Assembly (NCBI GenBank): GCA_028280515.1 | Contig: JANQLP010000148.1 | Coordinates: 1-50,237, forward strand | Length of the DNA stretch: 50,237 bases | Direction of reading: 5' to 3' | Origin: Hyphomicrobiales bacterium | GTDB lineage: Bacteria > Pseudomonadota > Alphaproteobacteria > Rhizobiales > Methyloligellaceae | Part shown: piece after piece, positions 1 through 50,237 of the stretch | Layout of the letters: each line of letters opens with the position of its first letter | Numbering within the stretch: the stretch's first letter is position 1 | Notes under the pieces: model-generated | What the model saw: the letters and a program-made list of their open reading frames with translations, nothing else | Told to the model about the DNA's origin: nothing | Databases searched by the model: none | Position numbers and translations under genes: made by a program

Positions 1-1
1 T

Positions 2-898
2 CGAACTGATATCTGCGATCTTGTCGCCCACGCGCGCGAGGTGGGGCTCTACTCGAATCTCATCACCTCGGGCGTGCTCATGAACGACGGCCGGCTGGAC
101 GCCCTGATTGACGCGGGTCTCGATCATCTTCAGCTCAGTATCCAGGACGTCGAGGCGCACAACGCAGACCGTATCGCGGGGTTCAAATCCGCCCACGGCA
201 AAAAGCTCGCGCTCGCCCGCGAAATGGGCCGGAAGGACATCGGCTTCACACTGAACGCGGTCATTCACCGGCAGAACATTCAAAACGTTCCCCGCTTCAT
301 CGATCTCGCAATGGAACTGGAGGCAGACCGGCTGGAGATCGCCCACACGCAGTATTACGGCTGGGCACTGGAGAACCGCGCGGCGCTCATTCCGACCCGC
401 GCGCAACTCATGGAGACGACGCGCATTGTCCGGGACATGCAGGAGCGCCTGAAGGGCCGCCTCACCATCGACTATGTGGTGCCTGACTACTATGCCCGTT
501 TTCCCAAGCCCTGCATGGGCGGCTGGGGCCGCGTCGGACTATGCGTCACGCCCTCGGGGAAGGCCCTGCCGTGCCAGGCCGCCGAGACCATCGGCGCGCT
601 CACCTTCGACAATATTCGCGCAATGTCGCTTCAGGATATCTGGACCGCATCCGCGGCATTTGAAGCCTTTCGCGGCGTCGACTGGATGGAAGAGCCCTGC
701 CGCAGTTGCGACCGGCGCGAGCTGGACTGGGGCGGCTGCCGCTGTCAGGCCTACGCGTTCACCGGACGCGCAACAGCGACCGATCCCGCCTGCTCGCTCT
801 CGCCACTTCACAAAATGCTTGAGGATATCGCAGAGACGGAGTCGGCGGCCAGCGCACCGGAATGGCGCTATCGCACCCTGTCCGCGCCTACAGCTTGA
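2..898 (+). CDS. pqqE: PqqE, PQQ biosynthesis radical SAM protein (3' part, cut by window edge)
   Basis: This is the C-terminal 298 residues of PqqE, the radical SAM enzyme that cross-links the glutamate and tyrosine of the PqqA precursor peptide in pyrroloquinoline quinone synthesis. The reading frame is open to the left edge, so the start and the N-terminal CxxxCxxC radical SAM cluster lie outside. Visible family features are the segment GLYSNLITSG and a C-terminal SPASM-type cysteine set (KPCMGGWG, GLCVTPSG, LPCQAAE, EPCRSCDRR, GGCRCQA, DPACSLS), which binds auxiliary iron-sulfur clusters. The rest of a pqq operon probably lies to the left. The 3' end overlaps a small convergent gene by 11 bases. 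Confidence 0.93.
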   Translation, partial: RTDICDLVAHAREVGLYSNLITSGVLMNDGRLDALIDAGLDHLQLSIQDVEAHNADRIAGFKSAHGKKLALAREMGRKDIGFTLNAVIHRQNIQNVPRFIDLAMELEADRLEIAHTQYYGWALENRAALIPTRAQLMETTRIVRDMQERLKGRLTIDYVVPDYYARFPKPCMGGWGRVGLCVTPSGKALPCQAAETIGALTFDNIRAMSLQDIWTASAAFEAFRGVDWMEEPCRSCDRRELDWGGCRCQAYAFTGRATATDPACSLSPLHKMLEDIAETESAASAPEWRYRTLSAPTA

Positions 899-1052
899 TC
901 CAGTCGTAGCGCGTGCTCTCGTCAATGGTGCCGAGGAAGAAGAGCAGGGCCGTGGCAAGCGTGACCGCGGCAATCACAAGCCATCCGTTGCGCCGCGCCT
1001 TGCGGCGCGCGGCTTCGTCCACTGCGCCGGAATGTGCCGCCTGCTTGGCCAT
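888..1052 (-). CDS. Small single-span membrane protein (54 aa)
   Basis: The 54-residue product has a basic N-terminal half (ARRKARRNG), then one hydrophobic span at about residues 27-45 (WLVIAAVTLATALLFFLG), then a short polar tail. The ATG at 1052 is chosen over longer upstream starts because the purine-rich sequence GGAGGCAAGAGG precedes it and the upstream extension is not protein-like. The stop overlaps the end of pqqE tail to tail. No family is recognised. The basic-in rule suggests a cytoplasmic N-terminus. Whether it is expressed is inferred from the ribosome binding site and the clean transmembrane segment only. Confidence 0.6.
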   Translation of the reverse strand: MAKQAAHSGAVDEAARRKARRNGWLVIAAVTLATALLFFLGTIDESTRYDWIKL

Positions 1053-1442
1053 GGAACCTCTTGCCTCCTGAACTGCAGGACAACCGCCCTGAACGTGGGC
1101 GATCAAACCAAGCACTGCCGGGCTTTGCAAGAGGCGGGATTGTGTTTTTGGAGAAGGGGCGGCCGGGGGAAGACAAGATGGAAGGGGTCACTACACAACA
1201 GAACGCGTCTCCCCCCGCCCGATCAGCACCGGCGACGCAACACTTCGAACCGGTACGCCCCCAACTAAGCAAACCGCTTGCCAAGTCGGAAACCTAACTG
1301 AATGCCCTATATATTGTGTTTAATAATAAACATTACACAATATATTGATTCCAGAGTGCCGCCATGTGTGTGCGGTCATGCTCAGATAGGAAAGGATAAC
1401 CGGGTATCGGGAAGATATTGCCGGGCAATGTGACCCGGTTGG
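1053..1442. other. Intergenic region, about 390 bases
   Basis: No convincing gene is present here. The part next to the small membrane gene is GC-rich and probably holds its leftward promoter. Near 1300-1350 composition switches abruptly to AT-rich, where a perfect inverted repeat sits (listed separately). The remainder up to the amidotransferase stop shows no T-run terminator. Confidence 0.6.
1309..1345. repeat. Perfect 11-bp AT-rich inverted repeat
   Basis: The arm ATATATTGTGT at 1309-1319 is matched exactly by its reverse complement ACACAATATAT at 1335-1345, with a 15-base AT-rich spacer. It lies between two leftward genes, about 100 bases past the amidotransferase stop and 257 bases before the small membrane gene. 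It could be an operator for a dimeric regulator, a weak terminator hairpin, or the end of a decayed repeat. There is no T-run directly after either arm, so a standard intrinsic terminator is unlikely. Confidence 0.6.
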
Positions 1443-2126
1443 TCAGGCGTCGACCGGCGCTTCGATCCACCGGGTGAGAAACCTGTCGAGCCACGCACGC
1501 TGTCCCGGTCCATAACGCATATGATCGCGCCGGTGCGCCGGTCCGGGCCGGGCGCCGGGAAGAACGAAACGGCTGCAGGCGCTCGTCACCCACCGGTTCA
1601 TGATGAGGTGCGTCGCTTCGGGGTGGAACTGGAGCCCGAACGCAGACCCGTAATTGAACGCCTGATTGTCGAAATGTTCTCCGCCGGCGAGCAGGACGCC
1701 TGCCTCCGGCACGGTGAAACCTTCGCGATGCCACTGATAGACATGGCTCGGCCAATCCATCAGGGCCGCGCCCTCCTGCGTCGGCGAGATCTGACAATAG
1801 CCGATCTCGACGAGCCCCTCGGGGTGCGACGCGACCTTGCCGCCAAGCTGAAGCGACAGCATCTGCGCGCCCAGGCAAATGCCGAGAAACGGCTTCTTCT
1901 CCGTGAGCGGGACGCTGATCCACTCGACTTCCCGGCGGATGAAGTCATCGGTGTCGTTTGCGCTTTGCGGTCCACCGAAGATAACGGCCCCGGAATGGCC
2001 CGCGAGCGTATCGGGGAGCGGATCGCCGAAGCGCGGGCGGCGGATGTCGAGGGGATATCCCTTCGCCCGCAGCCAGTTACCGACCCCGCCCGGGGACGAA
2101 TGTGCCTGATGCACGATCAGCAGCAC
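1443..2126 (-). CDS. Class I glutamine amidotransferase (GMP-synthase-like)
   Basis: This is a stand-alone class I glutamine amidotransferase of about 227 residues. The nucleophile elbow GICLGAQ places the catalytic Cys near residue 84, and QFHPEA supplies His 168 and Glu 170, so the triad is complete. VIFGGPQS is the typical segment before the elbow. Free-standing members remove ammonia from glutamine or gamma-glutamyl compounds; the acceptor cannot be told here. The start is uncertain. A GTG at 2126 gives the family-like N-terminus MLLIVHQAHSS, but its ribosome site is poor, and an in-frame GTG at 2261 would add about 45 arginine-rich residues. It follows the TerB-like gene on the same strand. 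Confidence 0.82.
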   Translation of the reverse strand: MLLIVHQAHSSPGGVGNWLRAKGYPLDIRRPRFGDPLPDTLAGHSGAVIFGGPQSANDTDDFIRREVEWISVPLTEKKPFLGICLGAQMLSLQLGGKVASHPEGLVEIGYCQISPTQEGAALMDWPSHVYQWHREGFTVPEAGVLLAGGEHFDNQAFNYGSAFGLQFHPEATHLIMNRWVTSACSRFVLPGARPGPAHRRDHMRYGPGQRAWLDRFLTRWIEAPVDA

Positions 2127-2326
2127 CGGCAGGCGCTGTTCCTGCGCGCATGCCTGATCACCGCTCCATGCCGTAGGACGAAAACCACCGGACTGGCTAT
2201 GGGGACGTTTGCGCACGCGAAGTCGCGAATGGGGCCTATCGGTTGGGTGCCGGGTCAACACATACCCTTTGAGCAGAAATCGGGGACCAAGTCCATGGGA
2301 CAAGTCATTACAAACAGGTAAATCCG

Positions 2327-2791
2327 CTAGCTGAAACGGCTCTCGACCGACTTGCGCAGACGGATACGGTCGCGCGAGGTGACGCCAAGCAGCTCGGCGG
2401 CGCGCCAGACAAGGTTGGCCTCCATTTCGTGGATGACGCCATCGGCCATGACGATTTCCCACAGCATCTCGACGATCTTCAGCCGCCCGGCCCGGTCGAG
2501 ATGGCGCGTCAGCACGCTGGTGAACCCGTACAGGTCAACCGCGTCCTTTTCCTTCTGCGTGGCTTCCTTGATCAGCCGTCCGGCCTGGCCATGGTCGAGG
2601 TCGAAGCGACGCTCCAGCACGTCGCGCAGAACCTCCGCCTCGCGGCGGCTGACCTCCCCGTCGACAACGGTCGCGTGCACGAGCAGCGCCGCGGCAGCGA
2701 GCCGGACTTCCTCCTCGTCCAGGTCATCGTCCTCGGGCTCGGCTCCGGAGAACCGGTCGGCAATTTCCTTCAGCTTGTCCAAAAACGCCAT
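2327..2791 (-). CDS. TerB-like (tellurite resistance family) protein
   Basis: The 154-residue product is acidic near its N-terminus (a run of Asp and Glu at about residues 18-28) and otherwise all-helical. It carries two copies of the TerB-type acidic helix motif, VHATVVDGEVSRRE and EIVMADGVIHEMEA, which resemble paired metal-binding loops. The start MAFLDKLKEIADRF at 2791 was preferred over an upstream ATG six codons earlier because an AGG-containing site precedes it. Despite the family name, such single-domain proteins in alphaproteobacteria are generally of unknown role. The next gene downstream, about 200 bases on, is the amidotransferase. Confidence 0.8.
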   Translation of the reverse strand: MAFLDKLKEIADRFSGAEPEDDDLDEEEVRLAAAALLVHATVVDGEVSRREAEVLRDVLERRFDLDHGQAGRLIKEATQKEKDAVDLYGFTSVLTRHLDRAGRLKIVEMLWEIVMADGVIHEMEANLVWRAAELLGVTSRDRIRLRKSVESRFS

Positions 2792-2879
2792 TGTTTGCCT
2801 GTTCGTCAAAGCGGATGTATGTGAAACCTAACATACGGGTTTTGCGGGTTCGACCCGCGCGTTCGGCGTAGGTAAAGAC

Positions 2880-3908
2880 GTGATTGCACGAGTCAAAGGT
2901 GTTTGCAGGGCAGCGTGGCGGCAGGTCGCTCCGGCCTTGCTCGCTCTTGCGGCCGCGGTGGCCACAGCTTCGATTTCCCACGCCACTCAAAACGAAGATG
3001 GGCCTTTCGTTTCCGAACTCAAGTCACAGAACGCTCACCTTTTCGCCAAGCCGCGCACGCCTGCGAAGGAGCGCACGCCACCGACGCTCAAGCGCGACTA
3101 TGAGGACAAGCTCGGCAAGACCGAATGGACCCTGAGCGACGGGCCGGTGCGTGTGGACGTGACCCTGAAACGGGGCGGACCTCCGGACGGCGTACTCTAC
3201 ATGAACCCCATCGTGACCGTTTCCGTGGACGGCAAGGAGACGATCACGTCGGAGGGCAGCGAATCGTTTCCCGACAATCCGGTGTTTCTGGTGCAGATTG
3301 CAGAGATGGACGCCTCGAACCCGCACCCCGAAGTGGTGTTCTCCACCTACACCGGCGGCGCCCATTGCTGTTCCGACACCCGGGTGCTTGCGAGCTCCAG
3401 GGACGGCAGGGAATGGCGGGAGATCACCGTCGGCCCGTTCGATGGCGGCCCGCTGGCGGCACGCGACCTCGATGGGGACGGGCGGTATGAGCTCGCGACC
3501 CGGGACAATGCGTTTCTCTACACCTTCGGCTGCTATGCCTGTTCCACGGCGCCCCTCCTGGTCCTCGCGCTCGACGACGGAACCCTGACCAACGTGTCCG
3601 CGAAGCCCGCGTTTCGCGCCAATCAGCTGGAATCCCTCAAGCACATCATCGAATGGGCGGATGAAGGCGGCGACCGCAACGGCTTTCTCGCCGGATATGT
3701 CGGTCAGAAAATTCTGCTGGGCGAAGGTGCCCCGGCATGGCAGTTCATGCTCAAATACTATGATCGCAAATCGGACTGGGGCCTTGAGTCCTGCGCCGTC
3801 GAACTCACCAAGGACGGGACGTGCCCCAAGGGCAAGTCCGTCAAACTCACCTACCCGGAAGCGCTGAAGCGGTTCCTGAGCGAAAACGACTACAAACTAG
3901 AACAATGA
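2880..3908 (+). CDS. Secreted protein of unknown function with FSTYTGGAHCC motif
   Basis: The 342-residue protein begins with a GTG preceded by TAGGTAAAGAC. It has an N-terminal signal peptide: basic MIARVKGVCRAAWR, then a hydrophobic ALLALAAAVATASISHA stretch cleaved near residue 36. The mature part contains the motif FSTYTGGAHCC with adjacent cysteines, a DLDGDGRYEL segment that looks like a calcium-type loop, and a second cysteine pair in FGCYACST. I recall the YTGGAHCC signature from uncharacterised proteobacterial exported proteins; no enzymatic function can be assigned. It ends 15 bases before the cupin gene and may be co-transcribed with it. Confidence 0.8.
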   Translation: MIARVKGVCRAAWRQVAPALLALAAAVATASISHATQNEDGPFVSELKSQNAHLFAKPRTPAKERTPPTLKRDYEDKLGKTEWTLSDGPVRVDVTLKRGGPPDGVLYMNPIVTVSVDGKETITSEGSESFPDNPVFLVQIAEMDASNPHPEVVFSTYTGGAHCCSDTRVLASSRDGREWREITVGPFDGGPLAARDLDGDGRYELATRDNAFLYTFGCYACSTAPLLVLALDDGTLTNVSAKPAFRANQLESLKHIIEWADEGGDRNGFLAGYVGQKILLGEGAPAWQFMLKYYDRKSDWGLESCAVELTKDGTCPKGKSVKLTYPEALKRFLSENDYKLEQ

Positions 3909-3923
3909 GCGGAGGAGAAACCC

Positions 3924-4301
3924 GTGCAGAAAGACAATTTCTACAATCTTCACGACATGGACCAGGGCATCCAGCGCAGCCTCACCGAAGGCCTGAACGC
4001 GCGCGTCTTCCCGGGCGAGCAGGCGATGATCTCCATCGTCAAGATCGGCCCGGGCCACAAGGGCACGCTGCACGCGCACCCGGAGGAGCAGTGGGGCGTG
4101 CTGCTGCAGGGCAGCGGCGTGCGCACCCAGGGCGGTGAGGAAATCGAGGTCAAGGAAGGCGATTTCTGGTGCACGCCCGGCAACATCGAACACACCTTCG
4201 AGGCGGGTCCGGACGGCGCGACTGTGCTCGACGTTTTCGCGCCGCCCCGCGAGGAATATCGCAAGGCGGGCAGCGGATTTGGCGTTTCTGAGACGGATTA
4301 G
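3924..4301 (+). CDS. Small cupin-domain protein
   Basis: This is a single-domain cupin of 125 residues. Cupin motif 1 is seen at about residues 44-63 (GHKGTLHAHPEEQWGVLLQG), with His 50, His 52 and Glu 55 or nearby Gln as likely metal ligands. Motif 2, PGNIEHTFEAG, adds His 90. The GTG start is supported by the strong site GGAGGAG eight bases upstream. Such proteins may be metal-dependent dioxygenases, isomerases or sugar-binding proteins, and the sequence does not decide between these. It is probably the second gene of a pair with the exported protein just upstream. Confidence 0.85.
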   Translation: MQKDNFYNLHDMDQGIQRSLTEGLNARVFPGEQAMISIVKIGPGHKGTLHAHPEEQWGVLLQGSGVRTQGGEEIEVKEGDFWCTPGNIEHTFEAGPDGATVLDVFAPPREEYRKAGSGFGVSETD

Positions 4302-4350
4302 GAAAGTTTATCGATATACGGACGAGAAAAACTGGTCCGTGCCGATCAGT

Positions 4351-4439
4351 GTATTAAGGGGACAGTTTACTTAATTTCGGGTCCACTGGTGGACTCGTTC
4401 ACGACACAGGCTGAATTAAGTAAACTGTCCCCTTAATAC
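4351..4439. repeat. 89-bp element with perfect 26-bp terminal inverted repeats (copy 1)
   Basis: Arms at 4351-4376 and 4414-4439 are exact reverse complements, beginning GTATTAAGGGGACAG and ending ACTTAATT. The 37-base interior carries a small hairpin (GTCCAC at 4381-4386, GTGGAC at 4389-4394). An element with identical arms and a similar interior, in opposite orientation, lies at 14443-14673. It sits 49 bases after the cupin stop, in non-coding DNA. The structure fits a non-autonomous mobile repeat of the MITE or REP kind; no transposase is in the window. Confidence 0.85.
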
Positions 4440-4450
4440 GGAAATTCAGC

Positions 4451-4476
4451 AAAAAAATTCCGGTCATACGGACCGG
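4451..4476 (-). terminator. Rho-independent terminator of the lytic transglycosylase gene
   Basis: On the minus strand a GC-rich stem (CCGGTC, five-base loop, GACCGG; 4460-4465 with 4471-4476) is followed by AATTTTTTT. It lies 33 bases past the stop of the transglycosylase gene. A second inverted repeat, CGGCGTGACG with CGTCACGCCG (4474-4483 and 4496-4505), partly overlaps it and could form a competing hairpin. Confidence 0.75.
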
Positions 4477-4508
4477 CGTGACGTCAGGATGACGGCGTCA
4501 CGCCGCTG

Positions 4509-5738
4509 CTAACCTTCCGCCTGCTCGGCGCGCAGGATTTCGATGATCTTCGGCGTCGGGAAGCCGTCGACCTTCAGCCCTTTTTCCTTTTGCATGGCGC
4601 GGATGGCCGCCCGCGTCTTCGATCCGAGAATGCCGTCGAGCACGCCAAGATCGTGTCCGCGGATCGTCAGGAGCCGCTGGATCTCGAAGCGCTCATCCTC
4701 GGTGAGCGCCCGCGCGCCATCCGGCCAGCCCGTGACGAACGAATCGCCGCCGCGGATCCGGTCCGCCAGATGGCCGACCGACAGCGCATAGGTGTGCGCC
4801 GCATTGTAACGCATGATGACCCGGAAATTGTTGAGCAGCAGGAAGGCCGGACCGTTCCGCCCCATGGGCAGGTACAAATAGGCGCGGTCGCCGGCGCGCG
4901 GGAACGCGGCGCCGTTCACCCGCTTGACGCCAAGCGCGGACCATTTGCCGATACTGCGCGAGCGTTTGCGCCCCGCATAGCCGGTACCGACGCGGGAGGG
5001 CAGTTTCACCTCATAACCCCATGTCTTGCCCGGGGACCACTTATGGCGAGCGAGAAAGTTCGCAGTCGAGGCAAGCGCCTCGTGCGGCGTGTTCCAGATA
5101 TCGCGCTTGCCGTTGCCGTCGAAGTCGACGGAGAACCTCAGATAGTTCGACGGCAGGAGCTGCGTATGTCCCATGGCACCGGCCCACGAGCCCATCATCG
5201 GCCCCTCGGGAACCACACCGCGTTCCATCATGCGCAGCGCGGCGATGAGTTCGCTGCGCCCGAAGCGGGCGCGGCGGCCCTTATACGCCAGCGTCGACAG
5301 GGACCGGATCACGTTCATGCTGCCCATGAAGGTGCCGAAATTCGTTTCCATGCCCCAGACGGCGAGCAGTACATGGCGGTCGACACCCCAACGCTTTTCA
5401 ATCGCATCAAGCTCCGTCTTGTATTTTTCCGCCATTTCCCGGCCGATACGCACACGGGTGTCGGTGACCGCGGCGATGACATATTGCGATGGCGGCATCT
5501 TGAATTCGGGCTGGGAGGCGTTCTTTTCCAGGACGACGGGATCGGGCGCCAGCCCGGCGAATGCGGCGTCATAGGTCTTGCGCGAGACACCGGCCTTGCG
5601 GGCGCTTGCCCAGAACTCCCGGACGAACTTGTCATAGCGTGCATCCGCGTTCGCCTCGCCGATGGGCACCACCGCGCCGGCACCGATACAGAACGCAGCA
5701 CATACCGCAAGCCACGAGACGCGTCGAAAATCAATCAT
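4509..5738 (-). CDS. mltB: Lytic murein transglycosylase, MltB type, with peptidoglycan-binding domain
   Basis: This 409-residue periplasmic enzyme cleaves the MurNAc-GlcNAc bond of peptidoglycan to form 1,6-anhydro-muropeptides. An N-terminal signal peptide ends near residue 32 (GEANADA). The GH103/MltB domain spans roughly 34-325, with catalytic Glu 131 in VWGMETNFG and the family segments SWAGAMGHTQLLPSNY and DFDGNGKRDIWNTP. A C-terminal peptidoglycan-binding domain (about 345-405) contains DGILGSKTRAAIRAMQ. It has no lipobox, so it should be soluble. It is the second gene of a leftward pair, starting 18 bases after the hydrolase stop, and is followed by an intrinsic terminator. Confidence 0.93.
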   Translation of the reverse strand: MIDFRRVSWLAVCAAFCIGAGAVVPIGEANADARYDKFVREFWASARKAGVSRKTYDAAFAGLAPDPVVLEKNASQPEFKMPPSQYVIAAVTDTRVRIGREMAEKYKTELDAIEKRWGVDRHVLLAVWGMETNFGTFMGSMNVIRSLSTLAYKGRRARFGRSELIAALRMMERGVVPEGPMMGSWAGAMGHTQLLPSNYLRFSVDFDGNGKRDIWNTPHEALASTANFLARHKWSPGKTWGYEVKLPSRVGTGYAGRKRSRSIGKWSALGVKRVNGAAFPRAGDRAYLYLPMGRNGPAFLLLNNFRVIMRYNAAHTYALSVGHLADRIRGGDSFVTGWPDGARALTEDERFEIQRLLTIRGHDLGVLDGILGSKTRAAIRAMQKEKGLKVDGFPTPKIIEILRAEQAEG

Positions 5739-5756
5739 CTTGCTGAAATCACTCCG

Positions 5757-6593
5757 TTAGGCGGCCCCGTGTGCCTCGACTGTTGAGACGAGACGCTCAA
5801 ACAGCGCATCCCCGGGCGTCGAAACCGCATTCACGATCGTGAAATGGTTGCAGTCCGCAACCTCAAGATACGCCGCATTGACCCCCGCGCCCTTCCAGGC
5901 ATCCGCGACATCGCGTGACTGTATGCGGAAAGGCTCCGACTCGAGCGCGCCGACGGCCGCCACGAATGTCAGATCATCGCGCGGTGCCGGCCAGAACATC
6001 GGGCTCGCCTCCCGGGCGCTCTCGGGCGTCAGGCGCAGGTCGTCGTTGATGTCGGTTTCCAAAAGCGGCCGCAGGTCGTACAGCCCGCTGAGCGCAAAGG
6101 CGGACGTCACGAGGTCGTCCGGGACCCGATCGTTCCTGGACCAGTCCGTCATCAGCATGGCCCCTGTCAGGTGCCCGCCGGCCGAGTGCCCGGCAACGAC
6201 CGGCCGGACCGACGTGTTTTCCCAGACCTTCACCAGGCATGCGCGCATCTGTCCGATGATCTCCGGAACGGTGACGTTCGGAACCAGATCGTAGGACGGA
6301 ATTGCGACGGAAATGCCGCGCGCGTTCAGGCCCCTGGCCAAGTGCGAGAACGTCTTGCGGTCGCGTGAGCGCCAATAACCGCCGTGAATGTAGACACACA
6401 CCGGCGCGTCGGGCCGGTCTGCGGGGAAGAAATCGTATTTTTCGCGTTCTCCATCGCCGTACGGGATGTCCAGTTCCCAGGTCCCTTCCGCGCGGTATTG
6501 CGCGGCCGCCTCGTCCCAGCGGGAGGAAACCTCCTCATGGTCGGGAACCGTCTTGCGGGCGTTGTATTCGATATTCGGGTCGAACGCGGTCAT
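5757..6593 (-). CDS. Alpha/beta hydrolase (esterase / kynurenine formamidase-like)
   Basis: The product has 278 residues and the alpha/beta hydrolase fold. The oxyanion-hole motif HGGYW is at residues 70-74, the nucleophile elbow GHSAGG puts Ser at 137, and a late CNHFTIV offers the catalytic His. The N-terminal NIEYNARKTVPDHEEV resembles the family that includes kynurenine formamidase and small carboxylesterases. Without tryptophan-pathway neighbours the substrate stays open. The stop lies 18 bases upstream of mltB, so the two are probably one transcript, though a functional link is not obvious. Confidence 0.85.
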   Translation of the reverse strand: MTAFDPNIEYNARKTVPDHEEVSSRWDEAAAQYRAEGTWELDIPYGDGEREKYDFFPADRPDAPVCVYIHGGYWRSRDRKTFSHLARGLNARGISVAIPSYDLVPNVTVPEIIGQMRACLVKVWENTSVRPVVAGHSAGGHLTGAMLMTDWSRNDRVPDDLVTSAFALSGLYDLRPLLETDINDDLRLTPESAREASPMFWPAPRDDLTFVAAVGALESEPFRIQSRDVADAWKGAGVNAAYLEVADCNHFTIVNAVSTPGDALFERLVSTVEAHGAA

Positions 6594-6635
6594 CGCGCGT
6601 AATGTAACGCGCTTTGCCCCGACCGCAATCGCAGA

Positions 6636-6764
6636 TCAGCGAGTCAACGCGATTTCCGTGGCCGCGACGCGGCTTGGCCCGCCGGGGCCGGCGTGACCTT
6701 CGAATACGCCTGCGAAATAGGCGGCGAGAATGAGTACGGCGACGAAAGCCTTCACAAAAACCAT
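6636..6764 (-). CDS. Very small hydrophobic peptide (42 aa)
   Basis: This short frame starts at ATG 6764 behind an excellent ribosome site, GGAGGAGCAGGGAA, and ends at a TGA at 6636. The peptide starts MVFVKAFVAVLILAAYFAGV, one hydrophobic span after a single Lys, followed by a small-residue tail with GHAGPGGPSR. It could be a small membrane peptide or a cleaved secreted one. It lies 42 bases upstream of the hydrolase gene on the same strand and may lead that operon. Evidence is limited to the ribosome site, frame and hydrophobicity. Confidence 0.55.
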   Translation of the reverse strand: MVFVKAFVAVLILAAYFAGVFEGHAGPGGPSRVAATEIALTR

Positions 6765-6876
6765 TTCCCTGCTCCTCCAAAAGATGCGCGGTCTGCGCCG
6801 CTACATGCATTCGTCGCCGCGGAGCGGAAAAAGGTTCAAATGTGCGGGGCGTTTTTTCTGAAGCCGCCGAATGGCG

Positions 6877-7704
6877 TCATGTGCCGACGACGAGCGGACT
6901 GGTCAGGCGCTCCAGCGTGGCGATGACGCTATGCGCGGTGATCCGCCCCGTGCGCGGGTTTTCCGTGCTCGGGATGTTCTCGATGGACATGGTGAATTCC
7001 GCACTGTCCGAGGTGCAGGTGACCGACTGAATGTTGCGCGAAACTCCAGGGTCGGCCCAGATCTCGACCTGTGTTTCGTCGGGCCCAAGCCCGGCAAGCG
7101 CCAGCGCCGCCCCCACGTTCAGATTTGCCGGGAACCCTTCGGCGGCCTCACGCGCAGTCCCCGAAAACAGCTTCAGCGGTTCGCTCAACCCGTCGAGATC
7201 GATGTTGTTCGCCTCCACAAAAGGCGCGCCCTTGAGGCCGGCGGGAGGCTTGCGCGTCTCCAGTTTGACGGTGCGCAGACCGCCGGACTGTGCCGCGCGG
7301 ACCGCATCGAGCCCGATGAGCGCGCCCGTCGGCACGATGATGCGTCCGCCCGTTTCGCGCGCCAGATCGACGAGTTCCATGTGGTTCAGCAGAACCCCGA
7401 CCGAGAGCGGAACGAAAATGCGCCCCGCCGCCAGCGCCGGCCGCGCCACGTCCAGAAAGTGCGCCGCAGGCACGCTCTCGACGACCACATCGCCGGCCTC
7501 GGCAAGGTCTCCCAGACCGACGATCGCAGGTGGGCTTGCGAAATCCGCGACCTTTTGTTTCGCACGCCACGCGTCGCGCGCCGACACCGCCGCGAGGGTC
7601 ATGCCCTCGATCCCCCCTTCGTCCACGCGCCGGGCGACCGTCATACCGATGGCTCCCAGTCCTGCGATGGCGAGGCGAAGCGGCGGTTTGGATGTCATGT
7701 TCAT
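6877..7704 (-). CDS. nadX: L-aspartate dehydrogenase (NadX type)
   Basis: The 275-residue enzyme should oxidise L-aspartate to iminoaspartate with NAD(P), feeding NAD biosynthesis or aspartate breakdown. An N-terminal Rossmann motif, RLAIAGLGAIGMTVARR, is followed by family-typical segments VVVESVPAAHFL, LLNHMELVDLAR, VPTGALIGLDAVRAA and NLNVGAALALAGLGPDETQVE. The ATG at 7704 was taken as the start, with another ATG two codons later also possible. It lies 25 bases after the TauE-type gene and is probably co-transcribed. NadX usually replaces NadB; whether nadA and nadC are present cannot be seen here. Confidence 0.88.
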   Translation of the reverse strand: MNMTSKPPLRLAIAGLGAIGMTVARRVDEGGIEGMTLAAVSARDAWRAKQKVADFASPPAIVGLGDLAEAGDVVVESVPAAHFLDVARPALAAGRIFVPLSVGVLLNHMELVDLARETGGRIIVPTGALIGLDAVRAAQSGGLRTVKLETRKPPAGLKGAPFVEANNIDLDGLSEPLKLFSGTAREAAEGFPANLNVGAALALAGLGPDETQVEIWADPGVSRNIQSVTCTSDSAEFTMSIENIPSTENPRTGRITAHSVIATLERLTSPLVVGT

Positions 7705-7729
7705 TGTTTTCCCGGTTGCGAACTGCAAA

Positions 7730-8473
7730 CTAGATGAGGGCGCGCAGCGTCATATATACGCCCGCGACGAGAAGCGCCCAGAAGAAAAGGGTGCGAAACA
7801 GTTCCTCCGAGACACGGTGCCGGTAGCGCTGTCCGACAAGCATGCCGATGCCGGTCGGAACAAGGGACGCCGCCGACAGCAACGCCGTCTCGGTCGGCAT
7901 CAGATTATGTTGCGAAAGGGAGACACCGAGGGTCGAGGTCATGGTGAGGAAGGTGATGCCGAGCGACTGGACCAGCATGTTGCGATTGAAGCCCAGCGCC
8001 TGCAGGTAGATCACGCCCGGGATCATCAAGGAGCCGGTGTAACCGTATGCGAGCCCGCTGAGCGCGCCGACGAGTGGCGTAAGCCAGACCTCCCATCCGC
8101 GTGGCGGGGCGAGTTGCGCCTGAGTCAGGCTGTACGCGGCGTAGGATGAAAGCAACACACCGAGAATGCCGGCGGCAAGCCGCGCGTCGGCCCCGGCGAG
8201 AAACCCGACGCCGACCCAGACGAAGCCGCATCCCAGGACCAGCATCGGCCAGATGCGCATGATGATCTCACGGAAGCGGCCCCCCACGACCGCCTGCCAG
8301 ATATTGGTGACGATGGCCGGGACGACCACCAGCGCGATAGCCGTCTTCAGGCCAAGCGTGGGCACCAGCAGCGCCAGAACCACCACCGGCAGGCCGAAGC
8401 CGACAACGCCCTTGATAAAACCTGCAAGGAAAAACGTGGTGAACACGAGGGCGAGAACGTCAGCGCTCCACAT
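7730..8473 (-). CDS. TauE/SafE-family membrane exporter
   Basis: This 247-residue integral membrane protein has about eight hydrophobic spans. The N-terminal FFLAGFIKGVVGFGLPVVV and the internal repeat-like YGYTGSLMIPGVIYLQALG are typical of the TauE/SafE (DUF81) family, which moves sulfite, sulfoacetate or other organic anions across the inner membrane. The ATG at 8473 follows GGGGACCGG. It is the first gene of a leftward pair with nadX, and nothing in the context fixes its substrate. Confidence 0.87.
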   Translation of the reverse strand: MWSADVLALVFTTFFLAGFIKGVVGFGLPVVVLALLVPTLGLKTAIALVVVPAIVTNIWQAVVGGRFREIIMRIWPMLVLGCGFVWVGVGFLAGADARLAAGILGVLLSSYAAYSLTQAQLAPPRGWEVWLTPLVGALSGLAYGYTGSLMIPGVIYLQALGFNRNMLVQSLGITFLTMTSTLGVSLSQHNLMPTETALLSAASLVPTGIGMLVGQRYRHRVSEELFRTLFFWALLVAGVYMTLRALI

Positions 8474-8867
8474 TGCCGGTCCCCGTCGTGCGATCTTGGG
8501 TTTGCGCCGGACTGAAATGCAGTTTGATCATCCGCCCAGGCGCGCATGTCCTGCGCTGTCCTCGCCCGTCCACCGAGATTGCCGGTGCATCCCTCACCTT
8601 CCATGCCTTCAGAAGCGGGGAGTGTTACCTCAGAGTGTTTCCGGTTTCCACCATCAAGACGGCCTGTCGCGCAACGGGCCGCAGATTCCGGTCTGTTTCC
8701 CGAGCCCGCAAGTCCCCGAGCCGTTTGCAGTCAACACACGTGCATCTTGACGCACGGTCAGGGCGTATGGCTATCAAGACGGAAATGAGCTCACTCGTGG
8801 CACGGTGCCCATTCTCCCGATGGTGCACCGTGCCATCCAACACCGTGACAACAGCCGGGACAAAGAC
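8474..8867. other. Divergent intergenic region, about 390 bases
   Basis: This region separates the leftward exporter gene from the rightward methyltransferase gene, so both promoters should be here. Frames running through it have no ribosome site and no recognisable protein. The one clear structure is the perfect 11-bp hairpin at 8798-8835, listed separately. Confidence 0.55.
8798..8835. promoter_or_regulatory. Perfect 11-bp inverted repeat upstream of methyltransferase gene
   Basis: TGGCACGGTGC at 8798-8808 is exactly repeated in inverse at 8825-8835 around a 16-base loop. The right arm ends 32 bases before the methyltransferase ATG. There is no T-run after either arm, so a role as operator or leader hairpin is more likely than termination. 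This is inference from position. Confidence 0.5.
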
Positions 8868-9488
8868 ATGTCGTCATATGACGAGCGCCGGGCTCTCAAG
8901 GCGAGCTGGCCCGCCACCGTTCTGGACGAGCGCCACACGAGGACCTGCCGGGTGCTCCCGACGCGCATGCACCTGCTTGAACACCTGCCGCAGGGCGGTG
9001 TGGTGGCGGAGATCGGCGTCGCCTTCGGAGACTTCACGGAGAAGATCCTGCAGAAGAACAAGCCACGGACGCTCCACCTGGTGGACGCCTGGGAGGCGGA
9101 CCGGTTCAGGGGAGGGTTGGCGCAGCTTCGCGAACGTTTCGCCGCCGAAATCGAAAACGGCACGGTTGAAATCCATCAGGGGCTTTCGACAGAGCGCCTG
9201 GCAGACTTCCCCGATGGCCACTTTGACTGGGTCTACATCGACACCGATCACTCTTACCCAACCACACGCGACGAACTCAGGCTCGCCGCCCGCAAGGTCA
9301 AGCGCGACGGATTCATCGCCGGTCACGACTTCTGCAGTGGCAATCCGGTCCGTGCCGTACCCTACGGCGTGATCGAAGCCTGTCATGAGTTCTGCAGGGA
9401 GGAAGGATGGGGCTATGCCTTTCTCACGCTTGAGCCGAGCGGGCATTTTTCCTTTGCCCTTCTTGAGTTAACGGCGCTAGGAAGATGA
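8868..9488 (+). CDS. Class I SAM-dependent methyltransferase (Methyltransf_24-like)
   Basis: The 206-residue protein has a Rossmann-type methyltransferase core. Motif I is VVAEIGVAFGDFTEKI (about residues 45-60), motif II LHLVDAW, and the segment WVYIDTDHSYPTTRDEL matches the family of small methyltransferases often linked to glycan or lipid modification. The ATG at 8868 is preferred because GGGA precedes it; an earlier in-frame ATG at 8805 would add 21 residues lying inside the hairpin sequence. It stands alone, 120 bases before the dioxygenase gene. Confidence 0.8.
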   Translation: MSSYDERRALKASWPATVLDERHTRTCRVLPTRMHLLEHLPQGGVVAEIGVAFGDFTEKILQKNKPRTLHLVDAWEADRFRGGLAQLRERFAAEIENGTVEIHQGLSTERLADFPDGHFDWVYIDTDHSYPTTRDELRLAARKVKRDGFIAGHDFCSGNPVRAVPYGVIEACHEFCREEGWGYAFLTLEPSGHFSFALLELTALGR

Positions 9489-9608
9489 TCTCCCAATCGC
9501 TCACGTTTTCGCTAACACATTGAATTCAGACGTCAGATGACCCACATTTGCTGCAATCAACCGGCGTCTGCCACAGCCCGGACCAGAAAAACCACTTAAG
9601 GCAGCACA

Positions 9609-10481
9609 TTGACACAGACACACGAAACGCGCGGACTTCGGCCACTGGCGCCGGGTGTCGGGGCCGAGATTACCGGCGTCGATCTGTCTGATTTCTCGCA
9701 AGACGATGCCGGCTTCATCGTCGACGCCTATCACACGCACGCAGCGCTCCTGTTCCGCGATCAGGAGTTAAGCCATGACGGGCTGATCGCGTTCAGCAGC
9801 CTGTTCGGAGAAGTAGACGTTGCGCCGGAAAACCAGCGTATGAAGGCCGTTCCGGGAAAACCGCAGATCTACGTCGTGTCGAATATCAAGGGCGAAAACG
9901 GCAAGCCCATCGGCAGCTTGGGTTCGGGCGAGGCCATTTGGCACGCCGACATGTCGGACCGCGAAAATCCGCCCGAGGCGACCCTGCTCTATGCGGTCGA
10001 GCTGCCGCCGGTTGGCGGCGATACATGGGTTGCCGGGATGGCGTCGGCACTCGAAGGCATGCCGGCGGAGCTGCGCCGCAGGATCGAGGGCCGCTCCATC
10101 AAACATGACGGCACCTACAATTCAGGCGGTTTTGTCCGCAAGGGCGTGGAGGCGAGTGACGATCCGCTCACCTGCACCGGAACGCTTCATCCCGCCATCT
10201 GCGCGCATCCGGTGACCGGCCAGCAGGTTCTCTATCTCGGTCGGCGGCGCAACGCCTATGTGGACGGGCTCTCGCTTGCAGAGTCGGAATCGCTGCTCGA
10301 TGCGTTGTGGGCGCATGCGACACAGGACGCCTACTGCTACGCGCACCGCTGGCGGAAGGGCGACCTGCTGTTGTGGGACAACCGCTCCACCCTGCATCGG
10401 CGCGACGCATTCGATCCGGAGCATCGCCGGATGATGTTGCGAACCCAGACAAAGGGCCGCCTGGCGCCGCGCGCCGCCTGA
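9609..10481 (+). CDS. TauD/TfdA-family Fe(II)/2-oxoglutarate dioxygenase
   Basis: The enzyme has 290 residues and should couple 2-oxoglutarate decarboxylation to substrate hydroxylation. The iron triad is visible as H112-x-D114 in IWHADMSDREN and distal His 263 in DNRSTLHRRDAF, with the oxoglutarate-binding Arg in the following RRMMLRT. The N-terminus GLRPLAPGVGAEITGVDLSD is classic for the family. The start is a TTG preceded by AAGG. TauD acts on taurine and TfdA on aryloxyacetates; no sulfonate operon lies next to it, so the substrate is open. Confidence 0.88.
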   Translation: MTQTHETRGLRPLAPGVGAEITGVDLSDFSQDDAGFIVDAYHTHAALLFRDQELSHDGLIAFSSLFGEVDVAPENQRMKAVPGKPQIYVVSNIKGENGKPIGSLGSGEAIWHADMSDRENPPEATLLYAVELPPVGGDTWVAGMASALEGMPAELRRRIEGRSIKHDGTYNSGGFVRKGVEASDDPLTCTGTLHPAICAHPVTGQQVLYLGRRRNAYVDGLSLAESESLLDALWAHATQDAYCYAHRWRKGDLLLWDNRSTLHRRDAFDPEHRRMMLRTQTKGRLAPRAA

Positions 10482-10677
10482 CGGGATCCGCGCGACCCGC
10501 GGAACGGATTGAAAAACCTAAGTGTTTGCCGAATGCAGCTGACCGCATTACCGTTACGACGTGTACGTGCAATGCATCCCTTTTGCGTAGAATACCGTAG
10601 AGATTCGAAACGTTTGGCCGGAATTCGGGGGGACCGATAGCCGCTTCCCGATCTCGTTGGAACAGAGAGCAGCGATC

Positions 10678-13600
10678 ATGGAAAAGGACATTTTCGGTTT
10701 CATCTGGCGTTACAGCAAGGCGCAACAGATCACCATCATGGTGATGACCGCCTTCTCGCTGCCGTTTCTGTACTTCGTCCTCGACCTCCCGAAATACATC
10801 ATCAACGACGCCATCGACGGCAAGAGCTTCCCCGTCGAAATTCTCGGATTCGAGTTCGGGCAAATCGCGCTGCTGATGCTGCTCTGCGCCCTGTTCCTGA
10901 TACTGCTGGTCATCAACGCCGTCTTCTCGATGGTCATCAACACATATAAGGGCGTGTCCTCGGAGCGGCTCATCCGGCGCCTCAGATACCAGCTCTATGA
11001 GAACATCCTGCGCTTTCCGCCGCGCCATTTTCAGCGCGTCACCCCACCCGAACTGAGCGCGATGATCACGGCTGAAGTCGAACCCATGGCCGACTTCATC
11101 AGTGATTCGTTCTCCATGCCCATGGTGCAGGGCGGCACCATGCTGACGATCCTGTTCTTCATGATCTCCGAGGACCCGATCCTCGGCATCGTCGCCATTT
11201 CGATGGTCCCTGTGCAGGCCTACGTGATCCCAAAGCTCCAGCGAAAGGTGAACATGCTGGGCCGCGAACGCGTTTTCCGGGCCCGCAAGCTGGCCGGCTG
11301 GGTGGGTGAATCCGTCCAGGGTATCGGCGATATCCACTCCAACGACACCTCCGCCTACATGCGGGCGAACCTTTCGGAGAAACTCGGCGGCATCTTCAAT
11401 ATCCGCTACCAGCTCTACCAGAAGAAGTTCTTCATGAAGGCGCTGAACGTCTTCCTGAGCCAGTTGACGCCGCTGTTCTTCTATTCGATCGGCGGCATCC
11501 TGATCATCAACGGTGATCTCTCGCTCGGCGCGCTTGTGGCCGTTCTTGCCGCCTATGCCCGCTTCACCACGCCGTGGAAGGAACTGCTGAAATACTACCA
11601 GCGTTACAACGACATCAAGATCAAGTACGAGCAGCTTATCGAGCAGTTCCAGCCTGGCCAGATGCAGAGCGCCCAGCTTCTTCTGGAGCGGCCCCAATCG
11701 ATCCCGCGCCTCAAGGACCCCATCAGCCTGCGCAATGTCCGGCTGGTCGACGAGGGCGCGAAGATGCTCGACGACGTCTCGGTCCGGATCGAACCGTCGG
11801 ACAAGATCGCAGTCGTCTCTGAACCCGGCACGCGGGACAGGTTCGCTCATCTGATCGCACGCCTGATCCACCCCACGAGCGGGACAATTTGCGTGGGTGA
11901 CACAAACCTCGCTGAACTCCCCGAAGCTGTGACCGGCGCGGCGATCGGCTATGCCGGTCCGGAATCGTACATTTTCGACGGCACCGTCGAGGACAATCTG
12001 CTTTACGGCATCAAGCACACCCAGAAGCCGAATGGGGAAATCGTCGACGAAGACGACTTCGCGTACCGCGAGTCGCTTGCGTCGGGAAACAGTGTGGATG
12101 ACGCCAACGGCGACTGGATCGACTATGAGCAGCTCGGCCTCACCAATGAACACGAGCTGAATGACTGGGTGTTTCGGGTCATCCGTGCGGTGGAACTCGA
12201 CGGCCTGCTTGCCGCCCGCTCCCTCGGCATGGGGATGGATGTCGAGAAACACCAGGAGCTTGCAGAACGACTGGTCGAAGCCCGCTCGCTCATCGCCTCC
12301 AAGCTGAAGCAGCAGAGCAACGGCGCGGAGCTCATTCGCCCGTTTGCGTTCGATCGCTACAACGCCAACGCCTCGGTTGCCGCCAACCTGGTATTCGGCG
12401 AGCCGGTGGGCGACACGTTCGAATTCAGGACCCTTGGAAGCAACGCGCTGGTGCGCTCGGTTCTCGACGAGTGCGACCTGACAGGCCGGTTCGTCAACAT
12501 CGGACAGAAGCTCGCCGAAACCCTGATCGATCTGTTCGGCGACATGTCTCCCGATCAGCCCCTGTTCGAGACGTTCAGTTTCGTCGACAAGGACACCCTT
12601 CAGAAACTGAAGATCATCACCACGAACGTCAACCGGGACGGATACGACGCGCTGGAAGAAGACGAGAAAACGCTTCTGATCTCCCTCACCTTCCAGATCA
12701 TTGTCGACCGTCACCGTTTCGGGTTCATCGACGAGGACATGCAGGCGCGTATCCTCGAGGCCCGGCGGCTGTTCCGCGAAAAACTGCCGGAGGACGAGAA
12801 AGACGCGATCGCGTTCTTTGACCAGGAGACCTTCAACGCCCAGTTGAGCAACCGCTGCAACCTGCTCATGGGACGGATCAACCACACGATCAGCGGCGCC
12901 GAGCAGAAGACCAACGAGATCACCTTCGAGGTGCTCGAGCAGATGAAACTCTCGAACGAGATGATCCTGCTTGCCACCGGATGCCCGGTCGGTGTCGGCG
13001 GCTCGCGGCTATCGCATTCCGACAAGCAGAAGATCACGCTTGCCCGAAGCCTCATCAAGAAGCCCGATATCCTTGTCAGCAACGACGCGTTGAGTTCACT
13101 GGACCGCGACGCGCAAACGCGAATCCGACGCAACATGTTCGGCCTGCTGCCCGATACCACATTCGTTCTGTTCTTCAGCGAGATGCCCGAGAGCTCCGAG
13201 TTCAAGCAAGTTCTGACACTGCGGGACGGCCGCATCACCGACAGGCTGATCGAGCATCGCGAGGATGAGGCCAAAGCCCCGGCGGTCGAGCCGGAGGAGG
13301 CAACAGCCGTGGCGGAAGACGGCGAAGCGCAGCCGGTCATCCTCAATGCAGAGACGGCTGCATTGGAGAAAATCCCGCTGTTCTCAGGGATAAGCCACAA
13401 TCATCTGAAATTGCTGGCGTTCAGCAGCCGGCGGATTGATTTTGCCGACGGCCAGAACCTCATCAAGGAGGGTGAGCCCGGCAAATATGCGTTTGTGATT
13501 CTGGATGGCGAAATCGATATCATTCTCGGCAAGGGCAAGAAGCAAAACGTGATCGCCACATACGGCAAGGATACCCTGATCGGGGAACTCAGCCTGCTGA

Positions 13601-13776
13601 CCGATGCGCTGACGACGGCAACGGTTCGCGCAGCCGGGCCGGTGACCGCCCTGCGCATCGAAAAGGACGTCTTCCTGCAACTGATGGAAGGCGATGGCAT
13701 GGTCGCCTCGCAGGTTGCAAGCTGGGTCAGCAACAAGCTTGTCCATCAAACGAAGCTGCTCAACGAGGCCGCATAG
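10678..13776 (+). CDS. ABC-type membrane protein with degenerate ATPase and C-terminal cyclic-nucleotide-binding domain
   Basis: The 1032-residue protein has an ABC exporter-type membrane domain (about residues 13-320), a split nucleotide-binding domain (about 349-443 and 769-858), a 325-residue insertion between the halves, and a cNMP-binding domain (about 898-1028, with GEPGKYAFVILDGEID and GKDTLIGELSLLTDA). Every ATPase motif is altered: the Walker A site reads VVSEPGTRDRF with no GKS/T, the Q-loop Gln is absent (YAGPESYIF), the signature reads LSHSD, Walker B reads ILVSNDALSSLD, and the H-switch His is replaced in LFFSEMPES. The insertion holds a second NLVFG motif (VAANLVFG), hinting at internal duplication. 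It may be a cNMP-sensing membrane scaffold rather than a pump, which is inference. A methyltransferase gene follows four bases later. Confidence 0.85.
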   Translation: MEKDIFGFIWRYSKAQQITIMVMTAFSLPFLYFVLDLPKYIINDAIDGKSFPVEILGFEFGQIALLMLLCALFLILLVINAVFSMVINTYKGVSSERLIRRLRYQLYENILRFPPRHFQRVTPPELSAMITAEVEPMADFISDSFSMPMVQGGTMLTILFFMISEDPILGIVAISMVPVQAYVIPKLQRKVNMLGRERVFRARKLAGWVGESVQGIGDIHSNDTSAYMRANLSEKLGGIFNIRYQLYQKKFFMKALNVFLSQLTPLFFYSIGGILIINGDLSLGALVAVLAAYARFTTPWKELLKYYQRYNDIKIKYEQLIEQFQPGQMQSAQLLLERPQSIPRLKDPISLRNVRLVDEGAKMLDDVSVRIEPSDKIAVVSEPGTRDRFAHLIARLIHPTSGTICVGDTNLAELPEAVTGAAIGYAGPESYIFDGTVEDNLLYGIKHTQKPNGEIVDEDDFAYRESLASGNSVDDANGDWIDYEQLGLTNEHELNDWVFRVIRAVELDGLLAARSLGMGMDVEKHQELAERLVEARSLIASKLKQQSNGAELIRPFAFDRYNANASVAANLVFGEPVGDTFEFRTLGSNALVRSVLDECDLTGRFVNIGQKLAETLIDLFGDMSPDQPLFETFSFVDKDTLQKLKIITTNVNRDGYDALEEDEKTLLISLTFQIIVDRHRFGFIDEDMQARILEARRLFREKLPEDEKDAIAFFDQETFNAQLSNRCNLLMGRINHTISGAEQKTNEITFEVLEQMKLSNEMILLATGCPVGVGGSRLSHSDKQKITLARSLIKKPDILVSNDALSSLDRDAQTRIRRNMFGLLPDTTFVLFFSEMPESSEFKQVLTLRDGRITDRLIEHREDEAKAPAVEPEEATAVAEDGEAQPVILNAETAALEKIPLFSGISHNHLKLLAFSSRRIDFADGQNLIKEGEPGKYAFVILDGEIDIILGKGKKQNVIATYGKDTLIGELSLLTDALTTATVRAAGPVTALRIEKDVFLQLMEGDGMVASQVASWVSNKLVHQTKLLNEAA

Positions 13777-13779
13777 CCT

Positions 13780-14436
13780 ATGGAGAGATCCGACCGCGAG
13801 AGCATGTATCTGGATATTCTCAAAGGCCTGTCGGTCTACTTCGACAGCCCTTTCGTCGCGGATATCCGCGAGACGGCTCTGCGCTACCCGCGTCTGACGC
13901 TCGGCCACGCCCTCAACCGCAATCAGATGACGTCGAAGCGGTGGCTTGTCGAAAAGCTGCTTGGCGCGACGGGCGGGGAGCTCGGCCGCGTCTGCATTCT
14001 CGGCGGCTGGTACGGCGTGCTCGGCGCCATGCTGCTGCACGATCCGCGCTTCAGGATCGAGCGCGTGCGCAGCATCGACATGGACCCGGGCTGCGAAGAC
14101 ATCGCCAGGAGCCTCAACCGCACCCATGCCGAGGCGGGCCGGTTCGAGTTTCAGCTTGCCGACATGTACGAGATCGATTTCCCGAAAGACGCGTTCGACC
14201 TCATCGTCAACACGAGCTGCGAGCATCTGGAGACGATCGACAAGTGGTTCGAACGCATCCCTTCGGGCACGCTGCTGACGCTTCAGTCGAACAATTATTT
14301 CGGCATCGACGGACATGTGAACTGCGTCGACAACATCGAACAGTTCAAGCAGCAGGTCCCGTTGTCCGAGACCCTATTCGAAGGCGAGCTGGAGCTGAAG
14401 AACTACACCCGGTTCATGCTGATCGGCCGTCGTTAG
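13780..14436 (+). CDS. Class I SAM-dependent methyltransferase next to the pseudo-ABC gene
   Basis: The 218-residue product has a methyltransferase fold with an unusual motif I, RVCILGGWYGVLGAML, followed by the acidic motif II loop VRSIDMDPGCEDIA, then FQLADMYEID and the motif IV segment FDLIVNTSCEHLE. The ATG at 13780 lies only three bases after the stop of the pseudo-ABC gene, which indicates co-transcription and probably translational coupling. A second ATG at 13804 is also possible. The substrate is unknown. Its stop is six bases from the left arm of the inverted-repeat element. Confidence 0.82.
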   Translation: MERSDRESMYLDILKGLSVYFDSPFVADIRETALRYPRLTLGHALNRNQMTSKRWLVEKLLGATGGELGRVCILGGWYGVLGAMLLHDPRFRIERVRSIDMDPGCEDIARSLNRTHAEAGRFEFQLADMYEIDFPKDAFDLIVNTSCEHLETIDKWFERIPSGTLLTLQSNNYFGIDGHVNCVDNIEQFKQQVPLSETLFEGELELKNYTRFMLIGRR

Positions 14437-14502
14437 GGCTTTGTATTAAGGGGACAGTTTACTTAATTCAGTCTGCCTCGTGAACAACTGCACCGGTCGG
14501 CC

Positions 14503-14564
14503 TAGAGCAAAATCCGATTAGGTTGACTCACCCTGTTTCAACCTAATCGGATAAATTTGCTCTA
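14503..14564. repeat. Nested palindromic repeat A (62 bp)
   Basis: The left arm 14503-14526 (TAGAGCAAAATCCG...) pairs with 14538-14564, and the right arm carries a three-base bulge (TTT when read on the opposite strand). It lies within the larger inverted-repeat element. Its AGAGCA and TGCTCT ends are of a kind I associate with short palindromic repeats in Hyphomicrobiales genomes. Confidence 0.75.
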
Positions 14565-14581
14565 TATCTTTCTTAAAGTGT

Positions 14582-14645
14582 TAGAGCATCTTTATGCGTT
14601 CGGATTTCGCCACGAAACGCGTCAATCCGAACGCATGATGCTCTA
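14582..14645. repeat. Nested palindromic repeat B (64 bp)
   Basis: The left arm 14582-14606 (TAGAGCATCTTTATGCG...) pairs with 14624-14645 (ends GATGCTCTA). The three-base TTT bulge is in the left arm here, so this unit has the same design as repeat A but faces the other way. Seventeen bases separate the two units. Confidence 0.75.
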
Positions 14646-14666
14646 GGAATTAAGTAAACTGTCCCC

Positions 14667-15830
14667 TTAATACCGCTGATTGGCGAGCCAGGACGAAACG
14701 AGTTCAGCGCTTTTTTTCGCGCCGCCGACGTCCAACGACACCGGCTTCGGGCGCGGTCCGGCGAGTGCTGAATCGACAGTGTTTGCGAGCGTTTCCGGCG
14801 AGAGCGCCTCGGGGCCGACGAGGTGTGCCAGACCAAGCTCTTCCATGCGTCGTGCGCGTGTGAGCTGCTCCGTTTCTCCGCGCGCGGCGTAAGGAACGAG
14901 GACGGACCGGCATCCGCAGCGCAACAGATCTACAACCGTGTTGTATCCCGCTTGGGACACGGACAGCGCGCACGCCGCCAACAGGTCGGGGAAATCGCTC
15001 CGGTTGGCTTCCAGAATGACGCCATCTGGTTTGTGCGCGCCAAGCGCCTCGAAGGTGCCGGACGGCAGGTTCGGACCGGCCAGAAGCCGCCACACCCGAT
15101 TGTCTGCGGATCTGAGGGCACGTGCCTGCATTGCAGTTCGCAACAGCACCTCGCTGCGCGTTGCGCCTCCGCCCGCGGATACCAGGACTTCGCCATCCTC
15201 GCCACCGTCCGAGACCGGCGTGTCCCTGGAGAAGTCGCCGACAAGGCCGGTATGTTGCACCTTCTCCGCGATCTCCGAGGCGCGCGGAAACGTCATGTCG
15301 AGACGCGCGAATGCGGGATCGCCATGGACGAGCACGCGATCGAAGAACCTGTCCAACACATCGAGGGTTTCCCGGGCGCGGCCCGGCTTTTTGTTGGTCT
15401 GCAGGACATCGCGCACCGAGCAGACGACAAGTGGCCGGGGCGACGTGTCCCGCGCCGCCTCAAGAAGCGGGACGAGTTCGAACCGCATTTGCCGGCGGCC
15501 GAAGGGAAACGCCTCGACGATCAATACCGCCGGGTGCTTGCGTCGGAACAGATCCAGCAAGGCGTCGCGCCGGAGATCCCTGAATGTACCGTCGATGGGA
15601 GCGCCGTCAGCGCCGACCAGATCGCTGAAGTCACCGTCGCGGCACCTGATCGGCGGCAGTTGGTGAACGTTCACGCCATCCGGGACGAGGCCGGGCACGG
15701 GAACCCCGCCCGACACCAGATCCACATGAAGACCCGCTCGTGCCATCGCTGCGGCAATGTGCGCCGCCCGGTGGAGGTGCCCGACGCCCTGAAGGTACTG
15801 AACGTAAAAGAAGACCCGGGGCGCGCTCAT
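14667..15830 (-). CDS. Glycosyltransferase, MurG/GT28-like, with repeat-derived stop
   Basis: This 387-residue cytoplasmic or membrane-associated glycosyltransferase has a GT-B-type layout. The N-terminal FFYVQYLQGVGHLHRAAHIA acceptor-side motif and the C-terminal LSVSQAGYNTVVDLLRCG donor-side motif resemble MurG and UDP-sugar transferases. The GTG or ATG area at 15830 overlaps the phosphatase stop by four bases, so it is the last gene of a four-gene operon. The final Tyr codon and TAA stop come from the arm of the inserted repeat element, so the original C-terminus may have been longer or shorter. It is a paralogue of the gene at 17690-18907. Confidence 0.82.
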   Translation of the reverse strand: MSAPRVFFYVQYLQGVGHLHRAAHIAAAMARAGLHVDLVSGGVPVPGLVPDGVNVHQLPPIRCRDGDFSDLVGADGAPIDGTFRDLRRDALLDLFRRKHPAVLIVEAFPFGRRQMRFELVPLLEAARDTSPRPLVVCSVRDVLQTNKKPGRARETLDVLDRFFDRVLVHGDPAFARLDMTFPRASEIAEKVQHTGLVGDFSRDTPVSDGGEDGEVLVSAGGGATRSEVLLRTAMQARALRSADNRVWRLLAGPNLPSGTFEALGAHKPDGVILEANRSDFPDLLAACALSVSQAGYNTVVDLLRCGCRSVLVPYAARGETEQLTRARRMEELGLAHLVGPEALSPETLANTVDSALAGPRPKPVSLDVGGAKKSAELVSSWLANQRY

Positions 15831-16423
15831 GTCAGCTCGATGCTGACGTTGATGCGATCAAGATGCACCGTCCCGCCGTCCGAAACATGGAAGCAATGCA
15901 TGGCGCCCCAACGGAACTTCTCAGGCAGCGGGTCGATCATGTTCCAGCCGGTCGCAAGCGAGTAGAGCGCGCGCAGCACGCCGTGATGCGAGACGGCAAC
16001 CGTCGGTTCGGCCACCTGCCCCACCTCGGCCAGCCAGGAGCGCAGCCGGTCCTGTACCTCACGCGGCCGTTCACCGCCGTCGGGCTGGAAATCGAGACCC
16101 CGCGCCTCGTTGTCGGCCATCTCCTTGCCGAGGGACTGGCGCAACTCGGGCAGCGAGCGCCCTTCCCAGTCTCCATAGTGCATCTCGGTGAGCCGCAGCT
16201 CGATTTCAGGCTGCTTCGCGCTGAGCAGTTTTGCGGTTTCGGTCGCGCGCGAAAGCGGGCTCGAGACCCAGCGATAGGCCTCGAGCTCGGCCGGGACGCG
16301 CCAGCCTGAGACGACCGCGCGCCCTTCCGCGCTCAGCGGTACGTCCGTATGGCCCTGAAGGCGTTTTTCGCTGTTCCACGCGGTCGGGCCGTGGCGGATC
16401 ATGGCAAGGGGGATCAATTCCAC
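15827..16423 (-). CDS. Histidine phosphatase family protein
   Basis: The 198-residue enzyme belongs to the phosphoglycerate-mutase-like histidine phosphatases. The phosphohistidine motif is IRHGPTAWN near residue 10, with arginine in SSPLSRATETA, an acidic residue in EMHYGDWEG and the second His in AVSHHGVLRAL, so the active site is complete. It starts five bases after the GT4 gene ends and overlaps the next glycosyltransferase by four bases. Within this operon it may dephosphorylate a sugar phosphate or glycosylated intermediate; that role is inferred from context. Confidence 0.88.
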   Translation of the reverse strand: MELIPLAMIRHGPTAWNSEKRLQGHTDVPLSAEGRAVVSGWRVPAELEAYRWVSSPLSRATETAKLLSAKQPEIELRLTEMHYGDWEGRSLPELRQSLGKEMADNEARGLDFQPDGGERPREVQDRLRSWLAEVGQVAEPTVAVSHHGVLRALYSLATGWNMIDPLPEKFRWGAMHCFHVSDGGTVHLDRINVSIELT

Positions 16424-16428
16424 GGTTC

Positions 16429-17679
16429 CTATGCCCGCAGGCGCGCCGATGTTTCGGGAAGGCCGAACCGGCGCGCCAACTGGTCGATGCCGCGCTCGTG
16501 CGAGAAATCGCGCCGCACCCGGTCGGACCCCCGCGCGCCGAGGCGTTCGCGCAGGGCCGGATTGGCAATCAGCCGCGCGAGCTCGGCACGAAGTGCACCA
16601 ACGTCATCCGGCGCCACCAGCACCCCGTTGACGCCGTTCTCGATGAGCTCGGGGATCGCCGAAATCGACGTCGAAAGGCACGGCAGGCCCTGACTCTGCG
16701 CTTCCACGATGACGTTCGGCAGCCCGTCCATGTCACCATCCTCGGCAACACGGTTGGCGAGCACGAACAGATCGGCGCTGCGGTAGGCCTCGATCACCTG
16801 GTCATGCGGCTGCGCACCCATCCACGTCACCTTGTCGTCAATGCCCAGATCCTGCGCCCGACGTTTCAGCTCATCCAGCAGGTCGCCGAAGCCGATGTGG
16901 ACGAAACGCCAGTGCAGTCCCTCCGGCAGAGCGGCCAGCGCTTCGAGGAGACAATCATACCCTTTTTTCGGGACAGCGCGACCGACCGACAGAATGGTGA
17001 CAGCGTCGGTCTCGCTGCTGCCGTCGTTGTTACCTCTGGCTTGAGGTGGTGCGGGCAAACGGGAAAAATCGAGCCCGTGATAGACAAGCTCCAGCCGCGC
17101 CGGCTCCGGCGCAAGGCCCGAAAGATGCTGGAAGCCATAGTCGGTGCACGTGACGAGCCACTCCAGATCGCCAAGCTTGTCGCGTTTTTCCCAGTCCGGC
17201 GTCGTCCAGATATCGCGCGCATGGGCGGAACAGCTCCAGGACGTGCCGCGTGCCATCGCCGCGTAGCGGGTGACGGACGCCGGCGTATGCAGATAGTGCG
17301 CGTGAAAACGACCCGCATCCGGCGAAAATTCTTCTGCCAGAACAAGCGCCTGAAAGAAACTGCGGATTCGCACGACCGAGAAATCGCGGCGCAGGTCCCT
17401 CAACCATTGTTTTTTTGCGGCCCCGTAACCCTCGCGCCTGCGCGCACGCCGCCATGCCTTTGCGACGCGGACAGGTTCACGGGACGGGAATTCGGGGAGG
17501 TAGAGCACCGGCGCCTTGATCTCCTCGTGAACGGGATGACGCCGGGTGTCGGTCGGCTGGCGCAGGGACACGATGACGATGTCGAGGCCGCGCTGTTCAA
17601 GCGCCAGGATCTCCTGGGCAATGAAGGTTTCGGAAAGGCGCGGATAACCCTTCAGCACGAATGCGACCGGAGCGGACAC
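16429..17679 (-). CDS. Family 4 (GT-B, retaining) glycosyltransferase
   Basis: The 416-residue product begins MSAPVAFVLKGYPRLSETF from a GTG at 17679, a start chosen because it matches the GT4 N-terminus and follows GACGGGAA; longer starts run into the upstream gene. The C-terminal donor-binding domain shows ILSVGRAVPKKGYD, VTWMGAQPHDQVIEAYRSAD and the E-x7-E-like region MDGLPNVIVEAQSQGLP, all GT4 marks. It lies ten bases after the stop of the upstream glycosyltransferase. It probably adds a sugar from a nucleotide donor to a lipid or glycan acceptor made by the same operon. Confidence 0.88.
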   Translation of the reverse strand: MSAPVAFVLKGYPRLSETFIAQEILALEQRGLDIVIVSLRQPTDTRRHPVHEEIKAPVLYLPEFPSREPVRVAKAWRRARRREGYGAAKKQWLRDLRRDFSVVRIRSFFQALVLAEEFSPDAGRFHAHYLHTPASVTRYAAMARGTSWSCSAHARDIWTTPDWEKRDKLGDLEWLVTCTDYGFQHLSGLAPEPARLELVYHGLDFSRLPAPPQARGNNDGSSETDAVTILSVGRAVPKKGYDCLLEALAALPEGLHWRFVHIGFGDLLDELKRRAQDLGIDDKVTWMGAQPHDQVIEAYRSADLFVLANRVAEDGDMDGLPNVIVEAQSQGLPCLSTSISAIPELIENGVNGVLVAPDDVGALRAELARLIANPALRERLGARGSDRVRRDFSHERGIDQLARRFGLPETSARLRA

Positions 17680-17689
17680 GGTATTCCCG

Positions 17690-18907
17690 TCAGATGTCAG
17701 CGAGCTGGAGTTCCTCGGCATCGATTCCATCGCCGAGGATTCTGCGCGCCATGCCGCCGATATAGTCAAGCCCGCCAAGCATATCGGGCCGCAGCGCCGC
17801 CGACGGCTTCGCCTGATGGGGAAGCTTTTTCAGCGCCTCGATCATCACACCGGTGTCCATCTCGCTGTCGGGCACCAGCACGTCCAGCAAACCTAACTCC
17901 CGTGCCCGCAACGCCCGGATCAGCTGTTCCTTCCGCGGTTCGGTGCGCGGAATGACCAGAGCGGGTTTGTCGTAGGAGAGGATTTCACAGAACGTGTTGT
18001 ATCCGCCCATCGACACGACGCAGCTCGAATTGGCCATCAGCACCTCCAGACGGGAATCGAAGGTGATCACGTTGACCCGGTCGAGACACTTGGCCCGTTC
18101 GATGAAGTCGTCGCGCTCCTCATGCGGCATGAAGGGGCCGAGCACGACGAGGGCGTCGAGGGGAAGCGTCGCATCCGCCTCGTAGGCGCGCATGACCCAG
18201 TCGATCATGGCGACGCCGTCGCCACCGCCGCCGGCCGTCACCAGCATGTAAGGCTCCTCGATGTCGAGCGCCTTCGGCAGATCGGTTTCCCTGGGCAGGG
18301 ACCGCGGCAGGTAGCCGGTATAGTGCATCTTTTCGCGAATGTCCGGGGACAGGCTCATGCTGTCGAGCGGATCGACGAACTCCTCCAGCCCGTAGACCCA
18401 GATTTCATCATAAAGGTCTTCCATCGCCGCAAGAGAATGGCCGTTGCTCCACTCCTTCTTCAGCAACATCGGCTCATCCATCACGTCGCGCATCCCGAGC
18501 ACCAGCCGCGTATCGGCCGACTTCAGCATGCGCAGGGTTTCCTCCATCTCGCCCTTCAGCCCGAGCGGCTCCTTGTCGACCAGCAACAGATCGGGCGAGA
18601 ACGTCCGCGCGGTGTGGCGGATGATGGATTCCCGGATGGAGAGCGTGTCCTTGAGGTCGATATGCAGTCCGAGCGACGTATAGTCGCCATTGTAGAGCTT
18701 GATCACGCCGGGGATGCGGATGAAGTCCACCCGGGCGCGAAAATCGTAGTTCCCGATGATCGGCGACCCCGACAGGATCAGCACGGTCAGGCCCTTGAAC
18801 CGCTCAACGAGCGAATGGGCGATCGTCCGGCACCGGCGCAGATGGCCAAGGCCGAACGTGTCATGGCTGTAGATCAGGATGCGCTTGGACCGTAATGATT
18901 CGACCAT
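17690..18907 (-). CDS. Glycosyltransferase, MurG/GT28-like (first gene of operon)
   Basis: The 405-residue protein starts MVESLRSKRILIYSHDTFGLGHLRR, with the GxGHLxR loop that typifies MurG-like acceptor domains, and has a C-terminal CVVSMGGYNTFCEILSY motif with a glycine-rich LVTAGGGGDG loop for the nucleotide sugar. It shares this plan with the glycosyltransferase at the other end of the operon, so the two are paralogues acting perhaps at successive steps. It is the promoter-proximal gene of a leftward operon of three glycosyltransferases and a phosphatase. The acceptor is unknown. Confidence 0.85.
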   Translation of the reverse strand: MVESLRSKRILIYSHDTFGLGHLRRCRTIAHSLVERFKGLTVLILSGSPIIGNYDFRARVDFIRIPGVIKLYNGDYTSLGLHIDLKDTLSIRESIIRHTARTFSPDLLLVDKEPLGLKGEMEETLRMLKSADTRLVLGMRDVMDEPMLLKKEWSNGHSLAAMEDLYDEIWVYGLEEFVDPLDSMSLSPDIREKMHYTGYLPRSLPRETDLPKALDIEEPYMLVTAGGGGDGVAMIDWVMRAYEADATLPLDALVVLGPFMPHEERDDFIERAKCLDRVNVITFDSRLEVLMANSSCVVSMGGYNTFCEILSYDKPALVIPRTEPRKEQLIRALRARELGLLDVLVPDSEMDTGVMIEALKKLPHQAKPSAALRPDMLGGLDYIGGMARRILGDGIDAEELQLADI

Positions 18908-19154
18908 TGACCGGGGCCTTACTTACTGTGAACCGCACCGCCGCCCAATGAGACTCGTCCCCGGGCGAGGGTACGGTAGTTGCTCGTAATATGCTTTACA
19001 ATCCTTAACGGTTGCCCGGGCAAATGCGATGCATCGGGCATCCGAAACCGCGGCGTCGACGTTCATCCGCAATACGAACGGCGCGCTCGCACGGATTGGG
19101 CATTCAGGCGCCAAAATCGGCGAAAATCCGAGTTGTTGTCACCAGATACAGAAA

Positions 19155-19604
19155 ATGGATGTCAGTCATATATCGTTCGACCAGCTGAAGGACTATTGGG
19201 CCGAAGTCGACCATTTCCGCGATCCGGACAAGAAATTCCGGGAGGTGGTACGCCGGCTCGGACCTTACACGTCAAGGCTGAGTGACCCGAGGCGCTTCTC
19301 CTATGGTCTGTTCGACGGGCCGGATCTGGTCGGCGCGACGCATCTGGTTCAATGGAGCGACAGCCTGATCCGCTACAGGACGCTGAATGTCCGTGAGGCG
19401 TATCGCGGCCGGGGACTGGGCGCGTACCTGCTTTGCGAGGCCGTCAATCTCGACTGGCGCGACTGGAAATCGGCGGAAAACGCGCTGTTCGGGTGGATAC
19501 GGCGGGACCATCGCACATGGGCGGAAAATCACGGATTCCAGCCACTCGACGGGCAATGGCACGACGATCACATCGCCATGAGCAAACCGCTGAACCGTTT
19601 CTGA
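19155..19604 (+). CDS. GNAT-family N-acetyltransferase
   Basis: The 149-residue product begins MDVSHISFDQLKDYW. The acetyl-CoA-binding motif is NVREAYRGRGLGAYLLCEAV at about residues 78-97, matching the R/Q-x-x-G-x-G/A rule, and the N-terminal half gives the expected beta strands. The ATG at 19155 was chosen because the extension upstream is not protein-like; the ribosome site is weak. It is followed after 152 bases by a peptide-type transporter operon, but no functional link is evident. The substrate cannot be inferred. Confidence 0.8.
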   Translation: MDVSHISFDQLKDYWAEVDHFRDPDKKFREVVRRLGPYTSRLSDPRRFSYGLFDGPDLVGATHLVQWSDSLIRYRTLNVREAYRGRGLGAYLLCEAVNLDWRDWKSAENALFGWIRRDHRTWAENHGFQPLDGQWHDDHIAMSKPLNRF

Positions 19605-19756
19605 CAGAGCAGGCATCGGCATCCGGATTCCCCGGCCTGTCGTATTCATTTCATACGCAGTGTTAAGCTTGGCCGGGGGGCGGCGAATTGTTCCATACCA
19701 TGCGCCATGTTACGTTTTTGCCTGTTGGCTGACTTGGAATCGAAGAGTGCCCTTCC

Positions 19757-21646
19757 TTGAATGACCTTGTGAGGATTAACGACCTCAGGGTCGAGTTTGC
19801 CCTGCTCGGCGGCACGGTCGAAGCCGTCAAGGGCGTCTCCATGCGCATCCGCCCCGGATCGACCGTGGCCCTGGTCGGCGAGTCGGGCTCCGGCAAGTCG
19901 GTCATCGCCCAATCGATCATGGGCATTCTGCCGAAGGCCGGACGCATCACGTCGGGCGAGATCCTGTTTGCCGATCCGGTACGCGACGGCGGCGTGGTCG
20001 ACATTGCCGCTCTGTCGCCCAACAGCCGCGAGATGCGCGATATTCGCGGCGGCAGCATCTCGATCGTGTTCCAGGAACCGATGACGTCGCTTTCACAGTT
20101 CCACACCATCGGCAATCAGATCGGAGAAGCGCTGCACCTGCATCGCAACGTCGGCAAGGCGCAAGGGCGCGACACCGTCGAAAACATGCTGAAACTGGTC
20201 GGCTTTCCAGATCCGGCCGGTGCGGTCGACAAGTATGCCTTCGAGCTTTCCGGCGGTCTGCGCCAGAGAGCCATGATCGCCATGGCCCTGATCTGCCGTC
20301 CCGCCCTGCTGATCGCCGACGAGCCGACAACGGCACTCGACGTGTCGATCCAGGCGGCCATTCTCAAGCTGATCAAGGACCTTCAGGCCGAGTTCGGCAT
20401 GGCGGTTCTCATGATCACCCATGATCTCGGCGTGGTGGCCAACATCGCCGAGGAGGTGGTGGTACTGTATCACGGCCGCGTCATGGAAAGCGGGACCATC
20501 ACCGACATCTTCCGCCGGCCGAAGCATCCCTATCTGCGCGCGCTCATGAAGGCGGTCCCCCATTTCGACATGAAGCCAGGCGAGCGGCTCACCCCGCTGC
20601 GCGAGATCACGTACGAGACCGGCCCGATGATTGAGACGCGCGCGCCCTGGCCCGAGGGCGTCAACACCGACGTCAACGTATTGAGCGTGAACGGGCTGAC
20701 CAAGTCCTACACGACGCGCAAGCAGGCCTGGCTCGGCTCGCGCGAAGTCACGCGGACGGTGGCGGTGGACAATGTGAGCTTCGACATCAGGCGCGGCGAA
20801 TGCCTCGGCCTGGTCGGCGAAAGCGGGTGCGGCAAAACGTCGGTCAGCAAGATCATCATGCGCGCGATTACGCCGGACGCCGGCACCGTCACATTCAACG
20901 ACCGCGGTGAGGACATCGACCTCCTGGCGGTCCCGGACGACGAGATGATGCCGCTGCGCCGCAAGATCCAGATGGTCTTCCAGGACCCACAAAGCTCGCT
21001 CAACCCGCGCATGACGGTGTTCGACATCATCCGCGAGCCGCTGATCATTCACAAGACCGGATCGCCGTCGCAGCAGGCCGAGATGGTCAAGGAGCTGATG
21101 CGGCTCGTGGGCCTCGATCCGAGGTTCCTCAACCGCTACCCGCACAGTTTTTCCGGCGGCCAGCGCCAGCGCATCGGCCTGGCGCGTGCGCTCGCTCTCA
21201 AGCCCGACCTTCTGATCTGCGACGAGCCGGTCTCCGCCCTCGACGTCTCGATCCAGGCGCAGGTGCTGAACCTGTTCAAGGACCTGCAGAAGGACCTGGG
21301 GCTCACCTACCTGTTCATTTCCCACAACCTCGCCGTGGTCGACTACGTCGCCGACCGCATCGCGGTGATGTGCCGGGGCCGCATCGTCGAGATCGCGCCA
21401 CGCGAAGTCCTGTTCCGCAATCCCGTCCATCACTACACGCAGCGGCTCATTGCCGCCGTGCCCTATCCGGACCTCAAACGGAAACTGGATTTCTCCAAAT
21501 TCGGCAAGCCGGGCGGCGACGATCCGGAGAAATGGCCGATGCCGTTCGCCATGGGACCCGGTCATCCCTCGGCCATGTTCGATCTCGGGCACGAACACTA
21601 CGTTCTTGCCGCGGAAGGCGCATCCCGCCGGGAGCTCGTTCAATGA
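19757..21646 (+). CDS. Peptide-type ABC transporter, fused double ATPase
   Basis: The 629-residue protein is a tandem fusion of the two ATPases (DppD-like then DppF-like) of an oligopeptide importer. Half 1 has Walker A GESGSGKSV (about residue 41), signature LSGGLRQRA and Walker [13 protein letters not shown]. Half 2 has GESGCGKTSVS, FSGGQRQRI and LLICDEPVSALD. The proposed start is a TTG at 19757. It leads an operon with a binding protein and two permeases; its stop overlaps the next start (ATGA). Fused ATPases of this kind are known in alphaproteobacteria, and the transported ligand is not determined. Confidence 0.9.
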   Translation: MNDLVRINDLRVEFALLGGTVEAVKGVSMRIRPGSTVALVGESGSGKSVIAQSIMGILPKAGRITSGEILFADPVRDGGVVDIAALSPNSREMRDIRGGSISIVFQEPMTSLSQFHTIGNQIGEALHLHRNVGKAQGRDTVENMLKLVGFPDPAGAVDKYAFELSGGLRQRAMIAMALICRPALLIADEPTTALDVSIQAAILKLIKDLQAEFGMAVLMITHDLGVVANIAEEVVVLYHGRVMESGTITDIFRRPKHPYLRALMKAVPHFDMKPGERLTPLREITYETGPMIETRAPWPEGVNTDVNVLSVNGLTKSYTTRKQAWLGSREVTRTVAVDNVSFDIRRGECLGLVGESGCGKTSVSKIIMRAITPDAGTVTFNDRGEDIDLLAVPDDEMMPLRRKIQMVFQDPQSSLNPRMTVFDIIREPLIIHKTGSPSQQAEMVKELMRLVGLDPRFLNRYPHSFSGGQRQRIGLARALALKPDLLICDEPVSALDVSIQAQVLNLFKDLQKDLGLTYLFISHNLAVVDYVADRIAVMCRGRIVEIAPREVLFRNPVHHYTQRLIAAVPYPDLKRKLDFSKFGKPGGDDPEKWPMPFAMGPGHPSAMFDLGHEHYVLAAEGASRRELVQ

Positions 21647-23541
21647 GAGCCCGGTTTCTCCTGGCAGTGCTCGCCCTTGTCCTGTTTGCCGCACCGGGTT
21701 CGGCCGGAACTCTGGTCGAACCGCCGTCGCTGGACAAGCTGGTCCGGGCCGGGAACCTGCCGCCGGTGCGGGAGCGCGTGCCGGCTGAGCCCGCTATTGT
21801 CGATCTCGACTCGGAGGGCAAGACCACCGGCCGTTACGGCGGCGAGCTGCGGCTACTGATGGGCAAGCAGAAAGACACCCGGATGATGAGCATCTACGGC
21901 TATGCCCGTCTGATCTCGCTGGATTCGGATCTGGAATTCGCGCCCGATATCCTGAAGAGCTTCGATGTGAAGGATGGCCGGCAGTTCACGTTCCGTCTGC
22001 GCAGGGGGCACAGATGGTCGGACGGTCATCCCTTCACGGCAGAGGATTTCCGCTACTACTGGGAGGACGTGGCCAACAACAAGAAACTCACGCCGCGCGG
22101 ATTGCCCAAGGCCATGCTGGTCGAGAACGAACCGCCGAAATTCGAGGTGATCGACGAGACCACCGTCCGCTACACCTGGCACAGGCCGAACCGCGAGTTC
22201 ATTTCCTGGATCGCCGGATCGCGTCCGCTCGCGCTCTTCCGCCCTGCCCACTACCTCAAGCAGTTCCATGTCGACCATGGCGACAAAAGCGGGATCGACG
22301 CCCTGGTGAAGGCCAGCCACAAGGTTGACTGGGCCGACCTGCATATGAGCCGTGACCGCTGGTACAACATGGACAATGCGGACCTTCCCACGCTGCAGCC
22401 GTGGATGAACACGACGCGGCCGCCGGCCATCCGGTTCATCTTCAAGCGCAACCCCTACTATCACCGGATCGACACCAATGGCCGCCAGCTGCCCTATATC
22501 GACCGCGTTGTTCTGTCGCTCGGCGAGTCGAAGATCGTTCCGGCCAAGACGGGCACCGGCGAAGCCGATCTGCAGGCCAAATATATCCGTCTTGACCACT
22601 ACACCTTCCTGAAGGAAGGCGAGCAGCGCCATGATTACTCGGTCCGCTTGTGGAAACGCACGCAAGGGGCGCACATCGCCCTGTTCCCGAATCTGAACGC
22701 TGCCGATCCGGAGTGGCGCAAACTTCTGCAGGACGTTCGTTTCCGCCGCGCCCTGTCCCTGGCGATCGACCGCCATGAGATCAATCAGGTCGTCTATTAC
22801 GGTCTCGCGCGTGAGGGAAACAACACGGTCCTTCCCGAAAGCCCGCTCTATCGCCCACGCCTGCAGTCCGCCTGGGCGACGCTCGACCTGGAGCGCGCCA
22901 ACATGCTTCTTGACGAGATGGGGCTTACCAAGCGCAACAAGGACGGTATCCGTTTGCTGCCGGGCGGACGGCCGCTGATCATCACCGTCGACACCGCGGG
23001 CGAGAGCACCTATCAGGTCGACGTCCTGGAGCTGGTGCACGACAGCTGGCTCAAGGCCGGCGTCAAGCTCTTCACCAAACCGTCGCAGCGCGAGGTATTC
23101 CGCCAGCGCATCGTCGCCGGCCAGACGGTCATGTCGACCTTTTCCGGCATCTCGAACGGCATTCCCACCGCCGCCATGAGCCCGGAGGAATTCGCGCCGA
23201 CCAACAGGTACCAGTTGCAATGGCCGCAATGGGGATTGTGGGGCCAGACAGCGGGCAAGATGGGCGAAAAGCCCGCGCTTCCCGAGGTGTCCCGCCTGTT
23301 GCGGCTCTATCAGGATTGGCTGTATGCGGCCGATGAAGATGAACAGAGGAAGACCTGGGAGGAAATGCTCGGCATCCACGCCGACCAGGTCTTCACCATC
23401 GGAATCGTCAATTCCACCCTGCAGCCGGTGGTGGTCAACAATCGGCTGCGCAATGTCCCCGAAAAGGGCTTCTACAACTGGAGCCCCGGTGCCTATTTCG
23501 GCATCTACAAGCCCGACACCTTCTGGTTCGCGGCCGAATGA
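21643..23541 (+). CDS. Family 5 extracellular solute-binding protein
   Basis: The 632-residue periplasmic protein has a clear signal peptide, MRARFLLAVLALVLFAAPGSAG, cleaved near residue 22. SBP_bac_5-type segments follow: YARLISLDSDLEFAPDILKS, FRLRRGHRWSDGHPFTAED and VRFRRALSLAIDRHEINQ. It is longer than standard DppA (about 535), as in a subgroup with an N-terminal extension (residues 25-65). The ATG at 21643 overlaps the ATPase stop. It captures the ligand for the transporter encoded around it, probably a peptide or other oligomeric solute. Confidence 0.9.
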   Translation: MRARFLLAVLALVLFAAPGSAGTLVEPPSLDKLVRAGNLPPVRERVPAEPAIVDLDSEGKTTGRYGGELRLLMGKQKDTRMMSIYGYARLISLDSDLEFAPDILKSFDVKDGRQFTFRLRRGHRWSDGHPFTAEDFRYYWEDVANNKKLTPRGLPKAMLVENEPPKFEVIDETTVRYTWHRPNREFISWIAGSRPLALFRPAHYLKQFHVDHGDKSGIDALVKASHKVDWADLHMSRDRWYNMDNADLPTLQPWMNTTRPPAIRFIFKRNPYYHRIDTNGRQLPYIDRVVLSLGESKIVPAKTGTGEADLQAKYIRLDHYTFLKEGEQRHDYSVRLWKRTQGAHIALFPNLNAADPEWRKLLQDVRFRRALSLAIDRHEINQVVYYGLAREGNNTVLPESPLYRPRLQSAWATLDLERANMLLDEMGLTKRNKDGIRLLPGGRPLIITVDTAGESTYQVDVLELVHDSWLKAGVKLFTKPSQREVFRQRIVAGQTVMSTFSGISNGIPTAAMSPEEFAPTNRYQLQWPQWGLWGQTAGKMGEKPALPEVSRLLRLYQDWLYAADEDEQRKTWEEMLGIHADQVFTIGIVNSTLQPVVVNNRLRNVPEKGFYNWSPGAYFGIYKPDTFWFAAE

Positions 23542-23582
23542 TCGCGCGCTGGTCGAACGCCGGAATGGAAGGGGGGTAACAC

Positions 23583-24581
23583 ATGATCGGCTACGTCATC
23601 CGGCGCATACTGATCATGATCCCGACCCTGCTCGCGATCAGCATGATCGTGTTCATCATCATCGAGCTGCCGCCGGGAGACTATCTGGAGAGCTATGTCG
23701 CCGAGTTGCAGGCGCAGGGCGAAAGCGTCGATCCTCAGGAAATCCAGTTCCTGCGCGAACAGTACGGCTTTGACGAATCGCCCGTGCAGCGCTATCTGCG
23801 CTGGGTCGGCGGCATGCTTCAGGGCGATTTCGGCTATTCGTTCGAATACAGGCTCCCCGTTTCGGACGTAGTCGGAGATAGGTTGTTCCTGACCATCGTC
23901 GTTTCCATGGCGACGATCATCTTCACCTGGGTGATCGCCTTCCCCATCGGCATCTACTCGGCGACGCATCAGTACAGCTGGGGCGACTACGGGCTGACGT
24001 TCATCGGGCTGCTTGGTCTCGCCACACCGAACTTCCTGCTTGCGCTGATCCTGCTCTATTTCGCCAACGTGACGTTCGGGACATCCATCGGCGGCCTGAT
24101 GGACCCGAAGTACATCGACCAGCCATGGAGCGTGGACAAGGCGCTGTCGGTGCTCGAACACCTATGGATACCGGTCGTGGTGATCGGAACGGCCGGCACC
24201 GCGGGGATGATCCGCCGGTTACGCGCCAACCTGCTCGATGAGCTCCAGAAACAGTATGTCGTGACCGCGCGCGCCAAAGGCCTGCCGCCGGGCAGGGCGT
24301 TGGTGAAATACCCGCTCCGTTCGGCATTGAACTTCTTCGTCGCCGACATCGGCACACTGCTGCCGAGCGTCATTTCCGGGGCCGAGCTGGTGGCGGTCGT
24401 GCTCTCACTGCCGACCACCGGACCGATCCTGATCACCGCGCTGCAGAGCCAGGACATGTACTTGGCAGGATCGTTCCTGATGTTCCTCGCCACGCTGACG
24501 GTGGTCGGCGTGCTGATTTCGGATCTGCTGCTTGCCTGGCTCGACCCGCGTATCCGGCTGGCGGGAGGCGCGTCCCGATGA
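23583..24581 (+). CDS. Peptide-type ABC permease, DppB-like
   Basis: This 332-residue inner-membrane permease has about six spans. The N-terminus MIGYVIRRILIMIPTLLAIS is characteristic of DppB/OppB, and the ATPase-coupling EAA loop is recognisable in YVVTARAKGLPPGRALVKY. The ATG follows GGAAGGGGGG. Its last bases overlap the start of the second permease (ATGA), so the two are translationally coupled. It forms the translocation pore with the DppC-like partner. Confidence 0.92.
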   Translation: MIGYVIRRILIMIPTLLAISMIVFIIIELPPGDYLESYVAELQAQGESVDPQEIQFLREQYGFDESPVQRYLRWVGGMLQGDFGYSFEYRLPVSDVVGDRLFLTIVVSMATIIFTWVIAFPIGIYSATHQYSWGDYGLTFIGLLGLATPNFLLALILLYFANVTFGTSIGGLMDPKYIDQPWSVDKALSVLEHLWIPVVVIGTAGTAGMIRRLRANLLDELQKQYVVTARAKGLPPGRALVKYPLRSALNFFVADIGTLLPSVISGAELVAVVLSLPTTGPILITALQSQDMYLAGSFLMFLATLTVVGVLISDLLLAWLDPRIRLAGGASR

Positions 24582-25753
24582 CCACCCCGTCCCGCAAAGA
24601 AAACAAACTCGCGCATTTCGTCTCCAAGGAGCCGTTCGACCCGCATTCCGTCGACCATCACGTATCGGCGGCGCAGGAGAAGTACTATCTCGCGTCGCAA
24701 TGGAAACTGATGTGGTGGAAGTTCACCCGCCACCGGCTCGCCGTCATCTCCGGCATCTTCCTGCTGCTGACGTATTTCTCGATCCTCATTTCCGAGTTCC
24801 TTGCGCCCTACGGCCTACACACCCGGAATGTCGATTTCATCTTTGCCCCGCCGCAGAGTGTCCATTTCTTCCACGAAGGGTCGTTCGTCGGCCCGTTCGT
24901 GTACGGCACCGACTACCGTCTCAATATGGAGAACCTGCAGCGGGTCTACACGGAGGACAAAAGCAGGCTGTACCGGCTTAAGTTCTTCTGCCGCGGCGAC
25001 GCCTACGAGTTCTGGGGTCTGTTCAAGAGCGACCTGCATCTCGTGTGCCCGGAGAAAGGCGGCACCCTGTTCCTGCTCGGCACCGACCGCCTCGGACGGG
25101 ACATTCTGTCGCGGATCATCTATGGCGCGCGCATTTCGCTCACCATCGGGCTCATCGGCATCGCGATCAGCTTTTCGCTGGCGCTGGTGATCGGCGGCAT
25201 CGCCGGCTATTACGGCGGCATTGTCGACCTCTTCACACAGCGCGTCATCGAGGTGATCCAGTCATTCCCGCAGATCCCGCTCTGGATGGCGTTGTCCGCG
25301 GTCCTGCCGGTGACGTGGAGTCCCCTGCTCGTCTACTTCGCCATCACGGTCATTCTCGCCATGCTCGACTGGACGGGGCTTGCCCGCGCCGTACGCTCGA
25401 AAATCCTCTCGCTGCGCGAGGACGACTACTGCATGGCTGCCCAGCTCATGGGCGCACGGCCCCGCCGCGTGATCGGCCGCCATCTGCTGCCCGGTCTGAT
25501 GAGCCATCTTATCGCCTCGGCCACACTGTCGATCCCCACGATCATTCTCGGCGAGACCGCGCTGTCGTTCCTCGGCCTCGGCCTCAGACCGCCGATCACC
25601 AGCTGGGGCGTGTTGCTGAACGAGGCACAGAACATCAACGTGGTCGCGCTGTACCCGTGGCTGATCCTGCCCGTGGTGCCCGTGGTCCTCGTGATCATTG
25701 CGTTCAATTTTCTGGGGGATGGCCTACGGGATGCCGCGGACCCCTACAAATAG
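24578..25753 (+). CDS. Peptide-type ABC permease, DppC-like
   Basis: The 391-residue protein is longer than typical DppC (about 300) because of a polar segment of roughly 100 residues between the first span (about 53-73) and the core domain. Core features include LFLLGTDRLGRDILSRIIYGAR and the coupling loop CMAAQLMGARPRRVIGRH. It is the last gene of the operon that begins at 19757. A small hairpin (GCTACA/TGTAGC, 25771-25785) follows the stop but lacks a T-run. Confidence 0.92.
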   Translation: MTTPSRKENKLAHFVSKEPFDPHSVDHHVSAAQEKYYLASQWKLMWWKFTRHRLAVISGIFLLLTYFSILISEFLAPYGLHTRNVDFIFAPPQSVHFFHEGSFVGPFVYGTDYRLNMENLQRVYTEDKSRLYRLKFFCRGDAYEFWGLFKSDLHLVCPEKGGTLFLLGTDRLGRDILSRIIYGARISLTIGLIGIAISFSLALVIGGIAGYYGGIVDLFTQRVIEVIQSFPQIPLWMALSAVLPVTWSPLLVYFAITVILAMLDWTGLARAVRSKILSLREDDYCMAAQLMGARPRRVIGRHLLPGLMSHLIASATLSIPTIILGETALSFLGLGLRPPITSWGVLLNEAQNINVVALYPWLILPVVPVVLVIIAFNFLGDGLRDAADPYK

Positions 25754-25869
25754 ACGTCTTTGCTCCTTGAGCTACAATATGTAGCCGGCCGCTCATCAAA
25801 CTGTGTGCATATTTCCGGGCCGGGTTTGCGTACATAATTACAGCAAAGGCATCTTTGGGAGAGGAACGG

Positions 25870-27270
25870 ATGCTGTCAGGACTCAGGCAATTCGTTTTCG
25901 GCGAGAAGATCGGCGGCGCCCTGCCCGAACGGGTTCAGGAAGACATTTCCCGGCAACAGCAGGAGGGCGAAAAGCTGATCGGCTGGGTACAGCTTGCCCT
26001 CGTTCTCACATTTGCAACGCTCTACGGGATCGCGCCGAAAACCGGTGAACACGCCATGGTCCAGCCGGTGCCCTGGGCCATCTCGGCCTACTTCCTGTTC
26101 ACCATCGTTCGGCTTTTCGCCGCCTACCGGAACTACCTGCCCAACTGGCTGCTGATCGCCTCGGTCATCGTCGACATGGGGCTCCTGATGTTCCTCATGT
26201 GGAGTTTCCACATCCAGTACGAACAGCCCGCTTCGTTCTATCTGAAGGCGCCGACGCTGATGTACGCGTTCATCTTCATCGCGCTCAGGACCCTGCGCTT
26301 CGAGCCCCGATACATCGTCTGGGCCGGCATCACGGCAATCATCGGCTGGACCGCAATGGTCTCATACGTGCTGTTCGCCGATCCCGAGAATCCGATGATT
26401 ACCCGCGACTATGTCGCCTATCTCACCTCCAATTCGGTTCTGATCGGCGCCGAGGTCGACAAGGTCATTTCGATGGCTGCCGTGACATTCATTCTGTTTG
26501 TCGCGATCCTCAGGGCCCAGCGTATTCTCAACCGCGCGGTGCTGGACGCGACGGCGGCGCGGGATTTGTCCCGCTTCGTATCGCGCGAAGTTGCGGACCG
26601 GATCACCTCGTCCGACCAGGCCGTCCAGCCCGGCGACGGTGAATCGCGCATCGGCACGGTGGTGTTCACCGACATCGAGGGCTTCTCCACCGTATCGGAA
26701 AAGCTCACGCCGCAGCAGCTCGCCGAAACCCTGAACGAATATTTCGAAGCGACGTGCGAGATTATTGACAAGCATGGCGGGGTCATTACCCAGTTTCAGG
26801 GAGACCTCATGCTGATCACCTTCAACGCCGTGACCCCCGACGAGAACCACGCGACGAACGCCATGAAAACGGTTATCGGTATTCGTGACCTGACGCAGAA
26901 GAGGAAATTCTGCCACGGCGGCAGGCTTCCGACCCGCTGTGGCGTCAACACCGGCGAGATCATCGTCGGCGCCATCGGCTCCAAGGAACGGCTGTGCTTC
27001 ACCGTTCACGGGGACCAGGTGAACGTCGCGGCGCGGCTCGAACAGCAGAACAAGCAGTTCGGATCGTATATTCTGGTCGGCGAGAACACGGTCGATGCGT
27101 GCGGGTCGGAGTTTGAGTTTACGCGCGTCGGTGAAGTGACCGTGCGCGGGCGCGAAACCCCGACGAAAATATACACGGTGAAGGGCGAACAAGAACATGA
27201 CCGACAACAAGCTCCCGCTGCTGGCGGAAAAACAGGGGCACGTCGCAAGGCTCACAATCGACAGGCCTGA
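25870..27270 (+). CDS. Membrane-bound class III adenylate/guanylate cyclase
   Basis: The 466-residue protein has about six hydrophobic spans in residues 35-220, a short linker, then a class III cyclase domain (about 260-450). Metal-binding aspartates lie in VVFTDIEGFS (Asp 268) and QFQGDLML (Asp 312); the transition-state pair appears in VNVAARLE. The usual substrate-selecting Lys near residue 308 is Gln here (ITQFQGD), so nucleotide preference is uncertain. The ATG at 25870 follows GGGAGAGGAA. The end overlaps the enoyl-CoA hydratase gene by 74 bases. Its product could serve the cNMP-binding protein encoded at 10678, though this is speculation. Confidence 0.87.
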   Translation: MLSGLRQFVFGEKIGGALPERVQEDISRQQQEGEKLIGWVQLALVLTFATLYGIAPKTGEHAMVQPVPWAISAYFLFTIVRLFAAYRNYLPNWLLIASVIVDMGLLMFLMWSFHIQYEQPASFYLKAPTLMYAFIFIALRTLRFEPRYIVWAGITAIIGWTAMVSYVLFADPENPMITRDYVAYLTSNSVLIGAEVDKVISMAAVTFILFVAILRAQRILNRAVLDATAARDLSRFVSREVADRITSSDQAVQPGDGESRIGTVVFTDIEGFSTVSEKLTPQQLAETLNEYFEATCEIIDKHGGVITQFQGDLMLITFNAVTPDENHATNAMKTVIGIRDLTQKRKFCHGGRLPTRCGVNTGEIIVGAIGSKERLCFTVHGDQVNVAARLEQQNKQFGSYILVGENTVDACGSEFEFTRVGEVTVRGRETPTKIYTVKGEQEHDRQQAPAAGGKTGARRKAHNRQA

Positions 27271-27991
27271 GAAACGCAATGCCATGACGCTGGCGATGTG
27301 GGGCGCGCTCGGCGACCAGCTTGAGGCCTGGTCCGGCGACACCGACGTGCGTGTGCTGATCCTGACCGGCGCGGGAGACAAGAGTTTCTGCGCCGGCAAC
27401 GACATCAGCGAGTTTCCGACCCTGCGCGCAACGCCCGACCAGCGGGCCAACTATGACGCGATGACCAAGCGCGCCTATGACGCCCTGCGGAACTTTCCCA
27501 AGCCGACGATCGCCAGGATTCGCGGCTTCTGCATCGGCGGGGGACTGGAACTATCACAGCTCTGCGACCTGCAGATCGCGGCGGACACGTGCGAGTTCGC
27601 GGTCACGCCCGCGCGTCTCGGGATCGGCTACAAGCTGGACGATATCCTTCTGCTGACCTCGAACATCTCGGCGAAGCACGCCAAGGAGCTGCTGTTCACC
27701 GCGCGCCGTTTTCCGGCCGACGACGCGCTGCGCTGGGGCCTGATCAGCCGCGCGGTGAGCGAGGCCGAACTGGACCGGACCGTCGATGACTTGGCCAACG
27801 AAATCGCGGCGAACGCACCGCTGTCCGTCGCCGCGGCCAAGGCGATCGTCCACGAGGCGGTCAAGGAAGAAGGTGCACGCGACCGCGACCTGTCCGCCCG
27901 GCTCGTGGCCGCGTGCGACGCGAGTGAGGATCGCCAGGAGGGGCAGAAAGCCTTCGCCGAAAAGAGAAAACCGGAGTTCAAGGGCCGCTGA
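27197..27991 (+). CDS. Enoyl-CoA hydratase/isomerase family protein
   Basis: The 264-residue crotonase-fold enzyme shows the family start LAEKQGHVARLTIDRPEKRNAMT, the first oxyanion segment FCAGNDISEF and the second in RGFCIGGGLELSQLCDLQIA. The catalytic glutamate pair of classical hydratases is not clearly kept, since the position after GGGLEL reads SQLCD, so isomerase, decarboxylase or ligase activity is possible. The start at 27197 lies inside the cyclase gene in another frame, preceded by AAGGG. No other beta-oxidation genes are nearby. Confidence 0.85.
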   Translation: MTDNKLPLLAEKQGHVARLTIDRPEKRNAMTLAMWGALGDQLEAWSGDTDVRVLILTGAGDKSFCAGNDISEFPTLRATPDQRANYDAMTKRAYDALRNFPKPTIARIRGFCIGGGLELSQLCDLQIAADTCEFAVTPARLGIGYKLDDILLLTSNISAKHAKELLFTARRFPADDALRWGLISRAVSEAELDRTVDDLANEIAANAPLSVAAAKAIVHEAVKEEGARDRDLSARLVAACDASEDRQEGQKAFAEKRKPEFKGR

Positions 27992-28006
27992 GCGCGGCGG
28001 CCAGGG

Positions 28007-29080
28007 CTATTCGGCTGCTTCCGCCGATCCGCCGCCTTCGCTTTCGATCAGCGCGGCGAGCGCGTCCGACGCTTCGTCGGCGCCCGCGCGCGTGACATCG
28101 AGATGCAGTACAGCGCGCATCCGCGCATCGCTCTCGGCACCGATGCGAATGCCTTGGGCGATCAGTTTTTTCGAGATTTGCGGTGCTGTGAGGCCCGTGC
28201 CGGAGACGTCGAAAAAGACCAGATTGGTCGGGACCTCGTCAAAGGCGAGGCGAATTCCCGGGATCTCTGCGATCCGGGACGCGAACCGTTTTGCGTTGTC
28301 ATGGTCGTCATGCAGCCGCGCGATGTTGTGATCCAGGGCATAGAGCCCGGCGGCCGCGAGAATGCCCGACTGGCGCATACCGCCGCCGAAACGGTATTTC
28401 CACGTCAATGCGTCCTCGATGAACCTGCGCGACCCTGCCAGCACGCCGCCGACCGGACATCCGAGCCCTTTTGAGAGGTCGAGCCAGGCACTGTCGCAAT
28501 GAGCGCAATAGTCCGACGCGGCGTCTCCGGAAGCCACCACGGCATTGAGCAGCCGCGCACCGTCCATATGCACGGCAAGGTCGTGCGCGTGCGCAATCTC
28601 GGCCACCTGCGCAACGGTCTTGAGCGGCCAGATTGCGCCGCCTCCGCGGTTGGCGGTCTGTTCGATATTCACAAGCCGCGACCGCGGCGTCTTCGGCCGC
28701 GGCGGGTTCAGCGATGCCTTGAGGCTCTCGCCGTCAAAGATACCCTGTTCCGAGGGGACGGCCCGGATCAGCGACCCGGCGAAAACGGCCGCCCCCGCAC
28801 CTTCCGATCCGATGATGTGTGCGCTCTCGGCGGCAAGGACCTCGTCTCCGGGCCGGCAATGCACCGAAATGGCAACCTGGTTGCACATGATGCCGGAGGG
28901 CAGGAACAGCGCCGCCTCCATGCCGAGAAGCTCGGCCACGCGCTCGCACAGCGCCGATGTGCTCGGATCCTCGCCGCGTTGCTCGTCCCCGACCTCCGCC
29001 GTCGCCATGGCCTCGCGCATCGCGACACCGGGCCTGGTGACCGTGTCGCTCACAAGATCAATGCGAATGCTCGGCGCCAT
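28007..29080 (-). CDS. Threonine aldolase-family PLP enzyme
   Basis: The 357-residue fold-type I PLP enzyme resembles low-specificity L-threonine aldolase, which splits threonine or other beta-hydroxy amino acids into glycine and an aldehyde. Markers are IDLVSDTVTRP at the N-terminus, GDEQRGEDPST, LFLPSGIMCNQVA, and the PLP lysine in LDLSKGLGCPVGG. The ATG at 29080 is preferred to a TTG at 29098 because ACAGGAAA stands at proper spacing. It is the last gene of the leftward amino-acid operon and ends 15 bases from the convergent hydratase gene. Confidence 0.88.
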   Translation of the reverse strand: MAPSIRIDLVSDTVTRPGVAMREAMATAEVGDEQRGEDPSTSALCERVAELLGMEAALFLPSGIMCNQVAISVHCRPGDEVLAAESAHIIGSEGAGAAVFAGSLIRAVPSEQGIFDGESLKASLNPPRPKTPRSRLVNIEQTANRGGGAIWPLKTVAQVAEIAHAHDLAVHMDGARLLNAVVASGDAASDYCAHCDSAWLDLSKGLGCPVGGVLAGSRRFIEDALTWKYRFGGGMRQSGILAAAGLYALDHNIARLHDDHDNAKRFASRIAEIPGIRLAFDEVPTNLVFFDVSGTGLTAPQISKKLIAQGIRIGAESDARMRAVLHLDVTRAGADEASDALAALIESEGGGSAEAAE

Positions 29081-29094
29081 GTCGGAGTTTCCTG

Positions 29095-30264
29095 TCAATG
29101 ACCGCGGCTGACCGCGTGCAGCTCGGTGGCGAAGCGGTCGATATCGTCCCGGTTGTTGTAGAAGTGAACGCCTGCGCGCATCTGGCCGTCCTTGGCCGCG
29201 ACGATGATGCCACGTTCGCGCAACGCGGCCTCGATCTTGTCCGCATCGCCGTCCACGCCGATGGCGACAAGCCCGGCGCGCTCCTCCCAGGGCCGCGGCG
29301 TGAGAACCCGCAACTGACGCGATTCGAGCTCGTCGATGAGATAGGTGGTGAGCTCGCGCACGCGTGCTTCGATGTTCGCAAGGCCGACCGATGCGATGAA
29401 CTCGGCTGATTGCCGCTGCACCCAGAGCCCCAGGAAATTCGGGTTTCCATATTCATAGCGATGGGCGTCACACGCCAGTTCGAGATCGGGCACGGCGCGG
29501 TCGATCGACGTGAACGAGAACTTTGCCGCATAGGGCGGATCGAGGAGATCGATCATCTCATCGGTGATGTACATGAAGCCGGCACCGGTGAGGCTGAACT
29601 GCGCCTTGTGGCCGCCAGCGCACAGAACGTCGGCGCCGAGGGTGCTGATCGGCGCCGACAGCACACCGATGCCCTGAATGGCATCGACGATCAGCCTGAT
29701 GTCCTTCTCTCGGCAGAACTCGGAAACACTGTTCAGATCGGCCCGATAACCATTGCCGTAAGCGACATAGGCCACCGCAATGATCCGGGTCCGGTCGTCG
29801 ACCACGCGGGCGTAGCTCTCGACCGTGACGCGGCCTTGCGCGTCCGGTTCTGCCCAGCGGACCTCGATGCCCTTTCGGGCGAGATAGCGCCATTGAAACG
29901 TGTTGTTCTCATGCTCGAGCCTGGAGATCACCACATTGTCGCCTTCTACCCAGGGAAAGCCGGCGGCGACGATGTTGATTCCTTCCGACGTGTTCTTGAC
30001 CAGCGCGACGTTCGACCTCGGTGCGCCGAACACGTCGGCGACCGCATCGCGCGTGTGCTCCTGCCCGTCCATGGAAAACGCCTTTTCGCCGATGTTCGTG
30101 TAGACATCGTCGAACCAGCCGTCGGCGGCCGCCTTCACGGCGCGCGGCAGCAGCGCCTTGCGCCCGATATCGAGATAGGCGTACTGCCCTGTCGCCGGGA
30201 ACTCGTCTCGCAACCTGTCCCAGTCCGGCGTCCCGTTCGGTTCCGCTTGTCGTTGTACGCTCAT
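29095..30264 (-). CDS. Class V aminotransferase (cysteine desulfurase-like fold)
   Basis: The 389-residue PLP enzyme belongs to the class V aminotransferase group. It shows [13 protein letters not shown], the PLP-stacking region ISRLEHENN, the aspartate in [13 protein letters not shown] and the PLP lysine in [14 protein letters not shown]. It has no obvious cysteine loop for desulfurase activity, so an amino acid lyase, epimerase or aminotransferase role is likelier. It lies 17 bases after aapP and 14 bases before the threonine aldolase gene, so all appear to be in one operon serving use of an imported amino acid. Confidence 0.85.
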
Positions 30265-30280
30265 GGGTGGCCTCGTCGCC

Positions 30281-31063
30281 TCAATGGGTCAGGATCTGGC
30301 TGAGGAACAGCTTGGTGCGGTCGCTCTTCGGCTTGCTGAAGAAGGTCTCGGGCGGCGCAATCTCGACGATCTCGGCATCGTCCATGAAGATGACCCGGTT
30401 GGCGACGGTGCGGGCAAATCCCATCTCATGGGTCACCACCACCATGGTCATGCCGTCCTCGGCGAGTTCGACCATGACGTCGAGCACCTCCTTGATCATC
30501 TCCGGATCGAGCGCCGACGTCGGCTCATCGAACAGCATGATGCGCGGCTGCATACACAGCGACCGCGCGATGGCAACGCGCTGCTGCTGCCCTCCGGACA
30601 GTTGGCCGGGATATTTGTAGGCCTGCTCCTCGATCTGGACCCGGCGCAGATATCCGAGCGCCATCTCCTCGGCGTCCTTCTTCGGCATCTGCCGGACCAG
30701 CATCGGCGCGAGCGCCAGATTGTCGATCACGCGCATGTGCGGGAAGAGGTTGAACGACTGGAACACCATACCGACCTCGCGCCGGACCGCCTCGATGTTC
30801 TTCAGATTGTCGGTGAGTTCGATGCCGTCGACGACGATGCGGCCGCGCTGGTGATTTTCCAGCCGGTTGATGCAGCGGATCATGGTCGACTTGCCGGACC
30901 CGGACGGACCACACACCACCACGCGCTCGCCCTTGTCGACGGTCAGGTTGATGTCGCGCAGGGCCTGGAAGTCACCGAACCACTTGCTGACACCCTCCAG
31001 GGTGATGATCGTCTCGCCTGTCTCGTTTTTCTTTCTTGTTTTCCTTGCGCCGGGCATCGGCAC
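30281..31063 (-). CDS. aapP: General L-amino acid ABC transporter ATPase
   Basis: The 260-residue ATPase has Walker [10 protein letters not shown], signature [15 protein letters not shown], Walker [15 protein letters not shown] and the H-loop [10 protein letters not shown]. Sequence and order (after two long permeases and an AapJ-type binding protein) match AapP of the alphaproteobacterial general amino-acid permease. It powers uptake of a wide range of L-amino acids. The gap to aapM is 16 bases. Confidence 0.93.
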
Positions 31064-31079
31064 TGCTCCTGTTTTTCCG

Positions 31080-32231
31080 TTAGAACCGCCGTCCCTCGCT
31101 CAGCCAGCGTTCCACCTGCTGGCTGTACTTGGAAAGCACATAGCAAAAGAAGAAATAGACCGCGGCCACGAACAGGTAGGCCTCGACGAACCAGCGCCGC
31201 CACAACGGATCCTGCATCACCGCCGTCGTGGCGGTCAGAATGTCGAACAGGCCGATGATCAGCACGAAGGACGTGTTCTTGAGCGCCGCGATGATGTGGT
31301 TCATGATACCCGGAAGGGCGATGCGCAGGGCCTGCGGCAGGATGATCCGCGTCGTCATCTGCCAGTAGGACAGCCCGAGCGATTCCGCCGCCTCATACTG
31401 CCCGCGCGGGATCGCCTGCAGTCCACCGCGAATGACCTCCGCCTGATAGCAGGCAAAGAAGATGGCCATGCCGACCATGACACGGACGAGCTTGTCGAAC
31501 TCCAGCCCGTCCGGGAGCGCGAGCGGGAAGACGTTCACCGCCACGAACAGGATCGTGATCAGCGGCACCCCGCGCAGCGATTCGATGATGGTGACGCTCG
31601 TCGCCTTGATCAGCGGCAGATGCGACCGCCGCCCCAGCGCCAGCAGGATCGCAATCGGAAATCCGAGCACGACCGTTCCGGAGAACAGGACCATGGTCAG
31701 CGGCAGCCCGCCCCACTGGCTGGTCTCGACGAACGTCAGCCCGAACACGCCGCCCCACAACATGGTGGAGATGACCGCAATCGCGACGGTCCAAAGCGGC
31801 ACCAGGATCTGCCAGTGCCAGAACCGCCGAATCAGCGTGATGGTGAAACTGCCGAGATAGACCGCAAGGGCGACAACAAGCCGCCAGTGTTCTTCGTACG
31901 GATACAGGCCGAACAGCATCGGTCTGTGTTTCTCGGCGACCACGGCCCAGCAGGCCCCGTCCGACTGGCGGCATACTTCGGGGTCGGGCGTGTACCAGAT
32001 GGCGTCGATGAATCCCCACTTGATGAATGCGGGCACCCAGTAGATCAGCGCGGCGCCGAGAATGATGGTCAGCAGCGTGTTTCCGGGAGACGCGAACAGG
32101 TTCTCCTTCATCCAGCGGAGAACCGCGATCTTCTCGGTCGGCGGCGGCTGCTGGCGCGACCTCGGCTGGTCCGTGTCGGCCTGCCCTTCCGCGCGCGGCG
32201 GCGCGGCGATCGGAGCGGTTGTATCGGTCAT
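31080..32231 (-). CDS. aapM: General L-amino acid ABC transporter permease AapM
   Basis: The 383-residue permease is of the long AapM type: hydrophobic spans separated by a polar loop containing [20 protein letters not shown], then a HisM-type core with [13 protein letters not shown] and the EAA loop [20 protein letters not shown]. The start [12 protein letters not shown] at 32231 follows AGGAGAGG; a longer upstream start is not needed. It begins four bases after the aapQ stop. It pairs with AapQ to form the channel. Confidence 0.92.
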
Positions 32232-32235
32232 TGCT

Positions 32236-33426
32236 CTACCTCTCCTTGATCGCCACAATGCGGTTGTAAATGTTCATGCCGAGCGAGATGGTCAGGCTGA
32301 TGCCGAGATAGACCGCCATCATGACCGCGATCGCCTCGACCGCCTGTCCTGTCTGATTCAGGGTGGTGTTGCCGACATTGACGAGATCCGGATAGCCGAT
32401 CAGCACGCCGAGCGAGGAGTTCTTGGTCAGGCTGAGATACTGGCTGGTGGTCGGCGGCACGATCACCCGGAGCGCCTGCGGGAAGGTGATGTAACGCATG
32501 ATGAAACCGCGCCGAATTCCGAGCGCCCGTGAAGCTTCGATCTGCCCGACCGGCACCGACTGAATGCCGGCCCGCACGATCTCGGCAATGAAGGCGCCGG
32601 TGTAGAAAGTGATGCCGATCAGAAGCGCGATGAACTCGGGCGTCAGCGACGCACCGCCACGGAAGTTGAATCCCTTGAGTTCCGGTACGCTCCACACCAG
32701 CGGCGCGCCCTGTACGAGCCAGGCGGCGAGCGGCAGTCCGATGACGATGCCCATACACGGCCACAGGGTGGCGATGTACTTGCCGGTCTTCTCACGGTGC
32801 TTCTGCGCCCAGTAGTTGAAGCCGAACGCCAGAACGAGACCGGCGGCGAGCGCCACCCAGACCCAGGTGTAGGCCGGGTTCGGTTCCGGCACCGGGAAAA
32901 TGAATCCGCGGTTCGCCAGGAACACCCCCTCCATCGGCGACAGGGCCTGTTTGGGCGAGGGCAGGTTGCGGATAACGGACGCCCAGAAGATGACGTGCAG
33001 AACCACGGGCACGTTGCGGCAGATCTCCACATATCCGGACGCCAGTATCGAGGCGAGCCAGTTCCGCGAGACGCGGGCAATGCCCATGATCGTTCCCAGG
33101 ATCGTTGCCAGAACGATGCCGCAGGCAGCGACGCTCAGCGTGTTCATGATGCCCACGAGCAGGGCGCGGCCATAGGAATCCTCGGAATCGTACTCGATGA
33201 GGGTTTCGCCGATGTCGAAGCCCGACGTTTCGTTCAGGAAGTCGAACCCGGTCGCGATCCGCTGTTTCTCCAGGTTCGCGTTCACATTCTGATAGAGGAG
33301 ATACGCCAGCAGCACGATGGCCGCCGCGAGCAGCACCTGATAGGCAACGCCGCGAAAGGCGAGATTATGCAGCAGCGAGGAGCTGCCTTTTTTTATATCG
33401 ATGTTTGCCTCGTGAGCCACCGTCAC
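32236..33426 (-). CDS. aapQ: General L-amino acid ABC transporter permease AapQ
   Basis: The 396-residue permease starts with a GTG (MTVAHEANIDIKKG; a second GTG two codons on is possible). It carries the AapQ-specific N-terminal segment with FDFLNETSGFDIGE and a core with VEICRNVPVVLHVIFW and EASRALGIRRGFIMRY, the ATPase-contact loop. It follows aapJ across a 121-base gap that holds a terminator-like hairpin. Confidence 0.92.
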   Translation of the reverse strand: MTVAHEANIDIKKGSSSLLHNLAFRGVAYQVLLAAAIVLLAYLLYQNVNANLEKQRIATGFDFLNETSGFDIGETLIEYDSEDSYGRALLVGIMNTLSVAACGIVLATILGTIMGIARVSRNWLASILASGYVEICRNVPVVLHVIFWASVIRNLPSPKQALSPMEGVFLANRGFIFPVPEPNPAYTWVWVALAAGLVLAFGFNYWAQKHREKTGKYIATLWPCMGIVIGLPLAAWLVQGAPLVWSVPELKGFNFRGGASLTPEFIALLIGITFYTGAFIAEIVRAGIQSVPVGQIEASRALGIRRGFIMRYITFPQALRVIVPPTTSQYLSLTKNSSLGVLIGYPDLVNVGNTTLNQTGQAVEAIAVMMAVYLGISLTISLGMNIYNRIVAIKER

Positions 33427-33478
33427 CCCCGTGCCGCCGTTACCGGCAGGCGATCTGCAATATGTACAAAGAAATCAG

Positions 33479-33529
33479 AAAAAAAGTTGGTACGAGGCGG
33501 ACCGCGTCACTTGCGGCCCGGCCCGCCTC
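33479..33529 (-). terminator. Hairpin plus T-run between aapJ and aapQ
   Basis: Read on the minus strand just past the aapJ stop, GAGGCGG and CCGCCTC (33523-33529 and 33494-33500 on the plus strand) form a stem with an inner GC helix. About eight bases later comes a run of seven Ts (33479-33485). It probably releases part of the transcripts after aapJ, giving excess binding protein over permease, as in many such operons. Confidence 0.7.
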
Positions 33530-33547
33530 ACCACCGATACAAGGCTC

Positions 33548-34594
33548 TTATTTCATCGGGAAGCCGTACATCAGGCCGCCGTTGATCCACAGATTGTTGA
33601 GGCCACGCTCCAGCTTCAGCGGCGAATTGGCGCCGAAGTTGTTGTCGTAGATTTCCTTGTAGTTGCCGACCTGCTTGACAACCCGGTAGGCCCAATCATT
33701 GTCCAGGCCGAGCTTCTTGCCAAGATCGCCCGACGTGCCGAGCATCCGCTTGATGTCGGGGTTGTTGGCGTTCTTCATCTCGTCGACGTTCTCTTTGCTG
33801 ACGCCCATCTCTTCAGCGTTGAACGTGGCGTAGGTGACCCACTTGATGATGTCGTACCACTGGTCGTCACCCTGCCGCACGCCGATCGCAAGCGGCTCCT
33901 TGGAGAACACGCCCTCAAGGATGATGTGATCGTCCGGCGTCTTGGCATCGAACTGCCGGTGGCCCGGAAGCCCCGCCTGGTCCATGGCCATCACATCACA
34001 ACGCCCGGAGAAATAGGCGCCGACCATCTCCTTCTGGTTCTCGATAACCACCGGCGTGTATTGCATGTTCTTCGACCTGAACAATGCGGCGATGTTCTTC
34101 TCGGTGGTCGAGCCCGGAACAACGCAGACCGTGGCACCGCCCATATCCTCAACCTTTTCGACGCCGGCTGCCTTGCGGACCATGAAGCCGGTGCCGGTGT
34201 AGAAGGTCGGCGGGCCGAAGTTGAGCCCGAGCGACGAGTCGCGCGTGAGCGTCACCGTCGTGGTGCGCGACAACATGTCGATCTCACCGGACTGCAATGC
34301 CGGAAAACGCGTCACGCTCGATACGGGGATGTACTTGACCTTCTCGGAGTCCCCGAGAACGGCGGCCGCAACCGCACGGCAATAGTCGACATCGAGACCC
34401 TTGTACCTGCCCTCGCTGTCGGCGGTGGCAAAACCGTAACGGCCCTGGTGAACGCCGCACAGCACCTCGCCACGTTCCTTGACCTTCTTGACCGTCGGAC
34501 CTTCCTCGGCCTGAACCGGTGCAGCGGGCTGCAGGGCAAAGGCGGCTACGGATGCCAGCACAGTCAGCATTGAGAATTTCTGAATACGCTTCAT
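33548..34594 (-). CDS. aapJ: General L-amino acid-binding protein AapJ
   Basis: The 348-residue periplasmic binding protein begins MKRIQKFSMLTVLASVAAFA with a signal peptide cut after PVQA, near residue 32. Family features include RGEVLCGVHQGRYGFA, DVDYCRAVAAAVLGD, the ligand-site LSRTTTVTLTRDSSLG and the hinge VCVVPGSTTEKN. The ATG at 34594 sits behind AAGGGAGAGTGACG. It is the most upstream transporter gene of the operon; the GntR gene precedes it on the same strand with a 124-base gap where a separate promoter may lie. Confidence 0.93.
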   Translation of the reverse strand: MKRIQKFSMLTVLASVAAFALQPAAPVQAEEGPTVKKVKERGEVLCGVHQGRYGFATADSEGRYKGLDVDYCRAVAAAVLGDSEKVKYIPVSSVTRFPALQSGEIDMLSRTTTVTLTRDSSLGLNFGPPTFYTGTGFMVRKAAGVEKVEDMGGATVCVVPGSTTEKNIAALFRSKNMQYTPVVIENQKEMVGAYFSGRCDVMAMDQAGLPGHRQFDAKTPDDHIILEGVFSKEPLAIGVRQGDDQWYDIIKWVTYATFNAEEMGVSKENVDEMKNANNPDIKRMLGTSGDLGKKLGLDNDWAYRVVKQVGNYKEIYDNNFGANSPLKLERGLNNLWINGGLMYGFPMK

Positions 34595-34718
34595 TACGTC
34601 ACTCTCCCTTTTCACTTCCATCAAAGCTACGGAACGGCATTGCGTGTCATTTCCTTCTCCACGCCGGTTCCTTTCTCCGCGCGTTGCCGCGACAGAACTC
34701 TTCGCCGTCAACTGTCCG

Positions 34719-35426
34719 TCAATCGGCTTCCATGGTCTCCATTTCAAACGGTTCGAATTCTTCAAGACTGTTGAACATGTCCAGCCGCATGCGCCAGCCG
34801 CTCGCCAGGTGCGCGCACATCAGCCGTTGCGCCTCCGAGGCGTCACCGCGTTCGATAGCGTCGAGGATGCCCAGATGCTCGTCGACGAGTTGCCGGATCA
34901 CGGCGACGCGGCTCGCATGGATCAGTCCGCTCTCGAGAAGGAACGGCAGTCTGAACTGCTTGAACACCTTCTGGAGGGTCTTGTTGCCCGTCGCCTCGAC
35001 GATCTTCTGGTGGAACCTCGTGCCGAGCTCATCAATATCCGCGGCTGTGGATCCTTCCGGGTTGCGGACCAGTTCCTCGAACTTCTGGCGAAACGCGAGC
35101 AGGTCGGGCGTGACGCCGCGCTTGGCCGCCGTGAACGCCGCCATGCCCTCAAGCGCATAGCGGATCTCATAGATTTCCCGCATGTCGGAAATGGAGGGCC
35201 GCTTGACAAAAGTCCCTCTCGCCGGCACCACCTCGACCAGTCCGGAGCGCTCAAGATCGCGAAGCGCCTCGCGGATGGGAGTGCGGCCAATGTTGAGTTT
35301 TTCAGATAGTCCGCGCTCGGAAATCGGATCTCCGGGAGCGAAGCTTCCGGAGAGAATCAACCGGATGAGACTGTCGTATGCCCGCTCGCGCTCCAACTGA
35401 GATGCCACTGCCATACCAGCATGCAA
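34719..35426 (-). CDS. GntR-family (FadR subgroup) transcriptional regulator
   Basis: The 235-residue regulator has an N-terminal winged helix (about residues 10-75: ERAYDSLIRLILSG, LSEKLNIGRTPIREALRDLE, GLVEVVPARGTFV) and a C-terminal all-helical FCD ligand domain with metal-ligand candidates in DELGTRFHQKI and DEHLGILDAI. The start is ATG 35426, or 35414. It stands upstream of aapJ on the same strand and diverges from the aminotransferase gene, so it likely controls both in response to an organic or amino acid. No operator could be defined. Confidence 0.9.
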   Translation of the reverse strand: MHAGMAVASQLERERAYDSLIRLILSGSFAPGDPISERGLSEKLNIGRTPIREALRDLERSGLVEVVPARGTFVKRPSISDMREIYEIRYALEGMAAFTAAKRGVTPDLLAFRQKFEELVRNPEGSTAADIDELGTRFHQKIVEATGNKTLQKVFKQFRLPFLLESGLIHASRVAVIRQLVDEHLGILDAIERGDASEAQRLMCAHLASGWRMRLDMFNSLEEFEPFEMETMEAD

Positions 35427-35521
35427 TCATGTATAGTCCAGCCGAGTCAAGGCCAACCAGTCCGGCCAGGCGCCCCGGTTCAGGGGCAATCTGGCCACAC
35501 ACCAAAAAGGAGTGAGAGAGA

Positions 35522-36736
35522 ATGACCAAGTTAAAGGTCACGGACAGAGTGGGGAGAATCAGCGCATCGCCGAGCGCCGTCGCATCGCAGCGGGCGCGCG
35601 AATTGCAGGCGGAGGGCCACAGCATTCTGGCGCTGAGCGCGGGAGAGCCCGACTTCCAGACGCCGCCGCATGTCATCGAGGCGGCACACAAGGCCATGCT
35701 CGACGGCGAGACCAAATACACCAGCATTTCCGGCACCCCGGCCCTGAAAGAGGCGGTGCGCGAGAAGTTTCGGCGCGAAAACGGCCTCGACTACACCCAT
35801 GACGAAATTCTCGTCTCCACGGGCGCCAAGCAGGTGATTTACAATGCCATCATGGCGACGGTCGAAAAGGGCGATGAGGTCATTATCCCCGCGCCCTACT
35901 GGATCTCCTACGAGCAGATCGTCCAGCTGGTCAACGGAACCGCGAAAGTGGTCACGTGCGGGGCGGACGTCGGGTTCAAGCTCTCCGCGCAAGCGCTGGA
36001 GGAGGCCGTCACTCCGAATTCACGCCTGCTGATGCTCAACACGCCCTCGAACCCGAGCGGCGCGGTCTATACCGAGGACGACCTCGCCGCGCTTGCCGAG
36101 GTCCTGCGCGCCCATCCGCAGATATGGATCCTGACGGACGATATCTATGAGCATATCGTGTTCGACGGCCTGAAGGCGGCAACCATCGCCGCCGTCGCGC
36201 CTGATCTGAAGGACCGGACAATCACCGTGAACGGGGTCTCCAAGGCCTATTCCATGACCGGGTTCCGGATCGGCTATGCCGGCGCGCCGAAAGACCTGAT
36301 CAAGCACATGAACAAGGTGCAGTCGCAATCGACGTCGGGCGCGTCGTCGGTCGGACAGGCCGCCGCGGTCGCCGCGCTGAACGGTCCGCAGGACTTCGTC
36401 GAGACCTGCCGGCAGGCCTATCAGGAGCGGCGCGACCTTATCGTCTCCATGCTGAACCAGACGACGGGCGTGAGCTGCCAGACGCCGGAAGGCGCCTTCT
36501 ATGCATTTCCCGACTGCTCCGGGCTCATGGGCACGACCACACCCGAGGGCAAGCGCATCGAAAACGATGAAGACCTGGTGATGCACCTGATGGACGACCA
36601 CGGCGTCGCCCTTGTGCACGGTGCGGCCTACGGCGTCTCACCCAATTTCCGGGTGTCCTTCGCCGCGTCCATGGAAGAACTCGAAGAGGCAGGCCGACGC
36701 ATCCAGAGCGCAGCGAACGCTCTCGCCCGGGACTAA
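35522..36736 (+). CDS. Aspartate-type aminotransferase (class I, subgroup Ib)
   Basis: The 404-residue PLP enzyme transfers amino groups between aspartate (or similar amino acids) and 2-oxo acids. It shows LSAGEPDFQTPPHV, the GTPALKEAV segment, LNTPSNPSGAVY, the aspartate of ILTDDIYEHIVF, and the PLP lysine in NGVSKAYSMTGFRIGY, all typical of AatA/AspC subgroup Ib. The ATG follows AAAGGAGTGAG. It is transcribed away from the GntR gene and may belong to the same regulon as the aap operon. Confidence 0.92.
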   Translation: MTKLKVTDRVGRISASPSAVASQRARELQAEGHSILALSAGEPDFQTPPHVIEAAHKAMLDGETKYTSISGTPALKEAVREKFRRENGLDYTHDEILVSTGAKQVIYNAIMATVEKGDEVIIPAPYWISYEQIVQLVNGTAKVVTCGADVGFKLSAQALEEAVTPNSRLLMLNTPSNPSGAVYTEDDLAALAEVLRAHPQIWILTDDIYEHIVFDGLKAATIAAVAPDLKDRTITVNGVSKAYSMTGFRIGYAGAPKDLIKHMNKVQSQSTSGASSVGQAAAVAALNGPQDFVETCRQAYQERRDLIVSMLNQTTGVSCQTPEGAFYAFPDCSGLMGTTTPEGKRIENDEDLVMHLMDDHGVALVHGAAYGVSPNFRVSFAASMEELEEAGRRIQSAANALARD

Positions 36737-37275
36737 ACACCTAGCTGAAAATGGACTCAGGCCAATCGTTGGCCGGGCGTTAAAAAGGTAAGGACGCGAA
36801 CTGGTGCTTGGGCCTTGGTTCGGCACTCTGCTGCCCACATTTTTGCGCGACCAGTCCAATATCCGTGGCTAATCGGGGACAATGGCCATCCACGACTCAC
36901 TTCAGGGCTACTAAGGGCGTGTCGCAGCTATTTTGTTCAATCGGCGACGAAAACTGACGAATCACTCTCGTACCGTCTGGTTACAAGTCACGAAGCTTCA
37001 AACCCCTGGCACTTCGGCTGAACACATTATCTGAGTTTCGAAACATCTGAGTTTTGAGACATCCGCAAACTGCCGTCGGCTGTCAGTCGCCTCGCTGACT
37101 GGATCAACGAAGGTCGCAGAAGCCGAAAAGATGATTAATAGAGAGCTTTGTTTGATCGCGTTTTTTTTTGATTGATTACAGGATGAACTTCAACAATGTC
37201 TCCTCGAGGTGTGGTTTACTCTGATTGCCTTCCTTTCAAAATGAAGGCCTTGCGACAGCTCGACAGTAGGGAGAG
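36737..37275. other. Non-coding border of the AT-rich islet, about 540 bases
   Basis: No gene is supported here. Near the start is a small hairpin, GGCCAA with TTGGCC (36760-36765 and 36769-36774), 23 bases after the aminotransferase stop but without a T-run. At 37029-37060 two 16-base units stand in tandem. GC content falls toward the right, marking the edge of the foreign-looking islet. The promoter of the two islet genes is presumably near its right end. Confidence 0.5.
37029..37060. repeat. Two tandem 16-bp near-identical units
   Basis: ATCTGAGTTTCGAAAC at 37029-37044 is followed directly by ATCTGAGTTTTGAGAC at 37045-37060, matching at 14 of 16 positions. A shorter trace (ATC) begins again after them. 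It lies about 215 bases upstream of the islet operon; it may be a regulator binding site or chance. Confidence 0.5.
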
Positions 37276-37281
37276 ATGCTA

Positions 37282-38751
37282 ATGCTAAATGCCCCTTTGG
37301 AGGACTGGCTCAAGCTCTTCGATGCGCTGAAAGGCAAGTTCAAGGACGCTGACGGTAAATATATTTACGAACCCAAAGATTCAGCTTTAATTATTAAGAG
37401 CCATTTGCGATATTTTTCATTATACTGCTTTTTTACATCTATTACATGTTTTATATTGAGTGAAATTTTCAACTCCTCGTTCTTCAACTCACTTGGAGTT
37501 CTTATTCTTGGGCTGGCCTTCATATGGATTTCGATTTTGGCCTATGGCGCAAAAGAGATCATCTCAAAGTCTAATTTACTTTTAAATACATTCAGGTGGG
37601 TGGGGTTTTTCCTGCTTCTGGTACTTGGCGTAGCAGTATTTATGTGGAGATTGCCAGCCGGACTTGATGCCTGGCCGATACTGCTTATCTATTTTGTCCT
37701 GATTGTGGGTCTCGGCGCTCTCGGAGTCAGATTCACCAAAGAGGTAATTGGCACCCAGCTTGTAATTGGCGCTGTTATTGCTGGAGCTACGTTGCTGCTG
37801 CCTAAGACGGTTGCAAGTATAGGTACGACAGGCGCGTCTGTGGACAGGCAGATTCGCCAACTGCTCCTTCCGGAGCCTGTAGAACTGGACATGACGCTCG
37901 CAGTCATGCGGGGCAATAGTGCAGATGCCCCCCCATTGTTCATTGATGGCGATCCGGAGTGGTGGTGCAGAACCGATGATGAGCGCGACTCCGGCTATCG
38001 CTGCTTCGATCAGTCCGGTCCAGACAGAACCACCAGCGAAATTCTATTTCCGATCACGCCCACCGTTATTGAGGACGCTATCCGAAACTTGAAGGAAGCT
38101 CAGATTCGCCGAAAAAAACTAGAAGAGAAGCAGGCTGAAGACCAGAGAATTCAGGCAGAAAAGAAGGCGGCCATAGATGCGAATATTGCGAGAGACAAAC
38201 AAAAAGAGATAGATGATATATTGCGTCTGGATAGAGAAAAAATTCGAAAGGAAAATGAAAAACGTCAATATGATTCCTTAGTTTATTCATTTGCCGTAAA
38301 TTCGTATTCTCAAGATGATGTTATTATTGGAGCAAACTCAGAAGAAAATAATAACTTATCACGTTATGCAGTCGATCAAATATATAATATTTTATCAAAA
38401 CGCCTAAAGAATTCTGGGCTAAATGTAGATAAATTCCGCCCTGATGTTTACCATCAAGGATACTTTGACCAAATTATGGAAGGAAGAACCAATATTCTAG
38501 ACAAGGTTGGTCTAAAAAGAAAAATGCGTGCAGCTATATTGGTTAACGTCAGAACGAGCTGCCGTCCTTCAATACAAGATCTTAAAAGCTGTTCTGTTTC
38601 TGTTGATATTCGTCTTTTGGCAAAGACAGCTGCAGGCAGTTCGCTGAATCATGTTTCCGAGGTTGGAGTTGGAGTAACCTCAGAGCAAGCGGTATTTCGG
38701 GCGATTGAACTGGTTGTTGAGCGCCACGCTCATCTGTTCGACGGCATCTAA
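37282..38751 (+). CDS. Unrecognised five-span membrane protein with coiled coil
   Basis: The protein has about 489 residues and no family I recognise. It shows a short polar N-terminus, five hydrophobic spans (about residues 40-62, 68-90, 104-122, 130-149 and 157-174), a soluble region with a CRTDDERDSGYRC pair, a strongly charged Lys/Glu coiled coil (about 262-330), and a C-terminal domain ending in VGVGVTSEQAVFRAIELVV. That last motif recalls the helix after the G-x-G-x-S/T pattern in FlgT- and CsgG-like envelope proteins. ATG 37282 gives better spacing to GGGAG than ATG 37276. The gene is much more AT-rich than its neighbours, suggesting transfer. The next gene starts 18 bases on. Confidence 0.75.
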   Translation: MLNAPLEDWLKLFDALKGKFKDADGKYIYEPKDSALIIKSHLRYFSLYCFFTSITCFILSEIFNSSFFNSLGVLILGLAFIWISILAYGAKEIISKSNLLLNTFRWVGFFLLLVLGVAVFMWRLPAGLDAWPILLIYFVLIVGLGALGVRFTKEVIGTQLVIGAVIAGATLLLPKTVASIGTTGASVDRQIRQLLLPEPVELDMTLAVMRGNSADAPPLFIDGDPEWWCRTDDERDSGYRCFDQSGPDRTTSEILFPITPTVIEDAIRNLKEAQIRRKKLEEKQAEDQRIQAEKKAAIDANIARDKQKEIDDILRLDREKIRKENEKRQYDSLVYSFAVNSYSQDDVIIGANSEENNNLSRYAVDQIYNILSKRLKNSGLNVDKFRPDVYHQGYFDQIMEGRTNILDKVGLKRKMRAAILVNVRTSCRPSIQDLKSCSVSVDIRLLAKTAAGSSLNHVSEVGVGVTSEQAVFRAIELVVERHAHLFDGI

Positions 38752-38769
38752 TTTGGAGGATACTGAAAA

Positions 38770-39789
38770 ATGAAAAATATTAGATGCCTCGCAGTGATAT
38801 TATTTTCTTTTTTATTTCTAAATATTTGCTACAGCCCGGTAACTGCACAAAATATTGGTTCCGAATATAAAAACAGTTTGGGTCATTTGGCGACAAATTT
38901 GATTTCAGAAGTTCAAGAATCTGGCCAAAGGCATGGGACCGTTCTCGACTTCACTGATCTGCAGGGGCAGGGAACCGTGCTAGGGCGGTTTCTTGCTATT
39001 GAGCTATCGGACCAAATTGTATCTAGGGCTACATCGTTTTCATTGATCGATCGAGCTAATTTCCAGCATCTCCTTCGTGAAAATAAACTGTCGCTTGATG
39101 GCTTTATAAATCATGAGTCACGCCGAAAAATTGGCAACATGATAGGAATTGACACCGTAATCTCAGGTTCTGTGACTCCTATTGGCAGCCGTGTAAGGCT
39201 GAGTGTTCGTGCCATATCTGTGGAGACAGGAAAAATAGTATCTGCTCAATCTGTTTTTATAACAGCGACTCAAGAGCTGCTGTCACTCTACGGACAGGGA
39301 CTTGACAACGAAACTGCGAAACTTGGAGTAACAAGGCCAATAGGCCAGGAAATGAAGCGTTTTCGGCGCGATTCAATCAAACTTGTTGGAAAATATGTGC
39401 GATATCAAGACCATATTTACGGGGGATCTGCTGGAGAAAATACTGCGCAGGCAACTGCTTTCTTGATGCTGGAAAACCTAAGCGGTTTCGGATTCGAGGC
39501 GGCATTCAAACACGATTCAGCCTACATTGAAACATGTAGCAGCAACAGGATAGTCTCCGTGAGAGGAATAAAACCTTATTGTGCAGGATGTTTCTCAAAT
39601 CATATATATCGCTTTAAATATTCTAAGGCATACATACCAGCAAATGCAAAAATACCTGTTATTCTTAAACTTGGATATTGTCGAATTGGGGGAGAAAGAA
39701 CTGTCAGCGCTGGATTCACATTGACAATTGAGATGAAAAAGAAAAGATTCTCACTTCCGCTGAGCGCGGCAAGATTGCCAGTTCGTTAG
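38770..39789 (+). CDS. Exported FlgO/CsgG-like protein
   Basis: The 339-residue protein starts with the signal peptide MKNIRCLAVILFSFLFLNIC, cleaved near residue 27; the Cys at 20 lacks a proper lipobox. Residues of about 55-175 match the FlgO/CsgG-type fold: TVLDFTDLQGQGTVLGRFLA, SFSLIDRANFQHLLRENKLS, IGNMIGIDTVISGSVTPIGS and VRLSVRAISVETGKIVSAQS. The last 140 residues form an unrecognised domain with five or six cysteines (ETCSSN, YCAGCFSN, GYCRIGG). GGAGG precedes the ATG. It shares the AT-rich composition of the upstream membrane gene and is clearly its operon partner. Flagellar or curli genes are not nearby, so the role is unknown. Confidence 0.78.
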   Translation: MKNIRCLAVILFSFLFLNICYSPVTAQNIGSEYKNSLGHLATNLISEVQESGQRHGTVLDFTDLQGQGTVLGRFLAIELSDQIVSRATSFSLIDRANFQHLLRENKLSLDGFINHESRRKIGNMIGIDTVISGSVTPIGSRVRLSVRAISVETGKIVSAQSVFITATQELLSLYGQGLDNETAKLGVTRPIGQEMKRFRRDSIKLVGKYVRYQDHIYGGSAGENTAQATAFLMLENLSGFGFEAAFKHDSAYIETCSSNRIVSVRGIKPYCAGCFSNHIYRFKYSKAYIPANAKIPVILKLGYCRIGGERTVSAGFTLTIEMKKKRFSLPLSAARLPVR

Positions 39790-40005
39790 TCGGCTAGTTT
39801 GGGCCTATGTCCAATCCGATCCGTTGAAACAGAAGTACAATTATGCATAAAAATAGAAAGTTGGCTTACTGGCTCATATCAATGCAAACGAATTCACACT
39901 TTCACTGAATTTTTTCCGGATCACAGAACTGAATGCTGGCCAATAACAAAGCCTTTTTGGCAATGTTTGCTTCTCTAGCAACACGCGAACATTATCGCCG
40001 GCGCG

Positions 40006-41193
40006 TCAGGTCTTGAGCGCGTCGGCGATGATCCGCGTCGCCGCCGCGGCGCCGGATCCGCCCATCGGCGCGTCCATGGCCCCGAGCGCCGCCTCTATCG
40101 TCGCCAGGGTGCCCAGGACCATCGGCGGGTTCAGATGGCCCATATGGCCGATCCGGAACGAGCTCTCCGCAAGATCGCCGAGCCCGACCCCGATAGTCAG
40201 GCCGGCATTGTCTTCGCAAACGCGGCACAGCCGTTCGGCATCGATCACGCCCGTCAGCACGGTGGTTGTCGAGTCCGACCGATGCGCCGGATCGACGATA
40301 TTGAATTCAAGGCCATCCGGCGCCGTCCAGGCCTCGACTGCCGCGCGAACGGCGTCGGCGAATAGCTTGTGCCGGGCCCAGATGGCCTCGAGGCCTTCCT
40401 CGGCGATCATGTCGAGAGCGGTGCGCATGGCATAGATGTGCTGGATGGGCGCGGTGCCACAGTACCGCAGATAATGCGCGTCGGGCGAGGAACGGGCCGT
40501 CCAGTCCCAGTAGGGCGTGCGCAGGTCGGACGTCTTGTGCGCAGCCATCGCCTTGTCGTTCGCCCAGACCAGCCCGAGGCCCGGCGGGACCATCAGACCC
40601 TTCTGGCTGCCGCCGACCGTCACGTCGACGCCCCAATCGTCCATCCGGTATTCGACACAGCCGATCGAGGCGATGCAGTCGACCATGAAGAGCGCGGGAT
40701 GACCGGACGCGCGGATCGCGCGGCTGACTTCGGCGATGTCGTTCCACACGCCGGACGCCGTGTCCACCTGGACCGCGAGGATCGCCTTGATCTCATGTCC
40801 GGTGTCCGCGCGCAGCCGGTCCTCAACGGCCTGCGGATCGACAGCACCGCGTTGCGGCGCGTTGAGCACCTCGATTTGCGCCCCAAGCATCTTCGCCTGT
40901 TCGCCCCATCCGATCGCAAAGCGGCCGGACTCCAGCACGAGCACATGATCGCCGCGGCTGAGCGTATTGGTCAGCGCCATTTCCCATGCGCCGTGGCCGT
41001 TCGAGATCGCCATGAAGGCTTGTCCGCCGGTCTTGGCAATTGCGGGCAGGTCATCGAAGACGCTAACGCTGGTGTCGATGAGCGCGCCCTCATAGATGTT
41101 CGGCATCGCCGTGTGCATGACGCCCAGCACACGGTCCGGGATCACGGACGGTCCCGGCATTGACGTGAGCATTCGGCCTCGGTTGAGCTTCAT
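40006..41193 (-). CDS. Alanine/serine-glyoxylate-type aminotransferase (class V)
   Basis: The 395-residue PLP enzyme starts MKLNRGRMLTSMPGPSVIP from the ATG at 41193, behind GGAG. The family marks are NGHGAWEMALTN, the cofactor aspartate in FMVDCIASIGC and the PLP lysine in TVGGSQKGLMVPPGLG, close to serine-glyoxylate and alanine-glyoxylate aminotransferases used in glyoxylate or photorespiration-like metabolism. Its neighbours give no pathway. It follows the metallophosphoesterase on the same strand, separated by a hairpin. Confidence 0.88.
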   Translation of the reverse strand: MKLNRGRMLTSMPGPSVIPDRVLGVMHTAMPNIYEGALIDTSVSVFDDLPAIAKTGGQAFMAISNGHGAWEMALTNTLSRGDHVLVLESGRFAIGWGEQAKMLGAQIEVLNAPQRGAVDPQAVEDRLRADTGHEIKAILAVQVDTASGVWNDIAEVSRAIRASGHPALFMVDCIASIGCVEYRMDDWGVDVTVGGSQKGLMVPPGLGLVWANDKAMAAHKTSDLRTPYWDWTARSSPDAHYLRYCGTAPIQHIYAMRTALDMIAEEGLEAIWARHKLFADAVRAAVEAWTAPDGLEFNIVDPAHRSDSTTTVLTGVIDAERLCRVCEDNAGLTIGVGLGDLAESSFRIGHMGHLNPPMVLGTLATIEAALGAMDAPMGGSGAAAATRIIADALKT

Positions 41194-41272
41194 GGGAAAT
41201 CTCCGGGGGGCAGTCTCGGGGAACGGCACTCTAGCTGATCTCGGAACACAAGAGACACAAAATATGCCGGAC

Positions 41273-41295
41273 TCCCGGTACCGTTGGTACCGGGA
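41273..41295 (-). terminator. Hairpin between metallophosphoesterase and aminotransferase genes
   Basis: CCCGGTACC at 41274-41282 and GGTACCGGG at 41286-41294 are perfect reverse complements around a three-base loop, with one more T-A pair outside. On the minus strand it stands 42 bases past the phosphoesterase stop. The following sequence has only a short TTTT, so termination may be partial. Confidence 0.5.
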
Positions 41296-41337
41296 CTGTC
41301 CAGAGGCGGCGCGATCAGTCCGTCCGGGGCGCGCCGG

Positions 41338-43110
41338 TCACCGCAGCGCGAGGAACCGGCCCGCGGGCCGGAAGTTCGACCGGCCATCAAGCAGCCCGTG
41401 CCTGGGATGATAGCCCCGGTCGATGTCGGCGCAGGTGTCGAGCTGCAGCGTGACGTGCTGCAGCGGCCCGGCAATCGCCGTCGCGTCGCGCACGCGCGCC
41501 AGAATCGCGTCATCGTCGAAGTTCGGCTCCGCCGGATTGACGTCCGCAAGGCGAATGACCGCGACCGTGGCAAGACCGGTCTCCGTAGCCCAGCCGTTCA
41601 TCGCCGGCAGGCGCTCCAGCAGATCGTCTGCCATGTTGACCTGGAACGCGACCGCCCTGATCGTGTGGTTTCCGTCAATCTCCCGCAGCGCGGCGAGCAC
41701 AGTGTCGCGATCCTCCCATTTGAAGCCGTAACTGACGCTGTGGGCGAACTTCGAACCTTGCTTCGGCTCATGCGCCGAGGAATGGAATTTGCCCAGATGC
41801 ACGGGCGGACCGCCGGAGGCGTCGAATACCGCCAAATCCGTGGCCATGTCCGAGAGGTCGCTGGTGTTGGAAACGAACTCGACTGCATCGATCAGCGCCG
41901 CGTGCGCCTTGCACGCCTCCCACGCCGGCGCGGCCGCGACGCCGGGGCAGAAGAACGTGAACCGAATACCCGCTGCGTGATAGTCCTGTACCCGCGGGCC
42001 GTATTCAACGTCCCTGAGGTCGCGCAGCGGCGTACGGACTTTTGAAATACCCATCTGCCAAAGCCGCAGCAGCACATAGTCGTTGCGCGCACGCTTGCGC
42101 GCGAACTCCTCCATCGGCCCGTTGTAGGGCATGTCGGTGGCACGCGCCCAGGCGTGGCGCAGATGCACCGTCAAAGGTTCCGGCTCAGGCGCCGCAACTA
42201 CGGGATCGGGCACCTCCAGCGCATTGCCGGCGCCGAGCGTGCGCCCCTCCGTCGGAATTACGCGCACCCGATGTCCGGACGGAAGCACGTCGACCAACGC
42301 ATAGCTGAACTTGCCCGTGTCGTTGCGGCCGAACTCGGCGGCCGGAGCGATCTCGTAGAGCTCGCTGTAATCCTGCCGGGTGAAGCTTGTCGGCGGCAGG
42401 CAATAGAACTTCGTCTCGCCGATGCGGTTGAAAAAGAACTGGTGCACGTGCCCGGAGAAAACCGCCTCGAGATTGCAGGACTCGATGAGGTCCAAAAGCC
42501 AGGCGCGGCCCGGCTCGTCGTAATTGTCGTAATGCACCGGCTCGTCCACCGTATTGATGAACGGCGGATAATGGGTGAACAGAAAGGTCCGCTCGCTGCG
42601 ATGCGCGGCAAGGTCGGCTTCGAGCCACTTGCGCTGCCGGGCCTCCAGATCGGTTCCGGAGTTCACCAGCGAGGCGTTCATCACCACGACGTGCAAATCG
42701 TTGTGGTCGAAGCTGTACGTCCCCGAACGGAAATACGTCTTGTAGATCTCCGCGCTTTCCGCATCGACGGCACCGGCGGGTGCGCCCGCCATCGGCTTGT
42801 CGCCGATATCGTGGTTGCCCGGCACGAAGTACATCTGCTCAAGCAGGGGCTCAAAAATCGACAGAGCCTCCTCCGCCGCCGGTCCGTATGTCGGCAGGTG
42901 CGGCAACGGATGGACCATGTCGCCGAGATGAACGGTGAATGCAGGCTCATGCCGGGCGATCGCGGCGATGGCGTAGCGCGCGCGGTCGTTCGCAAGGTCG
43001 TTGACCGGAAACGGCGAGGACTCATCGCCGCCGGGTGGCCGGATATGGGTGTCCGTGACGATGGCGAATGTGAAAATCGGGTCTTCGGGTTCCGTGGTGG
43101 GGGAGGTCAT
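41338..43110 (-). CDS. Two-domain metallophosphoesterase
   Basis: The 590-residue protein has an N-terminal calcineurin-like domain (about 12-300) with a full dinuclear metal site: TDTHI, LGDMVH, VPGNHDIG, FLFTHYPPF and FSGHVHQFF. A linker leads to a C-terminal domain of about 260 residues (from LRHAWARATDMPYNG) with regular strand-helix units such as GISKVRTPLRDL, AGIRFTFFCPG and TVAVIRLADVN, which looks like a TIM barrel. No signal peptide is seen. The enzyme probably acts on a phosphodiester or phosphomonoester, but neither substrate nor second-domain activity can be named. It diverges from the aldolase gene. Confidence 0.85.
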   Translation of the reverse strand: MTSPTTEPEDPIFTFAIVTDTHIRPPGGDESSPFPVNDLANDRARYAIAAIARHEPAFTVHLGDMVHPLPHLPTYGPAAEEALSIFEPLLEQMYFVPGNHDIGDKPMAGAPAGAVDAESAEIYKTYFRSGTYSFDHNDLHVVVMNASLVNSGTDLEARQRKWLEADLAAHRSERTFLFTHYPPFINTVDEPVHYDNYDEPGRAWLLDLIESCNLEAVFSGHVHQFFFNRIGETKFYCLPPTSFTRQDYSELYEIAPAAEFGRNDTGKFSYALVDVLPSGHRVRVIPTEGRTLGAGNALEVPDPVVAAPEPEPLTVHLRHAWARATDMPYNGPMEEFARKRARNDYVLLRLWQMGISKVRTPLRDLRDVEYGPRVQDYHAAGIRFTFFCPGVAAAPAWEACKAHAALIDAVEFVSNTSDLSDMATDLAVFDASGGPPVHLGKFHSSAHEPKQGSKFAHSVSYGFKWEDRDTVLAALREIDGNHTIRAVAFQVNMADDLLERLPAMNGWATETGLATVAVIRLADVNPAEPNFDDDAILARVRDATAIAGPLQHVTLQLDTCADIDRGYHPRHGLLDGRSNFRPAGRFLALR

Positions 43111-43435
43111 TGTGAACGCGTCCGATACGTCTTGAGGTTATGCGGGGCCTGCCGCCCGGCGAACGGCACCGGTGTGTTCTGACCCGCCATGGCGCCAAAT
43201 ACAACCGCGAGTGGTGCGATTCCCCCGGCGGGCCGATTATTCCTGTATACCTCGCAACGTATCAGCGTGCCGCCAACCCGTTTCCCTGAATAATCTATAG
43301 GTCCGGCTGCGCATCGCACTTGCACATCGCTGTGGAAGCTGAATGATACGGGTCTGAACGATCAGGACATCCCGCCCTGCCGCCTCGTTCCGAGGCCTCA
43401 CTCTCAATCGTCACCCGCGGATCAGGAGCCCCGTC
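43111..43435. other. Divergent promoter region, about 325 bases
   Basis: This stretch lies between the leftward phosphoesterase gene and the rightward aldolase gene and should hold both promoters. No gene or strong repeat was seen. An AGGAG ribosome site for the aldolase gene lies at its right end. Confidence 0.5.
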
Positions 43436-44218
43436 ATGCCCGCCATCGAAAACACCATGAAGACCAAGCTGGAGGCCGGAAAGCCGGTCTATTCGTTCAA
43501 TGTTTCCCTGACGCGCACGGTGGCGACGCCGGGGATCGCCAAGGCGTGCGGCTTCGACTGGCTGTTCATCGACGCCGAGCACAGCACCATGGATTTCGAC
43601 ACCATGTCAGCCATCTGCCTGGCGGCGCTGCCGCTCGGCATTACGCCGATCGTGCGGGTCACGGGGCATGAGTCCTTTCACGCGACCCGGATGCTGGACG
43701 GCGGCGCGATGGGCGTGATCGTGCCGCATGTCGACACGCCCGAGCAGGCCGGCCAGGTGGTTCGCAACTGCAAGTTTCCGCCCATGGGCGAACGCTCGAT
43801 GACCGCGCCGGCACCGCAGCTCGGTTTCGAGGCAATGCCGGCGTCGGATGCCATCGCCGTGCTCAACGAGACCACGTTCGTCGCCGTCATGGTGGAAACG
43901 CCGGAAGCTCTGGAGAACGTGGACGCGCTTGCCGCCATCCCGGGCGTCGATAGCCTGCTGATTGGCAGCAACGATCTCTCCGCGACCATGGGCATTCCGG
44001 GCGAGCTCGGCCATGAACGCATGGCTGAAGCCTACGAGAAGGTCATCGCCGCGTGCGAGAAGCACGGCAAGCACGCCGGCATGGGCGGCGTTTATGATCA
44101 CGCGCTGATGGAGAAATACATCGGGATGGGCGTCCGGTTCTGTCAGGGCGGCGGCGACACCGCCTTCCTCATCAGCGCCGGCAAGGAGCGCATGGCCTTC
44201 CTCAACTCCCTGTCGTGA
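43436..44218 (+). CDS. HpcH/HpaI-family aldolase
   Basis: The 260-residue metal-dependent class II aldolase cleaves or forms 2-keto-3-deoxy or 4-hydroxy-2-oxo acids, releasing pyruvate or a related 2-oxo acid. It has CGFDWLFIDAEHSTMDF with the catalytic His, the conserved VRVTGHES, GAMGVIVPHVDTPEQA, the metal-ligand glutamate in VMVETPEALEN and the aspartate in LLIGSNDLSATMG. The ATG follows AGGAG. No aromatic-degradation or rhamnonate operon surrounds it, so the precise substrate is open. Confidence 0.9.
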   Translation: MPAIENTMKTKLEAGKPVYSFNVSLTRTVATPGIAKACGFDWLFIDAEHSTMDFDTMSAICLAALPLGITPIVRVTGHESFHATRMLDGGAMGVIVPHVDTPEQAGQVVRNCKFPPMGERSMTAPAPQLGFEAMPASDAIAVLNETTFVAVMVETPEALENVDALAAIPGVDSLLIGSNDLSATMGIPGELGHERMAEAYEKVIAACEKHGKHAGMGGVYDHALMEKYIGMGVRFCQGGGDTAFLISAGKERMAFLNSLS

Positions 44219-44262
44219 GTTGATGGCCGCCCGGTCCGCGCTGCTTTCAGGAGCCCCAGCGG

Positions 44263-45230
44263 TCAGTCGGGATGGTGGCAGGCGATATAGCGTTCCGGTG
44301 CGATCTCCCGCCATTCCGGGATTTGCTCGCGGCAGATGGCGGTACATTTCGGGCAGCGCGGATGGAAATGGCACCCCGAGGGCGGATCGATCGGCGACGG
44401 CACCTCGCCTTCCAGCTTGCGGAAGGTGATCTTCTTCGCCGGGTCGGGCACGGGCGAGGAGTCGCGGAGCGCCTGGGTGTAGGGATGGCGCGGATTCTCG
44501 AAAATGTCGGGCACCGGGCCGAGCTCGACCAGCCGCCCGAGATACATCACCGCGATCCGCTCGCAGAAATAGCGGACGATGCCGAGATCGTGGCTGATGA
44601 ACACGAAGCTCAGGTCGCGGCTCGCCTTGAGGTCCTTCAGCTTCAGAATGATCTGTGCCTGGATCGACACATCGAGGGCGGAGACGGGCTCGTCCGCGAC
44701 GATGAGATCGGGATTGAGAATCAGCGCCCGCGCGATCGCCAGGCGCTGGCGCTGGCCACCGGAAAACTCGTGCGGGAATTTCCAATAGGCGTCCGCGGGC
44801 AGGCCGACGTCGTTCAGGGTCTCGCGGACCCGCTCGCGGGCCTCGGCCCGGTCACAGACGCCGTGCACCCGCAACGGCTCCGACAGCATGCGCGCCACCG
44901 ACAGCCGCGGATTTAGCGAGGAATAGGGATCCTGAAAGATGATCTGGATTTCCTGGCGCAGCCGGTTCAGGTCGCGGCGGTCGGCTTGAGTGATCGATTG
45001 GCCCTTGTAAAACACTTCACCGCTGGTCGGCGGGATAAGCTGGAGCGTACAGCGCCCGACCGTGGACTTGCCGCACCCGGACTCGCCCACGAGACCGAAG
45101 GATTCGCCCGGCCGGACGGCAAAACTCACCCCGTCGATGGCCTGCACGTGCACCGTCTGCGGGTTGGGAAATCCACGCTTGGTGGTGAAGACCTTTCTCA
45201 GGTCCCGGACTTCGAGGATTGGCGCTGCGC

Positions 45231-45234
<4 letters not shown>
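44263..45234 (-). CDS. Dipeptide-type ABC transporter ATPase, DppF-like
   Basis: The 323-residue ATPase has Walker A GLVGESGCGKST, signature FSGGQRQRLAIARAL, Walker B LIVADEPVSALD and H-loop FVFISHDLG, plus the C-terminal oligopeptide-type cysteine motif CHFHPRCPKCTAIC that ligates an iron-sulfur cluster in this family. The start MSAAPILEVRDL at 45234 overlaps the upstream ATPase stop by four bases. It is the last gene of the five-gene leftward operon. Confidence 0.92.
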
Positions 45235-46229
<995 letters not shown>

Positions 46230-46238
46230 GGCCGCGTC

Positions 46239-47123
46239 CTACTCGTTGCGCAGCTTCGGGTCGATCGCGTCGCGCAGACCGTCGCCGAGCAGGTTGAGGG
46301 AGAACACCAGGATCAGGACCGCCAGGCCGGTGTAGATGCACATCCACGGCGCATCGAGAATGTATTCGAATCCCTGCCGGATCATGCCGCCCCAGGTCGG
46401 CGTCGGCGGTTTGACACCAAGCCCGATGAAGCTGAGATAGGCCTCGATCCGGACCGCGGTCGCCGTCCACAGCGATGCCAGCACGAGCACCTCGCCGACC
46501 ACGTTGGGGAGAATGTGCACGAACATGATCCGCGTGTCCGAATAGCCCAGCGCGCGGCAGGCCTCGATGTAGTCCTGTTCCTTGACGGCGACGGTGGGCG
46601 CGCGGGCGATACGGGCAAATTTCGGTACGACGGTGAGCGCGATGGCGATGATCAGATTGGTCAGGTTGGCGCCGAGAACAGCGACCACCAGCAGGCCCAT
46701 AACCAGTGTCGGGAACGACAACAGCACGTCCATGCACCGCATGATGATCTGGTCGATGCGTCCGCCCTTGTAACCGGCGATGATGCCGAGCGCACCGCCG
46801 ATCACCATGGCAATGCCGATCGACATGACGCTGACGAACAGCGAGATGCGCCCGCCCCAGAGAATGCGCGACCACACGTCCCGCCCGAAGCTGTCGGTGC
46901 CGAGCCAATAGGTGTCCGACGGCGGCTGCAGGGCGTCGACGATGTTCTGCTCCAGCGGATCGTGCGGCGCAATCCACGGTGCCAGCAGCGCCAGCACGGC
47001 CACGATGAGAAAGATGATCAGCCCGACCCACGACGTCTTGTTGGTGTTGAAGACGTGATAGAGCTCGGTCAGCGCGTGGCGAACCCCGCTGCGTTCCTGC
47101 GGTGTCTGGGTGGCGATGCTCAT
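46239..47123 (-). CDS. Dipeptide-type ABC permease, DppC-like
   Basis: The 294-residue permease starts MSIATQTPQERSGVRHAL at 47123, overlapping the DppB-like stop by four bases. It has the N-terminal span VGLIIFLIVAVLALLAPWI, the conserved YWLGTDSFGRDVWSRILWG and the coupling loop YIEACRALGYSDTRIMFVH. About six membrane spans are visible, and its length is normal for DppC. Confidence 0.93.
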   Translation of the reverse strand: MSIATQTPQERSGVRHALTELYHVFNTNKTSWVGLIIFLIVAVLALLAPWIAPHDPLEQNIVDALQPPSDTYWLGTDSFGRDVWSRILWGGRISLFVSVMSIGIAMVIGGALGIIAGYKGGRIDQIIMRCMDVLLSFPTLVMGLLVVAVLGANLTNLIIAIALTVVPKFARIARAPTVAVKEQDYIEACRALGYSDTRIMFVHILPNVVGEVLVLASLWTATAVRIEAYLSFIGLGVKPPTPTWGGMIRQGFEYILDAPWMCIYTGLAVLILVFSLNLLGDGLRDAIDPKLRNE

Positions 47124-48061
47124 TGGTACTTCACCCGCGGATCGCTCATGCCGTAAGCAAGATCCGTCACGAGGTTGGTGAGCACGATAAAGAAGGCGTA
47201 GATCACCATCAGGCCCTGCAGCATGGTGTAATCGCGCTGCTCGAGCGCGCCGACGATCAGCTTGCCGAGGCCGGGCCGGTTGAAGACGATTTCGATAATG
47301 ACCGAGTTGCCGATCAGGATGCCGAGATAGAGGCCGATGACGGTGATGACCGGAATGATCGCGTTCCTGAAGCCGTGCCTGGCGATGACCACGAGCGCGG
47401 GTGCCCCCTTGGCCCGGGCGGTGCGGATATAGTCGGCGCCGAGCGCCTCGATCATCGAGGCGCGCGTCGTCCGCGCCACATAGGCCACCATGATCAAGCC
47501 GAGGCTGAGTGCCGGGAGAACCAGGTTGTACAGCCGGTCGCCGGGGTCGGACAGGTTTGCATTGCTGATCACCGGGAACCACGGAAAATGGATCGCGAAG
47601 GCGAGGATGAGCAGGATCGCGGTATAAAAGGACGGGAAGCTCAGGCCCAGCAGCGACGTTATACGCGCCACATAATCAACGGGACCGTTGCGGTAGACCG
47701 CAGCGAGGATGCCCACGGGTATGCCGACGATGACACCGATGATGATGGAGGCAATGGTCAGATCGAGCGTGTGAGGCAGAACCTCGAGCACCTCATTGAG
47801 AACGGAGCGCCCGCTCACCAGGGAGTTGCCGAGATTGCCGGTCAGCGCGTCGGTCAGAAAGTACCAGTACTGCTCGAGCAGCGGCTCGTTCAGCCCCAGC
47901 CGGTCGCGCAGCGCATCGATCGCCTGCTGGCTCGCATTGTCGCCGAGAATGGCGATGGCCGGGTCTCCCGGCGCGATCCGGATGATCACGAAGATAACCG
48001 TGAGAACGGCGATCAGGGTCGGAATCGTGGAGCCAAGACGTTTGAGCGTATACCGTAACAC
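47120..48061 (-). CDS. Dipeptide-type ABC permease, DppB-like
   Basis: The 313-residue permease begins MLRYTLKRLGSTIPTLIAVL, the DppB signature, with six expected spans and the coupling loop YIRTARAKGAPALVVIARHG. It is separated from the upstream binding-protein gene by 100 bases that contain overlapping inverted repeats, and is translationally coupled to the DppC-like gene. Confidence 0.93.
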   Translation of the reverse strand: MLRYTLKRLGSTIPTLIAVLTVIFVIIRIAPGDPAIAILGDNASQQAIDALRDRLGLNEPLLEQYWYFLTDALTGNLGNSLVSGRSVLNEVLEVLPHTLDLTIASIIIGVIVGIPVGILAAVYRNGPVDYVARITSLLGLSFPSFYTAILLILAFAIHFPWFPVISNANLSDPGDRLYNLVLPALSLGLIMVAYVARTTRASMIEALGADYIRTARAKGAPALVVIARHGFRNAIIPVITVIGLYLGILIGNSVIIEIVFNRPGLGKLIVGALEQRDYTMLQGLMVIYAFFIVLTNLVTDLAYGMSDPRVKYQ

Positions 48062-48084
48062 CTGATCCGCCTTTCGCTCGGGCG

Positions 48085-48153
48085 CTGTCGGGTAAGGGCG
48101 TTCGATATCATCCTATCCCGCCGGACATGGCGACGCATGCCCGACAGGATAGG
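48085..48153. promoter_or_regulatory. Overlapping inverted repeats between binding-protein and permease genes
   Basis: Two pairs are visible: CTGTCGGG at 48085-48092 with CCCGACAG at 48140-48147, and CCTATCC at 48112-48118 with GGATAGG at 48147-48153. They share bases, so they could form alternative hairpins. Being just past the binding-protein stop on the minus strand, they may stabilise that message or attenuate downstream reading. No T-run follows. Confidence 0.45.
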
Positions 48154-48161
48154 CGGGAGGA

Positions 48162-49721
48162 TTACTTCTTGGCCGACACTTCGGTGAACAACGGCCCGAG
48201 GCTCAACGCCCCTTCAAGCGTGTAGCCATAGTCGACCGAGTTGCGCCGTGCCCATACCTGGAGTTGCTCGAACAGCGGGATCGAGCACACATTCTCCATC
48301 AGCTTGCGCTGCGCCGCGGCCCAGAGTTCCTTCTGCTTGGCCGCATCCGGCTCCTTGCGCGCATTGTCGATTTCCGCGTCGGCCATGTCGCAGTGATTGA
48401 AGTTGGTGACCGCCGTCGGCGTACCGACCCGGCTGTTACCGTGATAGAACTGCGTGAGATAGGTATCGGCCACCGGGAAACGTGCCGCGCCGTAGAGAAC
48501 CATCGGGCTCAAGTCCTTGCGGATCTGCGCGTGGAACGCGGAGTGTTCCACGACGTCGAGCTCCAGATCGATGCCGATCTTCTTCAGCTGCGCCTGAATG
48601 ACCTGCATCGGCCGCAGCAGGGCGCTTCGTTTGGTGATGATCGCATTCATCTTGAAGCCGTTCTCGTGTCCGGCCTCCTTCATCAGCGCCTTCGCCTTGT
48701 CGAGATCATGCTCGTATTTCGGCAGATCGCCGGTGTGGCCGAGATACCCGTTGGGTACCGGTGACCAGCTCTTGCGGGTGACGCTGTCGCCGACCAGCTT
48801 GATGAAATCGTCGCGGTTGAGCGCATGGGCGATCGCCTTGCGCACGCGGATGTCGTCGAGAGGCTTCACCTTGGTGTTGAGGTGCAGGGTGCGCAGTTCG
48901 CCGGGCTCGAACACGTCGACCGTCAGGTCACCGTCCTGGCCGATCCGCTGCACCCACTTCTCCTCGCGCTTGCCGGTGAAGATGTCGAGCTCGCCCTTCT
49001 TGAAGGCCAGTTCGCGGCTGCTGTCCGACGGAACGAACTTGAAGTCGAGCTTGTCGATCTTCGGCTTGCCGCGGAAGTAGTCCGGGTTGGCGGCGAGCGT
49101 GATGCCCTGCTTCGCCTTGTAGTCCTTGAACATGAACGGGCCCGTTCCGACCGGCTTCTGCTTGAAGCCCTCGCCGAGCTCTTCCGCCGCCTTTTTGCTG
49201 ACGATGTTGCCGCCGTGATAGTTGGCGACCAGGCCCAGCAGGGACGGGACAGGTGTCTTCAGAGTGATACGGACCGTGTGCGGATCGACGGCCTCGACCT
49301 TCTCAAACTGGCTGTAGTCGCTCGAAACGGAAGATCGTTTCGGGTCGCCGGCACGGGTGAGGGAGTAGACCACGTCGTCGGCCGTCAGTTCGCCATAGCC
49401 GTGGTGGAACTTCACGCCCTTTCTCAGCTTGAACGTCCACACCTTGCCGTCGGGAGAAACTTCCCAGCTTTCGGCGAGGTCCGGCTCAAGATTGGCCGGG
49501 CTCATGCTGCCGGGCTTGAAACGGACGAGGCCGTTGAACAGAAGTGCAAAAATCGGCTTGTCGCCGGATTTCGTGGACAAGTGCGGATCGAGTGCCGTCG
49601 CATCCTTCGCCTTGAGCCCGACATTCACTGCCGTCTCGGCGCGCACCGCATCGATCGATCCGTAAGAAACGCAAAGCGCGAGAGCGAGACCCGTACCCGC
49701 GTGCGTCAGAAATTTCCGCAT
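48162..49721 (-). CDS. Family 5 solute-binding protein, DppA-like
   Basis: The 519-residue periplasmic protein begins MRKFLTHAGTGLALALCVSY with a signal peptide cleaved after VRA, near residue 28. Family features include FALLFNGLVRFKPGSM, EPDLAESWEVSPDGKVWTFK, LRKGVKFHHG and VRKAIAHALNRDDFIKL. The ATG at 49721 has the strong site GGGAGG upstream. It leads the dipeptide-type operon and diverges from the LysR gene, which probably regulates it. The ligand may be peptides, glutathione or another small oligomer. Confidence 0.92.
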   Translation of the reverse strand: MRKFLTHAGTGLALALCVSYGSIDAVRAETAVNVGLKAKDATALDPHLSTKSGDKPIFALLFNGLVRFKPGSMSPANLEPDLAESWEVSPDGKVWTFKLRKGVKFHHGYGELTADDVVYSLTRAGDPKRSSVSSDYSQFEKVEAVDPHTVRITLKTPVPSLLGLVANYHGGNIVSKKAAEELGEGFKQKPVGTGPFMFKDYKAKQGITLAANPDYFRGKPKIDKLDFKFVPSDSSRELAFKKGELDIFTGKREEKWVQRIGQDGDLTVDVFEPGELRTLHLNTKVKPLDDIRVRKAIAHALNRDDFIKLVGDSVTRKSWSPVPNGYLGHTGDLPKYEHDLDKAKALMKEAGHENGFKMNAIITKRSALLRPMQVIQAQLKKIGIDLELDVVEHSAFHAQIRKDLSPMVLYGAARFPVADTYLTQFYHGNSRVGTPTAVTNFNHCDMADAEIDNARKEPDAAKQKELWAAAQRKLMENVCSIPLFEQLQVWARRNSVDYGYTLEGALSLGPLFTEVSAKK

Positions 49722-49890
49722 AACATCCTCCCAAATGCGTACAAACCTGCCGGCCATCCATTGGCCTGTCGCAGCAGCACCTTCGATGCTCACGGAAACA
49801 ACCTTATTAAGTCAAATATCATTTTTTTCATTGTCCATAATTCCATTTTATGCCTTCCATAGCGCTCATGCAGCTCGACACCGTGATCCC
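49722..49890. promoter_or_regulatory. AT-rich divergent promoter region, dpp-type operon and LysR gene
   Basis: This gap separates the leftward binding-protein gene from the rightward LysR gene. The centre (about 49800-49855) is strikingly AT-rich for this genome, with a run of seven Ts, as expected for overlapping promoters. LysR proteins usually bind such gaps at T-N11-A sites; I could not fix one site with confidence. Confidence 0.45.
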
Positions 49891-50237
49891 ATGAAGCTCA
49901 CCTGGCGACAGATCGAGGCGTTTCGCGCCATCATGCTGACAGGCACCATCACACAGGCGGCCGAGTTCCTGTCGATCTCGCAACCGGCCGTCAGCACCCT
50001 GCTCGGCAATCTCGAACATGAGCTTGGTTACAAGCTGTTCCGGCGCCAGCACGGCCGCCTCGTGGTGACGAGCGAGGCTGAGGCGCTCTACCCGGAGATC
50101 GAGCGGGCGTTTGTGGGACTGGAGGACATATCGGCGGCCGCCTTTGCCATCGGACGCATGCAGACCGGCATCGTGCGCCTTGCCGTCATGCCGGCGCTCG
50201 CCGGCGACCTCCTGATCAATGCGATCGCCGCGTTTCT
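49891..50237 (+). CDS. LysR-family transcriptional regulator (5' part, cut by window edge)
   Basis: The first 115 residues are present. The N-terminal winged helix-turn-helix is typical of LysR: MKLTWRQIEAFRAIMLTGTI, TQAAEFLSISQPAVSTLLGN and LEHELGYKLFRR. The linker helix follows, and the effector domain begins at about residue 92 (GIVRLAVMPALAG) before the window ends. It is divergent from the dipeptide-type transporter operon, which suggests it is the regulator of that operon. No clear ribosome site precedes the ATG. Confidence 0.9.
   Translation, partial: MKLTWRQIEAFRAIMLTGTITQAAEFLSISQPAVSTLLGNLEHELGYKLFRRQHGRLVVTSEAEALYPEIERAFVGLEDISAAAFAIGRMQTGIVRLAVMPALAGDLLINAIAAF

Follow-up and report, generated by a model that had tools for sequence, protein, structure and literature searches.

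A degenerate ABC exporter with a repeat-bearing insert and a cyclic-nucleotide-binding tail, and its linkage to glycosyltransferases and an oligopeptide-type importer in alphaproteobacteria

The locus and the architecture of the encoded protein

The stretch of DNA analysed here (the window) comprises 50,237 nucleotides of contig JANQLP010000148.1 from a Hyphomicrobiales bacterium and carries a gene for an ABC exporter-like protein with a degenerate ATPase, here called pseudo-ABC, which ends in a cyclic-nucleotide-binding (cNMP) domain. The gene is followed by a methyltransferase gene 3 bases downstream, an operon of glycosyltransferases on the opposite strand and an oligopeptide-type importer, with the linked locus running to position 25753. 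The features are as follows.

10678..13776, +, pseudo-ABC exporter with C-terminal cNMP domain, 1032 amino acids (open reading frame, Pfam)
10678..11682, +, ABC exporter transmembrane domain, residues 1-335 (Pfam ABC_membrane)
11713..12033, +, degenerate ABC ATPase, N-terminal part, residues 346-452, with ENLLFG copy 1 at 438-443
11815..11838, +, degenerate Walker A VSEPGTRD, residues 380-387, K to R386 and S/T to D387 (alignment)
11959..11961, +, Q-loop position, Gln to Pro428 (alignment)
12034..12882, +, insert domain, residues 453-735, with two further Q-loop/ENLLFG module copies
12280..12411, +, module copy 2, residues 535-578 (HHalign)
12760..12885, +, module copy 3, residues 695-736 (HHalign)
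12883..13251, +, degenerate ABC ATPase, C-terminal part, residues 736-858, with LSHSD, Walker B ILVSND and His to Ser834
13339..13773, +, cNMP-binding domain, residues 888-1032, phosphate-binding Arg to Thr979 (Pfam, alignment)
13780..14436, +, methyltransferase, also in relatives L009, L010, L012 and L013
14667..15830, -, GT28-like glycosyltransferase b (GT28b), linked operon
15827..16423, -, histidine phosphatase, linked operon
16429..17778, -, GT4 (EpsE-like) glycosyltransferase, linked operon
17690..18907, -, GT28-like glycosyltransferase a (GT28a), co-occurs with the pseudo-ABC gene
19757..21646, +, oligopeptide-type ABC importer ATPase, two P-loops intact in sequence
21646..23541, +, oligopeptide-type importer solute-binding protein (family 5), start provisional
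23583..24581, +, oligopeptide-type importer permease 1, co-occurs with the pseudo-ABC gene
24578..25753, +, oligopeptide-type importer permease 2
25855..27270, +, adenylate/guanylate cyclase-like protein adjoining the importer, membership of the system uncertain

In the window protein, the membrane domain is that of an exporter and the ATPase retains the ABC fold. Pfam ABC_membrane (PF00664) matched residues 53-298 at 65.6 bits, with PDB profile matches to the exporter transmembrane domain from E 1e-44, and Pfam cNMP_binding (PF00027) matched residues 921-1004 at 62.9 bits. The exporter outline, the C-terminal cNMP domain and the uninterrupted 3-kb reading frame (1032 codons, no internal stop) of a preliminary description of this DNA are all borne out. 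The ATPase itself is barely recognisable to Pfam, as ABC_tran (PF00005) matched residues 706-800 only, at 25.2 bits against a cut-off of 25. In an AlphaFold2 model built with 48 family proteins as input (mean pLDDT 78.2, pTM 0.67), the two ATPase parts were modelled with pLDDT mostly of ~78-94, and the top Foldseek matches were ABC exporters (E 5e-16), with TM-scores of ~0.5-0.6 when compared with chains of half-exporters; full-length exporters superposed poorly overall.

A triplicated Q-loop module

The two parts of the ATPase are separated by an insert of ~285-290 residues (453-735), and ENLLFG copies 1 and 3 lie 289 residues apart; the preliminary description had placed an insertion here, correctly, but at ~325 residues. 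It had also reported a second N-L-V-F-G motif as if part of the ATPase had been duplicated, and the repeat is real, except that the motif occurs three times (438-443, 568-574 and 726-732) rather than twice. HHalign aligned copies 2 and 3 with a probability of 98.5% (E 2e-15, 42 columns), copies 1 and 2 with 82% and copies 1 and 3 with 79%, well above control segment pairs, which reached at most 1.5% in 17 pairs and 7.2% in 36 draws, some of them repeated, indicating that the repetition exceeds chance. The profile alignments thus identify the two ENLLFG copies of the insert, each with its preceding helix and strand, as repeats of the Q-loop segment of the ATPase itself.

Beyond these repeats, nothing in the insert was recognised. 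No Pfam family was matched by 34 members (best E 0.034) and no PDB sequence by the insert (best E 0.59), and the model of the insert alone (pLDDT 88, pTM 0.77) had no match at E 0.001 among PDB folds or the viral structures of BFVD; we therefore rejected its assignment to a known domain in these collections. The window insert matched the family insert profile at E 2.9e-98, the profile having been built with the window protein included.

Family distribution and selection

A search for related loci matched 344 stretches, 318 of which encode relatives, and the best 80 of these were kept for an 81-row set. Five of the best 80 are from Hyphomicrobiales and are 69-86% identical to the window protein, while the other 75 are 32-36% identical and come almost entirely from records titled as Rhodobacteraceae or as one of their genera. 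L011 and L028 are short rows, the first because of a contig end and the second because of a broken frame that leaves gaps at four motif positions. The transmembrane domain is the most conserved part of the alignment of this set (mean 0.83). With the insert as profile, 131 of 385 alphaproteobacterial genomes were matched, mostly by open frames of ~900 residues and mostly without the tail. A phylum-wide sample of 398 genomes, whatever its share of other classes, gave matches in 31, all from the same genome, order or class as the window.

Comparison of the window gene with that of L009, its nearest relative, gave an overall dN/dS of 0.073. By region, the value was lowest in the two ATPase parts (0.061 and 0.034), followed by the cNMP domain (0.080) and the insert (0.087), and highest in the linker (0.169). 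The range against L009, L011 and L010 was 0.07-0.12, and these values indicate purifying selection in every domain. Since nearly all catalytic residues are changed (see below), a pseudogene in decay had to be considered. This reading is refuted by the dN/dS values, by the number of relatives and by their retention of the same length and architecture at 32-36% identity, and we regard it as practically excluded. The preliminary remark that the gene is not in simple decay holds.

Loss of ATPase motifs across the family

Alignment showed that six of the seven scored ATPase positions are changed in the window protein. The Walker A Lys is Arg386 and the following S/T is Asp387, the Q-loop Gln is Pro428, the Walker B Asp is Asn802, the catalytic Glu is Asp803 and the H-switch His is Ser834; the LSGGQ signature reads LSHSD (778-782), with its Ser kept and both Gly and the Gln changed. 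The window protein thus lacks the Walker A GK[ST], the Walker B Asp and Glu, the Q-loop Gln, the H-switch His and LSGGQ, as had been claimed at the outset, apart from the single signature Ser. All six members of the window clade, which unites the window protein with five close relatives, carry R, D, P, N, D and S at the positions of K, S/T, Q, D, E and H, respectively, and keep the signature Ser. Three canonical exporters of the window's own genome are intact at K, S/T, D and E in the tree alignment. On this pattern of residues, the ATPase site of the window clade is very unlikely to hydrolyse ATP.

Motif loss is graded and extends over the family, reaching its extreme in the window clade. None of 138 scored proteins keeps all seven positions, the best keeping six; these rows comprise the 81-row set and 57 wide-sample proteins (10 fused to the cNMP domain and 47 unfused), excluding the fragment L116 and 12 of 30 insert-profile loci that duplicate others. 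All seven are found in none of the 81 fused rows and none of the ten further fused rows, the nearest being L161 with five of seven, including GKS and DE. The best-preserved member is the unfused L102 (six of seven), and unfused relatives keep the Walker A Lys in 31 of 47 cases, the Glu in 31 and the His in 22, so some members of the family may still use ATP. The S/T after the Lys is D or E in 40 of the 47 unfused relatives, and the Walker B Asp is kept in 6.

These substitutions raise the alternative that the protein is still driven by nucleotide through a rewired site, with ATP binding without fast hydrolysis driving a slow exporter or flippase; in the unfused relatives, a shift of the acidic Mg ligand out of Walker B and into the P-loop is conceivable (S/T to D/E, D to N/S/T). 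This is consistent with the pairing of a P-loop D/E with a Walker B N/S/T in 33 of 47 unfused relatives and 6 of 6 window-clade proteins, with the frequent retention of K, E and H in unfused members and with an Arg at the Lys position in 79 of the 81 rows. The pairing occurs, however, in none of the 75 Rhodobacteraceae-like rows, and the change of K, S/T, Q, D, E and H together in the window clade argues against such a site. We consider this alternative unlikely.

A second alternative is a heterodimer of the TAP or TM287/288 kind, in which the protein would supply the degenerate half and a gene elsewhere the canonical half-exporter. One-sided degeneracy is common in such exporters, and the window's genome holds other exporters. 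The type I (type IV fold) exporters MsbA, TM287/288, TmrAB and PCAT1 share the transmembrane domain and the nucleotide-binding fold with the window protein but not its lost ATPase motifs, its repeat-bearing insert or its cNMP domain. In the degenerate-site exporters TAP, Pdr5 and ABCG5/G8 (PMC7756269), the catalytic residues of one site are replaced, for example the Walker A K by R or C, and in Pdr5 the replacement extends to every motif of one site, so the degree of motif loss is compatible with a heterodimer. The dimers of TAP, Pdr5 and ABCG5/G8 keep one canonical site, whereas a homodimer of the window protein would have none. Against a linked partner, no half-exporter-like reading frame was found in 40 stretches of ~18 kb around the family gene, and the ABC ATPases of those stretches were of importer type in the two proteins checked. 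A heterodimer is, in our view, quite unlikely.

Origin and state of the cNMP tail

A cNMP-binding gene lies directly downstream, within 600 bases and on the same strand, in 32 of 33 unfused loci, the exception being L162, the longest-branched row of the family. When the tail was left out of the alignment, a quick tree search that included 33 of the 91 fused rows, but neither the outgroup row L092 nor the long-branched L162, placed these 33 rows in a single clade (SH-aLRT 100). The window tail scored 125.6 bits against the profile of the standalone cNMP proteins, compared with 72.7 bits for the next cNMP protein of the genome, among the 15 of its 20 other cNMP proteins that were scored. Given a standalone gene next to the unfused family members, one clade for all fused rows of the tree and this difference in score, an origin of the tail by fusion with the neighbouring cNMP gene is well supported, and an unrelated late addition is unlikely. 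The tree of the cNMP domains themselves was poorly resolved, and a grouping of fused with standalone rows was compatible with it (p-AU 0.65) but not positively supported.

The phosphate-binding cassette has its characteristic Glu/Asp and Arg in all 31 standalone cNMP proteins. In the window protein, Glu970 is kept and the Arg is replaced by Thr979, leaving the pair incomplete, and the Arg is T or A in all five window-clade proteins examined; among the fused rows listed (75 of 79 in the best-80 set and seven of the wide sample), it is missing only in five window-clade rows. Because the phosphate-binding Arg is replaced, cNMP sensing by the window clade is doubtful and may have been lost. The earlier description of the protein as cNMP-responsive therefore stands as to the presence of the domain and is doubtful as to the response of this copy.

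Linkage to glycosyltransferases and an importer

In unfused loci (for example L150, L152 and L159), the neighbouring operon is divergent and consists of GT28-like, GT4, GT4, histidine phosphatase and GT28-like genes, and within 9 kb of the 33 unfused loci GT28 was found in 28, GT4 in 28 and the histidine phosphatase in 26. The window has GT28b, the phosphatase, one GT4 and GT28a at 14667-18907, with GT28a and the importer permease both within 14 kb of the pseudo-ABC gene. The operon lies within 9 kb in 5 of 6 window-clade loci, the contig of the sixth (L011) ending at the gene, and in only 1 of 75 Rhodobacteraceae-like loci. The importer ATPase is present in at least 19 of the 33 unfused stretches, which end ~9 kb away, and in none of seven wide-sample fused stretches. 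These seven fused loci also lack the operon within 9 kb, and all seven genomes hold GT28a and the permease elsewhere.

The association extends across genomes. Among the 385 alphaproteobacterial genomes, pseudo-ABC and GT28a occur together in 124, pseudo-ABC only in 7, GT28a only in 2 and neither in 252 (phi 0.948); for pseudo-ABC and the importer permease, both occur in 123, 8 and 3 are discordant and 251 have neither (phi 0.936). All three genes are present in 122 genomes and absent from 250, with 13 discordant. As a control, the adjacent TauD gene, from a family with many paralogues, gave corresponding counts of 73, 58, 33 and 221 (phi 0.453). The three co-occurrence searches used different E limits (1e-5, 1e-80 and 1e-90), and the counts ignore the shared ancestry of the genomes. 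GT28a carries an in-frame stop in two genomes, G040 and G267, both with fused proteins.

The cluster of Rhizobium johnstonii 3841 starts with the cyclase and continues with the importer, three glycosyltransferases, pseudo-ABC and the cNMP gene, and the window importer is 61% (ATPase), 51% (solute-binding protein), 73% (permease 1) and 70% (permease 2) identical to that cluster, compared with 32% at most for 11 other permease matches of the window's genome to the cluster permease. The pA cluster of Rhizobium etli CIAT 652 (cyaAa, oligopeptide-type ABC genes, redA, redB, a glycosyltransferase, RHECIAT_PA0000037 and PA0000036) likewise has the same glycosyltransferases and importer and a separate cNMP gene; its family member, annotated as a putative multidrug ABC transporter, differs from the window protein in being unfused, and we found no paper on the function of this cluster. 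Judging by gene content, two GT28-like glycosyltransferases, one or two GT4 glycosyltransferases, usually a histidine phosphatase and an oligopeptide-type importer form a conserved system with pseudo-ABC. This link, the wider unfused family and the fusion origin of the tail are new with respect to the preliminary description.

An adenylate cyclase gene begins the cluster in two of four annotated rhizobial records (R. etli CIAT 652 and R. johnstonii 3841), and none was seen in the stretches covering the cluster in P. zundukense or R. etli CFN 42. The importer of the window is followed by a cyclase-like gene, and one lies upstream in L012 and L013; these are ~27% identical to the rhizobial cyclase and may not be orthologous to it. 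With seven cyclase matches in the window's genome, the linkage of cyclase and cluster could be due to chance.

Given the importer, we considered an uptake system in which it takes up a peptide or glycopeptide and pseudo-ABC would act on the glycosyltransferases as a sensor or regulator and not as the gate through which their product passes. The permease occurs in 123 of the 131 genomes with the family gene, and the solute-binding protein and permeases are conserved between the window and Rhizobium. Such a role, however, leaves unexplained why conservation is highest in a complete exporter membrane domain, and it seems to us rather improbable.

Proposed function and its significance

We infer that the fused form of pseudo-ABC may act, without ATP hydrolysis, as a gate in the membrane or as a docking platform for a surface-glycan pathway, a reading that we favour at slightly less than even confidence; the family as a whole is probably better described as a controlled gate or platform for surface sugars than as an ordinary pump. 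The exporter membrane domain would be retained as the gate or docking platform for a glycan or glycoconjugate made by the linked enzymes. The Q-loop segment of exporters faces the membrane domain, and its repeats in the insert could give an extra docking surface. The cNMP-binding protein would be the ancestral control input, separate in most lineages and fused in the clade of the window, where cNMP sensing has possibly been lost. As the system includes an importer, the direction is left open, with either glycan moving out or something moving in.

The exporter fold has been diverted before. SUR1 and CFTR resemble the proposed case in that their exporter fold serves regulation or gating, and both bind ATP; neither is known to have a cNMP domain or a link to glycosyltransferases. 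Bacteriocin-type exporters also combine an ABC exporter with cNMP domains, and these have a canonical ATPase and a domain order different from that of the window protein. Since CFTR is an ABC exporter turned channel and the cNMP domain is fused or adjacent, the cNMP-gated channel of the preliminary description was also weighed. The linkage to glycosyltransferases and an importer and the loss of the phosphate-binding Arg in the window clade argue against it, and we consider a channel very improbable.

More tentatively, and with low confidence, the gate or platform proposed here could represent, throughout Alphaproteobacteria, a new functional class of ABC protein, a signal-controlled and hydrolysis-free gate or assembly platform dedicated to one glycan system, in which the Q-loop module was triplicated and a cNMP sensor was recruited and then fused. 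We recognised no paper in the open-access literature searched as describing the pseudo-ABC family. The annotated plasmid records viewed name its members ABC transporter ATP-binding, transmembrane-domain or multidrug proteins. PMC11103875 includes pRL110056 with the O-antigen genes important for root colonisation, and this gene may or may not correspond to one of the linked glycosyltransferases.

Of the 385 alphaproteobacterial genomes sampled, 131, or roughly one in three, carry the family. If its members do not use ATP and act in a glycan pathway, the current ABC-transporter and multidrug names mislead, and rhizobia, roseobacters and others would possess a hitherto overlooked system, possibly controlled by cAMP, that combines glycosyltransferases and an importer with a pseudo-transporter. 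With both fused and unfused forms and a graded loss of motifs, the family lends itself to direct testing of how a pump becomes a non-pump.

Genes associated with the pseudo-ABC gene

Among the 75 Rhodobacteraceae-like loci, a single case (L069, 13780-19006) was found in which the glycosyltransferase operon adjoins the fused gene, whose product carries its own cNMP-binding domain. The GT28a (GT28-like glycosyltransferase) matches of genomes G040 and G267, whose fused proteins are early-branching in the tree, each contain one in-frame stop. Two glycosyltransferase genes in the L173 cluster (R. etli CIAT 652 pA) bear the names redA and redB, and a literature search on these two genes of the cluster found nothing relevant.

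Around the unfused loci, where in 32 of 33 cases the cNMP domain is encoded by a separate downstream gene, further genes were present:

L159, 7549-8040: small Methyltransf_17 gene (PF12692, Pfam)
L152, 724-2060: a pair of conserved genes, 280 aa and 165 aa long, with the glycosyltransferases on one side and the importer on the other

The small Methyltransf_17 gene lies less than 9 kb from the pseudo-ABC gene in 19/33 unfused loci; in L150, L152, and L159 it comes immediately after the gene for the cNMP-binding protein. Neither of the two conserved genes of L152 had a match in Pfam or NCBIfam, and their gene row was found again in 7/40 stretches.

Other features of the window

25855-27270, + strand: protein resembling class III adenylate/guanylate cyclases (82 bits against PF00211)
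37276-39789, + strand: low-GC stretch

The cyclase-like gene, one of seven class III cyclase-like matches in this genome, directly follows the importer genes. The low-GC stretch, which looks like an acquired island, encodes a CsgG/FlgO-like protein as well as a 491-aa protein with no match in Pfam; GC content is 41% in 38001-40000 versus about 60-66% across most of the window.

ATPase motifs of the unfused relatives

In 33 of the 47 unfused proteins (L102-L166), replacement of the Walker A S/T by D/E is paired with replacement of the Walker B Asp by N/S/T, as though the acidic residue that binds Mg had moved across from Walker B to Walker A in these relatives.
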